Origin: Antedon mediterranea
Lineage: Eukaryota > Echinodermata > Crinoidea > Comatulida > Antedonidae
Direction of reading: 5' to 3'
NCBI RefSeq assembly: GCF_964355755.1
Contig: NC_092677.1
Coordinates: forward strand, 1,803,001-1,867,000
DNA: 64,000 bases
Shown: positions 1 through 64,000 of the stretch, piece by piece
Layout of the letters: every line of letters begins with the position of its first letter
Position numbering within the stretch: the stretch's first letter is position 1
Position numbers and translations under genes: made by a program
The notes under the pieces: generated by a model
What the model saw: only the letters and a program-made list of their open reading frames with translations
The model's database searches: none
Told to the model about the DNA's origin: nothing

Positions 1-16
1 TTTGTTATTTTGGCAG

Positions 17-3000
17 CTACTATGTTTCCAATATCCTGTCCTAATGGAACCTACACATATGATAATACAACAACTTTGAAAGAAGAATCCGAGTGCCTAC
101 CATGTGCAGCTGGTAAATTTTGCAGGTAAGTCAAGATGTTGAGAGCTGTGTTTTGGTAATAAACATCAGAGTAGCATGAGAAAGGCATGGGTTCGAGACC
201 TGTCTGTGCCATATTACTTGAATGCTTGTCAAGGTACTTTACTTACTATTGCCTCATTGCCTTTAAAAGCAGTTAAAAGAGTAGGAGATCATCTCCCGGT
301 GTGTTGATCATGAACCAACACGGAGAACAGTCTTGTACATCACCCAGTATAAAAGAATAGTTTATTTTACCTAATAGTAATACTGACTTTCTTGGAAGCC
401 AAATGCAGAGAGCATCTATTGATTATGATTAATACTATTTCCACAGAGGAGGCAGAATCAGTGATAGCTGCTCAGCTGGTTATTTCTGTTTAAGTGGTAG
501 TTATGAGTTTACACCAGATAACAACTCAACAAACCCAGACCAGGACCAATGTCCAGTCAATACCATGTGTGCCGGTCCGTGCCCAGCTGGCTACTACTGT
601 CCTGAAGGAATTGAAGATCCAATTCCTTGTCCGAACATCACGCTGAGAGACACAGATGGAGCAAGTCAACGTTCAGAGTGTGTTGAGTGTCCAGCTGGTT
701 CCATGTGTTTACAAGGTATTTGTGATAAAAACAAAAAGCATTCTGCCTGTCAAAGGTTGTCTCTCAGCCTCTATCACCAAATATGGTATTTAAAACAGAA
801 TGTTGTTATAATTTGTAGCCATAAAGGAAGTATTTCTGCTTTATTTTCATTTTTAGGAGACCCTATGGAGTACGGATGCCCATTGGGACATTACTGTGAA
901 CTAGGCATGGCACCTCAAGAGTGCCCTCTGTACCACTACAGAGATGATGAAGGTGCAGCGAGTGAAGGGGACTGCTACAATTGCCAGCCTGGTTACTTCT
1001 GCAATGAGACAGGTGAGAATCAGCAACAGATTTTTATTTAGATATATTTAAGTTTCATGTATTAAGCTCTATCTACACTATCAAACTTTATGGGACAAGA
1101 AAATTTGATGTCCCCATATATGGACACGATGACATATCACTAACATATATGGGCACATCACATTTTTTATCACATGAAATTTGATAGTGTAGACAGAGCT
1201 TTTATGTTGGTATCAGTATAATCCCACCTGCTACCTTTACAATTATTAAATGTGTAGATTAGTATTCAAAGATAAAATATGCTTATTGTATTCAACCAGG
1301 TATGACCAATACGACCTTTACACCATGTCCAGTTGCTCACTACTGTTTGGAAGCTACCGAAGAACCAGTACCATGTACTGGTGGACGTATGAGTACCACC
1401 GAGGGTCGCACAAGCAATGAAGACTGTCCTCTATGTACACCTGGATTTTACTGTCCCAACGATACAATTAACGTGCATGGAATTCCTTGTAGACCAACTT
1501 ACGAATGTCCAGAAGGTAACTATGTTTCCCATCATAATTTATGCTAACATAGGTTTTGTTACCTAATCAAATTTGGGAGGGGAGAAGAAGCATAAGATAA
1601 TGAAAACTGCTGTGGTCAAGTATACTTTTAAGTTTTTAGAAATTAATTATTGACTATTATTTTAATTCTGTAAATACTAAATTTATTCTTATAGGAGCAT
1701 CCATCGAAGTTGGTTGTCGTGGTGGTCATTATTGTGAGGGAGAGACCGGTGAACCACCAATTTGTCCTGAGGGTTACTACTGTCCACTTAGATCAAGCGC
1801 TCCAACAATGTAAATATTGTACAGTTTGAAAAGTATTCAGATAGTTGTTGTAGATGATCATAATAATATATTTTAAATAAACTTTTGCATCAGGTGTACA
1901 TAGACAATATTAATTTCTCTCTTTTAAATGCTATTTACATTTGCACTGTAATGTAACTTTTTTTATATAGTTGTGAGTATCCTGAGTATTGTCCAGAAGG
2001 AAGTGAAGTACCATTAACCTGTCCTTTGGGATACAAAGCAGTTGATCATGCTGGCAAACGTTATATGGATACAGTCTCTTGTAACATATGTCCTGCAGGA
2101 TTCTATGGAAATCATTCAGAAAGGCTGACATGTGACATCTGTCCTGAGGGATATTTTTGCCCAGCTGGTAAGAGTTGCATTGTAATCTTTCTATTTTTTT
2201 ATGGTCACAGTCTTGGTTGGGACATCCCACCTATAAAACCAATCCATTATATACTGGATTCACAAGCCTCAGAAACACCTTTGTTTATTTAAGTTCTATA
2301 TACTTGTTCTTATGTAAAAGGGTCCTACAAAAAAACGAAGCTATAGCTTTTTTATGCAGGATCCCTGTTCTCAGTTGTACTGTAATTATGATGTACTGTA
2401 ATTGATGACTAAATAAATGTGGAATAAATGAAATGAAAATAGTCCCAGAGCACCATTTAGAAGTTTCTTCCAATCTGAAATCTTCTCATTTATTTATCAA
2501 AGTTATGTGAAGGCTACACACATAGGCATCTCAGCTATAGAATACCAACAGAATGTAATGTAGTAGTAGCAGATTGTTGATTTTGATAATATAGAAAGTA
2601 ATTTAAGTAAATTAAAAATTGTTTGTGTTTCAGGAACTGGCGATCCCACAAATAATCCATGTCCCGTAGGGTATTATTGCCCAGCAGAATCAGGAGAGGC
2701 CATAGCTTGTCCTACTGGCAAATATGGTAACATTGTGAAAGCTTATAGCGCAGATCAATGTGCAGATTGCCCTGTTAACACATTTAACAACATGGTAGGA
2801 CAAAAGGCATGTAGGCCTTGTGGAAGTTCATCTACAGCTGAGGAAGGTATGAAGGAACAATGACTTCTTATTATAATGATAAATATACAGTATCCCTTAG
2901 TAGTTGTTAAAATGAAAACATAGACTTTTGATGGATCCAATCTAGCAGATATTTTAGCTTCAGTTTCACAAGCTATCATAAAAAGTAGCAAACATCTTAT

Positions 3001-6000
3001 TTTGTCTACAAAGCTTTCTATAAAACATTTTCACCACTATCACTTAATAGAGGTAATGTCACACAGCACACATTGTAAATGTAATTATAATCATCCCCAA
3101 TCTTAACTGGAAACTGATGGCCTAAACACTACATCTGGTATACATATCTTCACCCAGTTGTTATATGGATACACTGGAAGTAACCAACAAGCCTGGTGTT
3201 CATTTTCACATCTACTACATGCTACGAAAACTGAAGATAGGTTATATACTACAAGACTTACATTATACCATCATTACAATTGATAATACTGCACTTTTTT
3301 TCTAAAATGTAGGAAAATCTGTATGCACCTGTATGGGTAAATACCGCTCGTTCCAGACTCAAGATGGCTCATGCGTTTGTCAGTCAGGATATTTATTCTA
3401 TGATGAGATAGATCAGCCACAAACAGATGAAAACAGCGGTGATGATTGTCAACCAATAGTAGATGAGCGATGTGATCTAAACCAGGTTCGAGATGCAAGC
3501 ACTCGCAAGTGTATTGACCCAGCGACGTATGACTGTACCGTGAGTTGTCCAGAGTCAGATGGAACATTCAATAATGTCCTTGGAAGGTTAGTGTTTATTA
3601 CTTTTAACAGCTTTTCCACTACAAAATATCTAACTTTTTCAACACTATCCCTAAAAATTGTTACTTGTATAGTTGTGTAGTACTAGCATTAACAAGTTTT
3701 TAGTTAATGTGAAGACTTAGGGTGTTAAGGGACCACCAAAAATGTCTTCAAAAGTAGTCTTATTCTTCCATTTCATAATCCATTCACTGCAAATATAATT
3801 TTCACAGCATTTTATCATTACTTTTGTATGAGTAACTATTGCAAAATAAAAGTTGTTACTTGTGTCACTTTAACCCACGATCACCATATTACTGATTTTT
3901 AATCGTACATCTAGACCACCAAGTTCACACTTAATATCTACAGTGCGATTTAACTAAAAGTTAAAACTATTGTTATTTTTTCAAGGTGTGACTGTGGGAC
4001 ATACACAGATCCTCTAGAAATATGCAATAAGGCATGCATGAATACCAAACCAAGCATAACAGGCACACTAAACAGCAACGGTCAGCTTGTACTTACTACA
4101 GTATCAAGCGATGGTTCCACAACATCAGAGGTAATATTGATTACTCTTCCCTTAACTATTGCAGTTAACATACAAACATTCCTTTCCTTCTCACATGATA
4201 CTTGATATAGATAGATAGACATATGTGATAATCTTTGAAATTCTTGCTGTTACAGCTGGTTGCAAATGTGATTGGTCCAAGCGTCCACACCTCTGGATCT
4301 AAGAATACCGAAATGGCGACCTTTGGTATAACAGGAGTTGTTGGTCATATCATTACAGACTCAAATGAGGTTATTCAAATTCTTATAGGTAAGCTTTCTT
4401 CTAGAATTATACCGCATTCGATCTGTGAAGTTCTTGTAGCCTACAATTTTTACTGATATGTTATCCAAATGTTTCAATTGTATCTAATTTTCTTTCAATA
4501 TCATATAACTTCGTCCACCACACACATTTATTTTTATAAATTTGATTGTGCCAAATTTTATACACGGGATGATGTCACTAGAATTTAAAAAAAGTAGTTT
4601 ATTTATGTTTATGTTTTTGTTTTTATGACCAATAGGAGAAGCTGAAACAACAACAATAACGTATGATACAACACCATTCTACTCCAACAGTACGATAGCA
4701 CGTCGTCGTCTGCTAGTTGCGGAATCCGCTTCTGGTGTTCCTGGTATTGCAAACCCAATCTTTTGTTTGGAACTTGAAGAAATGCTGGTTTTCAAGTTGA
4801 CAATAGATGACACTAATCGCTCTCTTAGCAACTATCCAGTTTACATTAAAGACCATCTGTTCAATACAAACCCAATGTTTGACTATAGTGAATTCCGTGA
4901 CTTGAAATTCTACGTGGAGAATACAAACGTCTCCATAAATGCATTTGCCCATGTTTTCACGGAATCAGGACAGTACGTCTTTGCAGACGCACAAGAGATT
5001 CAAAGGGAACTGATTGTCTCTGTTCAAGAAGAAGGCCAGACATGTCCTGATGGACTTTCAAAGGTGTTACCATCAGATAAGATCTATCTGACAGAGCTAG
5101 GTATTGGTAAAAGTGATGCAGAGAATGAGGAACCTGACTGGGGACTTATTATTGGTGAGCACCTTGTGTTTGTCTATCCCAACTAGATTGCATCCATCAC
5201 AATTCTAGTTGGTACTTCATGTTACACATACATATATTATATCCACTGAAATATAATTTAATCAAATATTCAAACACCAAGTTAAAATTAATGTTTTCCT
5301 GTAAGATCTGTCTACACTATCAAAAATTGACAGAGCTTTAAGAGTATTTGTATCTTATCTTTTATTTAGGTATGCTCGCCTTCTTGTTTGCCTGTGTGGT
5401 TATGCTTGTTGTTGCCGTTATTGTCTGGCGCCCTCAAAATGCTGGAATATACCCAATGAAGATGTGGAAACCAAGGTACAGAAACCTTGGCGCTCCTCAA
5501 AGACTTCCAAACTACTTGCAATACCAGGATTACGACCGGTAAGAGGACATCCTTTTTCCTTTCTTTTTTGTCATACTGTGTTGATCTCATTCAAAATTTA
5601 TTTTAAATAATGATTAATTTTTTTAATTTGATTGATCCCGTTAATAATTTCACATTTACTGTATATGATCATGAGGATCTTCTTATTTAAAGAGTTATCT
5701 TCTGCTATGTCATATTTTGTTTACTGTAATTTTAAGATATATTGAGTAATGTGTAAATGTATTGTTCTTTGAGATAGAAAACAAACATCATCAATGTATT
5801 ATTACTTTTGTTACAGAGAGGCAATTCTTCTTGGACCTCGAATTGTTGAAGGTTCTGAAGGCAAAGCTGCGGGAGGCAACCAGAGTGAAACTCTAGAGGA
5901 TTTCAATGTACGAACTCTCTTTGACAAGTTAGAAGATCAATCCTTATACTTATCTCAACAACTCAGTAAACACCAAGATGACATGCGTAGCTTTTATGAA

Positions 6001-9000
6001 CGTATGAGCCAACAGACAGATGGGCTTAAAGTAATGCTGAATAACTTTGATGTTTCGGTGCTGGAGGCTGGTGGTAAGGCCAAGCAAAAACGACGTCGCA
6101 GAGGCTCAGGAAGCAGCAGTAGCAGCAGCTCAGATGATGAGGGTCCAACAGTTGTCAACGCCAAGATTAACAGACAATTCCATGTTCAAGGTAGGCCTAG
6201 AAATATTTAATATGACCTAGATATAATTATTGCAGGCCTTGATATGTTTAATGTAGACATAGATATACTTAATAGGGCCTGCTGTAGATATAATTAATGT
6301 AGGCCTAGAAATGTCTAATTTTGATTTGGATTGTTAAAATGATGCTGTGCCTAAATACTATTAAACATGTTATTATATTTTAGGTTCAAAATCACGTGAA
6401 ACAGAGTTAATGGATGCCTTAAGAATTCTTATTGATAAGCTGAACTCAGGACAGTTTAACATCACTCCAGAGATGATGAATAAAGCTTCTTCAAAGGGAA
6501 CCAAAGTCATTTCTGGAAACCTTCTTAGTCGACAAAATGCTGAACGACTTCAACTTGAAAGAGAGCTTGTGGAAGATGAACAAAAGCAGATGGACACATT
6601 GTTGCAGGAACATGTATGATAATTTATAATCATTGAAATAAAAAAGAAACTAGAAATAAATGTTCACAGATTTAATTTAAGTTATAGTGGAGCATAATTA
6701 ACAATTTATTAACCAATTAACTGCATAGAGAACAGCCTTTTAACAAGTTGTAGTTGAGCTATAGTATATTTGAAATGTTTATCTTCCAATCCCATAGTCC
6801 AGAGTTCAATTCTCACTTCATGTCAGGGTTATGACTCACACATCTTTCTATTCCACTCTCTGAGCCTCAATTGAAACACAGTAAATTAGAATTTGCCCAT
6901 CCTTTAATTGGTGAGTTTCTCACTGTTACAGTGAACATAGGACACTTATTAAATAAATACATATTATTTGTGTTTCAGGAGAAAGAAAGGCAGGAAATAA
7001 TCACAAGAATGAATGCGAGATTGACATCAGAATTGGAAGGAGATTTGAGCCAGGAAGAGGTGGAGGCAGTGATGTCACGCCACGAGAAGGCCCTGTCCAA
7101 TGCACTGGACAGACTTGATCATAAGAAAGAAAAACAAATGTATGATTTACAGCAGAAACTAGCACAAAGGAGAATGGCCAAAGAAATGGCACTGAGAAAA
7201 CGGCACCAACAAGAGGTAAGAACAACGGCATTAGAATTTTAAATCAGGTTGATCATCTTGTAAATATGTGACTCCACATTGTTTTGTACTTCGTAATTGT
7301 TATAGTCACTTTAAATTATAATGCAATACAACTACACATGCTGGATTCAATCCATACATTCCACTTGAAATGTGGATCTTGTTAGTTCATTTTGGTTTAT
7401 TTCCTGCGTTATAACTTTATTTCCATTATATCTTATTTTCTTTAGGCTGAGGAAGCTGGACTGCCACCATTAGAAGTAATGAGACTTTCAAACGCAGGCC
7501 AAATAAAGACGCATGAATTGACTCTTGGGATTGGTCTATCAGAAGCATCTACCGCCCTATCTAAAGCTCAGATGCAAGCCAACGAGGAGCAATCTAATGA
7601 AGAACTTTACAAATACTCGGAGAATATGTCAACTGCTATTGTACGCAATATTTTTTTTTATCTTCAAAATTAAATTACTTCATATTATATCCCATTCCTA
7701 ACTCTGGAGTTTACATACTCCGAAGTGCACACCTTACAAAAACGCCTGTGTTGACGCCCGCTTTGTGTGTAAATGCAGTTCGATTTGAAAGGAGTATTAG
7801 TATGTCCTCTGCATAAGTAAATTTGAACCATATACATATACTATATTGTATCTTTCATTTGAACAGGATTCTATTGTCCAAACTGGTGGTCTTGATGCCA
7901 GTGCAGCACAAGACTTAAGCAAGGAACAGTTTGATTCTGAGAGAGCTATTAAGCAACGGATGGATAAACGCAGAATAGATCATACTTCTATCTTGAAGTC
8001 CCGTATGGCTCAAAGGCGACGGAATAAAATCAGGAAAATAAAGAACAAACAAGAAGCTGAAATGGACAAGGTAAGGTTCTATGTTATACATCCTGTATTA
8101 AAATATTTGAATTAAAAAAAATTGAAGGAAATGGGATGTAAGTATGTTACTTTTACTGTCATATAACTGTGCTGTGTAAGAGGGGAGAGCAAGCAACTAC
8201 ACAGAAGGTCACTGTAAAGTATGTTCTGCATTCACCCTTTAAAGCTTTGTCTACACTATCAAACTTTATGTGATGTTCCCATATATGTACACGATGATGT
8301 CATATCACTACCATATATGGGCACATCATACTTTTTTATTTCAAACTAGTTTGATAGTGTAGACAATGCCTTTACAATTGCTTCTTTTCTTGATAGCTTG
8401 GAGATTTAACTGCTGAGGAGGTCCGTGAGATAGAGGTTCGCAACCAGAAAGAAATTGAAGCATTGGAGGCCAAACTTGATGCTGAAGAAAACCAGCAAAT
8501 AATGGATATCAATAAACAAATTAATGAAGAACAGAGCAAAGAAATCAAGAAAGCTCACAGAGATATTCTGCAGAAGGTGAGCATATTGTTTAGAAGAATA
8601 ATTCAATTTGCAGTAAAATCATATATAGAAGTAAAGAAGAAGACATTTATTTTGGAGTCAATTTATCCATTAGAAAACATATATAAAAGTAAATTAGAAG
8701 AAATTAAATTAAAAAATGTTGGCTCATCTGAATAACATTTGGACTGTTAAAGAAAAAAAAATTGCTTTTAAGGATAAAAATGTGCAAACTATGTTTTATT
8801 TTGTAGGCATCATCAACTCACAACGTTGATCAAGTATTAACACATCAGTTGATGGACCAGATGAGACGAGACAACGAAAGCATTCATTATGAACTTGGTG
8901 TCCAACGAGATCGACAGGAGTCTGAGCTTAAGGCCAAAATCCAGAGCAGGCAACAGCGCCGACAGAAGGACTTCCAGAGGATAGCTGAAGAAGAAGCAGC

Positions 9001-12000
9001 ACAGAGGTTCTTGACAGAGCAACAGAAGCAGGTTCATCAAGATGATGTAAATCTGACATCAGGATTGCAAGTGAATATGAATGACCTCTCTATTGAGGAA
9101 CAGGTAAATCCCAAGCGCTTTATTAGTTTGGCTAATTTGGCCAATATACTTAATAATAATGTGTCTTGTAAATGAAAAATTGTTATCTTTATTAGTATTT
9201 TGATATACATTTACTATTATCATAATTCAAAAACAATCAAATAAATTAATATTTGTTATTATCCAAGGCTGTTGTACGAGAACACCAAAGAGTACAAGAA
9301 GAAATGACGGAAAGGCATGAAGAAGAAAAGAAGACATTTAAGAAGAAACTTGAAGAGGAAGGAAAACAAAAACAAGAAGCTGATCTTCGAAGAATGGATA
9401 GTGAAAGGATGAAGGTAATCACAGAAAAGAAGAATAAACAGGCTGCTGAGATCACAGCAAGAACAGACTTATCAGACGAGGAAATGCAACAGGTAAGCTT
9501 AAGCTCTGTCTACACTATCAAATTTTATGTGACAAAATGTAATGTGCCCATATATGGACATGATGATGTCATACCACTACCATATTTGGAAATATCACTA
9601 CCATATTTGGGCACATCACACTTTTTTTTGTCAAAGTTTGATTGTTCTCTCTTTTATCCATTACTATCAAGTTATAAATTGTCTTCTGGTCTTTTTTAGA
9701 CAGTCTCTTAAAATACAATTGGTTTTATCTTTTTGTTTAGCTTCTGACTGCTCATGCTCGTGAAATTGAAGATCTAGAAGACAAATTAGATGGAGAACGA
9801 TCTCGACAACAGCTTCAACTTCGAGACAAACTTGCAAAACGTCGTAAACAACTAGAGCTAGAACAAAAACGAAAACATGAAGTAGAACTTGCAAAAGAAT
9901 TGTTAGAACAGAAAAAAGAATTGGCAGACGTGCGCTCAGCTGTCGTTAAAGATAAAGAGAAGAAGGAAATCATAGAAGGAATTCAAGGAAGCGGTGGACA
10001 AAATTCAGAAAAAATTATCAAATCAGTAAGTCAGAAATAATCCAGTTTAACAGTTATTAATACGTTTGTTGATAACCAAGCTGCAAACAAATTGTTTAAA
10101 TAAAATAATTATTATTAAATAAATTATTATTATTTTCAGGTACTTGATAAACGACATCATCTAGAATTAAATGACCTAGATGGTCAATTTGAAGCAGAGC
10201 GTAAGGTAGCAGTAGAGGGCGCTTTATCAAAATTACATGACAAGTATCATTCCAAACGAGAGTTGATGATACACCGACATGAAAAGGAGCTTGCAGATCT
10301 CGCTAAAGAAGGTTTGTCACCTGAGGAGCTTCAGCAACGCCGAGCATCTCTCCTTAACAAGCAACAGCTAGAGATGAGTCAACTAGAAAAAGAACTATCG
10401 GCCGAGAAATTACAGATAGAACAGGGCGCCCTCTCTGACTGGGAGCTAAGATATGCTCGTGCTAAACTTGAAATGAAAGAACGTCACTATCAAGAATACG
10501 CAGATGCTCTGAGGGAGTTTTCAGGAGATCAAAGTGTGAACCAATTAGTTTCAGCAGAACAAGCTCAAAAGGCTGCAGAAGATCTGGATGATCTTAAATC
10601 AAAACTTGAAAGAGAGAGGTTGGAAAATGAAGAGAAGTTACTCAAGGAGAAAGAGGGTAAAACAATTGATTATTTACTAGTTATGTTACTATAAAAGGCT
10701 GCATAATATCCTGTAGAGAATTGTCTATTTAAGATCTTGAAATAAAGTTAATTAGTCAATGTATATCAAACTTTTATTTTCAGATTTTGAAAAGGCCGAA
10801 AAGAAACGCATGGCAAAAGAACTTTCTGAATTTGAAAAACGATTACAAGAAGAAGAAAAGAAAGAAAAACAACGACATGAGAAAAATCTTACTTCATTGA
10901 ACAAGCGTAAAGAGCAGCTTGTAGAGGAGAAGAAACAAAAACATCTGGTATGAAAATTACGACATCACTTTACACTTTCAAAAGAATGTCTATATAAATG
11001 CTAGTTTGCTAAATTCAAAACATGGTTAAACTGATTTTGTTCTTGATTGTTTTATAGGAGAAACTAGAAGCAATGAAAAAAGAAGGTTGTTCAAAAGAAG
11101 AACAAGAACGATTAATTGAAGAGTACGAACATGATGTGGCAAAACTGAAGCAAAAACTGGATGAAGACCGTATGAGGATGCAGAGCTCACTCCAGGAAAG
11201 ACTGAAGAAGAAACGAGATGAGAAGTTGAAGGCTAAGAAAGAGAATGTACAACTGCAAATGAAATCAAACATTGAAGACCACAATGAAGAGTTAAAGATG
11301 GAGGAAGAGAGACTAAAAGCTGATGAGGTAACAATCATATTTAGTGTTTACTGTATAAAGTACCACTTAAACAGTCCAAAGGTCATTGCAAGCCAGACTG
11401 AATTAAACTCAGTAGCTTTAATAGAAGCCTATACCCCATCCAGAAATCTGTACCCTACTCAGAAGCCAATACCCTACCCAGTAATGTTGATATGTTCTAT
11501 GCAACCAACACACCCATCAATGATATGTATCAGCCATTTAATTAAATATTCTTAATCCAAAACTGATTTGTGTTTTATTTGATTGACAGGTTCTGACATT
11601 GAAAGAAAGTGTGAACATCGATCATCTTCTCTCAACTGCAGAGGAACCAGAAGGAGTGGCAATGCCAAACTCTTACGCTATGGCAGCAGCCATGAGTGAT
11701 GAAGATCTTACAAACCTTCTGATGGCATCTCCTCTCTACCGCAAGATGGAAGAAATCAAAAGCATGATGAAAAATGGAGGACTTCTTCCAAAGAAAGATA
11801 AGAGTAAGTATTACTTAGACGGCAGCCTGCCGTATTTTATTGTTCATATATTTATAGACAGCACATAATCTTGAATGAAAGCTGCTATTACCTTCCTTTT
11901 ATTTTGCAAGACAAACCAGGTATTTCAAATTAATATTTATGTTTCTTTTTCTCCACAGCTCAATTCCTTGATGAGCGTGACCAAGAATGGGTAGGTGACA

Positions 12001-14048
12001 CTGAGCTCGTCCCAGTTGACCTCAACAAGCTCACCGGACGTACATTTGTTATTTACAAATTTGGTGTCTTCATTTCTAAGTTAGTTGCCACAAACTGTGG
12101 ACATCAACCAGTTACTCTTCTCCTAGCCGAGAAGATTCCCAACAACCCTAACTTGACTAAGAATGCTTACAGGAACTCATACCACTTTGATGATGTGAAC
12201 CAGATTCTGTATATGAGACTCAACAGACTAGATTTTGTTGGTGATTTTGTACTGGTGCTTGTGCATGCTCTGGCACATATCAAGATAGGTAGGTATTTTA
12301 TGGATACATACAAATGGTATAACAAATGGTTACCTTGGTACAAACATGTAAAAGCGTGTAGATCTATATAAAACGGCAAGCCGCATTTACTTTACACAGT
12401 GACAAACTATCATGTGAAACCAAGGAACTTTTTATTGATCTAAATCTAAAGGTTGCATTGATTAATGTTTTCTAGGTGATATGATTGATGACACCGACCA
12501 AGAATTTACCCGTGAATTCTACAACGCCCTCTCGACAGTCTGCAATGATCTGTTCTTTGCACGATATCGTCGAACCAGCGCCCTCACACAGGCCGAGCAA
12601 GAGCTATCGGCAGAGCAGAAGGAGAAGGAAGAGAAGAGTTCTCGTATGTTACTTGAATCTTTGTTTGGGGATTCACATGCTAATGCTGATAGTGAGAATG
12701 TTATGGAACAACTTCTGGATATGCAGCTGATGAGAGGCTCTGATAGCTCTGGAGTTAACCTTACACAAGAACAGATGAATGAACGGTATACTTAATAAAT
12801 CATTTTTTTACATGAACAAATTTGATTTGATTTGATTATTTGTCTTTAAAGTACTATCCAATTAGATTTAGACAGCCTAGATATTTTGTAAGATTTTAGT
12901 TGAAAATTTCATTTATTTGACCATACAGATAAAATAGGTCAGAGAAATAATAGTCTGTCATCAGCGTATTAAACCTCTTCTTTCATTTTCCATCAGGTTA
13001 AGCAAATACAACAACACCTCTGTGAACATACAAATGAGGAACTTCTTGGGAAGCGTTGAGGACAAAATGACTCTTGCCAAACAGCACGGCACAAACGACA
13101 AGGTTGATGAACGGTTATCTCAACTGACTGGCAAGACAGTGCTAACACGACGTGTCGCTCCTCAACCTGGAAAAGACTTGATTGATCAACTTCCGGGCGA
13201 ACTTAGTGGAACAGCAATGTGGAAGAAGTCAATATCGGAGACAATTGCTAGACAGTATGCAGGAGGACGCATCCAGCTGGCCACTGATAAGGCCGCAAAC
13301 AAAGATCTGTTCTACACATTTTTTCAGGTTAGCATTTTTTCTGAAATAAGTAACCAAATAATTGTTTTCTTTTCGTATTATTATTTCATTTATGCCTTGC
13401 TAAAAACTTCTGGCAGTTTTGTAGTTCTTCCTTTGTAATTTCACTACTAATACAATTCTTTTAGGATGAGGTAAAATCACTTGAAGAGAAAATCGATAAC
13501 CTTAGTGAGCAGTTTTCCAGCCTTAGTAAACAAGTCTTGGAACGGCAAGAGAAAGTACATGGTCTGGGCAATGAGTTGAAACAACAGAAAGACTTGGTGC
13601 AAAAGAGTGATGGAAAGGTAAGTCAACAGCTAGGCTAAAACATCAAAATTCAAACATTGACTACATACAGTATAGTAAGTGGGCAGTCAGATAAGGACTA
13701 TAAACCGCATAGGTCTAACAAGAACCTAGTACATATTTCAAGACGAGTAGGGGGTTACCTCTCGTTAACAGATGAAGGAGCGAGCGCCTTAAATGGCAGG
13801 AGGCCCTGTGGTTTGTTTTTAACTTTTTAATGTTTGTCATACATTGTTATTCCTTCCATCAACAGACATCTGCCATTAAGGACACAACAGAACAACTAAG
13901 TATGACTCAATCAAGTCTGACTACACTGATTGCAAAACGTGCCAACACGTCGCATCGACTAGAAATGTTCCGCAAAGAACTTGAGGATCGTCAAGCACAA
14001 CTACAAATGTATCGAGAAAAAAGTGCAAGAAAAGAAACACGAAAATAA
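17..14048 (+). CDS. Giant cysteine-rich, single-pass membrane, coiled-coil protein (5' partial, 30 exons)
   Basis: I assembled 30 exons with AG/GT borders and continuous frame: 17-125, 447-715, 857-1012, 1300-1515, 1695-1809, 1971-2167, 2634-2846, 3313-3586, 3986-4130, 4256-4388, 4636-5154, 5370-5538, 5817-6190, 6384-6613, 6979-7215, 7446-7640, 7867-8070, 8397-8576, 8807-9103, 9268-9492, 9741-10025, 10140-10656, 10784-10947, 11058-11327, 11590-11803, 11959-12288, 12476-12785, 12997-13327, 13465-13617, 13866-14048. They sum to 2,403 residues plus stop. The order is Cys-rich ectodomain (about 1-520), membrane-proximal region (520-780), transmembrane helix (about 783-802), charged coiled coil (to about 1965) and a C-terminal domain. 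The protein is probably a cell-surface or ciliary-membrane protein with a large cytoplasmic rod, but I do not recognise a named gene. The signal peptide and start lie upstream of the window. The intact frame across all junctions makes the gene model strong; the function is unknown. Confidence 0.9.
150..365 (+). mobile_element. tRNA-derived SINE-like fragment in intron
   Basis: The stretch has a B-box-like GGTTCGAGACC at 190-200, then GTCAAGGTACTTTACTTAC and a later CACCCAGTATAAAA. From memory this order matches the tRNA-like head and conserved central part of SINEs common in marine invertebrates and fishes. It lies wholly inside intron 126-446. The ends and target duplications are not clear. 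Confidence 0.45.
1064..1201. mobile_element. MITE copy 1 (AGCTCTGTCTACACTATCAAA family)
   Basis: This is a roughly 138-bp intronic element. The left end AGCTCTATCTACACTATCAA is matched by the inverted right end TTGATAGTGTAGACAGAGCT. The middle has CATATATGGACACGATG and a partly inverted CATATATGGGCACATC, so the whole unit folds on itself. Three more copies lie in other introns of this gene. It has no coding capacity and is a non-autonomous DNA transposon. Confidence 0.8.
4256..5154 (+). other. Exons for the membrane-proximal beta-rich region
   Basis: Three exons link the Cys-rich part to the membrane helix. Exon 4636-5154 alone encodes 173 residues with few cysteines and an alternating hydrophobic pattern, including YPVY, FDYSEF, FAHVFTESGQYVF and a late TCPDG. 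The run of a His-containing strand followed by G-x-Y-x-F recalls cupredoxin-like folds, but I cannot show copper ligands. An RRR cluster near 4699-4707 followed by a hydrophobic stretch could be a basic processing site. The domain assignment is inference from pattern only. Confidence 0.4.
5301..5340. mobile_element. MITE copy 2, internally deleted
   Basis: Only the left terminal repeat (ATCTGTCTACACTATCAAAA) and the last bases of the right one (GACAGAGCTTTA) remain, joined directly. It lies just upstream of the transmembrane exon, so the deletion leaves a very short remnant near a splice acceptor. Confidence 0.6.
5370..5538 (+). other. Exon for the transmembrane helix and stop-transfer segment
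   Basis: The exon opens with about 20 hydrophobic residues (MLAFLFACVVMLVVAVIVW) and then a basic and aromatic stretch with KMWKPRYR. This is a clear single transmembrane helix with a positive-inside flank, which places the cysteine-rich modules outside and the coiled coil in the cytoplasm (type I topology). The exon joins its neighbours in phase 1 and phase 2, so skipping it would shift the frame rather than give a clean soluble form. Confidence 0.85.
8240..8373. mobile_element. MITE copy 3
   Basis: The left end AAGCTTTGTCTACACTATCA and the right end TTGATAGTGTAGACAATGCC bracket the same CATATATG...GGGCACATC core as copy 1. It ends about 24 bases before the exon at 8397. Confidence 0.75.
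9501..9650. mobile_element. MITE copy 4, right end decayed
   Basis: The left end AAGCTCTGTCTACACTATCA is intact and starts eight bases after the exon border at 9492. The core is partly duplicated (two ACTACCATATTTGG units), and the right terminal repeat is reduced to GTCAAAGTTTGATTG. Confidence 0.7.
11959..14048 (+). other. Exons for the conserved-looking C-terminal domain with HxxxH motif
   Basis: Exons 26-30 encode a folded-looking domain of about 210 residues and then a short terminal coiled coil. The core includes GRTFVIYKFGVF, then LYMRLNRLDFVGDF, then LVHALAHIKIGDM near residue 2070, and then an acidic D-D-T-D-x-E-F with FYNALS. The H-A-L-A-H sequence in a hydrophobic helix looks like the HxxxH of gluzincin metallopeptidases, but the catalytic glutamate of HExxH is absent. 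The last exons (13465-14048) return to coiled coil and end with a lysine/arginine-rich tail. I do not recognise the family. The domain is unlike the low-complexity rod and is the best handle for finding homologues. Confidence 0.65.
13675..13805 (+). mobile_element. SINE-derived fragment in intron
   Basis: GATAAGGACTATAAACC at 13691-13707, with a flanking GGCAGTC and a later TACCTCTCGTTAAC, resembles a central block I recall from SINEs of several marine animals. It lies between the last two coding exons. The ends are not defined. Confidence 0.4.
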
Positions 14049-14202
14049 AAATTCACATAGAAAATAATTCAAAACGCACCAACATCTTTATGTTTATCAT
14101 AAATTGTCATAGTAATTTATTTAACATTTTTGGCAACAAATATATAATTTTTGTCTTCTATCTATATTTTTGATAAAATATTTATATAGAATGTTTTGTA
14201 TC

Positions 14203-14530
14203 CATTTAAATTGTCTGTAAACCCAGTTGTAATATACTGCCCAGTTTATGTGTACTTCTAAAACCTTAGTACAACTGTGTAATCATTTTAAATTGTCTGT
14301 AAACCCAGTTGTAATATACTGTCCAGTTTATGTGTACTTCTAAAACCTTAGTACAACTGTGTAATCATTTTAAATTGTCTGTAAACCCAGTTCTAATATA
14401 CTGCCCAGTTTATGTGTACTTCTAAAACCTTAGTACAACTGTGTAATCATTTTAAATTGTCTGTAAACCCAGTTGTAATATACTGCCCAGTTTATGTGTA
14501 CTTCTAAAACCTTAGTACAACTGTGTAATC
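14203..14530 (+). repeat. 82-bp tandem repeat, four copies, in 3' UTR or flank
   Basis: Four near-identical units each contain TAAATTGTCTGTAAACCCAG, ATACTGCCCAGTTTATG and CCTTAGTACAACTGTGTAA. The period is 82 bp. Differences are single bases (for example CTGTCC for CTGCCC in copy 2 and CAGTTCTAA in copy 3), so the array is young. It starts about 155 bases after the stop codon and ends before the nearest AATAAA, so it would be in the 3' UTR if that signal is used. Confidence 0.9.
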
Positions 14531-14595
14531 TTCCACAAGTGATGTGTTCCATACCACTTCTTCATCACAATTTTTGTTTTACTTTGTGAGCTTTT

Positions 14596-14601
14596 AATAA
14601 A
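14596..14601 (+). terminator. Candidate polyadenylation signal of the giant membrane protein gene
   Basis: The AATAAA is the first good copy after the stop codon (14046-14048) and after the 82-bp repeat array, and it is followed by T-rich sequence. Other AATAAA-like sites follow in this AT-rich DNA, so the choice is tentative. Confidence 0.4.
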
Positions 14602-17366
14602 GTAGTAACACATTATAAATTATTCCTACAAAGAGTGTTACAGTGAAAGTATCGAGTCTATTCGATTTTTACCTTTTATATAATCATTAAAATCATGATT
14701 GTAGATTAATTTAGCATAAAATACAGCTTGGATTCAAATGATATTATGTAGTTGAAATATTTTGTAAGAAGTATTTCCTGAAATCCGTCCTATTTTTATA
14801 TCACCTTGATTTTGTAAATTTATGGTATGCATATAAGAACATTTGTTTATAAATATATTTTTGTGAATTTCTTAATTTTATCACCTTAAATTATATTGTA
14901 ATGTATAAAATTCTTTCTAAATCCGTCCATTTTTACATTTGCACCTTGATATTAAATCAGTACTTTTGTTATTAATAAGTTTATTATTGATTAATTAATA
15001 GTATATTAAATCATACTATCTGGCAGCTTTGGCAACACTAACTTTCTAACATGCCTTTTAATATACCTACTATTTCTAACAGTGCATTTACATTATAATA
15101 GTGTGCCTTTTAAAATCAATTACTAAATTCATTCATTATTACTTTCATTTTAATTTTAATGATAAACTCATTGCCTTTCAACATTATAACTTGATACATT
15201 CCATATTCATGTATTTATTGTGTAAATATTGTTTGGTGTTTTTTTTAATAATATTTTTTGGTATAGAAGAAATAAATAATTTTAAAATTGTACAGAAATT
15301 GTAAATGTACTAATAAGGAGATTATGCTCACAAAGCTAGTTTTATAAATATTATTAAAATAATGTCTAGAGATTAGATTTTAAATGACCATTCTTAGTGG
15401 TAAAAACTAAAGTTGAGTGGATATCTGTTAATATACTTTACACAGAGCTATGTTTTTTAGATGTAATTGTAAGTGTGCTTTACATAGTATTTGTATAAAT
15501 TAGAGATATTTGATAATTATATTCAGAATACTTATATAAGTTTACAAGCACATAGTATTTAAGACAATGACAGAACCAAGTTAAAGTAAGATGTCCCTTC
15601 TATCAACCTGTTACATTCACTAAGTTCTACTGTTGCGGGAGATGAAGCTACTTCACACATTGAAAGACCAAGAACCAAGTTAAAGTAAGATGTCCCTTCT
15701 ATCGACCTGTTACAGTCACTAAGTTCTACTGTTGCGGGAGATGAAGCTACTTCACACATTGAAAGACCAAGAACCAAGTTAAAGTAAGATGTCCCTTCTA
15801 TCGACCTGTTACAGTCACTAAATTCTATTGTTGTGGGAGACAAAACTACTTTACACATTGGAAGACCATGAAGGAATTCCTCCATGGACAGCTGATGTTG
15901 ATAAATGCCCGATTAGTAATTATAAATCTGGACGCCCTATCGAGACATTATGGGAACCCACGATCAGTAGTCATCAATATTTTGTTCATTGGTTCTGTCA
16001 GCATAAGATTTCATTTTTATTATACTATAGTTATTTTTTTCATTTCTTATATTTATTTGCACTATAACATTGCCAAATGTCAATAAAAGTGATTTCATCC
16101 AATGTTATAATTGTTTGTTTCCATGTTACCTGATCATTGGATCTTTGAGGTATACTTTTATTGTCAGCTTCTTCTAATATATCTTAAATGTTCACCTTAT
16201 CACTCTGTCAAATAATATTATATTATGTGGTTATGTTGCTTTATATGTAAGACCTATGTATCCAAGTTCATTCAGTAACGATTCAAAACAATGAGTTTCT
16301 TTCCATTTCTCCATCATAAAAGACTATGTTTTTACCAATCCTTTATGCATACATCTGGTGCACAAATGGGGAATTAATGTATAGCCTATCTTTGTAGTAA
16401 ACAGCCCATCTTTGTAGTAAACAGCCCTTTCACCAAAATCAACTCCACCCGCAACAAAATATACAATGAATTAAAAAACATCTAGTACATTATTAAGAAT
16501 ACAAAAACAAAATATATTTATGTTAAATTTATTTTAAATGAAATTTTCTTCAAACATTTACAAAGTGTAATCTGACTTATTGCGTTAAATGCGATAGAAA
16601 TGATCAAGGTTGTGAACAGGTTTAGACCCGAGACCTGTGCTGTGGAAATGTATGGCGTCATGATAGCAACACCAAAATCTAGAACCTAGACCGACATGTG
16701 GGCAGCGTGAGAATGCTACTGTATGGCCAGAAGGGAAATATGACCATGGAAAATGAATACAATATCTGATGAAATAGTCGTGTTATGGTGTATTTCTATT
16801 AAAACATATTTTTATTGAAGTTATACGAATTGATGTAACAATGTCTGAACTTATCATTTTAGATTATCATACAGCCAATATTGATATATTTCATATTATC
16901 ATTTTTTTGTTTATAATAATAAAATATGTTATAATAGACCGTCATAGTTTGGCAACAGTGTCTGGTATAGCGGGATTAAACCTAATAATATTGTAATATA
17001 TGCTGGTTGCATCATCAAAACATAAATTACAGTATTGTACCAATTGCGTACAATTTGAAATGACCCTGTTCATTTAAAAAACAAATTACTGATTGTACTG
17101 CAGTATTTACAACACTTACTGCAGTAAATATACTACAGTAAATATTGTATTCATCTCACAAAATCAAACCAAATAGTAAAGCCTACATTATTCTTCTAGG
17201 TAATATTATTCACATCATCATTATTGATTCTTAAGAAACAGTATTTTCCATTTTCTTATTTTCAGCATGATTATAAATTTACAAACTAAACATCAATTTC
17301 TGCTAAAACAAATACATAATTACAAAAAAAACGTTTCTAATTCTTTTAAAATTGTGCATAAGTTTT
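14602..17366. other. Convergent intergenic gap with 3' flank of two genes
   Basis: No supported coding exon is seen. The block is AT-rich, with TA-rich runs near 14800-15550. It holds the 99-bp repeat (15573-15869) and, at the far end, the 3' UTR of the minus-strand SPA17-like gene. A reverse-strand AATAAA (TTTATT at 16528-16533) may serve that gene. Confidence 0.6.
15573..15869. repeat. 99-bp tandem repeat, three copies
   Basis: Units start with GAACCAAGTTAAAGTAAGAT at 15573, 15672 and 15771. Copies 1 and 2 are almost identical and copy 3 is diverged. Because 99 is a multiple of three, the minus strand stays open across the array with a 33-residue repeating translation, but no start context, splice partner or domain supports a gene. 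Confidence 0.85.
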
Positions 17367-18563
17367 TCAGTTCTCTTTTGCATCAGTTGTATCGTTTGGT
17401 TTCGCTTCCTCCTCAGTCCCGCCATCTTTCTTCATTGCTTTTCTTGCCATCATACCTACAAATGTTAAAAAGAGGTTATTTTTTTAGCAAAACAAAAATT
17501 GTTTGGAAACAATGTCAAGTTGGTTCTTTTAAAGAAATTTGAACATTTATAATTAATGAGTAATAACAATTTAATTTCCACAAAAAATCAAAATAACTAG
17601 CTCATTATTTGTTTAAAACAACCAAGAATGAGCTATAGTAATTATTATGAATTTTCTTCCTAGCTGAAACCACCTGTGTGGTATGCAAATTAGACTTGTT
17701 GATGCACGGTTCAATGCATTGGTGGGTTTAGTTTTGTAGACAGTGGATCTAAAAAAAACATTGCTTCTAGCTGAAAGCATTTGTGGTATGCAAATTAAAC
17801 TTTACATAATATGCATTCAGTTTTAGAAGGTATTGAGAGTTGCTAATGCATGGCTCAGTGCATTGGTTGCTTCAGTTCTGTAGAGTGTAGATCTATAAAA
17901 GCATTGTTCTGTATATAAACTGCAAGCAGTGTTCAAATCACTGTTTGCTCTCTATGTGATAGAAGGAAATGTGTGTCTTCACAGGGCTACAACAAGTTTG
18001 GATTTTATACAAGTTTCATGTGGATAACAACGTCAATACTACTTATTATTACTACTTATTATTACTACTTTGTTTGAAATGATTATACTTGGATATACTG
18101 GCTGGATTTATAGGACATTTATAGAAGGTAAGAATTTTAAGATTATAAATTAAGACTAATATTAATTGTAAGCATGGTGGTAGATATTAGATCCCTCCAT
18201 GGTGTGAGGCTGCTGTATCTTAAACCTACCTTAAGTATAAGGCTGTGAAGGTACCTTAAGGACTATAATATTTTAGTGTAAGCAGTTTATAAATATTATG
18301 ATTGCAATAAAGATTATTAGATTATTAGATGATTTGAGATCCCTCCATGATGTATTGTAAAACTGAGGTACTTTTAGGACAGGTCTATCTTGGTCTGTGA
18401 TTGTGTTAACGACTCTTACTACTACAGGTGTGCAAATCTCACCTTTAAACCCAGCTTGAATTTTGACTGTTGCATCAGCGACCTTTGGGTCATTCAGGTC
18501 AATATCTATTTCTTCCTCTTCTTCATTCTTTGTTTCTTGTGCAGCTGGGGGAGGGGCATCCAC
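17367..18563 (-). other. SPA17: Last two SPA17 exons with the sixth IQ motif and stop
   Basis: Exon 18563-18443 repeats the EEIDIDLNDPxVAxAxVKIQ block and ends in phase 1 inside the IQ motif. Exon 17455-17367 completes it (GMMARKAMKK) and gives a short acidic tail before TGA at 17369-17367. The split position inside the IQ motif matches that between exons 24726 and 23708, so these exon pairs share a common origin. Confidence 0.9.
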
Positions 18564-21500
18564 CTAACATGAGGGAATATCACAACCACTTCATAAATAA
18601 TGATAATAGTGTAATAATGTAGGTGAACTAAACAACACATGCACAGTCAACTCTCCCAATACCGGGCCGAAAGTGTTTCCAACGGTAAAAATAAATTTGG
18701 GACGTCAAAAAAGTCTTGTTTTGGGAGAGTTGACTGTACTAGAAAAGATATTTGAATAACAAAAAGTAATTAATTAGTTTAAAATTAAAAGTAACACAAT
18801 ATAAATTAGTTATTAAATAACTTGAGAAAAAAAAAGTTTTTATAATATAGAAATAAATAGATTATATCATAAATAGAACATGAAGAAACTTCCTAAATAT
18901 AAACAAGAAGAAGTTAGTAAAATATAAATGTTAGAAGCAAGTGATTTGTTAGTAACAAGCATCCAATCAGGAGCTGTTAAGGAGTAAAAATATAAATGTT
19001 AGAGGCAAGCAATTTGTTAGACTTGTGTTAGTAACAAACATATCCAATCAGGAGCCGTTAAGCATGTAGCGTTAGCTGTTAGTAATATGCATAACCAATG
19101 AAGATGAGCTGTTTAATGTTGCTGGCAGCAAAGCATGAAGCAATGTGGCAGTCATACTACCTTTGCTGATGTTTCACTGATGTTAGAAGACTTAGGAGAT
19201 GGTTCAGTAGATTTATCATCCTGTTGCATATTTGTCTCATTATTCTGGTTTTCTGCTGCTACTTCTTCAACTTCTGTCTCCTGCTTTGTTTCATCAGTCT
19301 TGGTGATGTCATCTGTAACATTTTCTTGTGATCCAGTTACTTGGTGGTTTGATATCTTTTCAGAAGTCTCTGCTTGCTTTTCAGCTGGAATGCTTTCCTC
19401 TTTCTCTTTTGCTTCTGGTGCCAATTCTGTTTCAGTGGCATCTTTTATTTCCTCTTTTTCTTCTGGTACCAATTCCGTTTCAGCGACATCTTTTACTTCC
19501 TCTTTCTCTTCTGCTTGTGGTACCAATTCAGTTTCAGTGGTATCTTTTGCTTCCACTTCTGCTTCTGGTACCAATTCTGTTTCAGTGGTATCTTTTACTT
19601 CCTCTTTCACTTCTGCTTCTGGTACCAATTCTGTTCCAGCGACATCTTTTACTTCCTCTTTCACTTCTGCTTCTGGTACCAATTCTGTTATAGTGGTATC
19701 GTTTACTTCCTCTTTATCTTCTACTTTTTGTTCCAATTCTGTTTCAGCAATATCTTTTATTTCCTCTTTTTCTTCTGTTTTAGTGACATCTTTTATTTCC
19801 TCTTTCGTTTCTGCTACTTCTTGTAACAATTCCGTTTCAGTAACATCATCAATTTTTCTATCTTCTTCTGATTTAGCTGTCTCCAGTTTAGATGTTTCAC
19901 TCGGTTTTAAATTTTCTAGTTCCTCCTTCATTTCTCGATCCTCATCATCATCTGTATCCATCTTCTCTTCACCTTCCTGTTTGGTATTCTCATCTTGTTG
20001 CTTCTCTTCCTGTGATAGGACTACTGTAGGTTGTTCTTCAATTGTTTTGTCCTCTTGTGAAATACTTGCTACAGGGGTCTTGTTTTCAGACGGCTGTCTC
20101 TCTTCTGTCTGTGAAATGTGGGAATCTTCACCAGTTGTCTGACCAGTAGTCTGACCAGCAGTTGTCTGACCAGCAGTTGTCTGACCAGCAGTTGTCTGAC
20201 CAGTAGATTGAAGTGAATGCTCCGAGACCTGATCAACTGTCTATGGTCATAGTGCAGAAAATAGTAAAAATTACAATCAACACATACACAGTGCAAATGA
20301 AATACATGCAAGCCATTTAAACATGTAGGATTTACATTCAAACATGTGGATTTACATTTAAAATGCAGCAGATTTTCGGCACTGTATCTTAACTTGCCGA
20401 GTATCTCTGGCAAATTCCGTGTGTTTCACATATGACACCTGTGATACAGTGAAACACATTAGATGCTGTATTATGGAGTTTGCCTATGATACTGGTCATA
20501 TATTGTCATATGTGGTCAAGAAAAGCACCTTATGCATCCAATTAGCATGATATTATGAAGTGCTTTGCTGCATCATGCACTTATATTGTATAAACAATGA
20601 GCTGTTAGATTAATTGATTTAATATTTATTACATTCATTTTTTTTTTGTTACTGTAATAGATGTCACTATGAACAAGATCATTTATCAAATAATGTAGTT
20701 TAAATTTGTATTGGTTTAAACTATTAATGTTTTATATTACTGTCAACCATTGACAAATATAAACATAGTGTTTAACACGTGGCTGGATATATATATCTGT
20801 AGAATGAAACATATGGTTTCACACCATGGCCAAAACAGAACTTTATTTTACATAATCAGTTGACGTTGAGCTCGTATTTTACGAGCGTAAATTAATCCAG
20901 AGACTTGCCTTGACTGTTTGGATTTTGTGTTTAGTGTTGCGTAAAGTGTCTACATACAATTCCCACTTTAAAGGCTTTCTAATGAGCTGTGATGATACGT
21001 TTCAACTTTATAATGTATTGGATGCAAACTCATTTAGATTTCAATGATTGTGTAACACAATTTAAGGAATAAATTTCTACTTTACAAAATATTTTTTTTC
21101 TCGATTATTAGCAACAATTTTTTATTTTTTTTTGATTGATACATCATGTTTTATCACAATGTTTATCAAAATGAGACTAGCCTGAGAAATGTTATTATAA
21201 TGTACAAAATATTGGAAAATGACAAAATGTAAAAAAACATTGTATGAATGCTATGCATGACATGTTCATGTAAAGAAAATGTTAATTAGTTTGACAATGT
21301 TGATTTGAGTTTGAAGGATTTACAGTTTATGACAAAAATAATCTAATTAGTAGTAGTACATGCCAAATGTTAAATGATGACAGTGCATTTTTTGAGACAA
21401 GCAGTTAATTTGTTAAAATTGTCTCTGTACACTGCAATCTAAAATTAAAGGGGTTTAATTTCATTGGTCAACAATTACTGTTATCATTTACACACCGTTT

Positions 21501-24500
21501 CAGTTGCATCCTGGGAAGGTTCTGCTGTTTCATCAGCCACTGGTTGTTCATCTACAGGCTATAATACAATGTGGAAAAGGACAAGGGAATACATCTACAT
21601 TATTTAACAAAATACATACATTATTTTACAAAATAACAACAAAACACAAAATGAAACAAAATAATAAATACACTACAGGACAGTTATATGATTGGTTAAA
21701 AGTAACACACCTTTTCCGTTGCATCCTGGGAAGGTTCTGCTGTTTCATCTGGAATGGCCTCTGGTTGTTTTTCTACAGGCTATAATACAATGTTGAAAGG
21801 GACAAGGGAATACATATACATTATTTAACAAAATAACAACAAAACACAAAATGAAACAAAATAATAAATATATTACAGGACAGTTATATGATTGGTTAAA
21901 GGTTCTTACACACCTTTTCAGTTGCATCCTGGGAAGGTTCTGTTGTTTCATCTGTAACTGCCACTGGTTGTTCTTCTACAGGCTATAATAATAGCATTGA
22001 AAGGGACAATGAAATACATACATTCTTTAACAAAATACATACATTCTTTAACAAAATAATAAATACACTACAGGACAGTTATATGATTGGTTAAAAGTAA
22101 CACACCTTTTCCGTTGCATCCTGGGAAGGTTCTGCTGTTTCATCTGGAATGGCCTCTGGTTGTTTTTCTACAGGCTATAATACAATGTTGAAAGGGACAA
22201 GGGAATACATATACATTATTTAACAAAATAACAACAAAACACAAAATGAAACAAAATAATAAATATATTACAGGACAGTTATATGATTGGTTAAAGGTTC
22301 TTACACACCTTTTCAGTTGCATCCTGGGAAGGTTCTGTTGTTTCATCTGTAACTGCCACTGGTTGTTCTTCTACAGGCTATAATAATAGCATTGAAAGGG
22401 ACAATGAAATACATACATTCTTTAACAAAATACATACATTCTTTAACAAAATAATAAATACACTACAGGACAGTTATATGATTGGTTAAAGGTTACACAC
22501 CTTTTCCGTTGCATCCTGGGAAGGTTCTGTTGTTTCATCTGGAATGGCCTCTAGTTGTTCTTCTACAGGCTGAATTGAAAGGGAATACATTTAACAAAAT
22601 AATGTTAACACAATACACGACAAAGAATAAACAAAAATATGTCATGATGATTGGTTAAAGGTTACACACCTTTTCAGTTGCATCCTGGGAAGGTTCATCA
22701 TCTTCCGCAGCTTCAGTTGGTACATCAACTGGTTGTTCCACAGGCTATAAACAGTTAAACATAATCACAAAACTCATAAACTGGAACACTGGAATACATT
22801 ACACAATAAACGACAATAAACCATTAAAATATCAGTATGTCAAAGGCCTTTGCTACACACCTTATCAGATGCATCCTGCGAAGGTTCTACTGGTTCATCC
22901 TGTACTGACTGGTCCTCTACAGTCTATTAGTTACAACAAAGTATATGAAATTAAATATATTCAAATTTGTGCAAGGCAAAGGTAGGAAAGGGAAGGCGTT
23001 TGTTGCCAAGCATTAGTCATTTTATAAAAATACACATGCAAAAATGTGTACTTATGCAAATGAGCACATATACACAGTAGTACATAGCATCACTACTCAT
23101 GCTTGACAAAAGATTTTGCACTTGCATTAAGATTCAGTACTTACCTGCATTAAGAACCTGTACTTACCTGTATTAAGTACTTATGTGTAACTCTGCCTTA
23201 TGCAAAGCTTAAATGCATATATTATGAGTAATTCTGATGTATAATTGGGTCTAATGATATCATTGACCGTTATTTTACCTCTTTTGCTGGTTCGTCTTCT
23301 CCATCTTTCTTTTTCATTTCTTTCCTTGCTTTAAATCCTTTGAATGATGCTTGGATTTTGGTAGCAGCCTTTTCTACCTCTGGATCATTTAGATCAATGT
23401 CAACCTCCTCTTCTTGCGGTGCCACTGCGGGTGGATCCTTCAAAAGACAATTCAACTTATGAAGTTGGATGTAATTAAAATGCATCTTTCAAGACAAGCA
23501 CAGGGTTACCCCGGAGTACTAGTTGACATGGACAGATTAGATATATCTATCCATCAATTATGAGTTAAATGGTTGTATAAAAAGTGCTGAATTACAAAAT
23601 TACCATTTTTTCTTCTTCTTTCTTTTCCGTTTCAACAGTCGTTGATTCCTCTTCTGCAATCTTTGTGGTACTTTCACTTTCTTTCTTCTCTTTTCTTAGT
23701 TTGAACCCCTAAGAAATATTAATATTTATTCAAGTTTCAATTTAGTTCCAAATTGCATATTTATAAGACAATTTGATGATATAAGTGGTTAAGATAAAGC
23801 AATAATGGAGGCAAAAACCCAAAAAAGCAAAGATCGTTTTTCTGGCTCAGTTTTCTTACTACTACTACTAATCGGTGGCACAATAACAAACTACACAAAC
23901 ATTTAATAAAAGAAAGTAAAACCAAATTGATTACAAATTTATAAACTATAAAGTGAAGAAATCTTTCATTCACTTCATATTTGGTATCTTACGTTTTTAA
24001 ATTACAATCTTGAATTAATTTGGAACATTAAAAATTAATCAAATAAATTAATTATTGATCTTTTGAAGTAATTTTTCGTATTAATAGCCCGTAGCTTTTG
24101 TTAATGACTTGGACCAGGTACCCGTGCAATGTACACATTGTCTTGCAGTAGCTACACTATGTAACATGAAATACCTAATTATATCTACTCTATTCTATAT
24201 CTCTGGGTTTGCTTAATTGTTTAAAATATAATAATTAATATTAATTAAATCATTCTAAAATAGAATTTGAAATTAGCGTTGCATTAGCAAAACAAAATGT
24301 ATGTAATGTAAACATGAATTAAATAAATTAATATTTAAATTATTCTCATGACTAATGTTGCTTGATTATTTGTGAAAATGTTTAAACTATATAGTTTAGA
24401 ATGTAGACATCGTAACAAAATTATACTGTATATGTTGACGTTCCTTAAAGATATATTCTGTGTATATGTTTATTGAATATCGCCATTGTCACAATACTCT

Positions 24501-27500
24501 TACTGTTCTTTCAAAAATTTCAAAACATTAGAAACATTTTTTTAATGTTTCTCTTTAATATAAATGTTACTATTTATTTTGTTGCCACTGGTAACAAGTC
24601 AGTAATTTCTACAGATGACATACTGTAACTGTTCATTTTCATTTTATCTTAAAATTAAAACTACAAAGTGGGTTATTTAAAATGTTTACTTTATTTTTGC
24701 GGAAAATGTTTTCACAAAAACTTACCTTGAAAGATGCCTGGATTTTTACAGCAGCTTTCTCCACTTCTGGATCATTCAAGTCTATGTCAATTTCTTCTTC
24801 TTGTTTCTCGCTTGATTTGTCTGTTGTCTGCTCACTTTCTTTTACCTCGCTCGTTGGTGATCCTTCGGCGTCCTCTTTAGGTCCTTCTGCTTGTTGTGTT
24901 TGTTTCTCGTCACTTGATGCCTGAAAGAAAATATCAAAGATTGATAATGATGCTACAACTCAAGTTTATATCCATTTTTTTTATTTATTGTGTTAAAATA
25001 ACTTATATAATTCAAGAATCAATTTAGTAATTCCAATTGATGACATCACATTACTATAATACTATTAAGTATTAATATTATTAATAATTGTCAGCGCTCA
25101 CCTGTTTAAAAATTCTGAATACAAGGGAAACTAAAACCGCTCTTACTGACTAATATCTCATCATAAATATTAGTATTGATTATTTAAATTAAAAGTAAAA
25201 AGTGAAAACCAGAAATGCATCATATTGTTAACATTTTTAGAAACTCACGAGTATAAAAATCAATAAAAACAATTATTTTATTGTTGTTCTTTATGCATAA
25301 TCCATAGGATATAATTAGGCGAATATATTAACATACTATTATATTTATTTGTATACAAATATTTAAGCTGCAAGTGCAATACTTTATAAATAAACTAGAA
25401 AGATTTATACTTAAATTTGCAATACAATAGTAGGCATACTGTATTTTAGGCAATTAAGTAAAATGCTGACAATCGACGTATTCGATTTGGACTTTTATAT
25501 GAGTATAAGTTTTGTTGTAGTATTGTAAGAATTGAGATACAACAAACAAGCATTCATTAGTTTACTCAAATTAAGATCGTTTCAGTTGAGGACAAAGTCA
25601 ATTGTTACAGTAACTTTAAAAAATAAAATATAGTAATTACAAAAGAACCTCCCAATTAAAATTTAAATGGGTGCCCCAGGACCTTATTGTGTGCAGAACT
25701 ATTGTTAAAACACCCCTACCTTCAAAATGAACTTGTCTACTACTTCTCTACTAAACTGTGCAACAATATTGATGCTACTATTTTGATACAACGCAAGGCA
25801 CTATTTGTAGGAATTACTAAAGGATAACAGATTTCATTACACATCATATTGATTGGTGTTATTGATCTAAACTCCTTTAGACCAAGCAGCATACAAAAGA
25901 AAACATTATAACCCAGTAAAACAGCAGCGTATTATTTAATACTGATATCTGGCTGTTGATATTAAAAAGCAATGTATTATTAGTACATTGAGTTATTATA
26001 AAACTAAAATATTGCATTTGCAATCTCAACTTAAGCAGACATATTAAAGTAACTACTTTCATTACCCATTAGCAAAATACAAAATGTTTAAATATTTTTA
26101 CGTACGTTATATTACCTACAGTATGCTGTTTAGTCATTTGGATACATTTTTTTTTCATAGGCATCTTTCAAAAATTATGCATAACATTGTAAACTACTGT
26201 ATGTGAAAAAAAATCTAAAATTAAAACAATTTTAAAGAAAATTCCAAATGAATCTAACATGGAAAGAGAATCAGATCGATGAATATTACATTTAAATCAA
26301 GTTTCATTTTATTTAACTCAAATCTAATTCAACAATGATCTGCTAGTTTCAATTAATTTACAAAATTTGAAAGAAGTCCAGATTAGAAACACCTGGTGCA
26401 AATCCATGTAAATATCATGGACTAAGCTACCATCAATGAAACAGCATACATTGAATAATAATATTCACACCAATAATCTTGCATACTGTACTGTATTTTT
26501 AAAAATTTCAAAAAACATTTTTTAAATGTTAGTATTTATTTTGTTGTCACTGGTAACAAATCAGGATTGCTATACAGATTAGATACTGTAAACTACAGAT
26601 TAGATACTGTAAACTACAGATTAGATACTGTAAACTACAGATTAGATACTGTAAACTACAGATTAGATACTGTAAACTACAGATAGCAAACTGTAAACTA
26701 CAAATGACATACTGTAAACTAAAGATGACATACTGTAAACTAAAGATGACATACTGTAAACTAGAGATGACATACTGTAAACTAAAGATGACATACTGTA
26801 AACTAAAGATGATGACATACTGTAAACTAGATATGACATACTGTAAACTACAGATGACATACTGTAAACTAGAGATGACATACTGTAAACTAGAGATGAC
26901 ATACTGTAAACTAAAGATGACATACTGTAAACTAGAGATGACATACTGTAAACTAGAGATGACATACTGTAAACTAGAGATGACATACTGTAAACTAGAT
27001 ATGACATACTGTAAACTAGATATGACATACTGTAAACTAGATATGACATACTGTAAACTACAGATGACATACTGTAAACTAGATATGACATACTGTAAAC
27101 TAGAGATGACATACTGTAAACTAGAGATGACATACTGTAAACTAGAGATGACATACTGTAAACTAGAGATGACATACTGTAAACTAAAGATGATGAAATA
27201 CTGTAAACTAAAGATGATGAAATACTGTAAACTAAAGATGATGAAATACTGTAAACTACAGATGACATACTGTAAACTACAGATGACATACTGTAATTTC
27301 TACAGATGACATACTGTAATTTCTACAGATGACATACTGTAATTTCTACAGATGACATACTGTAATTTCTACAGATGACATACTGTAAACTAGAGATGAC
27401 ATACTGTAAACTAGAGATGACATACTGTAAACTAGATATGACATACTGTAAACTAGATATGACATACTGTAAACTAGATATGACATACTGTAAACTAGAT

Positions 27501-30500
27501 ATGACATACTGTAAACTACAGATGACATACTGTAAACTAGAGATGACATACTGTAAACTAGAGATGACATACTGTAAACTAAAGATGATGAAATACTGTA
27601 AACTAAAGATGATGAAATACTGTAAACTAAAGATGATGAAATACTGTAAACTACAGATGACATACTGTAAACTACAGATGACATACTGTAAACTACAGAT
27701 GACATACTGTAATTTCTACAGATGACATACTGTAATTTCTACAAATGACATACTGTAATTTCTACAGATGACACACTGTAATTTCTACAGATGACACACT
27801 GTAAACTAGAGATGGCATACAGTAAACTAGAGTAGATATGACATACTGTAAACTAGAGATGACATACTATAGACTACAGATAACATACTGTAATTTCTAC
27901 AGATGACACACTGTAAACTAGAGTTGACACACTGTAAACTAGAGATGACACACTGTAAACTAGAGATGACACACTGTAAACTAGAGATGACACACTGTAA
28001 ACTACAGATGACATACTCTAAACTACAGATGACTGACAGTTGTAAACTTTCCACGATCTCTTCATCTCAAATATCACAACTTTCGCCTAGTACAGTATGA
28101 TGTCATCTATCCTACAGTTACAGTACATCACAAACCTCTGTTCGCATAAACAAATTACTAACCGCACAAATCATGTTTAATCAAATTGGTACAGTACTAA
28201 CCTGTGTCCACACTAATAATGAGACATTACAATATTACTATAACTAACCTGTTTTCACAATAATAAAACATATAGTATTCACATAAATTCCCTATGTTAC
28301 TAGGCGGTGTTCACATTGATAAATGGCATACACATAATATGGCTAATGAGTACGCAGTGTTGCTATTTTCACAGCATGATCTATTACCCAAAAGGCAAGT
28401 GGTTAGGCTAGGTTCATCAACCATAGGGGGTGATTATAGACAGATATTGAATGCACAGCTGTAGAAACGAGCCATTCCAGGAGGACGACGCTGCAGCAGT
28501 GTCATGAATTTACAGCAGTGTGTGTGGATCGATGATACGGAACAGTCACAAGGTGATATCAAAATTGGATTGATACGTTGAAAGAAATTGTAATTAATTG
28601 GGTTTATTTAAATTAAACACCGTTTTCTGTATCAATCAACAATTCTGATCTGTGAACTATCGAGTTTAGATAGGTAACAATCCATGATTATTAGTTACAT
28701 TGTCAATAAAGTGAAAATAAAATTAAGTAAAAACTAATAACAATAAATATATATTGCTTATTCACAGGTATTAAGAATAGAATAACTGTTAAGTAAGAAC
28801 TCTTCTTAATCACCCTCTCATCTTTATCTCATCAAACGACTTGAAGACTACTTTTTTTAATAAGAATTCAAATTAAAAAGTCTTAAAAAGCACTTTGACC
28901 AAACTTGACCCCTTGATTGTACTGTAGTGCAATTCAAACAATTTATAATCCAAATAACAATTTCTTGTGACATTTTCCAATTAAAATACACTACGTTTCA
29001 TATCATCTTTAACCTACAACAATTTCTTTAGCAATGCACAAAACAAAATGAAAAACAAAATTTTTAAAATTAAAATCCAGTAGGTATATTGCCTTCCAGC
29101 ACAAAGATGTAATCAATTTCTATTGAGACTTTACAAAGGCGTCGCTATAGTTACACAAGTACGCTTTTATTGCTTATTAAGCCCAATAAAGCATCAACAA
29201 TGTCGGGTACAAATTTTATTTAAATTAATATTTAAGTACTTTACATTGAAAATTGGGATATCATACCATTGATGCATCAGAATTTAAACATAATTTATAA
29301 TAAAAATGTTGAAATAAATACCTCTTTCAGTTCTTTTCTTTTCTTGTGGCCTCTAAATCCAGCCTGAATCTTGGATGCTGCCTTTGCAACTTCTGGATCA
29401 TTCAAGTCTATGTCAATTACTTCTTCTTCCTCAGGTTCTTCCTTTACTTTTTCCTTTTCTTCAGTTCCTTCTGCTTGTTGTTCTCTATGGAAAATAAAAT
29501 AAATTGTAATACAGTATAATACAGTGAGCCTGTATGTTTAAAATTTTAGTATAATGTTATAATATCTTTAATATGATACATTACAGGCATACAGTAGATA
29601 GTCCAGATGTACAGTACATTATCTGCATGTATATTTTAATTTATATTTCATTTATTTAAAAGTTTAATAATTTAGAAACACCTGTTATCCAGGCACCTGC
29701 GTACTTACCTTTCAAAATTAATTAACTACTGTAAATTAATAATTACTTTAGACGACCTAAACTTAAGATAACACAACTATAAAAAAAAAAACTATTTTAA
29801 AATTATTTTAAATTGTAAAAGTAAATTTACCAAAACAGACAAAACTTGTTGAGCAATATGGAACAAGAAATATCGCCGAACACTGACGGACTCGCATCAA
29901 ACCAAACAAACAATATCATTACAGCATTCTATTACTGTACTTATATTATACATAGGCCATATCAAAATATTATTAAGTTACTACTGTATACTTGTATTAT
30001 CAAAAGACAATCATAACAAAATTACTTTGTAAATAGCACTCTATATAAATTAAATCACAAATTAACTTGTGCAACTCCCCGTAAATATGTACGCATTTGT
30101 TTTAGAAATCTAATTTTTTTATTTTTTGCATTAAGAATAAAAAGGGTTCTAAAATAAAAATTATTCTAAATTGGCTCGATGAGAAACTAAGCTGTTATTT
30201 GTATTGCCACATTGGTGGAAGATTGTTATTGTACTTTTATATTTTGTAATCAGGTACAAACACTGAAAGCACAGAAATGAATATTACTACAAACAATAAA
30301 TAATATTAAAGCCCAGCTAATATATTTGATATTATTAATTTGGGTGTAACCATTAAAATAGAGGGGTGTGTTCACATGTTTGATGTTTTGAGAAAAAATA
30401 AAACATTACTTTCAGGTGTCACCGTTGGGAACTTGAAATTAGGCAGGGTGGAAGACTATAAAGGTGTCCCACCCATATTGTAGTATAAATGTGTACTGTT

Positions 30501-33500
30501 GTTGAAAATAATCAATAGATGTTTGGGTTATACAGAGTCGGATATTGTAATTTGTAGATTGAAAAGGTTGGATGATGAAGTCAGAAGATGAAGCAATTTG
30601 TTTGACCTGAATTCCTTAAAATTGCTACTTCATGAAATCAATAAAATCAAAGACATCACTCACCTCGGGAATCAACAACTTTTAACAACTCAATAAATCA
30701 ATTAAACCCTGTTTGTTGCTAATGCCAGTATATTTTCTATCAATTTGTAGATGTTTAGTTTGGAAGGAACTTTCATCTTGTAGATCATGCTGAGGGCTAT
30801 AGTCGGTTTATCCGGGCACTCGCCGTAGGCTATCTATCTTTTTATCCCCACTGTTTGTGTAATATTGTAGGAATCAGTTTTACTTTTACATAACCTGGCC
30901 TAAATTATATACAGGTTTAAAATTGGCTTTAGAATTTAACCTTGGAATTAGTTTTAAGTTTCTCCCAATCTTTATTCATTAATTTAGTATATAATTAGAT
31001 TTTGTAGGATTCTAGTCATAAATGAATGTGTATTTTGCTATGTTGGTAAAACATAAAAATAAAATATTGTAAATTCCATCCCATGTCCACTTACAAGACT
31101 ATTTGAAATATTCTGTTTAACTATTTTCATTAATTACCAATAGGCAAAACCCATTAGTGTAATTTATATCGAAGCTGCTATATCAGCTCAATTAGGCCAT
31201 TTTGTAGTTTTAATTAATTAGTTATTCATTACAGCAAAAAAAAGCCACAAGAATAATGATTTCACAAAATAAACATTATATTCAACCAGACACTGTCTTT
31301 TTTCTGTCTAAATTATAATTTTTTTTTCATCTAATTTTTCTTCTAGAAAGTACAGTAATTCAACAAACATTTTTCAGGGGACATTTTTATTTTTTTACCA
31401 TTTTATTCAAATGAAGGCCCATTTTTACTGATACTAAAATTTCCAACATGAACCTACAGTTCCCCTCTATAATGAATATTTGGGTTTGTGAACCAAATTG
31501 AAATTTACTAAAAAATGAGAAAATAAGATGGGGACTGAAATTAAAAAGGCTATCCCAAAGTAATAAACACCTTTTACTAATTACCCAGTAGCATTATAAC
31601 AACTAAGTGTTACTTACTAAAGATTTACCTTCAGAAGATATTTGTTTATTAATTTTAAGAGTCAAAGGTGTCAACACCAATTTGTACTAATTGGTTTATT
31701 CGTAGATTAAAGTATTGGGACTGTGAAATAGCAATTAAATGGAGACATCGTATAGGTTGACACCAATGCTACTTACTACTGTAAAAAGTAGATTTAGTGA
31801 AATCGACAGACAGCCAATTCTTTCATCAAATAATATTGAATTGTAAATTGGGTTATTCCATTAAAAGTAAAGGGTAAGATCAAAGAAAATGTTCTTGTAC
31901 TTGTATTTTCTTTAGTGTTAATCTTTCTTTTACATAATAATTAATATGGCCTATTATTTCAATTGACACTGTCAAGGTAACATCAATTTAAACAAAGCAA
32001 ATGTTAAACTGTATGTACATAGTCTATATCGTGCCTAGCTTACCTGTATAAACCGACAATAGCCCGTGCTCTCCAGAGGGAGGGCTTAGATACGAAAGTG
32101 AAAAGTTCCTAGAACACCCCTGTATTATAATGGACCCGTCCGCAACCACGCCCTCATGTGGGAACGTACCACCGTCATCATTTTCTTTCGTAACGTGAGA
32201 ACGTTACGACGTGTGAGAAAAGATACGCTAAGTGTTAGCCTTGTGTACATTGTACAAAGCAAATGTTAAACTGTATGTACATATTTTTGCTGCAGTAACT
32301 GCAGCAGGAGGAGGTAATAACAATGACCAGAATTTGAAATTTGAAAACCTCCCTCTTGATAAAATAGGAGGGAGGTTCTCTTTGCTAAATAAGCAGTAAA
32401 TAAATATACATATTTTATACCACTATCACATTCAATTCACCAGGGAAAAAAAGTAGTGAGCCCTCTATCGGCAGCGAATCGTTTTTGCACACGAGACAGT
32501 GTGAACAATTACCCGGAAGCAACTTTGTTTTTAAAAATAAATATTAGGTTTTTGCAAACTGGCCAATTGGAACTTTTGGTTTTATTTACTAATGAATAAT
32601 TCATTAACCACGTGATATTGTTTTTTTATCGACAAAGCCATTATATCTGTGTCAAACAAGGGTGAATTACACCGATGTTTTTTAAACAATTTTAGGGTAT
32701 TCGAATGTTAAAATTTCGTCTAATTTGTTGAGGCTGTAATAAAACAACCTAATTTTTTGAGAAGGTGGGTTTTATATTTTCTGGATATTTAATTTTTCAA
32801 TAGTAGTTAATAAAAAAATCTCGTTGGTGTTATTTTTTATTTTTTTTTAATGGCTGCTTAAACATGTGCCTTTTTGGTTATTTTACTGCTGAAAATGGAA
32901 CACATGCTTGTAGCTAAAATAATTTTTTTACACCATAAGATTAAAAATGGTGCTTTTTAAAATAATAAGAACGTTATATAATGTATAGGAAAGATGTTTT
33001 TAATCATAAAACTTTACAAAGCCTCTTTTATTTTATTTAAAAATCAATATAGTCTAGGCCTAGTTTACTAGGCTTTAGCCTGTTATTATAGTGGAGTAGT
33101 GCGTGTATTGTTGGCGCGTGTTCATTGTCGGGCGCGCGTATTTATAGGCCTAGGCCTAAGGAAATAAAAATAAATGATTACAAATATAACTAAATAATGA
33201 TTATTTAATTTAATGTTGTTTTTTTTTTTACAGATCACAGAGGGATGTTCTTATGGTGTCTGCATACTTCAATACAATAGAAATAGCATTAATCAAGAAC
33301 AATTTCTCATTAATTTACCGGCATATGTGAAACAACACATACAGTAATTTTATGGATATCTACAGATTTTTATTGCCAAAGGACATTTAATTTTTAAAAA
33401 CTTGATATTTTCCTAATTTACTTATATAAAGGTTCAAGCGGAGGTTTGTTGTTGTGCGGTAATTGTTATAAAGTTTAAATGTGATTTCCAAATCGGCAAT

Positions 33501-35680
33501 AAATAATCATTATAAATATAAATAGAAAAAGGCCTAGGCCTAGTACAAAAGATGTTAATTTGATGTACAAAACTTGTTGTCTAATTTGTGATAATATTAA
33601 AGGTTTTATGTTAAATCGTGTGTATTTCATTTATTGCTCCATTATTATAATAAAAAGAAGGGAATCGTGAAATGTCATTAATTATTTAGCCCCAAGAATG
33701 TATTGATTTTATAGTATTTTACCAATTTAAACAGTCCAGGCCTAGCTTGCAGACAGTCCCCCCCCCCCCACCCACTTCTTAATAATTTTAAGAAAAATGA
33801 AAGTTCAACACTTTATTTCAAAATTTATAAGCCCTTTGTCATCATATTTTAAGATTATGAATCAGCCACTTAACAAGAATAACAATCGAGGGGCCAATGA
33901 TTAAGCGCATCTTCCCTCATTCTCTTCGCCTAAGAAAACGATTATTCCAGCCCTGCCGCGTCTCCCTAGGCCTACGCGCAACGTGCTTTCGCTTAAAACA
34001 GACCTATATTCAACTCCTTATAGAATTTGTTTGAAAAATAACACCAAGCTTATTTTTGAAAATCTTAGAAAATACATATAAGACTATATTATACCGTTTT
34101 CAGAATTTCATTTAAAAATTCCAAATTAATGTTAACTATTTTAACAAACTAGTTAGTTTTCACTTTCTTGTTTTCGTCGTATGACTCGCTTTGTTTACGC
34201 TTACACTTGGCTTAGACGTTTATCTTAGAATTCGAATAAATGAATCCATAATCAACAAAAATTGGTACTGTTGTGGTTTTTGTTTAATATAAATGTTCCT
34301 AATACACAGAAATCAATTAAACAGCAATATAATTTAATATAAACGAGTTAAAAAGGAAATTTAGACAGCCTATAAAATACGGAAGTCAGAACTCGCGTCG
34401 CTCGTAATGTTCGGTAACTTTCTATTTATAGCCTATCGAAAAAGGCTCTGGCTAACTTTTAAATTAAAAAGGCTCTCGGAACACTTAATTTCCCATTATC
34501 ACTATTTGACGTGGATGTGCTATATGTTCTGTCAAAGGGAAATGAGTTCTTTCTTAATGTACTTCTTATGTCTTTGATTTGATTATAATTCCTTTTAATA
34601 ATTATCTATTATTGGTTGAATAAATATAAAACAACGTACTTCAAAGCTTTGACCTGTTTTCTTGCCTCATGGCCTCGGAACGAAGACTGAATCTTGAGGG
34701 CAGCATCTTCTTCTGACATTTGCTTAGTGACGTCACTCTCTTCGGTCTTGTTTTCTTCTGCTTTAAGTTCTTCAGCCTTTGCCTGTGCTTGGTTCATTCG
34801 CACACCACTCTGGATCTTAGTGGCTGCTGCTTGTTGCTGAGGGTCACTCACATCTCCAATGTTGTTACCCTAAAGTATACATTTAGTAAGATAGAATGAG
34901 AATGTATGAATAGTTTGACATAGTGGATTAATAAATGGATGATGTCAGTTTTTTTATGAATGGTTGGACAACAGAGTGATGGGCATGTCATAATATAGAT
35001 GTGATTTTTGTGTTTCATTGATGTGATATTGTTATTTATTTATTGTGGTATTTATAATATATTATTCGGTCCAGCTGTTTTTTTCAATTTTTGGGTTAAA
35101 TAAAGAATTTTACTTTGACATATAGGCCTATAGTATTATGACGCAATTTATGGTAAGTGTTGCTCTCACAATCTTATGATCATTGATAAATGATGATGAT
35201 ACTGCTACTATTTCACTGATTAATCTGATACAACTGGTCAGCGAGTTTGGTTTTGTGTATTTTATTATTATTTTGTGTTTTACCTTCTCAAACGCCTTAT
35301 TGTTGTAGTACCTGTCCTCATGCTTTGCACCAACGTCTGCTGGATCTATACCTTGCTCTGAAGCAACACCAAAAAAGATTCATAAAAGAAGTTCAAATAA
35401 ATTTTTTTTTTAAATAGAATTGTAGGCCTACTCTATAGCCTATAATAGGTTACATTTTAGTACCAGAATGATTTAGTTTACAACAGTTCTATAAGTAGGA
35501 AACAAAATAAAAATGAATTTAGTTACCTTCACGAATCTTCAAAAGGTTGTCAAAATAGACAGCCGAAAACGCATAAATGTTGTCAGGTTGATTTCTCAAG
35601 ACTTCCCTGGCAAGGCCCTCCAAAAGATTTTGAAATCCTCTTGGCACTCGCAATTTAGTGTTTGAGAAAGGCACAGACAT
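17367..35680 (-). CDS. SPA17: Expanded sperm autoantigenic protein 17 (RIIa domain plus six IQ motifs), 18 coding exons
   Basis: Exons in transcript order: 35680-35527, 35357-35284, 34869-34640, 29484-29322, 24920-24726, 23708-23604, 23437-23279, 22923-22861, 22744-22670, 22569-22501, 22377-22309, 22174-22106, 21982-21914, 21779-21711, 21558-21496, 20240-19161, 18563-18443, 17455-17367. All junctions hold frame, giving 971 residues. The first two exons encode an Sp17-type RIIa domain (MSVPFSNTKLRVPRGF, LLEGLAREVLRNQPDN, ending HEDRYYNNKAF). IQ cores (K-I-Q) lie near residues 94, 135, 191, 266, 334 and 936. RIIa domains dock to AKAP helices in sperm tails and cilia; IQ motifs bind calmodulin. 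Mammalian SP17 is about 150 residues with one IQ, so this is a greatly extended form. The upstream neighbour on the same strand is ETHE1. Extra or alternative exons cannot be excluded. Confidence 0.88.
17650..17920. repeat. Diverged tandem duplication in intron, about 120 bp per copy
   Basis: Both copies carry TAGCTGAAA, GTGGTATGCAAATTA, a CAATGCATTGG or CAGTGCATTGG block and GTAGA...GATCTA. The second copy ends in TCTATAAAAGCATTG. The order is conserved with many substitutions, so the duplication is old. It lies in the last SPA17 intron. Confidence 0.55.
18639..18740. mobile_element. pogo/Tigger-like MITE with inverted ends
   Basis: The left end ACAGTCAACTCTCCCAATAC and the right end GGGAGAGTTGACTGT are inverted matches about 100 bp apart in an SPA17 intron. 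The terminal CAGTCAACTCTCC is similar to the CAGTCGACTCTCC at 58741, and such ends are typical of pogo/Tigger elements. There is no coding content. Confidence 0.6.
18919..19072. repeat. Diverged two-copy tandem repeat in intron
   Basis: AAATATAAATGTTAGA, then GCAAG...TTTGTTAG, then CCAATCAGGAGC and a GTTAAG occur twice, about 80-90 bases apart. The duplication lies directly beside the large acidic exon, in the intron. Confidence 0.6.
19161..20240 (-). other. SPA17: Large acidic repeat exon of SPA17
   Basis: This 1,080-nt exon encodes 360 residues (about 543-902). It begins with a short T-T-A-G-Q repeat (20133-20202) and continues with about ten imperfect units of the type T-E-T-E-L-V-P-E-A with E-V-K-E-E-V-K-D. 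It is almost free of aromatic and cysteine residues and very acidic, so it is probably disordered. It makes up over a third of the protein. The opposite strand is also open over most of the exon because of the codon bias, but I treat that as a shadow. Confidence 0.85.
21496..22923 (-). repeat. SPA17: Array of eight tandemly duplicated small coding exons in SPA17
   Basis: Eight exons of 63, 75, 69, 69, 69, 69, 69 and 63 nt, all phase 0, encode variants of P-V-E-E-Q-P-x-A-I-P-D-E-T and then E-P-S-Q-D-A-T-E-K. Each is followed by the same GTGTGTAA-type donor. Introns are also repeated: a roughly 395-bp unit holding two exons is nearly identical between about 21.70-22.10 and 22.10-22.50 kb. The units are acidic and unstructured, so the array acts as a spacer whose length can change without frame loss. 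Confidence 0.93.
24569..24630. repeat. Single-copy seed of the SPA17 intron minisatellite
   Basis: TTATTTTGTTGCCACTGGTA followed by TAATTTCTACAGATGACATACTGTAACT matches the flank and the unit of the large minisatellite at 26.5-28.0 kb, but here the unit occurs once. It lies just downstream of the exon border at 24726 in transcript terms. Confidence 0.65.
26575..28033. repeat. 1.46-kb minisatellite of 18-21-bp units in SPA17 intron
   Basis: About 75 units read GATGACATACTGTAAACTA with variants (AGAG, AGAT, AAAG or ACAG before ATGA; ATGATGA insertions; TAATTTCTACA in place of AAACTA). The first units are a 21-bp form, CAGATTAGATACTGTAAACTA. Higher-order blocks are visible: the run with AGATATGACATACTG units is repeated near 27000 and 27430, and the ATGATGAAATACTG triplet near 27190 and 27585. 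Long open frames on both strands are by-products of the repeat. Confidence 0.95.
29485..34639 (-). other. Large SPA17 intron (about 5.2 kb)
   Basis: No coding exon was found that fits between the exons at 34640 and 29484, which join in phase 2. The intron is AT-rich with CpG-containing patches near 32090-32240 and 33090-33150. AGGCCTAGGCCT palindromes occur at about 33151 and 33530, and a poly-C run lies near 33765. An inner promoter in the CpG patches is possible but not shown. Confidence 0.5.
35284..35680 (-). other. SPA17: SPA17 RIIa dimerisation/docking exons
   Basis: Exon 35680-35527 starts with ATG preceded by AACA. It encodes the RIIa helices including LLEGLAREVLRNQPDN and FSAVYFDNLLKIRE. 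Exon 35357-35284 follows in phase 1 with IDPADVGAKHEDRYYNN, the block that in Sp17 follows the RIIa fold. The similarity to the family runs over about 76 residues and is the main reason for naming the gene. Confidence 0.92.
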
Positions 35681-35837
35681 TGTTAAAAGATGGAGAATTA
35701 ACCTACAATAACAGGCAAGCTATATAATGTATATTTATACGCTATTTGGTTGTTTCCTTGGTCGATACTATTGAGTGAAAAAAAATCGTGTTCTACCACG
35801 CCGAGAAACAACAAAAGCACACACACACTCTATTTAC

Positions 35838-35880
35838 CTTGGTCACCACGGTAGCTCGGAAGGGTCAAAGGTTGATATGA
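35838..35880 (-). other. SPA17: Probable 5' non-coding exon of the SPA17-like gene
   Basis: On the minus strand GTGACCAAG is followed by GTAAATAGAG at 35837, a good donor. A matching acceptor (TTATTGTAG) lies about 20 bases upstream of the ATG exon, so the start codon exon appears to be spliced to an upstream untranslated exon. The transcription start is not visible; 35880 is an arbitrary limit. Confidence 0.5.
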
Positions 35881-36203
35881 CGTCATTCAGCTATATAAAA
35901 TATTTGGCGTATGAAGACGATTAATAATGAGGGCGACAAACAGATTCCATCACTCTTCTTCCTTCCACCCTCTCCCCCCCCCCCCCTCTCCAAAGTTTAA
36001 TGAAAGATTATACAAATATTAGATTAAATGCAACTAATTAACAGTTCCATTGCTAGCCACCCCTTCTTTCTTTTATAATCCAAACAAATTGCACTTGCGT
36101 TTTCACAATAAATAAATAATTCAATGGAGCACATCATGTTTGTTTTTTAAGCAGACCACTAAAATAAAAGACCATTTACAAATTTATGTACAGTACTTTT
36201 GTT

Positions 36204-36209
36204 TTTATT
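36204..36209 (-). terminator. ETHE1: Candidate polyadenylation signal of ETHE1
   Basis: TTTATT on the plus strand gives AATAAA on the minus strand about 480 bases after the ETHE1 stop and before the SPA17-like 5' exon. The AT-rich context makes this only a candidate. Confidence 0.35.
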
Positions 36210-36684
36210 TTTTTGTACTACAGCAATAATCTGATCTACTCATAATTACAATTTCCCAAAATCTTTGACCGTACTTGGTTTACTCAATGTCTTTCAGTAT
36301 TATATACAGACATATCATGAAATATAAACCTCTTGTTAAAATAGATATATTGTATGGTATGGTATCCACAACTTGGTCTTCTACCACACTTTGCAAATAG
36401 TTTTAATTTGACCACTATGCCCATAATACTAGAAAAATAAATTCTGCCTCTGCTTAGATTAAATGAAGATTAAATTAATATAATATTCTGGGCTACTTTA
36501 AAGTGCCAATGTTCATTAATTGTTTTTCTTGTTCAATTATAATTATTCTCGATGTACGTATTTACATGATTAGTTTTGGGTAATACCAGATTTGGTATAG
36601 GTATATCACCCAGTGTATCACACCATAGTGAATACCGTGTGTCTACAGCATTAAGTTTCCCATAAGATTTCATCTTGGCAATTG

Positions 36685-39600
36685 TCAACGCGTCTGTTCT
36701 GTCTCGTAGATTCCACACACCATGTTAGCTGGCAAAGCTTTATCTGCAACAAAAAGAATGGTTTTGTTATTAAAGAGACCTTGTCAAAATTATTTTTTGA
36801 AGATGTGAGGGGCTTATTTACTAAAATCTTTTATGCATTTTCTGAATGTTTGGCCGTCACCAATTAAAAATGTTCATTTCAGTTTCTTACCTATTGCCTT
36901 TGGATAAGGTAGATTTAATTGTTTCATTATCTCCAAAAACTTCTCCTTCGGTTGTGAAAGCCGTGGGTTAAATTTCTTTTCCTCACCAACTGTAGTTATA
37001 CACTGGCCTTGAATTTAGAAAATAAAAAACAAAATTATTATAGAATTTTATGTTATCCTTCTTTGTTTTAGTTTAGTTTTTGTATTTAGTATTTGACTTC
37101 ACCACAGTGCCACCATTCTGAAGGTGAAGCATCTCATTTACACTTTGTAGTTATCATTTGCACACAGCAACAAAAGAATATTTATTGATAATGAATCTAG
37201 CCATACATTATTTTCAGACAGATCATAAACTATTGATAAGACCGCCAGTGGTGTAACTACTATGCATATAGGGGCCTCTGATCTATGAACATGTTAAAAA
37301 AGGCTAAACATGCCCAAAGACTCCAGCGTCTCTATATTAGGGGTCTCAGGCCTGTGCGTTATGCCACTGAAGACAGTGTTGGATTTAGGATTTTGAAATA
37401 GTGGGGGGGGGGGGGGCTAAAAATCGTAAACTGAAGTGCTGAACAGAACCTAATGTCCTATTGTAAATTAAAAAATGTAGGCCCCCTCAACTTGCTGTGA
37501 AGTACTTATATTTTCAATAGCATTAAATTACCTGTATAATCATGAGCAGGATAAAGGCTTGTATCCTCTGGGAGTGTGAATATTTTGCCATGAACATTGT
37601 CATATAGCAGTGAAGAATTGCCTACAAAAAAGAATGTACGTAATGATAATGAAACTATATTAAAGAACATTCCACTATAAAATCACAATCAAAGAATGTT
37701 GCAGAATCCAGGTCAGTCTTATCAGGCAAATGATCCAGGTCAGTCTTATCAGGCAAATGATCCAGGTCAGTCTTATCAGGCAAATGATCCAGGTCAGTCT
37801 TATCAGGCAAATGATCCAGGTCAGTCTTATCAGGCAAATGATCCAGGTCAGTCTTATCAGGCAAATGATCCAGGTCAGTCTTATCAGGCAAATGATCCAG
37901 GTCAGTCTTATCAGGCAAATGATCCAGGTCAGTCTTATCAGGCAAATGATCCAGGTCAGTCTTATCAGGCAAATGATCCAGGTCAGTCTTATCAGGCAAA
38001 TGATCCAGGTCAGTCTTATCAGGCAAATGATCCAGGTCAGTCTTATCAGGCAAATGATTCAGGTCAGTCTTATCAGGCAAATGATCCAGGTCAGTCTTAT
38101 CAGGCAAATGATCCAGGTCAGTCTTATCAGGCAAATGATCCAGGTCAGTCTTATCAGGCAAATGATCCAGGTCAGTCTTATCAGGTAAATGCAGGAATTA
38201 CAACAAGATACCCAATTAAAAAAAACATAAGATAATAAGATAAACACAATTCCCAGGCTATTGTTAATGCATTGCACTATACCTAGGCTCAATTTGTTGT
38301 TAGTACTATCATTATTTTTTGTTGTATTATACCGGTAACATACCGTGGGGACTTGCATTAATTAGCACTTTAAAGGGTCAATTTACACAGAAAAATGGAA
38401 AGCAGAAAACCGTGTAGGTTGTTCCACGTATTATCTGTATCTATCCTGAGCGGAAACCGCCCGTCCGCTCCCCGCTTTGTGTAAATGGTCATAAAGAATA
38501 ACATAGATTCTATATTTTTATTACCGTTACCACTCATCTGTGTAAATTGGTTTTAATACTGATTTCATGATATTCATATTATACAAACATCAAATACATC
38601 ATTTTAATAGTATAATACAAATATTACCTTTAAATTCTTTAAAAAAAATGTGAAAAATGAACAAGAGTTCATTTTCTTAATAGAGTACCTTCCTGGAAGT
38701 CTGTTCTTCCGCAACCTCTTATAAGCACAGCATCACCTGTGAAGGCCATGATTGGTCGATCACCTGGTTTGAGCACAAAGGTCATGCAACCACTAGTGTG
38801 ACCTGGCGTCGACAATGCCTCAACAAACTGTACAAAAAAAACATACTTATTTATTTAGCAAATTTCAGGATACACGTTGCCTTTGATCATTTAGTTGGTA
38901 TTGGCACTTTATAATAAATGTTTTATTAATATTATTATAAAAAAAATCACTGTCAGAAACGTTATTTTCACAAATATTGAAAACTTGTCTTATTTTCCAA
39001 TAGTCAATTTACCTGCTCCCCAAAACATATTCGATCTCCTTCTTGTAAATAAACATCTGCCTTTGCTCCGCTAGCTTGACTAATTGCACTGCAGCATGAT
39101 GGGATACGCTTTTTAAGTTCTCCAGTTCCTGTGATGTGATCAGCATGGCAATGCGTGTTCACTAAAAATATTAAAAGATTCAAATAAAGTTGATGTTTGG
39201 AGAAAACAGGCTGTGTTGAAAGGAAAAATGTACACAATGAACAATAAGAATAAACAAAGATAAAAAAATCAAGTAAAAAAAAAATGATTGGAGCAAATAT
39301 TATGATATCAAAAAGAAATTACCAGCGTATACAAGTTTTAAACCAAGATCTTGCATAAGATTCACGTCACGCTTCACTAACTCGATGACAGGATCAATCA
39401 AAATTGCCTCGCCTGTCACTTTATCTCCAAGCAAATATGTTAATGTAAAAGATTGATGATCAAATAGCTAAATAAAAAGTAGAATTATTTAAAAAGTAAA
39501 AGTGAAAATACACTATTAAATTATTAAGCATAACACTCAATGGACCCCATTGGAAATAAATTGAAATGTCAATTTCATGGGTCGTCCTTGCATCCATTCA

Positions 39601-40062
39601 CTTGGTTTTATTCAATTTTAATATTCCAATTGTTTGTATTTTTTCTTTGTTATGTATTTTAGGTTTAAATGTATTGTTGAATGGATGCTAAATGAATAAA
39701 TGAAAAATAAAATGAAAACACTTACTACTATTGTACTGTTAGGCATAGGCCTAGGCCTAGTAGTAGTATGCCTATATTAATATAAAAAGCAATCCATCAT
39801 AATAAAACTAAATTTAGCCAGAAACAAAGTTTTAAAAAAAAAGAATTTTATACCAACTCACCTGACGAAATATTAAATTTGAAGGAAGAGTACTGAATGT
39901 TCTTTGTTGTGTGAAAATATTGTTGATAGTAGGCCTAGGCCTACTTGTTAGCTGCCCGCCTATAGTGTCTGGTGACTTTGCTTTATATAAACTAGACATC
40001 CTAGGCCTAGGAGGTCTACCTAACCGGCTGCATGCCTGCCGCATGAACGCAAACGTTGACAT
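36685..40062 (-). CDS. ETHE1: Persulfide dioxygenase ETHE1, mitochondrial (7 coding exons)
   Basis: Exons in transcript order: 40062-39862, 39467-39323, 39161-39013, 38827-38689, 37621-37532, 37007-36891, 36743-36685. They total 900 nt, 299 residues and a TGA. ETHE1 oxidises glutathione persulfide to sulfite in the mitochondrial matrix, part of sulfide detoxification. The metallo-beta-lactamase fold is shown by THCHADH (iron ligands and the following HxHxDH pattern), [21 protein letters not shown] and YPAHDY, so both histidines of the motif, the distal His, Asp and last His are present. The first 60 or so residues are rich in Arg, Ser and Pro with few acidic residues, as in a mitochondrial presequence. 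I chose the ATG at 40062 as the first ATG; the frame stays open upstream. Length is slightly above the roughly 250 residues usual for the family because of the long presequence. Confidence 0.95.
37708..38191. repeat. 27-bp minisatellite, 18 copies, in ETHE1 intron
   Basis: The unit CCAGGTCAGTCTTATCAGGC AAATGAT repeats without interruption; the only clear variant is a C to T at about 38057 (AATGATTCAGG). The last unit has TCAGGTAAATG. Such homogeneity indicates recent expansion or active homogenisation. Both strands are open in several frames because 27 is divisible by three. It lies between the exons at 38689 and 37621. Confidence 0.95.
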
Positions 40063-40465
40063 CCTACTGGTTGGCCCGGGGCTGCTGTCTTTCAGGACCA
40101 ATAAACTAAATAAAATAGCTAGGCCTAGAGGCTATGTCTGTAGGCCTGTACTTTTCCGAATCTTAGTTAGGCCTACTAAATGTAAAAAATAATAATAGTT
40201 AGTGCAGTCAAATCTAAAATATCTAGGCCCCACCTAGGCTAGGCCCTATAGTAGTTCTACACTCTCTGATCCGAGGCGATAATATGATAATTTAATATTG
40301 CACATATATGTTTACCTCCTCTCTTTAGGCTCTCATCCAGACGTACTATAACATAACACTACAGCAAAAAAAAAACTCTCCTATGAAAATTGCGTTACGT
40401 TGGGAAAAGCATGATGGATGCGATGAGAGCGCTATGGGGGCGGTGGGGGGGGGGGATGCATAATG
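40063..40465. other. ETHE1 upstream region
   Basis: This block probably holds the ETHE1 5' UTR and promoter. It contains several AGGCCT motifs (40122, 40142, 40168) and a poly-G run at 40445-40453. No TATA box in a convincing position is seen on the minus strand. Confidence 0.4.
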
Positions 40466-40575
40466 TTGACCCATCTGGCATCTAGCATTTATGCTAGGTA
40501 TAATTTTTTTTAATCTGGCATAAATCTGGCATAATTCTTAAAAACCAATCTATGATCTAGCATTTTTTCTAGTAT
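40466..40575. repeat. Dispersed repeat copy A (ATCTGGCATCTAGCATTTATG)
   Basis: The sequence CATCTGGCATCTAGCATTTA followed by GCTAGGTATAATTTT and later CTAGCATTTT recurs at 43625-43737 in the same orientation. The two copies flank a 3-kb block full of other repeats. Confidence 0.7.
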
Positions 40576-40799
40576 TTTTACGATAGATACGCCTTCTAAA
40601 AACTAAAGGTACGGTACGGTAATTTTAAAACTCGTAGCCTACCTAAATACATAACAGTATTTACGGAATACACTGTATACATTATATGCAGTGCAGCATA
40701 GATGAAATTACGAGACCAATCTTTTAATCCAATTTTTAACATGATAATGTCATCAAAATGAAGCACGTAGATAGCAACCACATTGACGTGTTGAAGAAA

Positions 40800-41260
40800 T
40801 GTGGATACGTAGAATATGGATGCGCGCACATTTAAAATGTCAAGAACTATGACGCAAAATATGAAAATACGACGTTTATAATTCAACTGGCCATATGATG
40901 ACGTCACAGCATCCGATGCGCTAAATTTGTACATGAATTCGTATCTACGATCATGAGTATCACTTTTTATTCTGAGAGGAGGCTATAACATATTGAAATT
41001 GATTAGAATGATGAAAATACGTGACCAAAGCTACTTCTGCACATGCTGGCGTCATAAATATTTAAGAAACGGTTAATCATGTGAAAGTTAATTGATTGAC
41101 CTAGGCAATATCAAAATATAGGGGCAAATGGAATACGGATAAGTGGAGATGCGCTCTATTAAATGTGATGAGCTATGACGAAAGAGACAAAAATACTATA
41201 TTTTATATTTGACTGGCCATACGATGACGTCACAATCTCTGATTGGTCTGGTTAGCCATA
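40800..41260. repeat. Diverged duplication with TGACGTCA sites
   Basis: Two blocks share a TATGACG start, a TTTATA.TT.GACTGGCCATA stretch and GATGACGTCACA (40898-40909 and 41224-41235). Each has a perfect TGACGTCA palindrome. They look like two old copies of an interspersed element rather than a promoter. Confidence 0.45.
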
Positions 41261-41683
41261 TTGATGCACTATCCGATATCTACAACTTATCAACTTCGGA
41301 ATATGTAATAAATTCACCATGTCGTTTAGAATCTATGACTGTTTAAAAAAGGCATAATTTTGACGAACATTTTCTTTAAAATCTCGCGCGAATTGTCCAA
41401 TTCGAAGTGTACTCGTATGACGTGATTAGCCGAAATAAAATAAAAAAATTCTCCAGGCGGGAACCTAGCAGATCCCCTCATTAGTTATCTTGAAAAGAAG
41501 TCCATCTGAAAAAGAAGCCCACACAAGAGTACTAAAAAATGAAGGAGCACATTTGGCTTCAATTGGCCTTAGTGCAAAGGCGAGAAGAGCACACCATAAC
41601 ATCTTTTATTTTTCTGTGGCTTTCGCTACCCGATTTTTGATGTTGTGTAATTGTTATTTTTAGCCCAAAAAAAATCAAAATTT

Positions 41684-41889
41684 AACGGTGTGGCGTGTTG
41701 ACCACGAATGACTAATAATACCATCTTTCCCACTACACCTGCACAAACTAATTTGTATAACAACGCCGACATACCAAACTACGATGAGATATAAATTCTT
41801 TTCTAAACACGTAACGAGAAGAATTCTAATTCCTTTTTTCTGACAATAAATATTGTTAGTCATTCGCGGCGGTCAACACGCCACACTGT
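41684..41889. mobile_element. Inverted-repeat MITE (GTGTGGCGTGTTGACC ends)
   Basis: The left end GGTGTGGCGTGTTGACC followed by ACGAATGACTAA is matched by the inverted right end TTAGTCATTCG followed by GGTCAACACGCCACAC about 200 bp away. A third, single end with the same sequence is at 42975-43010. The element has no coding potential. Confidence 0.7.
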
Positions 41890-41999
41890 TGCATTTTTAT
41901 GTTGTTAATCTTTTACATTATTATTAAAATATCCTAAATTAAATTGACTCTTTAAATATATCTCTTTCAAAATAAAAGAACAACATTTTATATTAAAAA

Positions 42000-42105
42000 A
42001 AAAAAAGAAATCTGTAGAGATTTGAACCCCAGCTAGTAGAGCTGAGAGAATCCAAACGATAGTTACAACAGCACTACCCGTTATGCCACAACAATGTACA
42101 CGAGT
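42000..42105 (-). mobile_element. tRNA-related SINE-like element, copy 1
   Basis: On the minus strand a B-box-like GGGTTCAAATCTC and, upstream, TAACGGGTAGTGC (D-arm-like) are about 50 bases apart. The whole block with its flanks recurs at 43110-43256. Acceptor-stem pairing is poor, so it is called tRNA-related and not a tRNA gene. Confidence 0.5.
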
Positions 42106-42240
42106 AATTAAACGTGACAATAGTATAGTCTTATACGCGCTTCATATTACGTCATTCTAACCGTTTACGTCATAAATTTGCATATTCGTGACGTCATTTT
42201 GAGGAAACAAATCTAGTTTTAACCTTACTTCAAACCAGAG

Positions 42241-42530
42241 GGCCGGATAGCTCAGTTGGTAGAGCGTCGTGGAACACGATTATCATGGGTTCAAACCCTA
42301 TGCCGGTCGGTGGAAAAGAGTTAAAGCTATGCGAGCTTCTGTGTTTGGGGTTCACAGATTTGAACGTCCCCCTTTCCACCACACATCATGAGGCAATAAC
42401 ATCAAAGCATCTGATGTGTGGTATCCCCAAGGCTGTGAGAGGGCCTTACCGTGCTAGAGGCAAGGGAGCACACCATAATTTTTATTTGTCTTCCCGCCTC
42501 TTTCCGATCTCGTAAATTTTATGTTTGGCG
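42241..42530 (+). mobile_element. tRNA-derived SINE with tRNA-like head
   Basis: The head has TAGCTCAGTTGGTAGAGC (A box and D arm) and GGTTCAAACCC (B box), with a 5-bp T stem and partial acceptor pairing (GGCCGGA with GCCGGTC). The anticodon stem is shortened and loop position 33 is not U, so it is not a functional tRNA. A non-tRNA body follows, ending in GAGCACACCATAA and T-rich sequence. A related body end is seen at 41570-41650. Confidence 0.7.
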
Positions 42531-42944
42531 CCCTCAATTTTAAGAACACCAAAGTTATGTCAGACAATTAGAAACAAATAAATAGAAATGTCACAAAGAT
42601 GCCGATGATATGCCTGGCCGGCCTGACGGTGTATTTTCTCTATTTATTTAAATACATAATGCATTATTGTAATAAATAATTTCACAATTTGTGTGCGAAT
42701 TTTTAACTTTGAACAAACGATTTCCAACACATAGGCCTACTACATTTTACTGTGTTTGAGCATGAATAAATGAAATGAATTAAGAGAATAATTGATAATG
42801 AGAAATCAAAACAACTGATACAATGAATTAAATGATAAACAATAGCAGCCCGAACAAGCCTGGCCATTCAATTAACCCATTGATTGCAACCCCTATACAA
42901 ATATTGAACAGTTGGTATGCCGCGTTATTATGCAAATGAGTTGG

Positions 42945-43256
42945 TGCAGGTGTAGTGGGTAGTGGGGAAGATGGTATTGTTAGTCATTGCGGTCAACACG
43001 CCATATTGTTGAATTTTGATGTTGTTAATATTTTACATTATTATTATCCTAAATTAACATGACTCTCTAATTATCTTTCTTTCAAAATAAAAGAAAAACA
43101 TTTTATATTTAAAAAAAAGAAATCCGTAGAGATTCGAACCCCAGCTAGTAGAGCTGAGAGAATCCAAACGATAGTTACTTAGAGCACTACCCGTTATTCC
43201 ACAATGACACGAGTAATAAACGTGACAATAGTATAGTCTTATACGCGCTTCATATT
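42945..43256 (-). repeat. Second copy of the 41.85-42.15 kb block
   Basis: GTTAGTCATTGCGGTCAACA, GTTGTTAATATTTTACATTA and the tRNA-related part with GGGTTCGAATCTC match 41855-42155 over about 280 bp. The match runs through both the MITE end and the SINE-like part, so a composite unit was copied as one piece. Confidence 0.75.
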
Positions 43257-43257
43257 A

Positions 43258-43428
43258 GTATACAAATAATGAATGTTTATGAGTGCAATGGTACAAATAA
43301 TGGCACGAGGTGAATGATGAAAGGTTATATCAACGAGGCAAAGCCGAGTTGATATAACCTTTCATCATTCACCAAGTGCCATTATTTGTACCATTACACG
43401 AATACAAAACATTCATTATTTGTTTTAT
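43258..43428. mobile_element. Near-perfect hairpin MITE
   Basis: The left arm ACAAATAATGAATGTTT, GGTACAAATAATGGCAC and GTGAATGATGAAAGGTTATA is matched in inverse order on the right with a loop of about 14 bases (GAGGCAAAGCCGAG) near 43350. Arms are about 75 bp with few mismatches. Such a fold-back is a good source of small RNAs. Confidence 0.8.
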
Positions 43429-43565
43429 ATAACATCTAAATAACAAACAAAAATGTTTCAAAAAGTACTATTTAACGATCGTTGAATAGTGCGTACTATT
43501 GCACGCCATGTGACCCACATTCGTCCAATCAAATGACAGGAATTTATATAGGTGTTATATAATAC
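43429..43565. mobile_element. Short element with TTATATAACA ends
   Basis: TATATAACATCTAAATAAC at the left and AGGTGTTATATAA at the right are inverted ends about 135 bp apart. It directly follows the hairpin element, and the two may be one nested insertion. Confidence 0.45.
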
Positions 43566-43624
43566 TTCATATTCTGTTGGTATGCCGCGTGCGATATTAT
43601 GCAAATGTTATAAATAAATAATTT

Positions 43625-43740
43625 TGACCAATCTGGCATCTAGCATTTATGCTAGGTATAATTTTAGAAAATCTAGCATAATAATCTGGTATAATTTTTA
43701 GAAAAACCATTTCTGAAGCATCCATGATGTAGCATTTTGG
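43625..43740. repeat. Dispersed repeat copy B
   Basis: This is the partner of the copy at 40466-40575, sharing CAATCTGGCATCTAGCATTT and ATGCTAGGTATAATTTT. The match decays towards the end. Confidence 0.7.
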
Positions 43741-45573
43741 TAGTAGGCCTAATCTATAGAAAATACCGATACAAGTTTATTGAATATGTTAATGCATGTA
43801 ACTTGAAAGCCACTCCGAGTGCATACCTCCGCCTATTGTAAAATTCTCCTACAGTACATAAAATTTCTCCGGGAAAAAAAAAAAATATATATATTTATGT
43901 GTCTTAATGTGTGATTTAGGCTAATTTCACTACAGTACAAGCATGTGTATGCGAATTGGTGTAATGGTTATGTAACAAGCCTTTCAACTAACAATAGATT
44001 CTGTTGACTAACAATAGAACAGCAACGCCAAAAACAAACGGGTGAATTTGAAAAGAAATAGGTTTTTTTAAAACTACTCGTATCAAAAGACCTGTAAATT
44101 AAATCAATTTATGTTTTAAAATTACAAATTATAACTCTTGCCTCTTGAAAAATGAAGTTTTTTGGACAAAGTAGTTCTCGAGAAGAAATTATATTAAAAG
44201 TGGTCCAGAATTGTGACCGTGGTCCGGATTGCCTCCAAAATTTAATGGAGTGGTCCTTGATATCTTTTAACTATTTTTTGAGTAATCCTGCTAACAAACA
44301 AACAAACACGATCGACTACATAATACCTCATTGGCGGAGATAAATAATGATTTACTTCGCTTATACATGGAATATGTTGAAATTACGTAAAATTACTCCA
44401 TGGAACGCAATTATTCGGGACTAATTGAGAATGAATTTTAAATTTAATATTCTGGGGTTATGTAGACTACCACAATAATGTTAAAAATATAAATTAAAGG
44501 AGCGGCAAAAACGGTTACAAAAAGTCTGTGTCACTGTCTGACAGACAATTTGACTTTTTTTTGTGCATTAAATAGTTTTTTTCAGGTAAATATTTTAACT
44601 AAATTTTAAATCTTAAATATGTAAAATCACATTTTATCAAAATACCTGTGTAATCCTACATATTATGTTTACGTACAATTGTTTAACTTTTTAGTAGTCA
44701 TAGGGGGCGCTTTAAGTGCAATTATTAGTGTTTTTTGTATGGAAATAAGTTTTCCTTTAAACTTTCTTAAGTTATTCCTCGGGGCATTCTATTAATATTG
44801 CTATCTTGGGCTTTTTCTATGTTATGTTTGTATTTTTGAGTGAACCGAATTAAACTGAACTGAACTGAAATATTTTTTTGTTTTCCACCCAATTTAGTGA
44901 ATATCAATAAATATTATGTTACATTAAAATGGCATATTCAATACCTTTCTTTTTTTTCTTCTTTCTTTCTTTTTTTCTTTCTTTCAATACATTTTTAATT
45001 AGGTTATTGAGTTATTGATAAGGAATTTATTAGTTATTTATTAGACCAATACGTCAAAGTTTGTTTAATTTATGCTTCTTTTTGTGTTAATTATAGGCTT
45101 TCTGTTTTGATTCCAATAAAGTAAAATCATAAACTTTTGTTTTACTTAAAAAAACAAAAAACTCGGCAAATCAATATTATAACATTTGACCTCTAGCTTA
45201 AATTGAAAACAAAGTTTTTGTTTTGCTGCTCTTATTTCCACAAGATGGAGTCAACACTAGAGTTAACTCTGGGTATGTTGGAATACTCCATTACTATAAA
45301 AAGTGTCATCATTAATAAATATACTTGTTGATAACCTCTCTAAGCTTAAAATACTAAATAATAACTAATTTTGTGTACAAACTCAGCATTTTAATGACCC
45401 TTTATGGTGTTTTGTAAAGTATTATTAGATTCCTGTGTAAAATAGGTAATTCAACTTGTGCTTCATACCTAAAAAATAATAGAATCGTCTATTCTTATCA
45501 AATCTGGTCACCTTGTGGAGGATTTAATAATGACCTATTTCGCTATGTCACAGATTGGGGCTAATGAATGGCG
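43741..45573. other. Gene-free block
   Basis: Apart from the retrotransposon tail, only AT-rich sequence, a pyrimidine-rich run (44948-44985) and a GAACTGAACT microsatellite-like tail (44850-44870) are seen. No supported exon was found on either strand. Confidence 0.5.
44130..44345 (+). mobile_element. Retrotransposon tail remnant (ATCCTGCTAACAAACAAACA type)
   Basis: GTGGTCCGGATTGCCTCCAA, AAATTTAATGGAGTGGTCCT, AATCCTGCTAACAAACAAAC and ATTGGCGGAGATAA occur in the same order as in a very common interspersed repeat of marine animals, as I recall it. A 63-residue open frame covers it but is not a gene. Confidence 0.6.
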
Positions 45574-45580
45574 TATAAAA
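45574..45580 (+). promoter_or_regulatory. Candidate TATA box
   Basis: TATAAAA within GCGTATAAAAGTTAAGCAG is followed about 50 bases later by a donor-like AAAG|GTAATT at 45626/45627. The interval would be a short 5' untranslated exon. It is the clearest TATA context in the right third of the window, but a single TATAAAA in AT-rich DNA is weak evidence. Confidence 0.35.
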
Positions 45581-46094
45581 GTTAAGCAGAGGACGAGACT
45601 TGGAAACAATAACAACTGCATTAAAGGTAATTATAGACAATACTAATTGTATTAATAGTTTCCAGTGTGTTGGATTAAGATCATGTTGGACGTAACAAGT
45701 ACATTATACCATTTCAATTCACCAAAAACAATAAGTTTCTTCTCTCAACTTCTTTGGTTTTGGACGTGCCAGCCTTGATTTTAAGTAGGAGGTGGGATTG
45801 ACCCGTTAAAGTTAGCCGCAGTAATTGCGGTTGCACACGTCTGTCCATTGCTAAAACGGTATTTTCTGGGCCTAGGAATAAAACATGAATAACTACTGAT
45901 TTAAAAGAAACTTTCAGACCTAGGCATATCTATACAATGATCACACACTCACTTCACTAACTATTGTACTTCACAGCACAGTGCAGGGTGTGAATAAAAG
46001 TTAAAAATTACAATTAATATTGAGATAGTTGTTTTTTTTATTCCTTCAGTAAATATAACTTGTTTACTTTATAGTTTTAATGTATTGTATTGAT

Positions 46095-46205
46095 ATTTTT
46101 AATGTTTTATATATTGTATGTGTTTTTAAGCATCAAGGAAAACCAATTTCATGTTCGCCTTGTTGTGTTCATAACAATAAAGATTTATCTTATCTTATCT
46201 TAAAT
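46095..46205 (+). mobile_element. Non-LTR retrotransposon 3' tail with (TCTTA)n end
   Basis: CGCCTTGTTGTGTTCATAAC followed by AATAAAGATTTATCTTATCTTATCTTA is a short tail ending in a microsatellite-like repeat, as seen at the 3' ends of LINEs and SINEs. Only the tail is left. Confidence 0.5.
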
Positions 46206-46860
46206 TTGTGTATTCATTGTACAGTATTGTTGGTACACTAGGTAAATAAATACAATATTATTAAGCATACACTATGGTATTAATATATCTTTAATTCCTT
46301 AAGATGTTTTTCTCTCAATCATAACTCTGGTCTATTGTACATTTTGCAGGGACATGAATGCAGGATCTTCCTCATATAGATTGGTCACTTTTTCGCTCTA
46401 GCTCACCAAATAAAACTTAAAAAGTAAAACTTTTATAGATAAGTATGGGAAAAAGTAATATCTTATATAGAGTCACTTACTAATGAATTCACTTAAAAAA
46501 TGAAAATAAGACATTGTTTACATGCCTACTTGTCATCTCACATGTAATCTGTCAGGTCAAAGTCATTTAGTTTTATTCAGTAAATGAAATGATAAGGACA
46601 GATGTGTGACACGAATAGACTATTATTAGTATGATTGTTTCCAATTGGTCAGTTATGTTGTGCCGGTAAAAAACACTACCGTTTAAAGTTTAAACTATTA
46701 ATATTACTGAATAACTTCCTTGATTGCCAGTCAATGGTACATTGACTGGGTAATTGATTACTACTTCCTCACTAGCAGCATGATAAGTTCAGTTGTTATT
46801 TGTTGGTGTTATGCACTAATATAAGGAAAACCCACTAAGTCCTTAGACTTGTTTCCGGTG

Positions 46861-47246
46861 GGATATTCTGGTGGTGAAGTGGGCAGTACACTAGGAGATG
46901 ATGGGATACTCTGGTGGTGAAGTGGGCAGTACACTAGGAGACGATGGGATACTCTGGTGGTGAAGTGGGCAGTACACTAGGAGACGATGGGATACTCTGG
47001 TGGTAAAGTGGGCAGTACACTAGGAGACGATGGGATACTCTGGTGGTGAAGTGGGCAGTACACTAGGAGACGATGGGATACTCTGGTGGTAAAGTGGGCA
47101 GTACACTAGGAGACGATGGGATATTCTGGTGGTGAAGTGGGCAGTACACTAGGAGACAATGGGATACTCTGGTGGTAAAGTGGGCAGTACACTAGGAGAC
47201 GATGGGATATTCTGGTGGTGAAGTGGGCAGTACACTAGGAGACGAT
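46861..47246 (+). repeat. 43-bp minisatellite, nine copies
   Basis: The unit GGGATACTCTGGTGGTGAAG TGGGCAGTACACTAGGAGACGAT is repeated head to tail. Variants are A for G in GGTGAAG (three copies) and ATTCT for ACTCT. It is GC-richer than its surroundings. Confidence 0.92.
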
Positions 47247-47279
47247 TCCCTACTCTTTTTCGAAGAATGTATACTATAC

Positions 47280-47370
47280 ACTAAGCCGCTCTCCTGCGCT
47301 ATATGCCGCTCTTCTGCGTTATGCCGCCCTCTATGTCGCTCTCCGGCGCTATATGCCACTCTTTTCATGC
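47280..47370 (+). repeat. Degenerate GCCGCTCTYCTGCGCTATAT repeat
   Basis: About four imperfect units of CCGCTCTCCTGCGCTATATG follow directly on the 43-bp minisatellite. Two tandem arrays side by side suggest a local slippage hot spot. Confidence 0.6.
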
Positions 47371-47427
47371 TTACTGATAGCTAATTACCCCTGACGTAAG
47401 TTGGTTCTTACTCAATCTTTGTATTAA

Positions 47428-47853
47428 AGGACAACTTGACCGAGGACAATATTTTTACAACTTATTAGGGATGTACATGATTTCAGAACAATTGCTAGAT
47501 TAAGGATATCGCGACACACGCTTGCCGTACAGCCGTCGCCGTAAATTACTGTGACGTCACAGGTGCAGCACAAAATCTACTAAATGAGTCCAGATAAGCA
47601 GAAGAAACTAAAAAAAATAACTAAATTTATATTTTTTACGATTTATTTACAAAGTGTGTTTACTAGAAATGTTCGCGATTTTCCAGACTTTGCCAGAAAA
47701 CTCATGACGTAAATGTTGCGTTGCACCTGTGACGTCACAGAAATTTACAGAGACGGCTGTACCACAAGCGTGTGCGGTGATATCCTTAATCTTGCGATGG
47801 TTCTGAAATCATATGTACATCCCTAATACTGTACGTTGTTAAAATATTGTCCT
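47428..47853. mobile_element. TTAA-flanked long inverted-repeat element (piggyBac-like MITE)
   Basis: TTAA at 47424-47427 and 47854-47857 flank ends AGGACAA and TTGTCCT. Inside, GGGATGTACATGATTTCAGA, GATTAAGGATATCGC and CTGTGACGTCACAGGTGC on the left reappear inverted on the right. The arms cover about 150-180 bp each. TTAA target duplications suit piggyBac-type insertion. There is no coding frame. Confidence 0.75.
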
Positions 47854-48430
47854 TTAAGTGTTACTGTTTATGTGGGTCTCTGGTTTATTTTGTAATCGCA
47901 TTAAGTTGTTCGTTTCTAATAACCATTCTTTGTAGCCGTCTGAACAGAAAATATGCCCTGTAATTTTATTGTTACAAAATGATGTTAATTTCACGCAATG
48001 TAAACCAGTGTTTATGCTAGGTTGGGTATGCATTGTATTGCTGTTTGTCTTTCTATTGAGAAAAGTCCAAGTTATTTCTTGAGTGTTATTATAGTGTTTG
48101 ATATCTTACACGTTATTAATAATATTATCTATTATCTGGTAAACAACTTTAATAATATGATTTTTAGCGTACAGTATATTTGGGTAAAAATAAAGTATCG
48201 CACATTTTATTAAAAATAGAAAAATACCACAACTCAATCATCAATTTATGAAAACCAATGAGTCAATCTCTGTATATCCATATAGTTATTAGATTTTATT
48301 AGTTTACCTCCAAACATGTTTATGTTATTGTTAATGTACTGTGGAGCTGATAATTTTCTACTGCAAAAACACATTTGATCCAAAAAATGACTGGGGTAAA
48401 TTAGTAATAATGTTTAGCGTTTTACAACAT

Positions 48431-48684
48431 TAGGCGCCAAGCCTTGTCTTTTGAAAATTATAGGTGTGCTACAAATTGCACTCCTCAATACATTCAGGAG
48501 TGCTGTAGGTATGCTGTTTGTATTTTGGTACGTAGAAGCAGGGAGTTGTTATTTTACAACTCCCTGGTAGAAGTTTACCAAATTTAAGCATGTTGTAAAT
48601 TGCACTCCTCATAGGCATTATAGGAGTGTGTTAGGTGAGTGATCACACTCGCTCGCCTTAAAAGACAAGGACTGAGGCGCTATA
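48431..48684. mobile_element. Inverted-repeat element with GGCGCC..CTTGTCTTTT ends
   Basis: TAGGCGCCAAGCCTTGTCTTTT-like sequence at the left is matched by inverted AAAAGACAAGGACTGAGGCGC at the right. Inside are two direct copies of ACAAATTGCACTCCTCA-like sequence and a perfect small hairpin (AGGGAGTTGTTATTTTACAA CTCCCT). The right edge continues into CTATATAAAT, often seen next to retroelement tails. Confidence 0.65.
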
Positions 48685-50160
48685 TAAATCCATGATATTA
48701 TTAATTATTTAAGCATAAATGCCTACTGTATGTTTATAATCCAATAAATCTACTATAAAATCAGTAAAATATTAAAAATTCAGAAAATGTTGTAGTTATT
48801 CAAAATAAAGTCTAATCTAAAGTAATGTTCTAAATTGTTCTATATACTGTAGGAAATAAAAAGCAGTGTTTTTATTTTTTTTTTAGTGAAGGTTTTTTTC
48901 GCTATTGAAATCATTATGGAACACAAATTGCACATGCACAATATTGACCTATGAGCCTTTAGAGGTGCAGTGCTTCTGTTGTGGCAAACTCCCTCTGTGA
49001 AGAATACAAATTTCAAACTTAAATTACCAGATGCCAGGTCACATAAAATTAGATTTTAATTTTGCAACTATACAATATATCATCATATACTTTTGTAGAC
49101 AGTTTTCAAAATGTACCATGGACCTTATTTATAGGTCCATGAATGTACCATGTGTTTTGGTGTAAACAGAATCAATTTAATGAAAATCCCCATCCATGGA
49201 GTGGACTAGTCCTTGCCATTAGTAACAGTTGTTTCTCTGGATACATTCCTTCCACTAAATGAGTGGCTATGGTTCGGCCAAATCAAAACATGATTATGTT
49301 TCACCTTTTAAAAATAAGTACGTCAGTACTACGATTTAGCCACAATGCATTGGAATTTATTTGATGAATTAATTTAATATTTAATCCTAATCTCATTGGA
49401 TTGGTTCCAACTTAATTCTTATTAGATTCAAACTCTACAGTATATATTTAAAGTCTTAGACTTTCAGTTGGGTGCAAGCAGACTTAAATTTACTTCCACA
49501 AAACTTAGTTTTAACTATAAAATTTAATTCACCAAATTGTTTTTGTAACTTTGTGTATAACTCTGAATCAAACATTACCCATTGAAAAAATTTAAGCCCA
49601 AAAATCCACCATATTTTTGGTAATGATAAGAAACATGTTTTTGTATTGTTTAGGCCTAGAGGCCTTGGACCCTCTGGTGTTGTGAGTGAATTTAGAAATG
49701 CATGCTGGGAAGCTTGAGTAGAGTAGGAATGTTCAATTATCCACATGGGGTCAACTAAAATGATTCTAAGAATAAACTAAAATATTAGTCAATTTAAATA
49801 CGCAATGAAAAGATGAAATGAATAAATTCCTTTGAAAATGCAAAATGGCAACTTTCAATATTTTGATAAATTCACATTTATTTTGTTTGTAGAGTACCTA
49901 CTGTATAATCTTCAATCAAATCAAATTACCTTTTTCCATACAAATTATAGTTTTAGAATCAATTCAACTATAGTCTATAGTAACTTTATAGTTCATTCAT
50001 ATTGTGAAAAGTTTTTGTTCAGAAAGTCTTGACTCACAACATTTTTTCCCTTTAATGTACTTACTATAGTGTGATGAGTGTCATAGAACTGATACATAAA
50101 TAATTAATGAATGTTTATTTCAAGTTCAGATAAACTAATGATTTTCTGTTGTATTTTTCA
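48685..50160. other. Gene-free block
   Basis: AT-rich sequence with no exon I can support. A small hairpin CATGGACCTTATTTATAGGTCCATG lies at 49119-49143. A 96-codon minus-strand frame at 49456-49746 has no domain or splice support. Confidence 0.45.
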
Positions 50161-50177
50161 GGATTTGACCTTTGACC

Positions 50178-50204
50178 ATGTCTGATTTGCAGTTCTTTAA
50201 TTAA
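50178..50204 (+). promoter_or_regulatory. Short upstream ORF before the candidate micropeptide
   Basis: ATGTCTGATTTG and onward gives eight codons and TAA at 50202-50204, with a good context (GACC before ATG). If the transcript is real, it would lower translation of the 40-codon frame or itself be the translated product. Confidence 0.3.
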
Positions 50205-50216
50205 ATCTTTTACGAT

Positions 50217-51054
50217 ATGCGTGCGATGAAAATAATTCAGGTAAGATCCAAAGAGGTTGGATGTTTGTTATTTCATTGTAACCTAGATCCAATCTTTTTC
50301 AATGAATTAGTTTTCATGTGACTAATTTTGAAATAACTCAACTACCAATTGTAAAATAAAAATATTCCTAATGTAACCATCATTTTCTGGCATGTGAGGT
50401 GATTTCCCGATTGATCGTAAAATAAAATAAGTACTGTTTATATCAACTAGCGTTCCTGCTCTCAACAAAACATCCATTTATAGAATCACTGATGAATAAA
50501 GCCTATCTAGTGGTTATGTAGAATGATCCCAAGACATTACTATACTTTGGCTTTAGTAGATAGAAGATTGAAATGTTTGTTAGTTGAGGAGGTTAATTTC
50601 TATTAATAAAAAGAAGGGGTAGTATTGCTTGGCTGATTTCTTTTGAATGCGTTAAAAGTTCGCTTGGAAGTGAAGAATTGCTAAAACTGTAATGTCAAGA
50701 AATTAAAAGAAGTACCTTTTAACAAAAACATACATTAGGTACACTTAACCTTTGACCTCTATGTATAGTACTTCCTTTTAATGTAATAAAACAAATCTTT
50801 GATAGTTCAAAGGTTAATGTTGAATTTATAGTCTCCTATCCAGATGTCTAGACCAGCTGTCAATGCTGGAGTCTAATTTCTAATTTACCAATTAATTCTC
50901 TGTGAGAGGTGTTGAGGCAGAACCCATAAATTTTACCTGTAGTTATTTATTTCAGATCTTTATCGCACTCTGGGGAAGTGTGTGCAACTTTTGGGAGACT
51001 TTCTGTTCAGCTATTAACTTTGTTGTCAGAACTTTGCTACCATTGTTCTTTTAA
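50217..51054 (+). CDS. Candidate spliced micropeptide, 40 residues, hydrophobic
   Basis: Exon 50161-50240 has an acceptor TTGTATTTTTCAG and a donor CAG|GTAAGATCC. From ATG at 50217 it encodes MRAMKIIQ. Exon 50956 onward has the acceptor TTATTTCAG and continues in phase 0 for 32 codons to TAA at 51052-51054. The product is strongly hydrophobic, with IFIALWGSV, two cysteines, two tryptophans and the C-terminal VVRTLLPLFF, and has one likely membrane span. An upstream ORF of eight codons (ATG at 50178) precedes it in the same exon, and an AATAAA lies at 51200. The size recalls SERCA-regulating micropeptides, but I see no diagnostic motif. It could also be a non-coding RNA or the 5' UTR of a gene beyond the window. 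Confidence 0.33.
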
Positions 51055-51198
51055 ATTCTATAAATATTTTGTTTATTACCTACCTCTGAAAATGTATTAT
51101 ATTTGCAATCCTTGTGCTTACTTTCACAGATTGAATAAGTACTAATGTACCATTAAAATAGGTTTTTCAAAATGTTGTTTTAATGCTGAACAGAGACC

Positions 51199-51204
51199 GA
51201 ATAA
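51199..51204 (+). terminator. Candidate polyadenylation signal of the micropeptide transcript
   Basis: AATAAA in GACCGAATAAAATGATC lies about 145 bases after the TAA and before the LINE-like tail. This is consistent with a short 3' UTR. Confidence 0.3.
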
Positions 51205-51224
51205 AATGATCTGCAAGACTGTGT

Positions 51225-51356
51225 CTTGACATGTCTTTTATGTTTTTGCTGTATTTTGTATATTGTATCTGTTCTGAGGGTCCCAAATGATCAGCAAATG
51301 CTGGATGGATCACCCTCATTAAATATGGTTAAAATAAATAAATAAATAAATAAACA
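51225..51356 (+). mobile_element. LINE-like 3' tail with (AAAT)n end
   Basis: CTGAGGGTCCCAAATGATCAGCAAATGCTGGATGGATCACC and then AAATATGGTTAAAATAAATAAATAAATAAATAAA show a unique 3' UTR-like part and a simple AAAT tail, the usual end of a non-LTR retrotransposon copy. Confidence 0.5.
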
Positions 51357-52689
51357 TAGGCACTACATGCAGGATGGATCCCGCATTTTAAAGTGATTTT
51401 TAATGAATCACGCATTTTGCACAGACAAATGCATAATCACACATTGTAGCACATTAGCAGAAATATAGCTTTTTTACAGCAGGTTTTCATTGCCATATTG
51501 AAATTAAAATCATAAATAAATGAATTTAGAAGTGTTTATTAATCTGTGGGAAATTGAAAATTGTTTTTGGAGACATTGAACCAACAATTTATAAACGACA
51601 TTTAAAATTCCTATGTTACAAACTGATAAATGATAATTGGCTTAACTATTATCATCATAACGATTGATTATTATAAATTGCAATACGTAAATCTTTCTCT
51701 ATTGGATGTATCAACATTGTTAAATGCAAGTGGTCTGTAAAAATATTGTAGTGTGAAAGTTTATTTACAACGGTATTTGTCATGTTTTATGGCCATAAAA
51801 TTATTTATAGAAATATGAATATAAATTAATATTGTTTGCATAAAAAATATTTCACAAAAGTATGAAGTAAGCCAGTCCTTGGCCCCAGCCCTTGGCCAAC
51901 CCAAATCCAGTCCACATCCACTAAACTTGGACAACCAAAACGGAACGTAAACCAACTAATGTTCGACCGACAATTCAGTTTTTAATGAAAATGTTTTTAA
52001 TCGAGTCTTGACACATTTCTGTAGGAAATACTGTATTACCTTGCTTACTGTAGGCACTATGGATCTGAACATACTTTAAACAAAAGTATAACATTTACTG
52101 CTTGATAAAAATAAATGCTTTATTGAAATTAAGGAAAAAAATTCCCAAACAAGAAAAAGTGTGAAGTACAAGTTAAAGGATCTGATCATTTTAACACCTT
52201 TTCTGCAAATACCTATCAACAAACTTATCAAATACCTATCAACAAACTTTATGAGTTTGAAAACAACCTTTACAGTCTCTAGAGTATTTCTGATTGATGT
52301 AATTTAGTTTCAGGTGAAAAGTAAAAAGTAGTGTCAAAAAATGTTGGCACCTTTGTGTTTAGTGGGCTTGTTGTAAATATGTTCCTATGGGAACCAAATG
52401 AAAACTCCATATTTTGTTGTTTACACCTCTGTTTTATGACATTAGGTGTTGATTCTAAATCATTTTGATTTTTAATATTGTCAGATTTTTTTTATAGTGT
52501 TCAAACTTTTTTTATCTCACTTTTTTTATCTTATTAATTACAATGTCTTTTACTGTTTTTGTGTTAAATATTGTAGTTTTGTAGAGAAAAAGAAATGTTA
52601 GTGTATCCCAAATCATCATCTAGTGATGGCTCACATTTAGATATAAATGGCCAATGTCTGCTAGTAGTTCTTAAGACTAGGACACCTAC

Positions 52690-52910
52690 ATACGGTTGAA
52701 GAGCTGTTGCTGTGGCAGCTCCAATTCTGTGGAATTCCCTACCAATTTCAATCAGACAGTGTACTACTCTAAACTCTTTTCAAGACCCAGTTGAAATCTT
52801 TTTTCTTAATATAAATTATTGCCACTTCTCAGTCTATTTTAATTTATGTACAGCACATTGAGAGCTTGCTTATAATGCCATAAGAATGAACTATTCTTAT
52901 AATAATACAA
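52690..52910 (+). pseudogene. Degenerate LINE reverse-transcriptase C-terminus
   Basis: The plus strand at about 52709-52804 translates as VAVAAPILWNSLPISIRQCT and then TLNSFQDPVEIFF. The APxLWNSLPxxIR...SFK core is the familiar last part of CR1/L2-type reverse transcriptase ORFs. The reading frame has substitutions and no intact upstream part, so it is a 5'-truncated dead copy. A TATGTACAGCACATTGAG 3' tail follows. Confidence 0.65.
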
Positions 52911-55453
52911 AACAAAAGCCAGAACCCCAAGGCAGCTCATATATAAGTTCATATAATAGTAGTTATTTTAACACTACAAGTGAACCCTATAGTCTTCCCT
53001 CTGGACTAACCTGATTTATCACTGGAGTTCTGAAACAGGCTTAGGGTATATTAGTGGCGTCATGTCCCCCTGGGGTAAGGGTTTTCAATGGAGTCCTTCT
53101 GTCATTTTGAATTTAAATCAATGGGGGTGGTCTAGTGGGATATCACCTGTTATTTTTATTTTTATATTGCTATAAAATATAATAATAATGTTTACATACA
53201 ATGTTCTATTTTACTGTTTTATTGTGACTTTTTGCCACTTGATAGAGGACAAAAATGCACACAATTTGTTATATTATTTCATTTTACTAAACAAATTGGT
53301 GCCTGACTTGCTTACCAACCCAAGGCCATAGCGGGAGGTTACAAATAGACAGGCAAAGATGCTTTAAATATAATTATTAATATTAAATATGATTATCTCT
53401 TCTGGGGAATTGGGTGGGGTGATAAAAATTACAAATTTCAGAAGAGGAGAACACCTTGTCTGCCTTAGGCTGACTACGACCTTGCAACCCTTTACCCCTT
53501 TTACACTGATCTTGAGAGGAGAAACAAGTTGAACCATCCCTATACAAATGATGGTGGCTTTTTAACCCCATTTACATTGTACTTTCCAGGTTCAGCTCAG
53601 TGTTCCAAATAGAGACATTTCCTTAGCAAATTTAAGCCTCAACACATATTTTCTTCTAGTAAATATACCTACAGTACTTTTTCTATTGTTTGTGATTATT
53701 TCTCATTTTTTCTAAAAATATAATGATAATTTTAAAATCTCATTCTCGTTTGTCAGCTTAATAAGTGGTTTTACAAAATAAGTGTAGAATGATGTAGGAC
53801 TGAGTGAATAGTAATCAACAAAACATTAATGTAATTGGTAAAAGGATACCTACAAATGCAACAACATTATTCAAGTCATAGTTGAACACTTCTCAAGTAA
53901 ATCCAAAACTAACCACATAATTGGATACTCCTGGGCTTGGTTTCCATAACAACAATTACACATTGATCTTTATAGGATCCCTTTAAAGTAGGGGTCACAG
54001 AATGTTTCTGTGTGGTCTGTCAAAATTGACGGAAGAACTCATTTAATAAGCACAAACTCAAGTTTACCAGTCAAATATAGAAATTATAGCAGTGTTTACA
54101 ATTGATAATATTTCTTGTCATGCTATCTTACTCTTAGTAACAATAGTAGTACTGTATCCCCTTATAATTAGTATCAATAACTATAAAACAATTTATTAGG
54201 CCTGTACTAGCAGTACTATGGAAAAAAAGTAAAGTGGACTAGTAAATGTTTGCATAATCAAACGACAAATTATCATTACAAAAACAAACTTATTATGCGC
54301 TACACATTGTTTTATAAGTAGCAATGTACTAAATCTTTATTTTTTCTATTCTTTAGATTTATTTTTATTTTTAATTAACATATTTATAACTTCCACAAAT
54401 AACAAGAAACAAAAATAACAACAACAGCAGTAGTAATGACAATAATTACTATAGTAAAAAATAACAACAATTTTAAATGTAATTATGTATATGTTTGTAT
54501 ACTATGATGTAGTATGTTTAAGCGGATATTAGCCCTTGATGGCATTTGCAGCAATAAAGAAATTGAATTGAAGAGTAAAATTTATTTTTTTAGTATGAGG
54601 TTGGAAAGATATCATGTAATAAAGATGTACAGTATAGAAATAAATGTAGTTAGAATGTTTTTTGTTTTAGTGTCCTATAGTTAAGACAAAGAAATAACAT
54701 GGCATTTTAATTAAACATTTTTATTGGATGACTCAGACTTAGTACATTCAAAACTGTTTGCTGCCCTCTTTTATTTTACCAGATTGAAGTCGCCAGCAGA
54801 ATACCTTTCGAGTAAAGTAGAAATTTAAACATGTTGTTTCAAAAGTAATTATGAAACTAATCTGTTAACTATAACTGACAGAAAACTTGAATAGAATCGA
54901 CTGTATGTTCACATTCACAATATTTATTAACATTTAACTCTGTAAATTAACAATATTCTTGAGTACAAATCTTATTTAAATATATGCATAATTTTATGCA
55001 AATTTCCCCTGTTGTCATAAATAACTTAATGTTGAATGTCCTCATTTATTTGAAATTACTAATATGTAATAACACAACAGTATGGAAAATACATCTTCAG
55101 TTTTTCATGTCGAAATTATTTTCCAGTTAATAGTGTCTGACAAAGTTGATTAGTATACAATACAGACAGATTTATTTCTTGTGTGTTGCGTTGTTAAGCA
55201 GTTGTTTAATGTTATTACTGTCCTGTACATTATTAAGCTGTTAGGTATGTTGTGGTTTGAACCAATTCAGCATTTAACATAAATTAGATTTTGGAAAAAG
55301 CAAAAACCCTCAAATAGGTAGTTCTTGTGAGCAAATATGTTTCAAACAGGCAGATTAAGAAAATGATCAAATTTTATAAAATCCTACAGCAACAAAAACA
55401 TACTGTAGGCTACAGCTTAGACAGAGTATTCATTTTTACTAGCATCATCATTA
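52911..55453. other. Gene-free block with one LINE tail
   Basis: No exon supported. At 54520-54575 AAGCGGATATTAGCCCTTGA and GCAATAAAGAAATTGAATTG look like another retroelement 3' end. The rest is AT-rich and unremarkable. Confidence 0.45.
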
Positions 55454-56359
55454 CCGTATTTTCCGGAGTATACAGTAGGTCGACCCCAAGTATAAGTCGA
55501 CCCCCAACTTTGGCCTAGAATATCGTTGATTTTGGTATGACCTGAATATAAGTCGACCCCCAAAATCGGCTAATAACACAACTTACTTTAAAGTTCAAAG
55601 AGGGCTAGAAATGTATGAAATGTGGTTATTTGTTTATATTATTAAAGTGTAGGCCTAATCAATATCGGACGGACGTAATGACGACGACTTCGCCGCCGTC
55701 TTCACCAGCCTATAATAAATGACAGCGATGTAGCGTTACTTGCCATCAGCGATGTTTTTCGCGTCACTCGAATAAATTAAAACGAGTTTTCCGTTAGGAT
55801 GCTTATTAATTGTACAGGCGAGTAGTTGTAAATCGCGTTATCTGTAAATGTACACGCGCCCGACTAAGGAGAATTTATTTTATGAATAGACATGCGCAGT
55901 AATTGTAATTACGAACAAACAAACAAACTGCGCATGTGTATAGATGAAAATATCGCGCAATAACAAACATGCTGCATGGACATTCCGACGTCTGTGGTGT
56001 GTGTTACGATGTTTTCGCGAGAGTGAATAAGAAGCATAAAGAAAACTATTTATTCTTAATTATCTTAAAAGCGTAATATTAACATCAAAATGAGTCATTG
56101 TGATATATTAATATTTTATTGACCAGTACTTGTTGGAGTTGTATTATTTTGTACAATGTAGGTATTAAATTGAAAACTTTTGTGAATGATTGATGATAGG
56201 CCACTGACCTTGCTGGGCCTTGACAGCTGTCGGCTTTTGAACATATTTTTTTCGGCCTGATTTTTTTCAAAAATCGCATGGTCGGAGTATAAGTCGACCC
56301 CCCGATTTTGCAATTAAAATTTTCCCACAAAGTCTCGACCTATACTCCGGAAAATACGG
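55454..56359. mobile_element. 906-bp non-autonomous DNA transposon with CCGTATTTTCCGGAGTATA ends
   Basis: TA dinucleotides at 55452-55453 and 56360-56361 flank ends CCGTATTTTCCGGAGTATAC and the inverse TATACTCCGGAAAATACGG. Subterminal TATAAGTCGACCCCC occurs twice at the left and once inverted or direct at the right. TA target duplication fits Tc1/mariner-type insertion. The inside is CpG-richer than the flanks and has only short open frames, so it depends on a transposase elsewhere. Confidence 0.8.
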
Positions 56360-56479
56360 TATGTAATATTGTAATGTTAATGAAAAGTAACTGTATCAAA
56401 GAAGTGTTTATTAGTTGTATTTTCATCATCATACTATTTGTAACATATCTAAAATAATTATTTAGAGCACGGTTATTTA

Positions 56480-56850
56480 GGCTAGGCATGGTATAACATA
56501 CATGAGAATAGGATAAAAGAGGCCGTCCAGTCTCCTACAGAGCAGCACAGCAAAAGCCTACAGCTTATACATGTTACACACAATGAAAGTTACAGTTCCA
56601 ACTACTAATGCAATTGGATGTGAGGGCCAAGAAAAGAAACCATTTGATTTTGGCCCCCTGGCAGGAAATCGGCAATGCCTTCGGAAAGCTGGTCAATTCC
56701 TCACATTCTTGCCGTAATTAAGAACCGCTCAAATGGCAGACAGTCCGATGATCGGTGGTTTTTGTGACGAATCATCTCGCGTTGTTGATTTTGTAACATG
56801 GTTAATGTCATTGAGATGGGTGTCGAGGTGTTGATACAAGATTAAATTAA
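56480..56850. other. Complex non-repetitive island, possible regulatory sequence
   Basis: In a long AT-rich gene-free stretch this block has near-balanced base composition and no simple repeats, with ACGAATCATCTCGCGTTGTTG near 56766 and AATCGGCAATGCCTTCGG near 56668. No open frame or splice pattern marks it as coding. It may be a conserved enhancer or an old insertion. Confidence 0.3.
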
Positions 56851-56989
56851 CAACTTGTCATTTTTATCCATTATGATATTCTAGATTTGACCATTTTGTT
56901 GTTTTTTGTATTCAACCAAAACAAACCATAAATGGATATTATTATGGTTGTTAAAGAATAATTTGTACAGATTATTTTTATGTGGTATT

Positions 56990-57380
56990 ATGTATAATTA
57001 TCATTCATGGAAAATATAGGAATATTTATAACAATATTGAATTTCTTTCTGATTTTATAGAACCAACATGAATGTAGCAATAAAGTTTTGACAATTTCTA
57101 CCTAAATTCAACCAAAAAACAGTTAAAATTGTACCCAAAAAAACAGCAAAAATCCAGAAATGTTGAAAAAATAGTTTAATACAAATTACAGTATGACTAT
57201 CCCATTATCATTCATAGAAAATAGGAATATTTCTAATTTTTTTTTATTGATTTTTTTGTGATTTCACAGAACAAACCTCATGTATATAATACAGTTTTGA
57301 CAATTTTTACCTAAATTCAACATAAAAAAGTTAAAATTTTAACCCCCCAAAAAACAACAAAAATCCAGAAAATGTTGCTG
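56990..57380. repeat. Diverged tandem duplication, about 190 bp per copy
   Basis: ATTATCATTCATGGAAAATA, AGTTTTGACAATTTCTACCT, AAATTCAACCAAAAAA and CAGCAAAAATCCAGAAATGT recur in order about 190 bases later with substitutions. It is an old local duplication. Confidence 0.75.
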
Positions 57381-57439
57381 ATTAGCATAGTTTGTTACAA
57401 ACAAACACATTATCTTTTTGAATGTCACTATTTATAACA

Positions 57440-57840
57440 TTAGACATCACATTGGACGATTCGACAACGTTCAATTTGCACGGAATCACGAAATATCTAA
57501 TGGCTTATACCAACTGACAGTATCAAAGCACGCAACCTTCACGTTTTAAGTCGCATGTTCATTTACGGGCTGTGAGCATGTACCGCATAGAATTAAGAAT
57601 TCTTTTGGAATGTAATACTTGTAAATGGCTTTTGCAACAGTCACTATCATAAACGGCTCTGTATTAGATCAACACTGCCCAGTCAGGGGTAGCCTGACCG
57701 TAATGAGAATTGACAAGTAACTAGTTAGAGGCTTGCGTTTGTGTCAGATATTAATACGAAGCCGTTCTTTAGTTACAGTTATTCTACGAAAGGTTGTGTT
57801 AGGCTTATTAGTGTGGTATTACCGATTCATACAATGTTCT
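57440..57840. other. Second complex non-repetitive island
   Basis: This block again has higher complexity than its flanks, with ACTGACAGTATCAAAGCACG, GACCGTAATGAGAATTGACA and several TAAT-type homeodomain-like cores. No coding evidence was found. It is a candidate conserved non-coding element only. Confidence 0.3.
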
Positions 57841-58737
57841 TCATACGTCATTAGAAAAGCATTACAAAATAAACATAGATGGTAATGCAGTGTCTTCATC
57901 ATTTGAGTGTTATACAACTTTTGTATATATTTATTCTGTCTTTATACTGAATGACACTTTCAGTGCTGAAGCATTGCTTTCCAAAGTGGTTCAGTAGAGA
58001 AACATTGACAATATAATAACAAATAATTCAAAGACAACTAACACAGTAATTTACTTTAGTACACACACATTTACAATAAGATAACTATCTAAACATACAG
58101 ATATAAAATGGGAAGAATTTAAGAAAAGTATTTTAAAATGTATTTTAAAAGTTTATAGTTAACTTTATTTGTACCAATGTAAACACCAATCAAAAATATT
58201 TTAATATTAGGTACTATTTTTTCATCCTGTCCATTTACTTACAATTTGATCTTACATCTTAATAGAAAGCTGCTGAAAAGTTGTTGAAATTTGGTTGCCA
58301 AGAATTTGTTATTGTTTTTGTTGATGTTGATTGTATTTTATGATGATTGGTTTGTATAGATAGGTAATAACTATTTTTTGCTCTATCTATTATTTCTTCA
58401 ATGTTTGTCTTGTTTGTTTCATTCCCAAGGTTTATTTTGTCTTTCCAATTTTCCTTTTATTTTCAATGAGTTGTAATTTTCAGTAAATTCAAATTCAAAT
58501 TCAACATTTATTTCATCAAATGCCATACAAATAATACAGAGCATAAAATGAGCATCAACCTAGAAGTAAACTTGTCTCAGTTGGCCCTTTAACATGGTTA
58601 CAAAAAAAGTGAGAATATGAAGCTTTAGTAATAATATATAAAAAAAATGAAATGTTTAATATTTAAGTAAAAGAACATTTTAATTTTAAAAGAAATTGTG
58701 ATTAGTAAAACAGTTCCCTAATTGCATAAACTATTGT

Positions 58738-58885
58738 ATACAGTCGACTCTCCGAATACCGGACTCTCTGAAAACCGGACTTCCTGAAAACCAGACTCTC
58801 GGAAAACGGGACTCTCTGAAAACTGGACTCTCTGAAAACCGGAAACTCTTGAGGTCCAAAAGGTCCCAAATTCATTTTTACTATT
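58738..58885. mobile_element. pogo/Tigger-like end with internal 18-bp repeats
   Basis: CAGTCGACTCTCCGAATACC opens the stretch, followed by about six units of GGACTCTCTGAAAACC with small changes, then GAGGTCCAAAAGGTCCCAAA. The terminal sequence is of pogo/Tigger type. No opposite end is seen nearby, so it is a solo or truncated end. Confidence 0.6.
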
Positions 58886-61600
58886 CCAAATGGAAACCAG
58901 ACATATATTAGGCCAGCCCAAAGGTGTCCATTGTTGACTAATAATGTTGTTATGTATGGTTATAAAGTACCATATTAACTTACCAAGTTATTATTTACTA
59001 TGACAACTCAGTTTAATTTTTAACAAATAATTTCGACTGACTGCTAGACAGATGATGAAAATGTACAAAAAATGTTAAAACCAGACCACATCTAAGATCT
59101 GGTAAAAGTTTATAAAAGTATTGAGTATTGAACTTGATACAAGCTACATTGAAAGCCTACTTGTGTGTACTTAATATACCATTAAATACTGCAATGACGC
59201 AAGTACTCGTTGACAGCTACTTAAATACTATAAATAAACATGAATTTATTTTCCAGACTCAAAATACCATTTTTTTTTCCATCAATAATAAGTTTAATGA
59301 AATTTTTGAATTAGATATAATCTGTTCTTAATACAGTTATCAATCAATGCAACTATTGATCTCAAAATGGAGAAAGCTATTTTATCACTAAATAAACATT
59401 CAACTTTGATACATACACATCCCTTCCATTTTCTTATAATTTATTTTATTTGGAACAAAATATAACTTATTTCCAATATTAGTCTTTTTATTCTTTAATT
59501 CCTAAATTGGGTAATCTAGTTAAGATTTTCTGTCAACCTTCCTAAAAGTTAACAGGTTATTTATTATTTGCATTTTGAACACCTGTTACAGGTGTCACTA
59601 TAACTGAAATTCAATTATAATATTCTGTAAACATTTTGTTTCGTTTATTTTATTTTATGTATTTTTTTGGAAAAAAAACCGTCTGGGGCTTCTAAATAGA
59701 CAATGAAGCTCTATAGGTCATAAGACAGAAGTCCCAGCTTAAAGTTTACTGACTATTAGTATTATAACTGCTGCTGCTAAGATTGGGTGTGTCATCAATT
59801 ACATACTGTACTGTATCTGTCTTTTTGTAATGTAATTTTTATGACGTCAATGAAGTATAAAGGTTTATTGTTTAGTTTGGCAATAAACAAATCTTTATTG
59901 TTTACTGAAAATGACTCAATTTATATTTATTGATGAAGAGAACTGTTAAAAAAACCAATGAAAATGAAAACATAATTAAAAAGAAAGAAAACAAAAAGCA
60001 CATTATGAGGAAAAAGAAAATAGTTATCTACAAGGTAAAACAAGTTATTCAATAAATTACATAAAACAAAATTTGTAATTTTTATGCAAAAGTAAAATCT
60101 TGCATTCCTATTGGTCCAAAAGAAACTCATTTGCTGACAATAGCCAATAGGAGTTGTTCTATTAACAGTGTTCTGCAAAAGATTGTGATATTAGTTGCAA
60201 GGCTTTAGAATTTAGATACCTAACTAGCTAGGTTGTTTTGTGTGAAAGTCCTCCAGTGACTAGGAATCGTTTGTTGCAATTGTTAAGAAGATTTACCCTG
60301 AATGGTTCTCATTTTAAAAGGATTTATTATAATTGAAAGGACTTGCTCTGAATTCCTAATACACTGTCAAGTGGCTGGATTACCAGAGAAGAAAGAGAGG
60401 ATCTTGCCTTGACTGTAATCAACTCAAACTACTCTAAGCTGTCGTGCCACAAGCATAGACAATTAGTTATTCGTCTAATTGTAAACAACTTTAGTTTAGG
60501 TAGGCCAATACTATTATTATTCATATCTCATTATCATTCATATCTAATTATTACATTGATGTTTATTGATTAAGTTGTTGTAGTAAATCTTAATGTAAAG
60601 TTGTTGTGGTTTCTACTACTAACTACTTGGTTCCAAACTGTTCATACTTTATTTGTTTATCTGTAATAATCTTGTTAACAAATGCATTTCTTTCTACTAT
60701 CTTACTATTTTCCATTTTTTAATATTAGACTAACATCGAATCTTGAATCTTCATTTTTTCCCTACATTCTACCATAGCCTAGCTCCCAGTGAATCTGCTT
60801 TTTTTTAAATGATCTCTTGTTATAATTTTAATACACTGTTCTTTCAAAAACTAGTACCTATACTTAAGTTCAAACTTATTAGTGTACCCTCAAGGTACCG
60901 GTAATTAAAGCAACATTAAATATAAGAGTGTTTTTCCTTCAGTAAAGCTTAACTTTCCTGTGTTTTTTAAAGCCTTGGTTCTATGCCATAATACATTCTA
61001 TATCAAATTTACTTTAGTGACTTGTAGCCTTAGGTAAGTAAATATACATGTTAGTATGAACTTGAAAAACACAGTTCAAGAAACTGCTATCAACTAATAC
61101 TTTTATCAAGATTTAAATATATTATCAATATTTACTTATATTGGATAACACACATGATATTTTAAAGCCTATTGAACAAAGTATATGTCAAGTATGATGT
61201 ATTTATTTATGGGTCTATGATTATTATAAACTATATACTTTATATAACAAAGTTTTGAAGGCAAGACTGGGTAAGTAAACCTTTTTCTTGATGTAAATAA
61301 AGCACTGTTTTTACCTGGTTAATTCTCTGGTGGTTTGCTTGCAATTTCAATAACAATGCTCTACTATATTAAATAATCATGCTTTTAATTCTATCATGGA
61401 GAAAAATACTTTTTCCTTGGGTTTTAACTTACCTGATTGACTATCCCAAGGCCTTTGATTCAATCCTTTTTTTATCCATGATATTTGCTGAAATTCCTGA
61501 ACACTATTCTAAACTCTAACATACAGTACTTTATTCCCTTCCTAAAGAACTAGCATATTGGAAACAATCATATATTGTTTCACTAAAGATTATTAAAACT
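58886..61600. other. Gene-free block
   Basis: No exon supported. AT-rich sequence includes a somewhat more complex stretch at 60280-60500 (TCGTCTAATTGTAAAC and a CAAGTGGCTGG block). Confidence 0.4.
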
Positions 61601-61604
61601 AAAT

Positions 61605-61880
61605 GTTAAACTCTGAGTTTTCTCTGAAAAAAATACTGTTTTCGCTGCTAAAAAATAATTGGCTTTCCTGGCCCAGATGTCTGTTTTTCTGCATAAAATG
61701 CCAGGTTTTCTATTTCCCAAAATGTCTTGTTCTCCACTGCTCAAAATGTATCTTTTTTTTCTGCTCACAATGTATATTTTTTTCCTGCCTAGAATGTATG
61801 TTTTTTTCTGCACAAAATGTCTAAAATGCGTTTTACGTACTAGGAAAGAATTTGGAACTTTTTGGACCTAACAGCAATTC
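61605..61880. repeat. Degenerate 24-30-bp tandem repeat, related to the pogo-like end
   Basis: About eight units of TTTCTGCNCAAAATGTATNT are followed by AATTTGGAACTTTTTGGACC, which is the inverse complement, with changes, of the GGTCCAAAAGGTCCCAAATT at 58855. The block may therefore be an inverted, decayed end of the same transposon family. Confidence 0.5.
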
Positions 61881-64000
61881 TTATTTCAAGCCAAGGATTT
61901 TTTAATCTTTTTAAAAGGGCACTTCTTCAGAAAATAAGGGGTTTGTTCAAATTCACTAAATTCAATTAATGTGTTTGACATACAATGTAATAATGTTTTC
62001 CATCTAAAGATGTTTTTAACAAGGAAAAGTAGAGAAGATTTAAGAATACAGCTTGAGGTGGAATTGTTGACAATATTTCGTTAAGAAGTTGAATCCGTAT
62101 TGATTTGTACGTATTGTGTTCGTCTAGGCTAGTTAATCCAGATGCAAATCATTAAACAATGCGTACAGGGTTGATAACCTGTGTTCAAATCGCTACAAGA
62201 ATGCTCAAGTATTGATAAATCTAGCCTACAACACCTGAACGGAAGTGTTTTCAAGACAATCAACAGATAGGCATAGACTGATGTGTATGCGAAAGAATTG
62301 ACTTCGCTGATCATGTCCTACTTGTCTGGTACTGCTGATAGTTCATCATTGTTAGCATTGTCTTTGTTAAAATCTGATTTCGATTTCTTTCTGTTTTATA
62401 CTTTTGTTTTATATTGTAATTTACTTTTGAGATTTTTAGTTAAATTTGCATAAAGGTCTGTTCCTATTGGTTTTCTTTTCTACATATTTAGATTTTAAAC
62501 CTACATTTTTATATCTTTCAAAAGATAGTGATATTATATAATAATAATATTGTCATTGATACTAAAATCTTGTATAGTAATAAACAATGACCATTGACAC
62601 TGAAATCTGCAAGATCTAATATAAAAATAAGAATGTTTTCTTTTTGTTATTTACAGTCAATTTTAGGAAAATACCCTTAAACATCTGCAGAATATGGCTG
62701 CCTACCTCTATATCTTTATATCTACAATCATTTATTTATCCTTTTTGTATTATATTGCTTGTTATGATGGAATGCAAAACTTTAAAAAGGTAGATTTATT
62801 TCTTTCAGTCATTTTAAAAGTCGTAAAAGTATCTGTAGATTTTGATTGAGATAGTGATATTGTGTGCAATTAACTGTTGATGGGTTTTGATTGTTAAATT
62901 ACCTAGAACGAGATTAGTAATTCAAATATTTGTTCGATTGAGTAGGTTTTACATGAGAATTGTCAAGTTTTTAAAGTTTACTTGCACTATATGGAATTTT
63001 AAATAGTTCTGACTGTTTGCTTGGCACAAGTTTGATATATTTATTCACAATGCATCTTTGGTAATTCAAATTTATTACTTCTATTTTTATAATAAAATAA
63101 CAGATATTGTTGGAATATTTAAAATATTTGCTATTAAAGTAATGCATTGTTTAAACAATTGAAATTTATATTTCCAAATGAAAAAAGAGAAAGTTTCTTG
63201 TTTGAAATTGCTCGATTACAGTATGTCAGTATGGTATTTGAATTTGTTTTATTTTGCTTAATATTTGATACGAAACTTGGAAGAATAAAAAATAGGGTAA
63301 TTTACATAAGATCATAATGTACACACAGTATAGAGTATGATTTTAAAAGGTGCACTCTTGAGTAACATTTTCTGACTTAGTGGAGCATGGAGTGTGATAT
63401 AAAATTACTGCATGCTACCTGTAGGCAGATAATACAATATAACAAATGATATTAACTTTAAAAATCAATCGTTTGATCTTTGTGATAAGAAGCTGTCTAA
63501 GTATATAAGTTACAAAATTGACATAACATTGGCTAGTCAGGTGTGTCACATGCATGTTTAAGGTGAACTATAAGTGAAGTTCATTAGTAAAATTGTACTA
63601 TGAAATTTAACTTTTGTGAGTCAAAAGCAAAATGTCTCACAAAACAGGTGCTTCCAATCTATTAACTATAAAGCAAATTCAAAAAGTGTTGATAAAAATT
63701 CATAAAAAAATATGATTTGGTTAAGTGTTTATTGTTTGTGCTGTTTGATATTTGCAAGATTTATGACCGTGTGCTGAGGTATTTGCCCTCTGACGCCATT
63801 CTGTAATTCATAGAGTATACCAACATCTGCAATTCATATTTAGTTTTTACTTTCTCTGGGTTTCATTTGTGTTCATAAAAATCAATGGCAGTTTTATCAA
63901 AAGCTGTGATTGTTGGTAAATTTAGGGTTGTTTTATGTTGGTGCCTTGGGGCAAAAAGTGTTGAGGTCTTTTAAATTGTGATGTTAAAGTTTATAACCTG
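61881..64000. other. Gene-free end of window
   Basis: No exon supported. The stretch at 62040-62340 is more complex than its surroundings and contains ATGCAAATCATTAAACAATG (an Oct-like site next to a Sox-like site). Beyond 62400 the sequence is AT-rich and featureless. Confidence 0.4.

Follow-up and report, generated by a model that had tools for sequence, protein, structure and literature searches.

Within a 64,000-nt stretch of the Antedon mediterranea genome (hereafter the window) we identified a SPA17-like gene on the minus strand in which the same acidic protein unit is encoded by each of eight small exons. We put the probability at ∼0.7 that this gene specifies a SPA17-like scaffold containing an acidic, disordered spacer array that has grown by unequal exchange within introns. 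The array consists of phase-0 exons of 63–75 nt encoding units of 21–25 residues (such as PVEEQPVAVTDETTEPSQDATEK), and the initial annotation, which had proposed precisely this arrangement, is borne out by the reading frames and splice signals of all eight (Table 1). Seven of the exons (u1–u7) were returned by a pattern search, whilst u8, which ends in ACG rather than AAG, was added by hand. Their lengths (63, 75, five of 69, and 63 nt) are all multiples of three, and every exon is preceded by AG and followed by GTGTGT; symmetry with conserved splice sites, the mark of a tandem exon array, was accordingly found in eight of eight. The frame of the gene is free of stop codons in every unit, and the other two minus-strand frames contain stops in seven and eight of the eight, respectively. 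As one plus-strand frame is likewise open throughout, open frames alone do not settle the strand, which is therefore assigned on the basis of the splice sites and the gene model as a whole; the initial annotation had named no strand. The introns of the array are 100, 116, 123, 134 and 152 nt in length, and all eight exons are presumably spliced into the transcript. It could be argued instead that they form an alternative-splicing array, in which exon skipping allows one gene to produce spacers of different length, particularly as phase 0 throughout means that skipping would keep the frame. In disagreement with this, the array does not have weaker splice sites than the rest of the gene (donors matching 7–8 of nine consensus positions versus 6–9; 9–12 pyrimidines in the 15 acceptor positions versus 8–12), and we regard such a function as unlikely.

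Table 1. Features of the SPA17-like gene and of its eight-exon array (positions are those of the window)
Feature	Position	Strand	Basis or remark
Exon 1, coding part: start codon and RIIa docking/dimerization domain	35527..35680	-	phmmer SPA17 chains; genome-scan RIIa match 35531-35638
Exon 2	35284..35357	-	Splice sites and frame
Exon 3: two IQ-like stretches, first below Pfam cut-off, second above	34640..34869	-	Gene model, single-stretch test
Exon 4: IQ module	29322..29484	-	Gene model, IQ test
Exon 5: IQ module, first part	24726..24920	-	Gene model, IQ test
Exon 6: IQ module, second part	23604..23708	-	Gene model, IQ test
Exon 7: IQ module	23279..23437	-	Gene model, Pfam, IQ test
Array exon u1 (TVEDQSVQDEPVEPSQDASDK)	22861..22923	-	Unit pattern, splice sites, frame
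Array exon u2 (PVEQPVDVPTEAAEDDEPSQDATEK)	22670..22744	-	Unit pattern, splice sites, frame
Array exon u3, A-like	22501..22569	-	Unit pattern, splice sites, frame
Array exon u4, type B	22309..22377	-	Unit pattern, splice sites, frame
Array exon u5, type A	22106..22174	-	Unit pattern, splice sites, frame
Array exon u6, type B, identical to u4	21914..21982	-	Unit pattern, splice sites, unit comparison
Array exon u7, type A, identical to u5	21711..21779	-	Unit pattern, splice sites, unit comparison
Array exon u8 (PVDEQPVADETAEPSQDATET)	21496..21558	-	By hand; splice sites, frame
Copy 1 of 395-bp two-exon block	21655..22049	-	395/395 bases equal to 22050-22444
Copy 2 of 395-bp two-exon block	22050..22444	-	395/395 bases equal to 21655-22049
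Recombinant intron i5, putative junction of last duplication	21983..22105	-	Matches i7 at start, i3 at end
46-nt candidate crossover interval in i5	22050..22095	-	Equal to 22445-22490 (i3) and 21655-21700 (i7)
Exon 16: 360 acidic residues, in-exon tandem repeats 19395-19876 and 20132-20203	19161..20240	-	
Exon 17: last IQ module, first part	18443..18563	-	Gene model, IQ test
Exon 18: end of last IQ module and stop codon	17367..17455	-	Gene model, IQ test

The gene, which is known here from DNA alone, was modelled from splice sites, frames and open stretches as 18 exons running from 35680 down to 17367. The modelled coding sequence comprises 2,916 nt including the stop codon, and specifies 971 residues; every modelled junction is in frame and there is a single, terminal stop. 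The predicted protein would combine a docking/dimerization domain with five IQ motifs over the Pfam cut-off, a sixth below it, and two long stretches of acidic residues, of which one is the eight-exon array and the other is formed by the in-exon repeats of exon 16. For the latter stretch a Pfam search at an E-value of 0.01 returned no match. Beyond the array itself, we found no convincing match to a ninth, decayed unit in the flanking introns (best E-value 0.022), no relatives of the units elsewhere in the genome (all five protein matches at an E-value of 0.001 were the array itself) and no related solved structure at E-values of up to 1. With a net charge of −0.27 per residue the array falls on the disordered side of a charge–hydropathy plot and is probably disordered, although this plot discriminates little, as everything after the docking domain is also called disordered.

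Identification of the gene as SPA17-like, as proposed in the initial annotation, is upheld by both the docking domain and the IQ motifs. When the product of exon 1 was compared with the PDB using phmmer, the top three matches were the SPA17 chains 9fqr, 7my4 and 8j07 (E-values 7.1e-19, 9.5e-19 and 5.6e-18), the last of which we take to be from an axoneme structure; the next match after SPA17 was PKA RII (3.3e-5). In the whole protein the Pfam RIIa profile scored 43.1 bits (cut-off 22.4) and the IQ profile (PF00612) 97.6 bits (cut-off 20.3), with five stretches recognized at an E-value of 0.1. Scored singly, five of the six IQ-like stretches exceeded the cut-off, whilst the first of exon 3 fell short of it (17.5 versus 20.3). 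Both sequence features of the SPA17 family, an N-terminal docking domain and an IQ motif downstream of it, are consequently present. The IQ modules of exons 4, 5, 7 and 17 have the leader DIDLNDP in common, and thus they too look like products of older intragenic duplication. A sub-threshold Pfam match to PF16697 (21.2 versus 33.2 bits) was also seen in the protein and is taken as chance. Scanning the 354-Mb assembly with the RIIa profile gave three matches; the remaining two, as judged by eye, presumably represent PKA RII and RI subunits, making the gene described here the only SPA17-like RIIa match found in the genome. The same assembly contains a let-7 match and a bindin domain (E-value 2.3e-28, with one internal stop in the read-through frame); both point to an echinoderm, bindin being a marker of that group. 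The earlier description of the gene product as a sperm protein takes too restricted a view, as two papers place SPA17 or its partners in motile cilia (PMC8339350; PMC12203939). SPA17 dimerizes, tetramerizes and pairs with ROPN1L, AKAP18 is bound more tightly by the heterodimer, and conservation of SPA17 spans metazoan phyla (PMC8339350); in a perspective, SPA17 is listed as one of the partners of the AKAPs of motile cilia (PMC12203939).

Within the array we observed a recent duplication. The segments 21745–21951 and 22140–22346, originally noted to be equal in translation, are equal in DNA as well, and belong to two adjoining, completely identical copies of a 395-bp block containing two exons with their introns. 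The identical run around this tandem block amounts to 441 nt, and the longest exact repeat in 200 dinucleotide shuffles of 21400–23000 was 15 nt; a partial third copy (22445–22571) differs at five of 127 positions. From 0 differences in 395 bases, the divergence of the block copies has a 95 % upper bound of ∼0.8 % (rule of three). The introns preserve a record of how the block was copied. The first 56 nt of intron i5, together with the 385 nt upstream, are identical to the context of i7 (21559–21710), and its last 113 nt, together with the 328 nt downstream, are identical to the context of i3 (22378–22500). As i5 departs early from i3, with differences at positions 7 and 10, and diverges from i7 at position 57, the switch can be placed within 46 nt common to i3, i5 and i7. 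Units resemble one another to much the same degree in their exons as in their introns (62 of 69 bases for u4/u5; for i4/i5, 99 of the 110 bases aligned, besides 37 gap columns), which indicates joint copying of the two. The recombinant junction between homologous introns is i5. On this evidence the claim of a recent duplication of a two-exon block and its introns holds.

The simplest reading of these data would be that an array of six exons became one of eight through a single unequal crossing-over that paired i3 with the ancestor of i7. An identical block could likewise arise by slippage, by template switching or by later gene conversion, and it is for simplicity alone that crossing-over is preferred to the first two. 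A dispersed repeat was also considered as the source of the block and rejected, as all four genome matches of the block, in a search that skips simple repeats and very common words, were the array itself. Given that the block is known from one assembly, and that 395 of 395 bases are identical, one might also suspect a false tandem duplication introduced during assembly. However, the window is without N, a neighbouring minisatellite of ∼1.5 kb was assembled through, and three introns display a consistent pattern of recombination with diagnostic differences lying outside the block, such that we consider an artefact highly improbable.

As a background sample we used 13 stretches of 10 kb, chosen arbitrarily from this genome, in which tandem arrays of period 60 or more were recorded. 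A comparable two-copy tandem duplication was present in one of the 13 (L006; 2 × 320 bp, 99 %), whilst another contained 2.9 copies of 328 bp at 86 % (L009) and three more had arrays of shorter period (L002, L007 and L011). Four of the 13 (L001, L002, L006 and L013) contained exact repeats 80 nt or longer at shifts of 150–2999, the shifts in L001 and L013 being multiples of 44 and 20, respectively, and hence minisatellite-like. The longest exact repeat in the background was 261 nt, compared with 441 nt in the array. Recent tandem duplication is therefore frequent in this genome, with the array as the longest exact case in the sample, and the occurrence of a comparable duplication in one of 13 arbitrary stretches means that duplication of the block needs no special selection.

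The units were compared with one another for signs of selection. With u6 and u7 set aside beforehand as exact duplicates, leaving six different unit types, pooled pN/pS was 0.49 (pN 0.14, pS 0.29), with a codon bootstrap interval of 0.30–0.80 and values of 1 or more in 0.48 % of 5000 replicates; these are paralogous units of one genome, and the pooled pairs are related rather than independent. With all eight units pooled, pS was 0.24 and pN 0.12. In the youngest units pN approaches or exceeds pS: for u4/u5 the values are 0.09 and 0.13, and u3/u5 differ by three nonsynonymous and no synonymous changes, which are too few to read. The EPSQDATEK end is the least variable part (pN 0.05, pS 0.15, against 0.22 and 0.38 for the first 17 columns); synonymous change is also low there, and so its constancy may in part reflect homogenization or a splicing signal. 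As such, the units would appear to be under mild constraint at most. Neither a pN/pS above 1 nor another sign of positive selection, as might be expected of a rapidly evolving sperm protein, was found. Positive selection on the units is thus not supported by the pooled ratio, the youngest units affording little power. The earlier suggestion of fast evolution under selection finds no support in this ratio, and ordinary DNA of this genome also contains tandem duplications.

Two explanations for changes in unit number, other than growth of a spacer, are to be weighed against these values. In the first, the array reflects neutral turnover of tandem repeats in a tolerant, disordered stretch of a repeat-rich genome, in keeping with the tandem arrays seen both in the window and in the background stretches, the repeats of exon 16 in the same gene and the nearness of pN to pS among young units. 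Retention of frame and splice sites in eight of eight units, and a pooled ratio below 1, speak against it. We view neutral turnover as a real possibility that nevertheless falls somewhat short of probable; it is compatible with a spacer, the difference being that length would be of no consequence. In the second, individuals differ in exon number and selection acts on that number, so that flagellar or sperm behaviour is tuned. With exons that are symmetric, a block that is identical and introns that share 46 nt, changes of two exons at a time would be easy; but the pooled ratio points to constraint rather than adaptive change and ordinary DNA of this genome has tandem duplications too, leaving selected length polymorphism, in our opinion, distinctly unlikely.

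Returning to a spacer grown by unequal exchange, we propose that the protein may dimerize and act as an axonemal scaffold, docking on AKAP-type helices and perhaps binding calmodulin, with its IQ motifs distributed along an acidic arm. Between the IQ module of exon 7 and the final one, specified by exons 17 and 18, the array would serve as a spacer that is disordered and carries negative charge. As every unit occupies a phase-0 exon and has splice sites of its own, units could be gained or lost through recombination inside introns with the reading frame untouched. In the most recent event of this kind, i3 probably recombined unequally with the ancestor of i7 over 46 identical bases, giving rise to a two-exon copy and the recombinant i5. 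This reading predicts alleles that are two exons (395 bp) apart. A bolder extension, which we hold to be quite improbable, is that the number of mini-exons sets the length of the scaffold arm, changes in two-exon steps (395 bp, 46 residues) through exchange between introns, and differs between individuals or species, thereby acting as a genetic ruler in motile cilia. As an instance of a coding repeat that would have grown by way of its introns, the array is clear and young, and the exchange can be confined to 46 bases. The gene further suggests that SPA17, which is small in solved structures, can reach several times that size in another animal, and a larger form with more IQ motifs and long acidic arms matters for axoneme models that are based on vertebrate SPA17.

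In literature searches of incomplete coverage, we found no precedent for the sperm surface protein Sp17 in echinoderms, none on SPA17 in cryo-EM of doublet microtubules, and none joining exon duplication by unequal crossing, intrinsic disorder and tandem repeats. The gene resembles SPA17 in its docking/dimerization domain, for which SPA17 is the best match (E-values 7e-19 to 6e-18), and in having IQ motifs downstream. It differs in its 971 modelled residues, compared with 147 and 151 in the two full PDB chains among the matches listed, and in carrying five IQ motifs that exceed the cut-off along with two stretches of acidic repeats. The PEVK region of titin is disordered. Its repeats, in which P, E, V and K abound, are encoded by many short exons, the number of which is altered by block duplications (PMC6469411). 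The array is similar to it in gene structure, with repeats in many short exons and a block duplication that changes their count, but belongs to an unrelated protein, has eight units rather than the 113 PEVK exons annotated in human (PMC6469411) and has no known role as a spring. Furthermore, LINE-1 is implicated in the titin duplications (PMC6469411), whereas the last event in the array maps to 46 nt of homology between introns. The Dscam arrays are reported to be tandemly duplicated exons that are spliced as mutually exclusive alternatives (PMC1397879); ours are likewise duplicated in tandem inside one gene but, unlike those of Dscam, are all phase 0 and could all be joined. Compared with these systems, the array is a clean case of a known process, to which it adds a mapped exchange interval and the prediction of a two-exon step.

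Within the modelled SPA17-like gene, repetition takes two forms, exon by exon and within a single exon. The IQ modules of exons 4, 5, 7 and 17, which share a conserved (I/V)DIDLNDP leader, appear to stem from an older duplication, and this leader may serve as a docking motif. In exon 16, tandem units of ∼54/102 nt encode acidic, ETELVPEAEVKEEVKD-like repeats, and further 15-nt units encode GQTTA-like repeats. An intron of the same gene holds a 21-bp minisatellite, the repetition of which gives long open frames.

Upstream of this gene lie exons for which we presumptively use the name ETHE1; two of them gave weak metallo-beta-lactamase matches, below the cut-off. The 27-bp minisatellite situated between these exons also contains long open frames, here with PGQSYQAND repeats.

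Elsewhere in the window, the plus strand at 433-14000 probably carries a gene with cysteine-rich repeats, including an Ephrin_rec_like match (2570-2860; 1.6e-8), followed by exons that appear coiled-coil-like by eye. A tRNA match of 41 bits at 42241-42309 is possibly the head of a SINE, although this is a guess.

Repeats and other features of the window (window positions)
Feature	Position	Remarks
IQ module, exon 4	29322-29484	
IQ module, exon 5	24726-24920	
IQ module, exon 7	23279-23437	
IQ module, exon 17	18443-18563	
In-exon tandem repeats, exon 16	19395-19876; 20132-20203	
21-bp minisatellite	26576-28033	∼67 copies
Exons resembling ETHE1	36600-39320	minus strand
27-bp minisatellite	37681-38232	
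82-bp tandem repeat	14118-14609	97-98 % likeness among central copies
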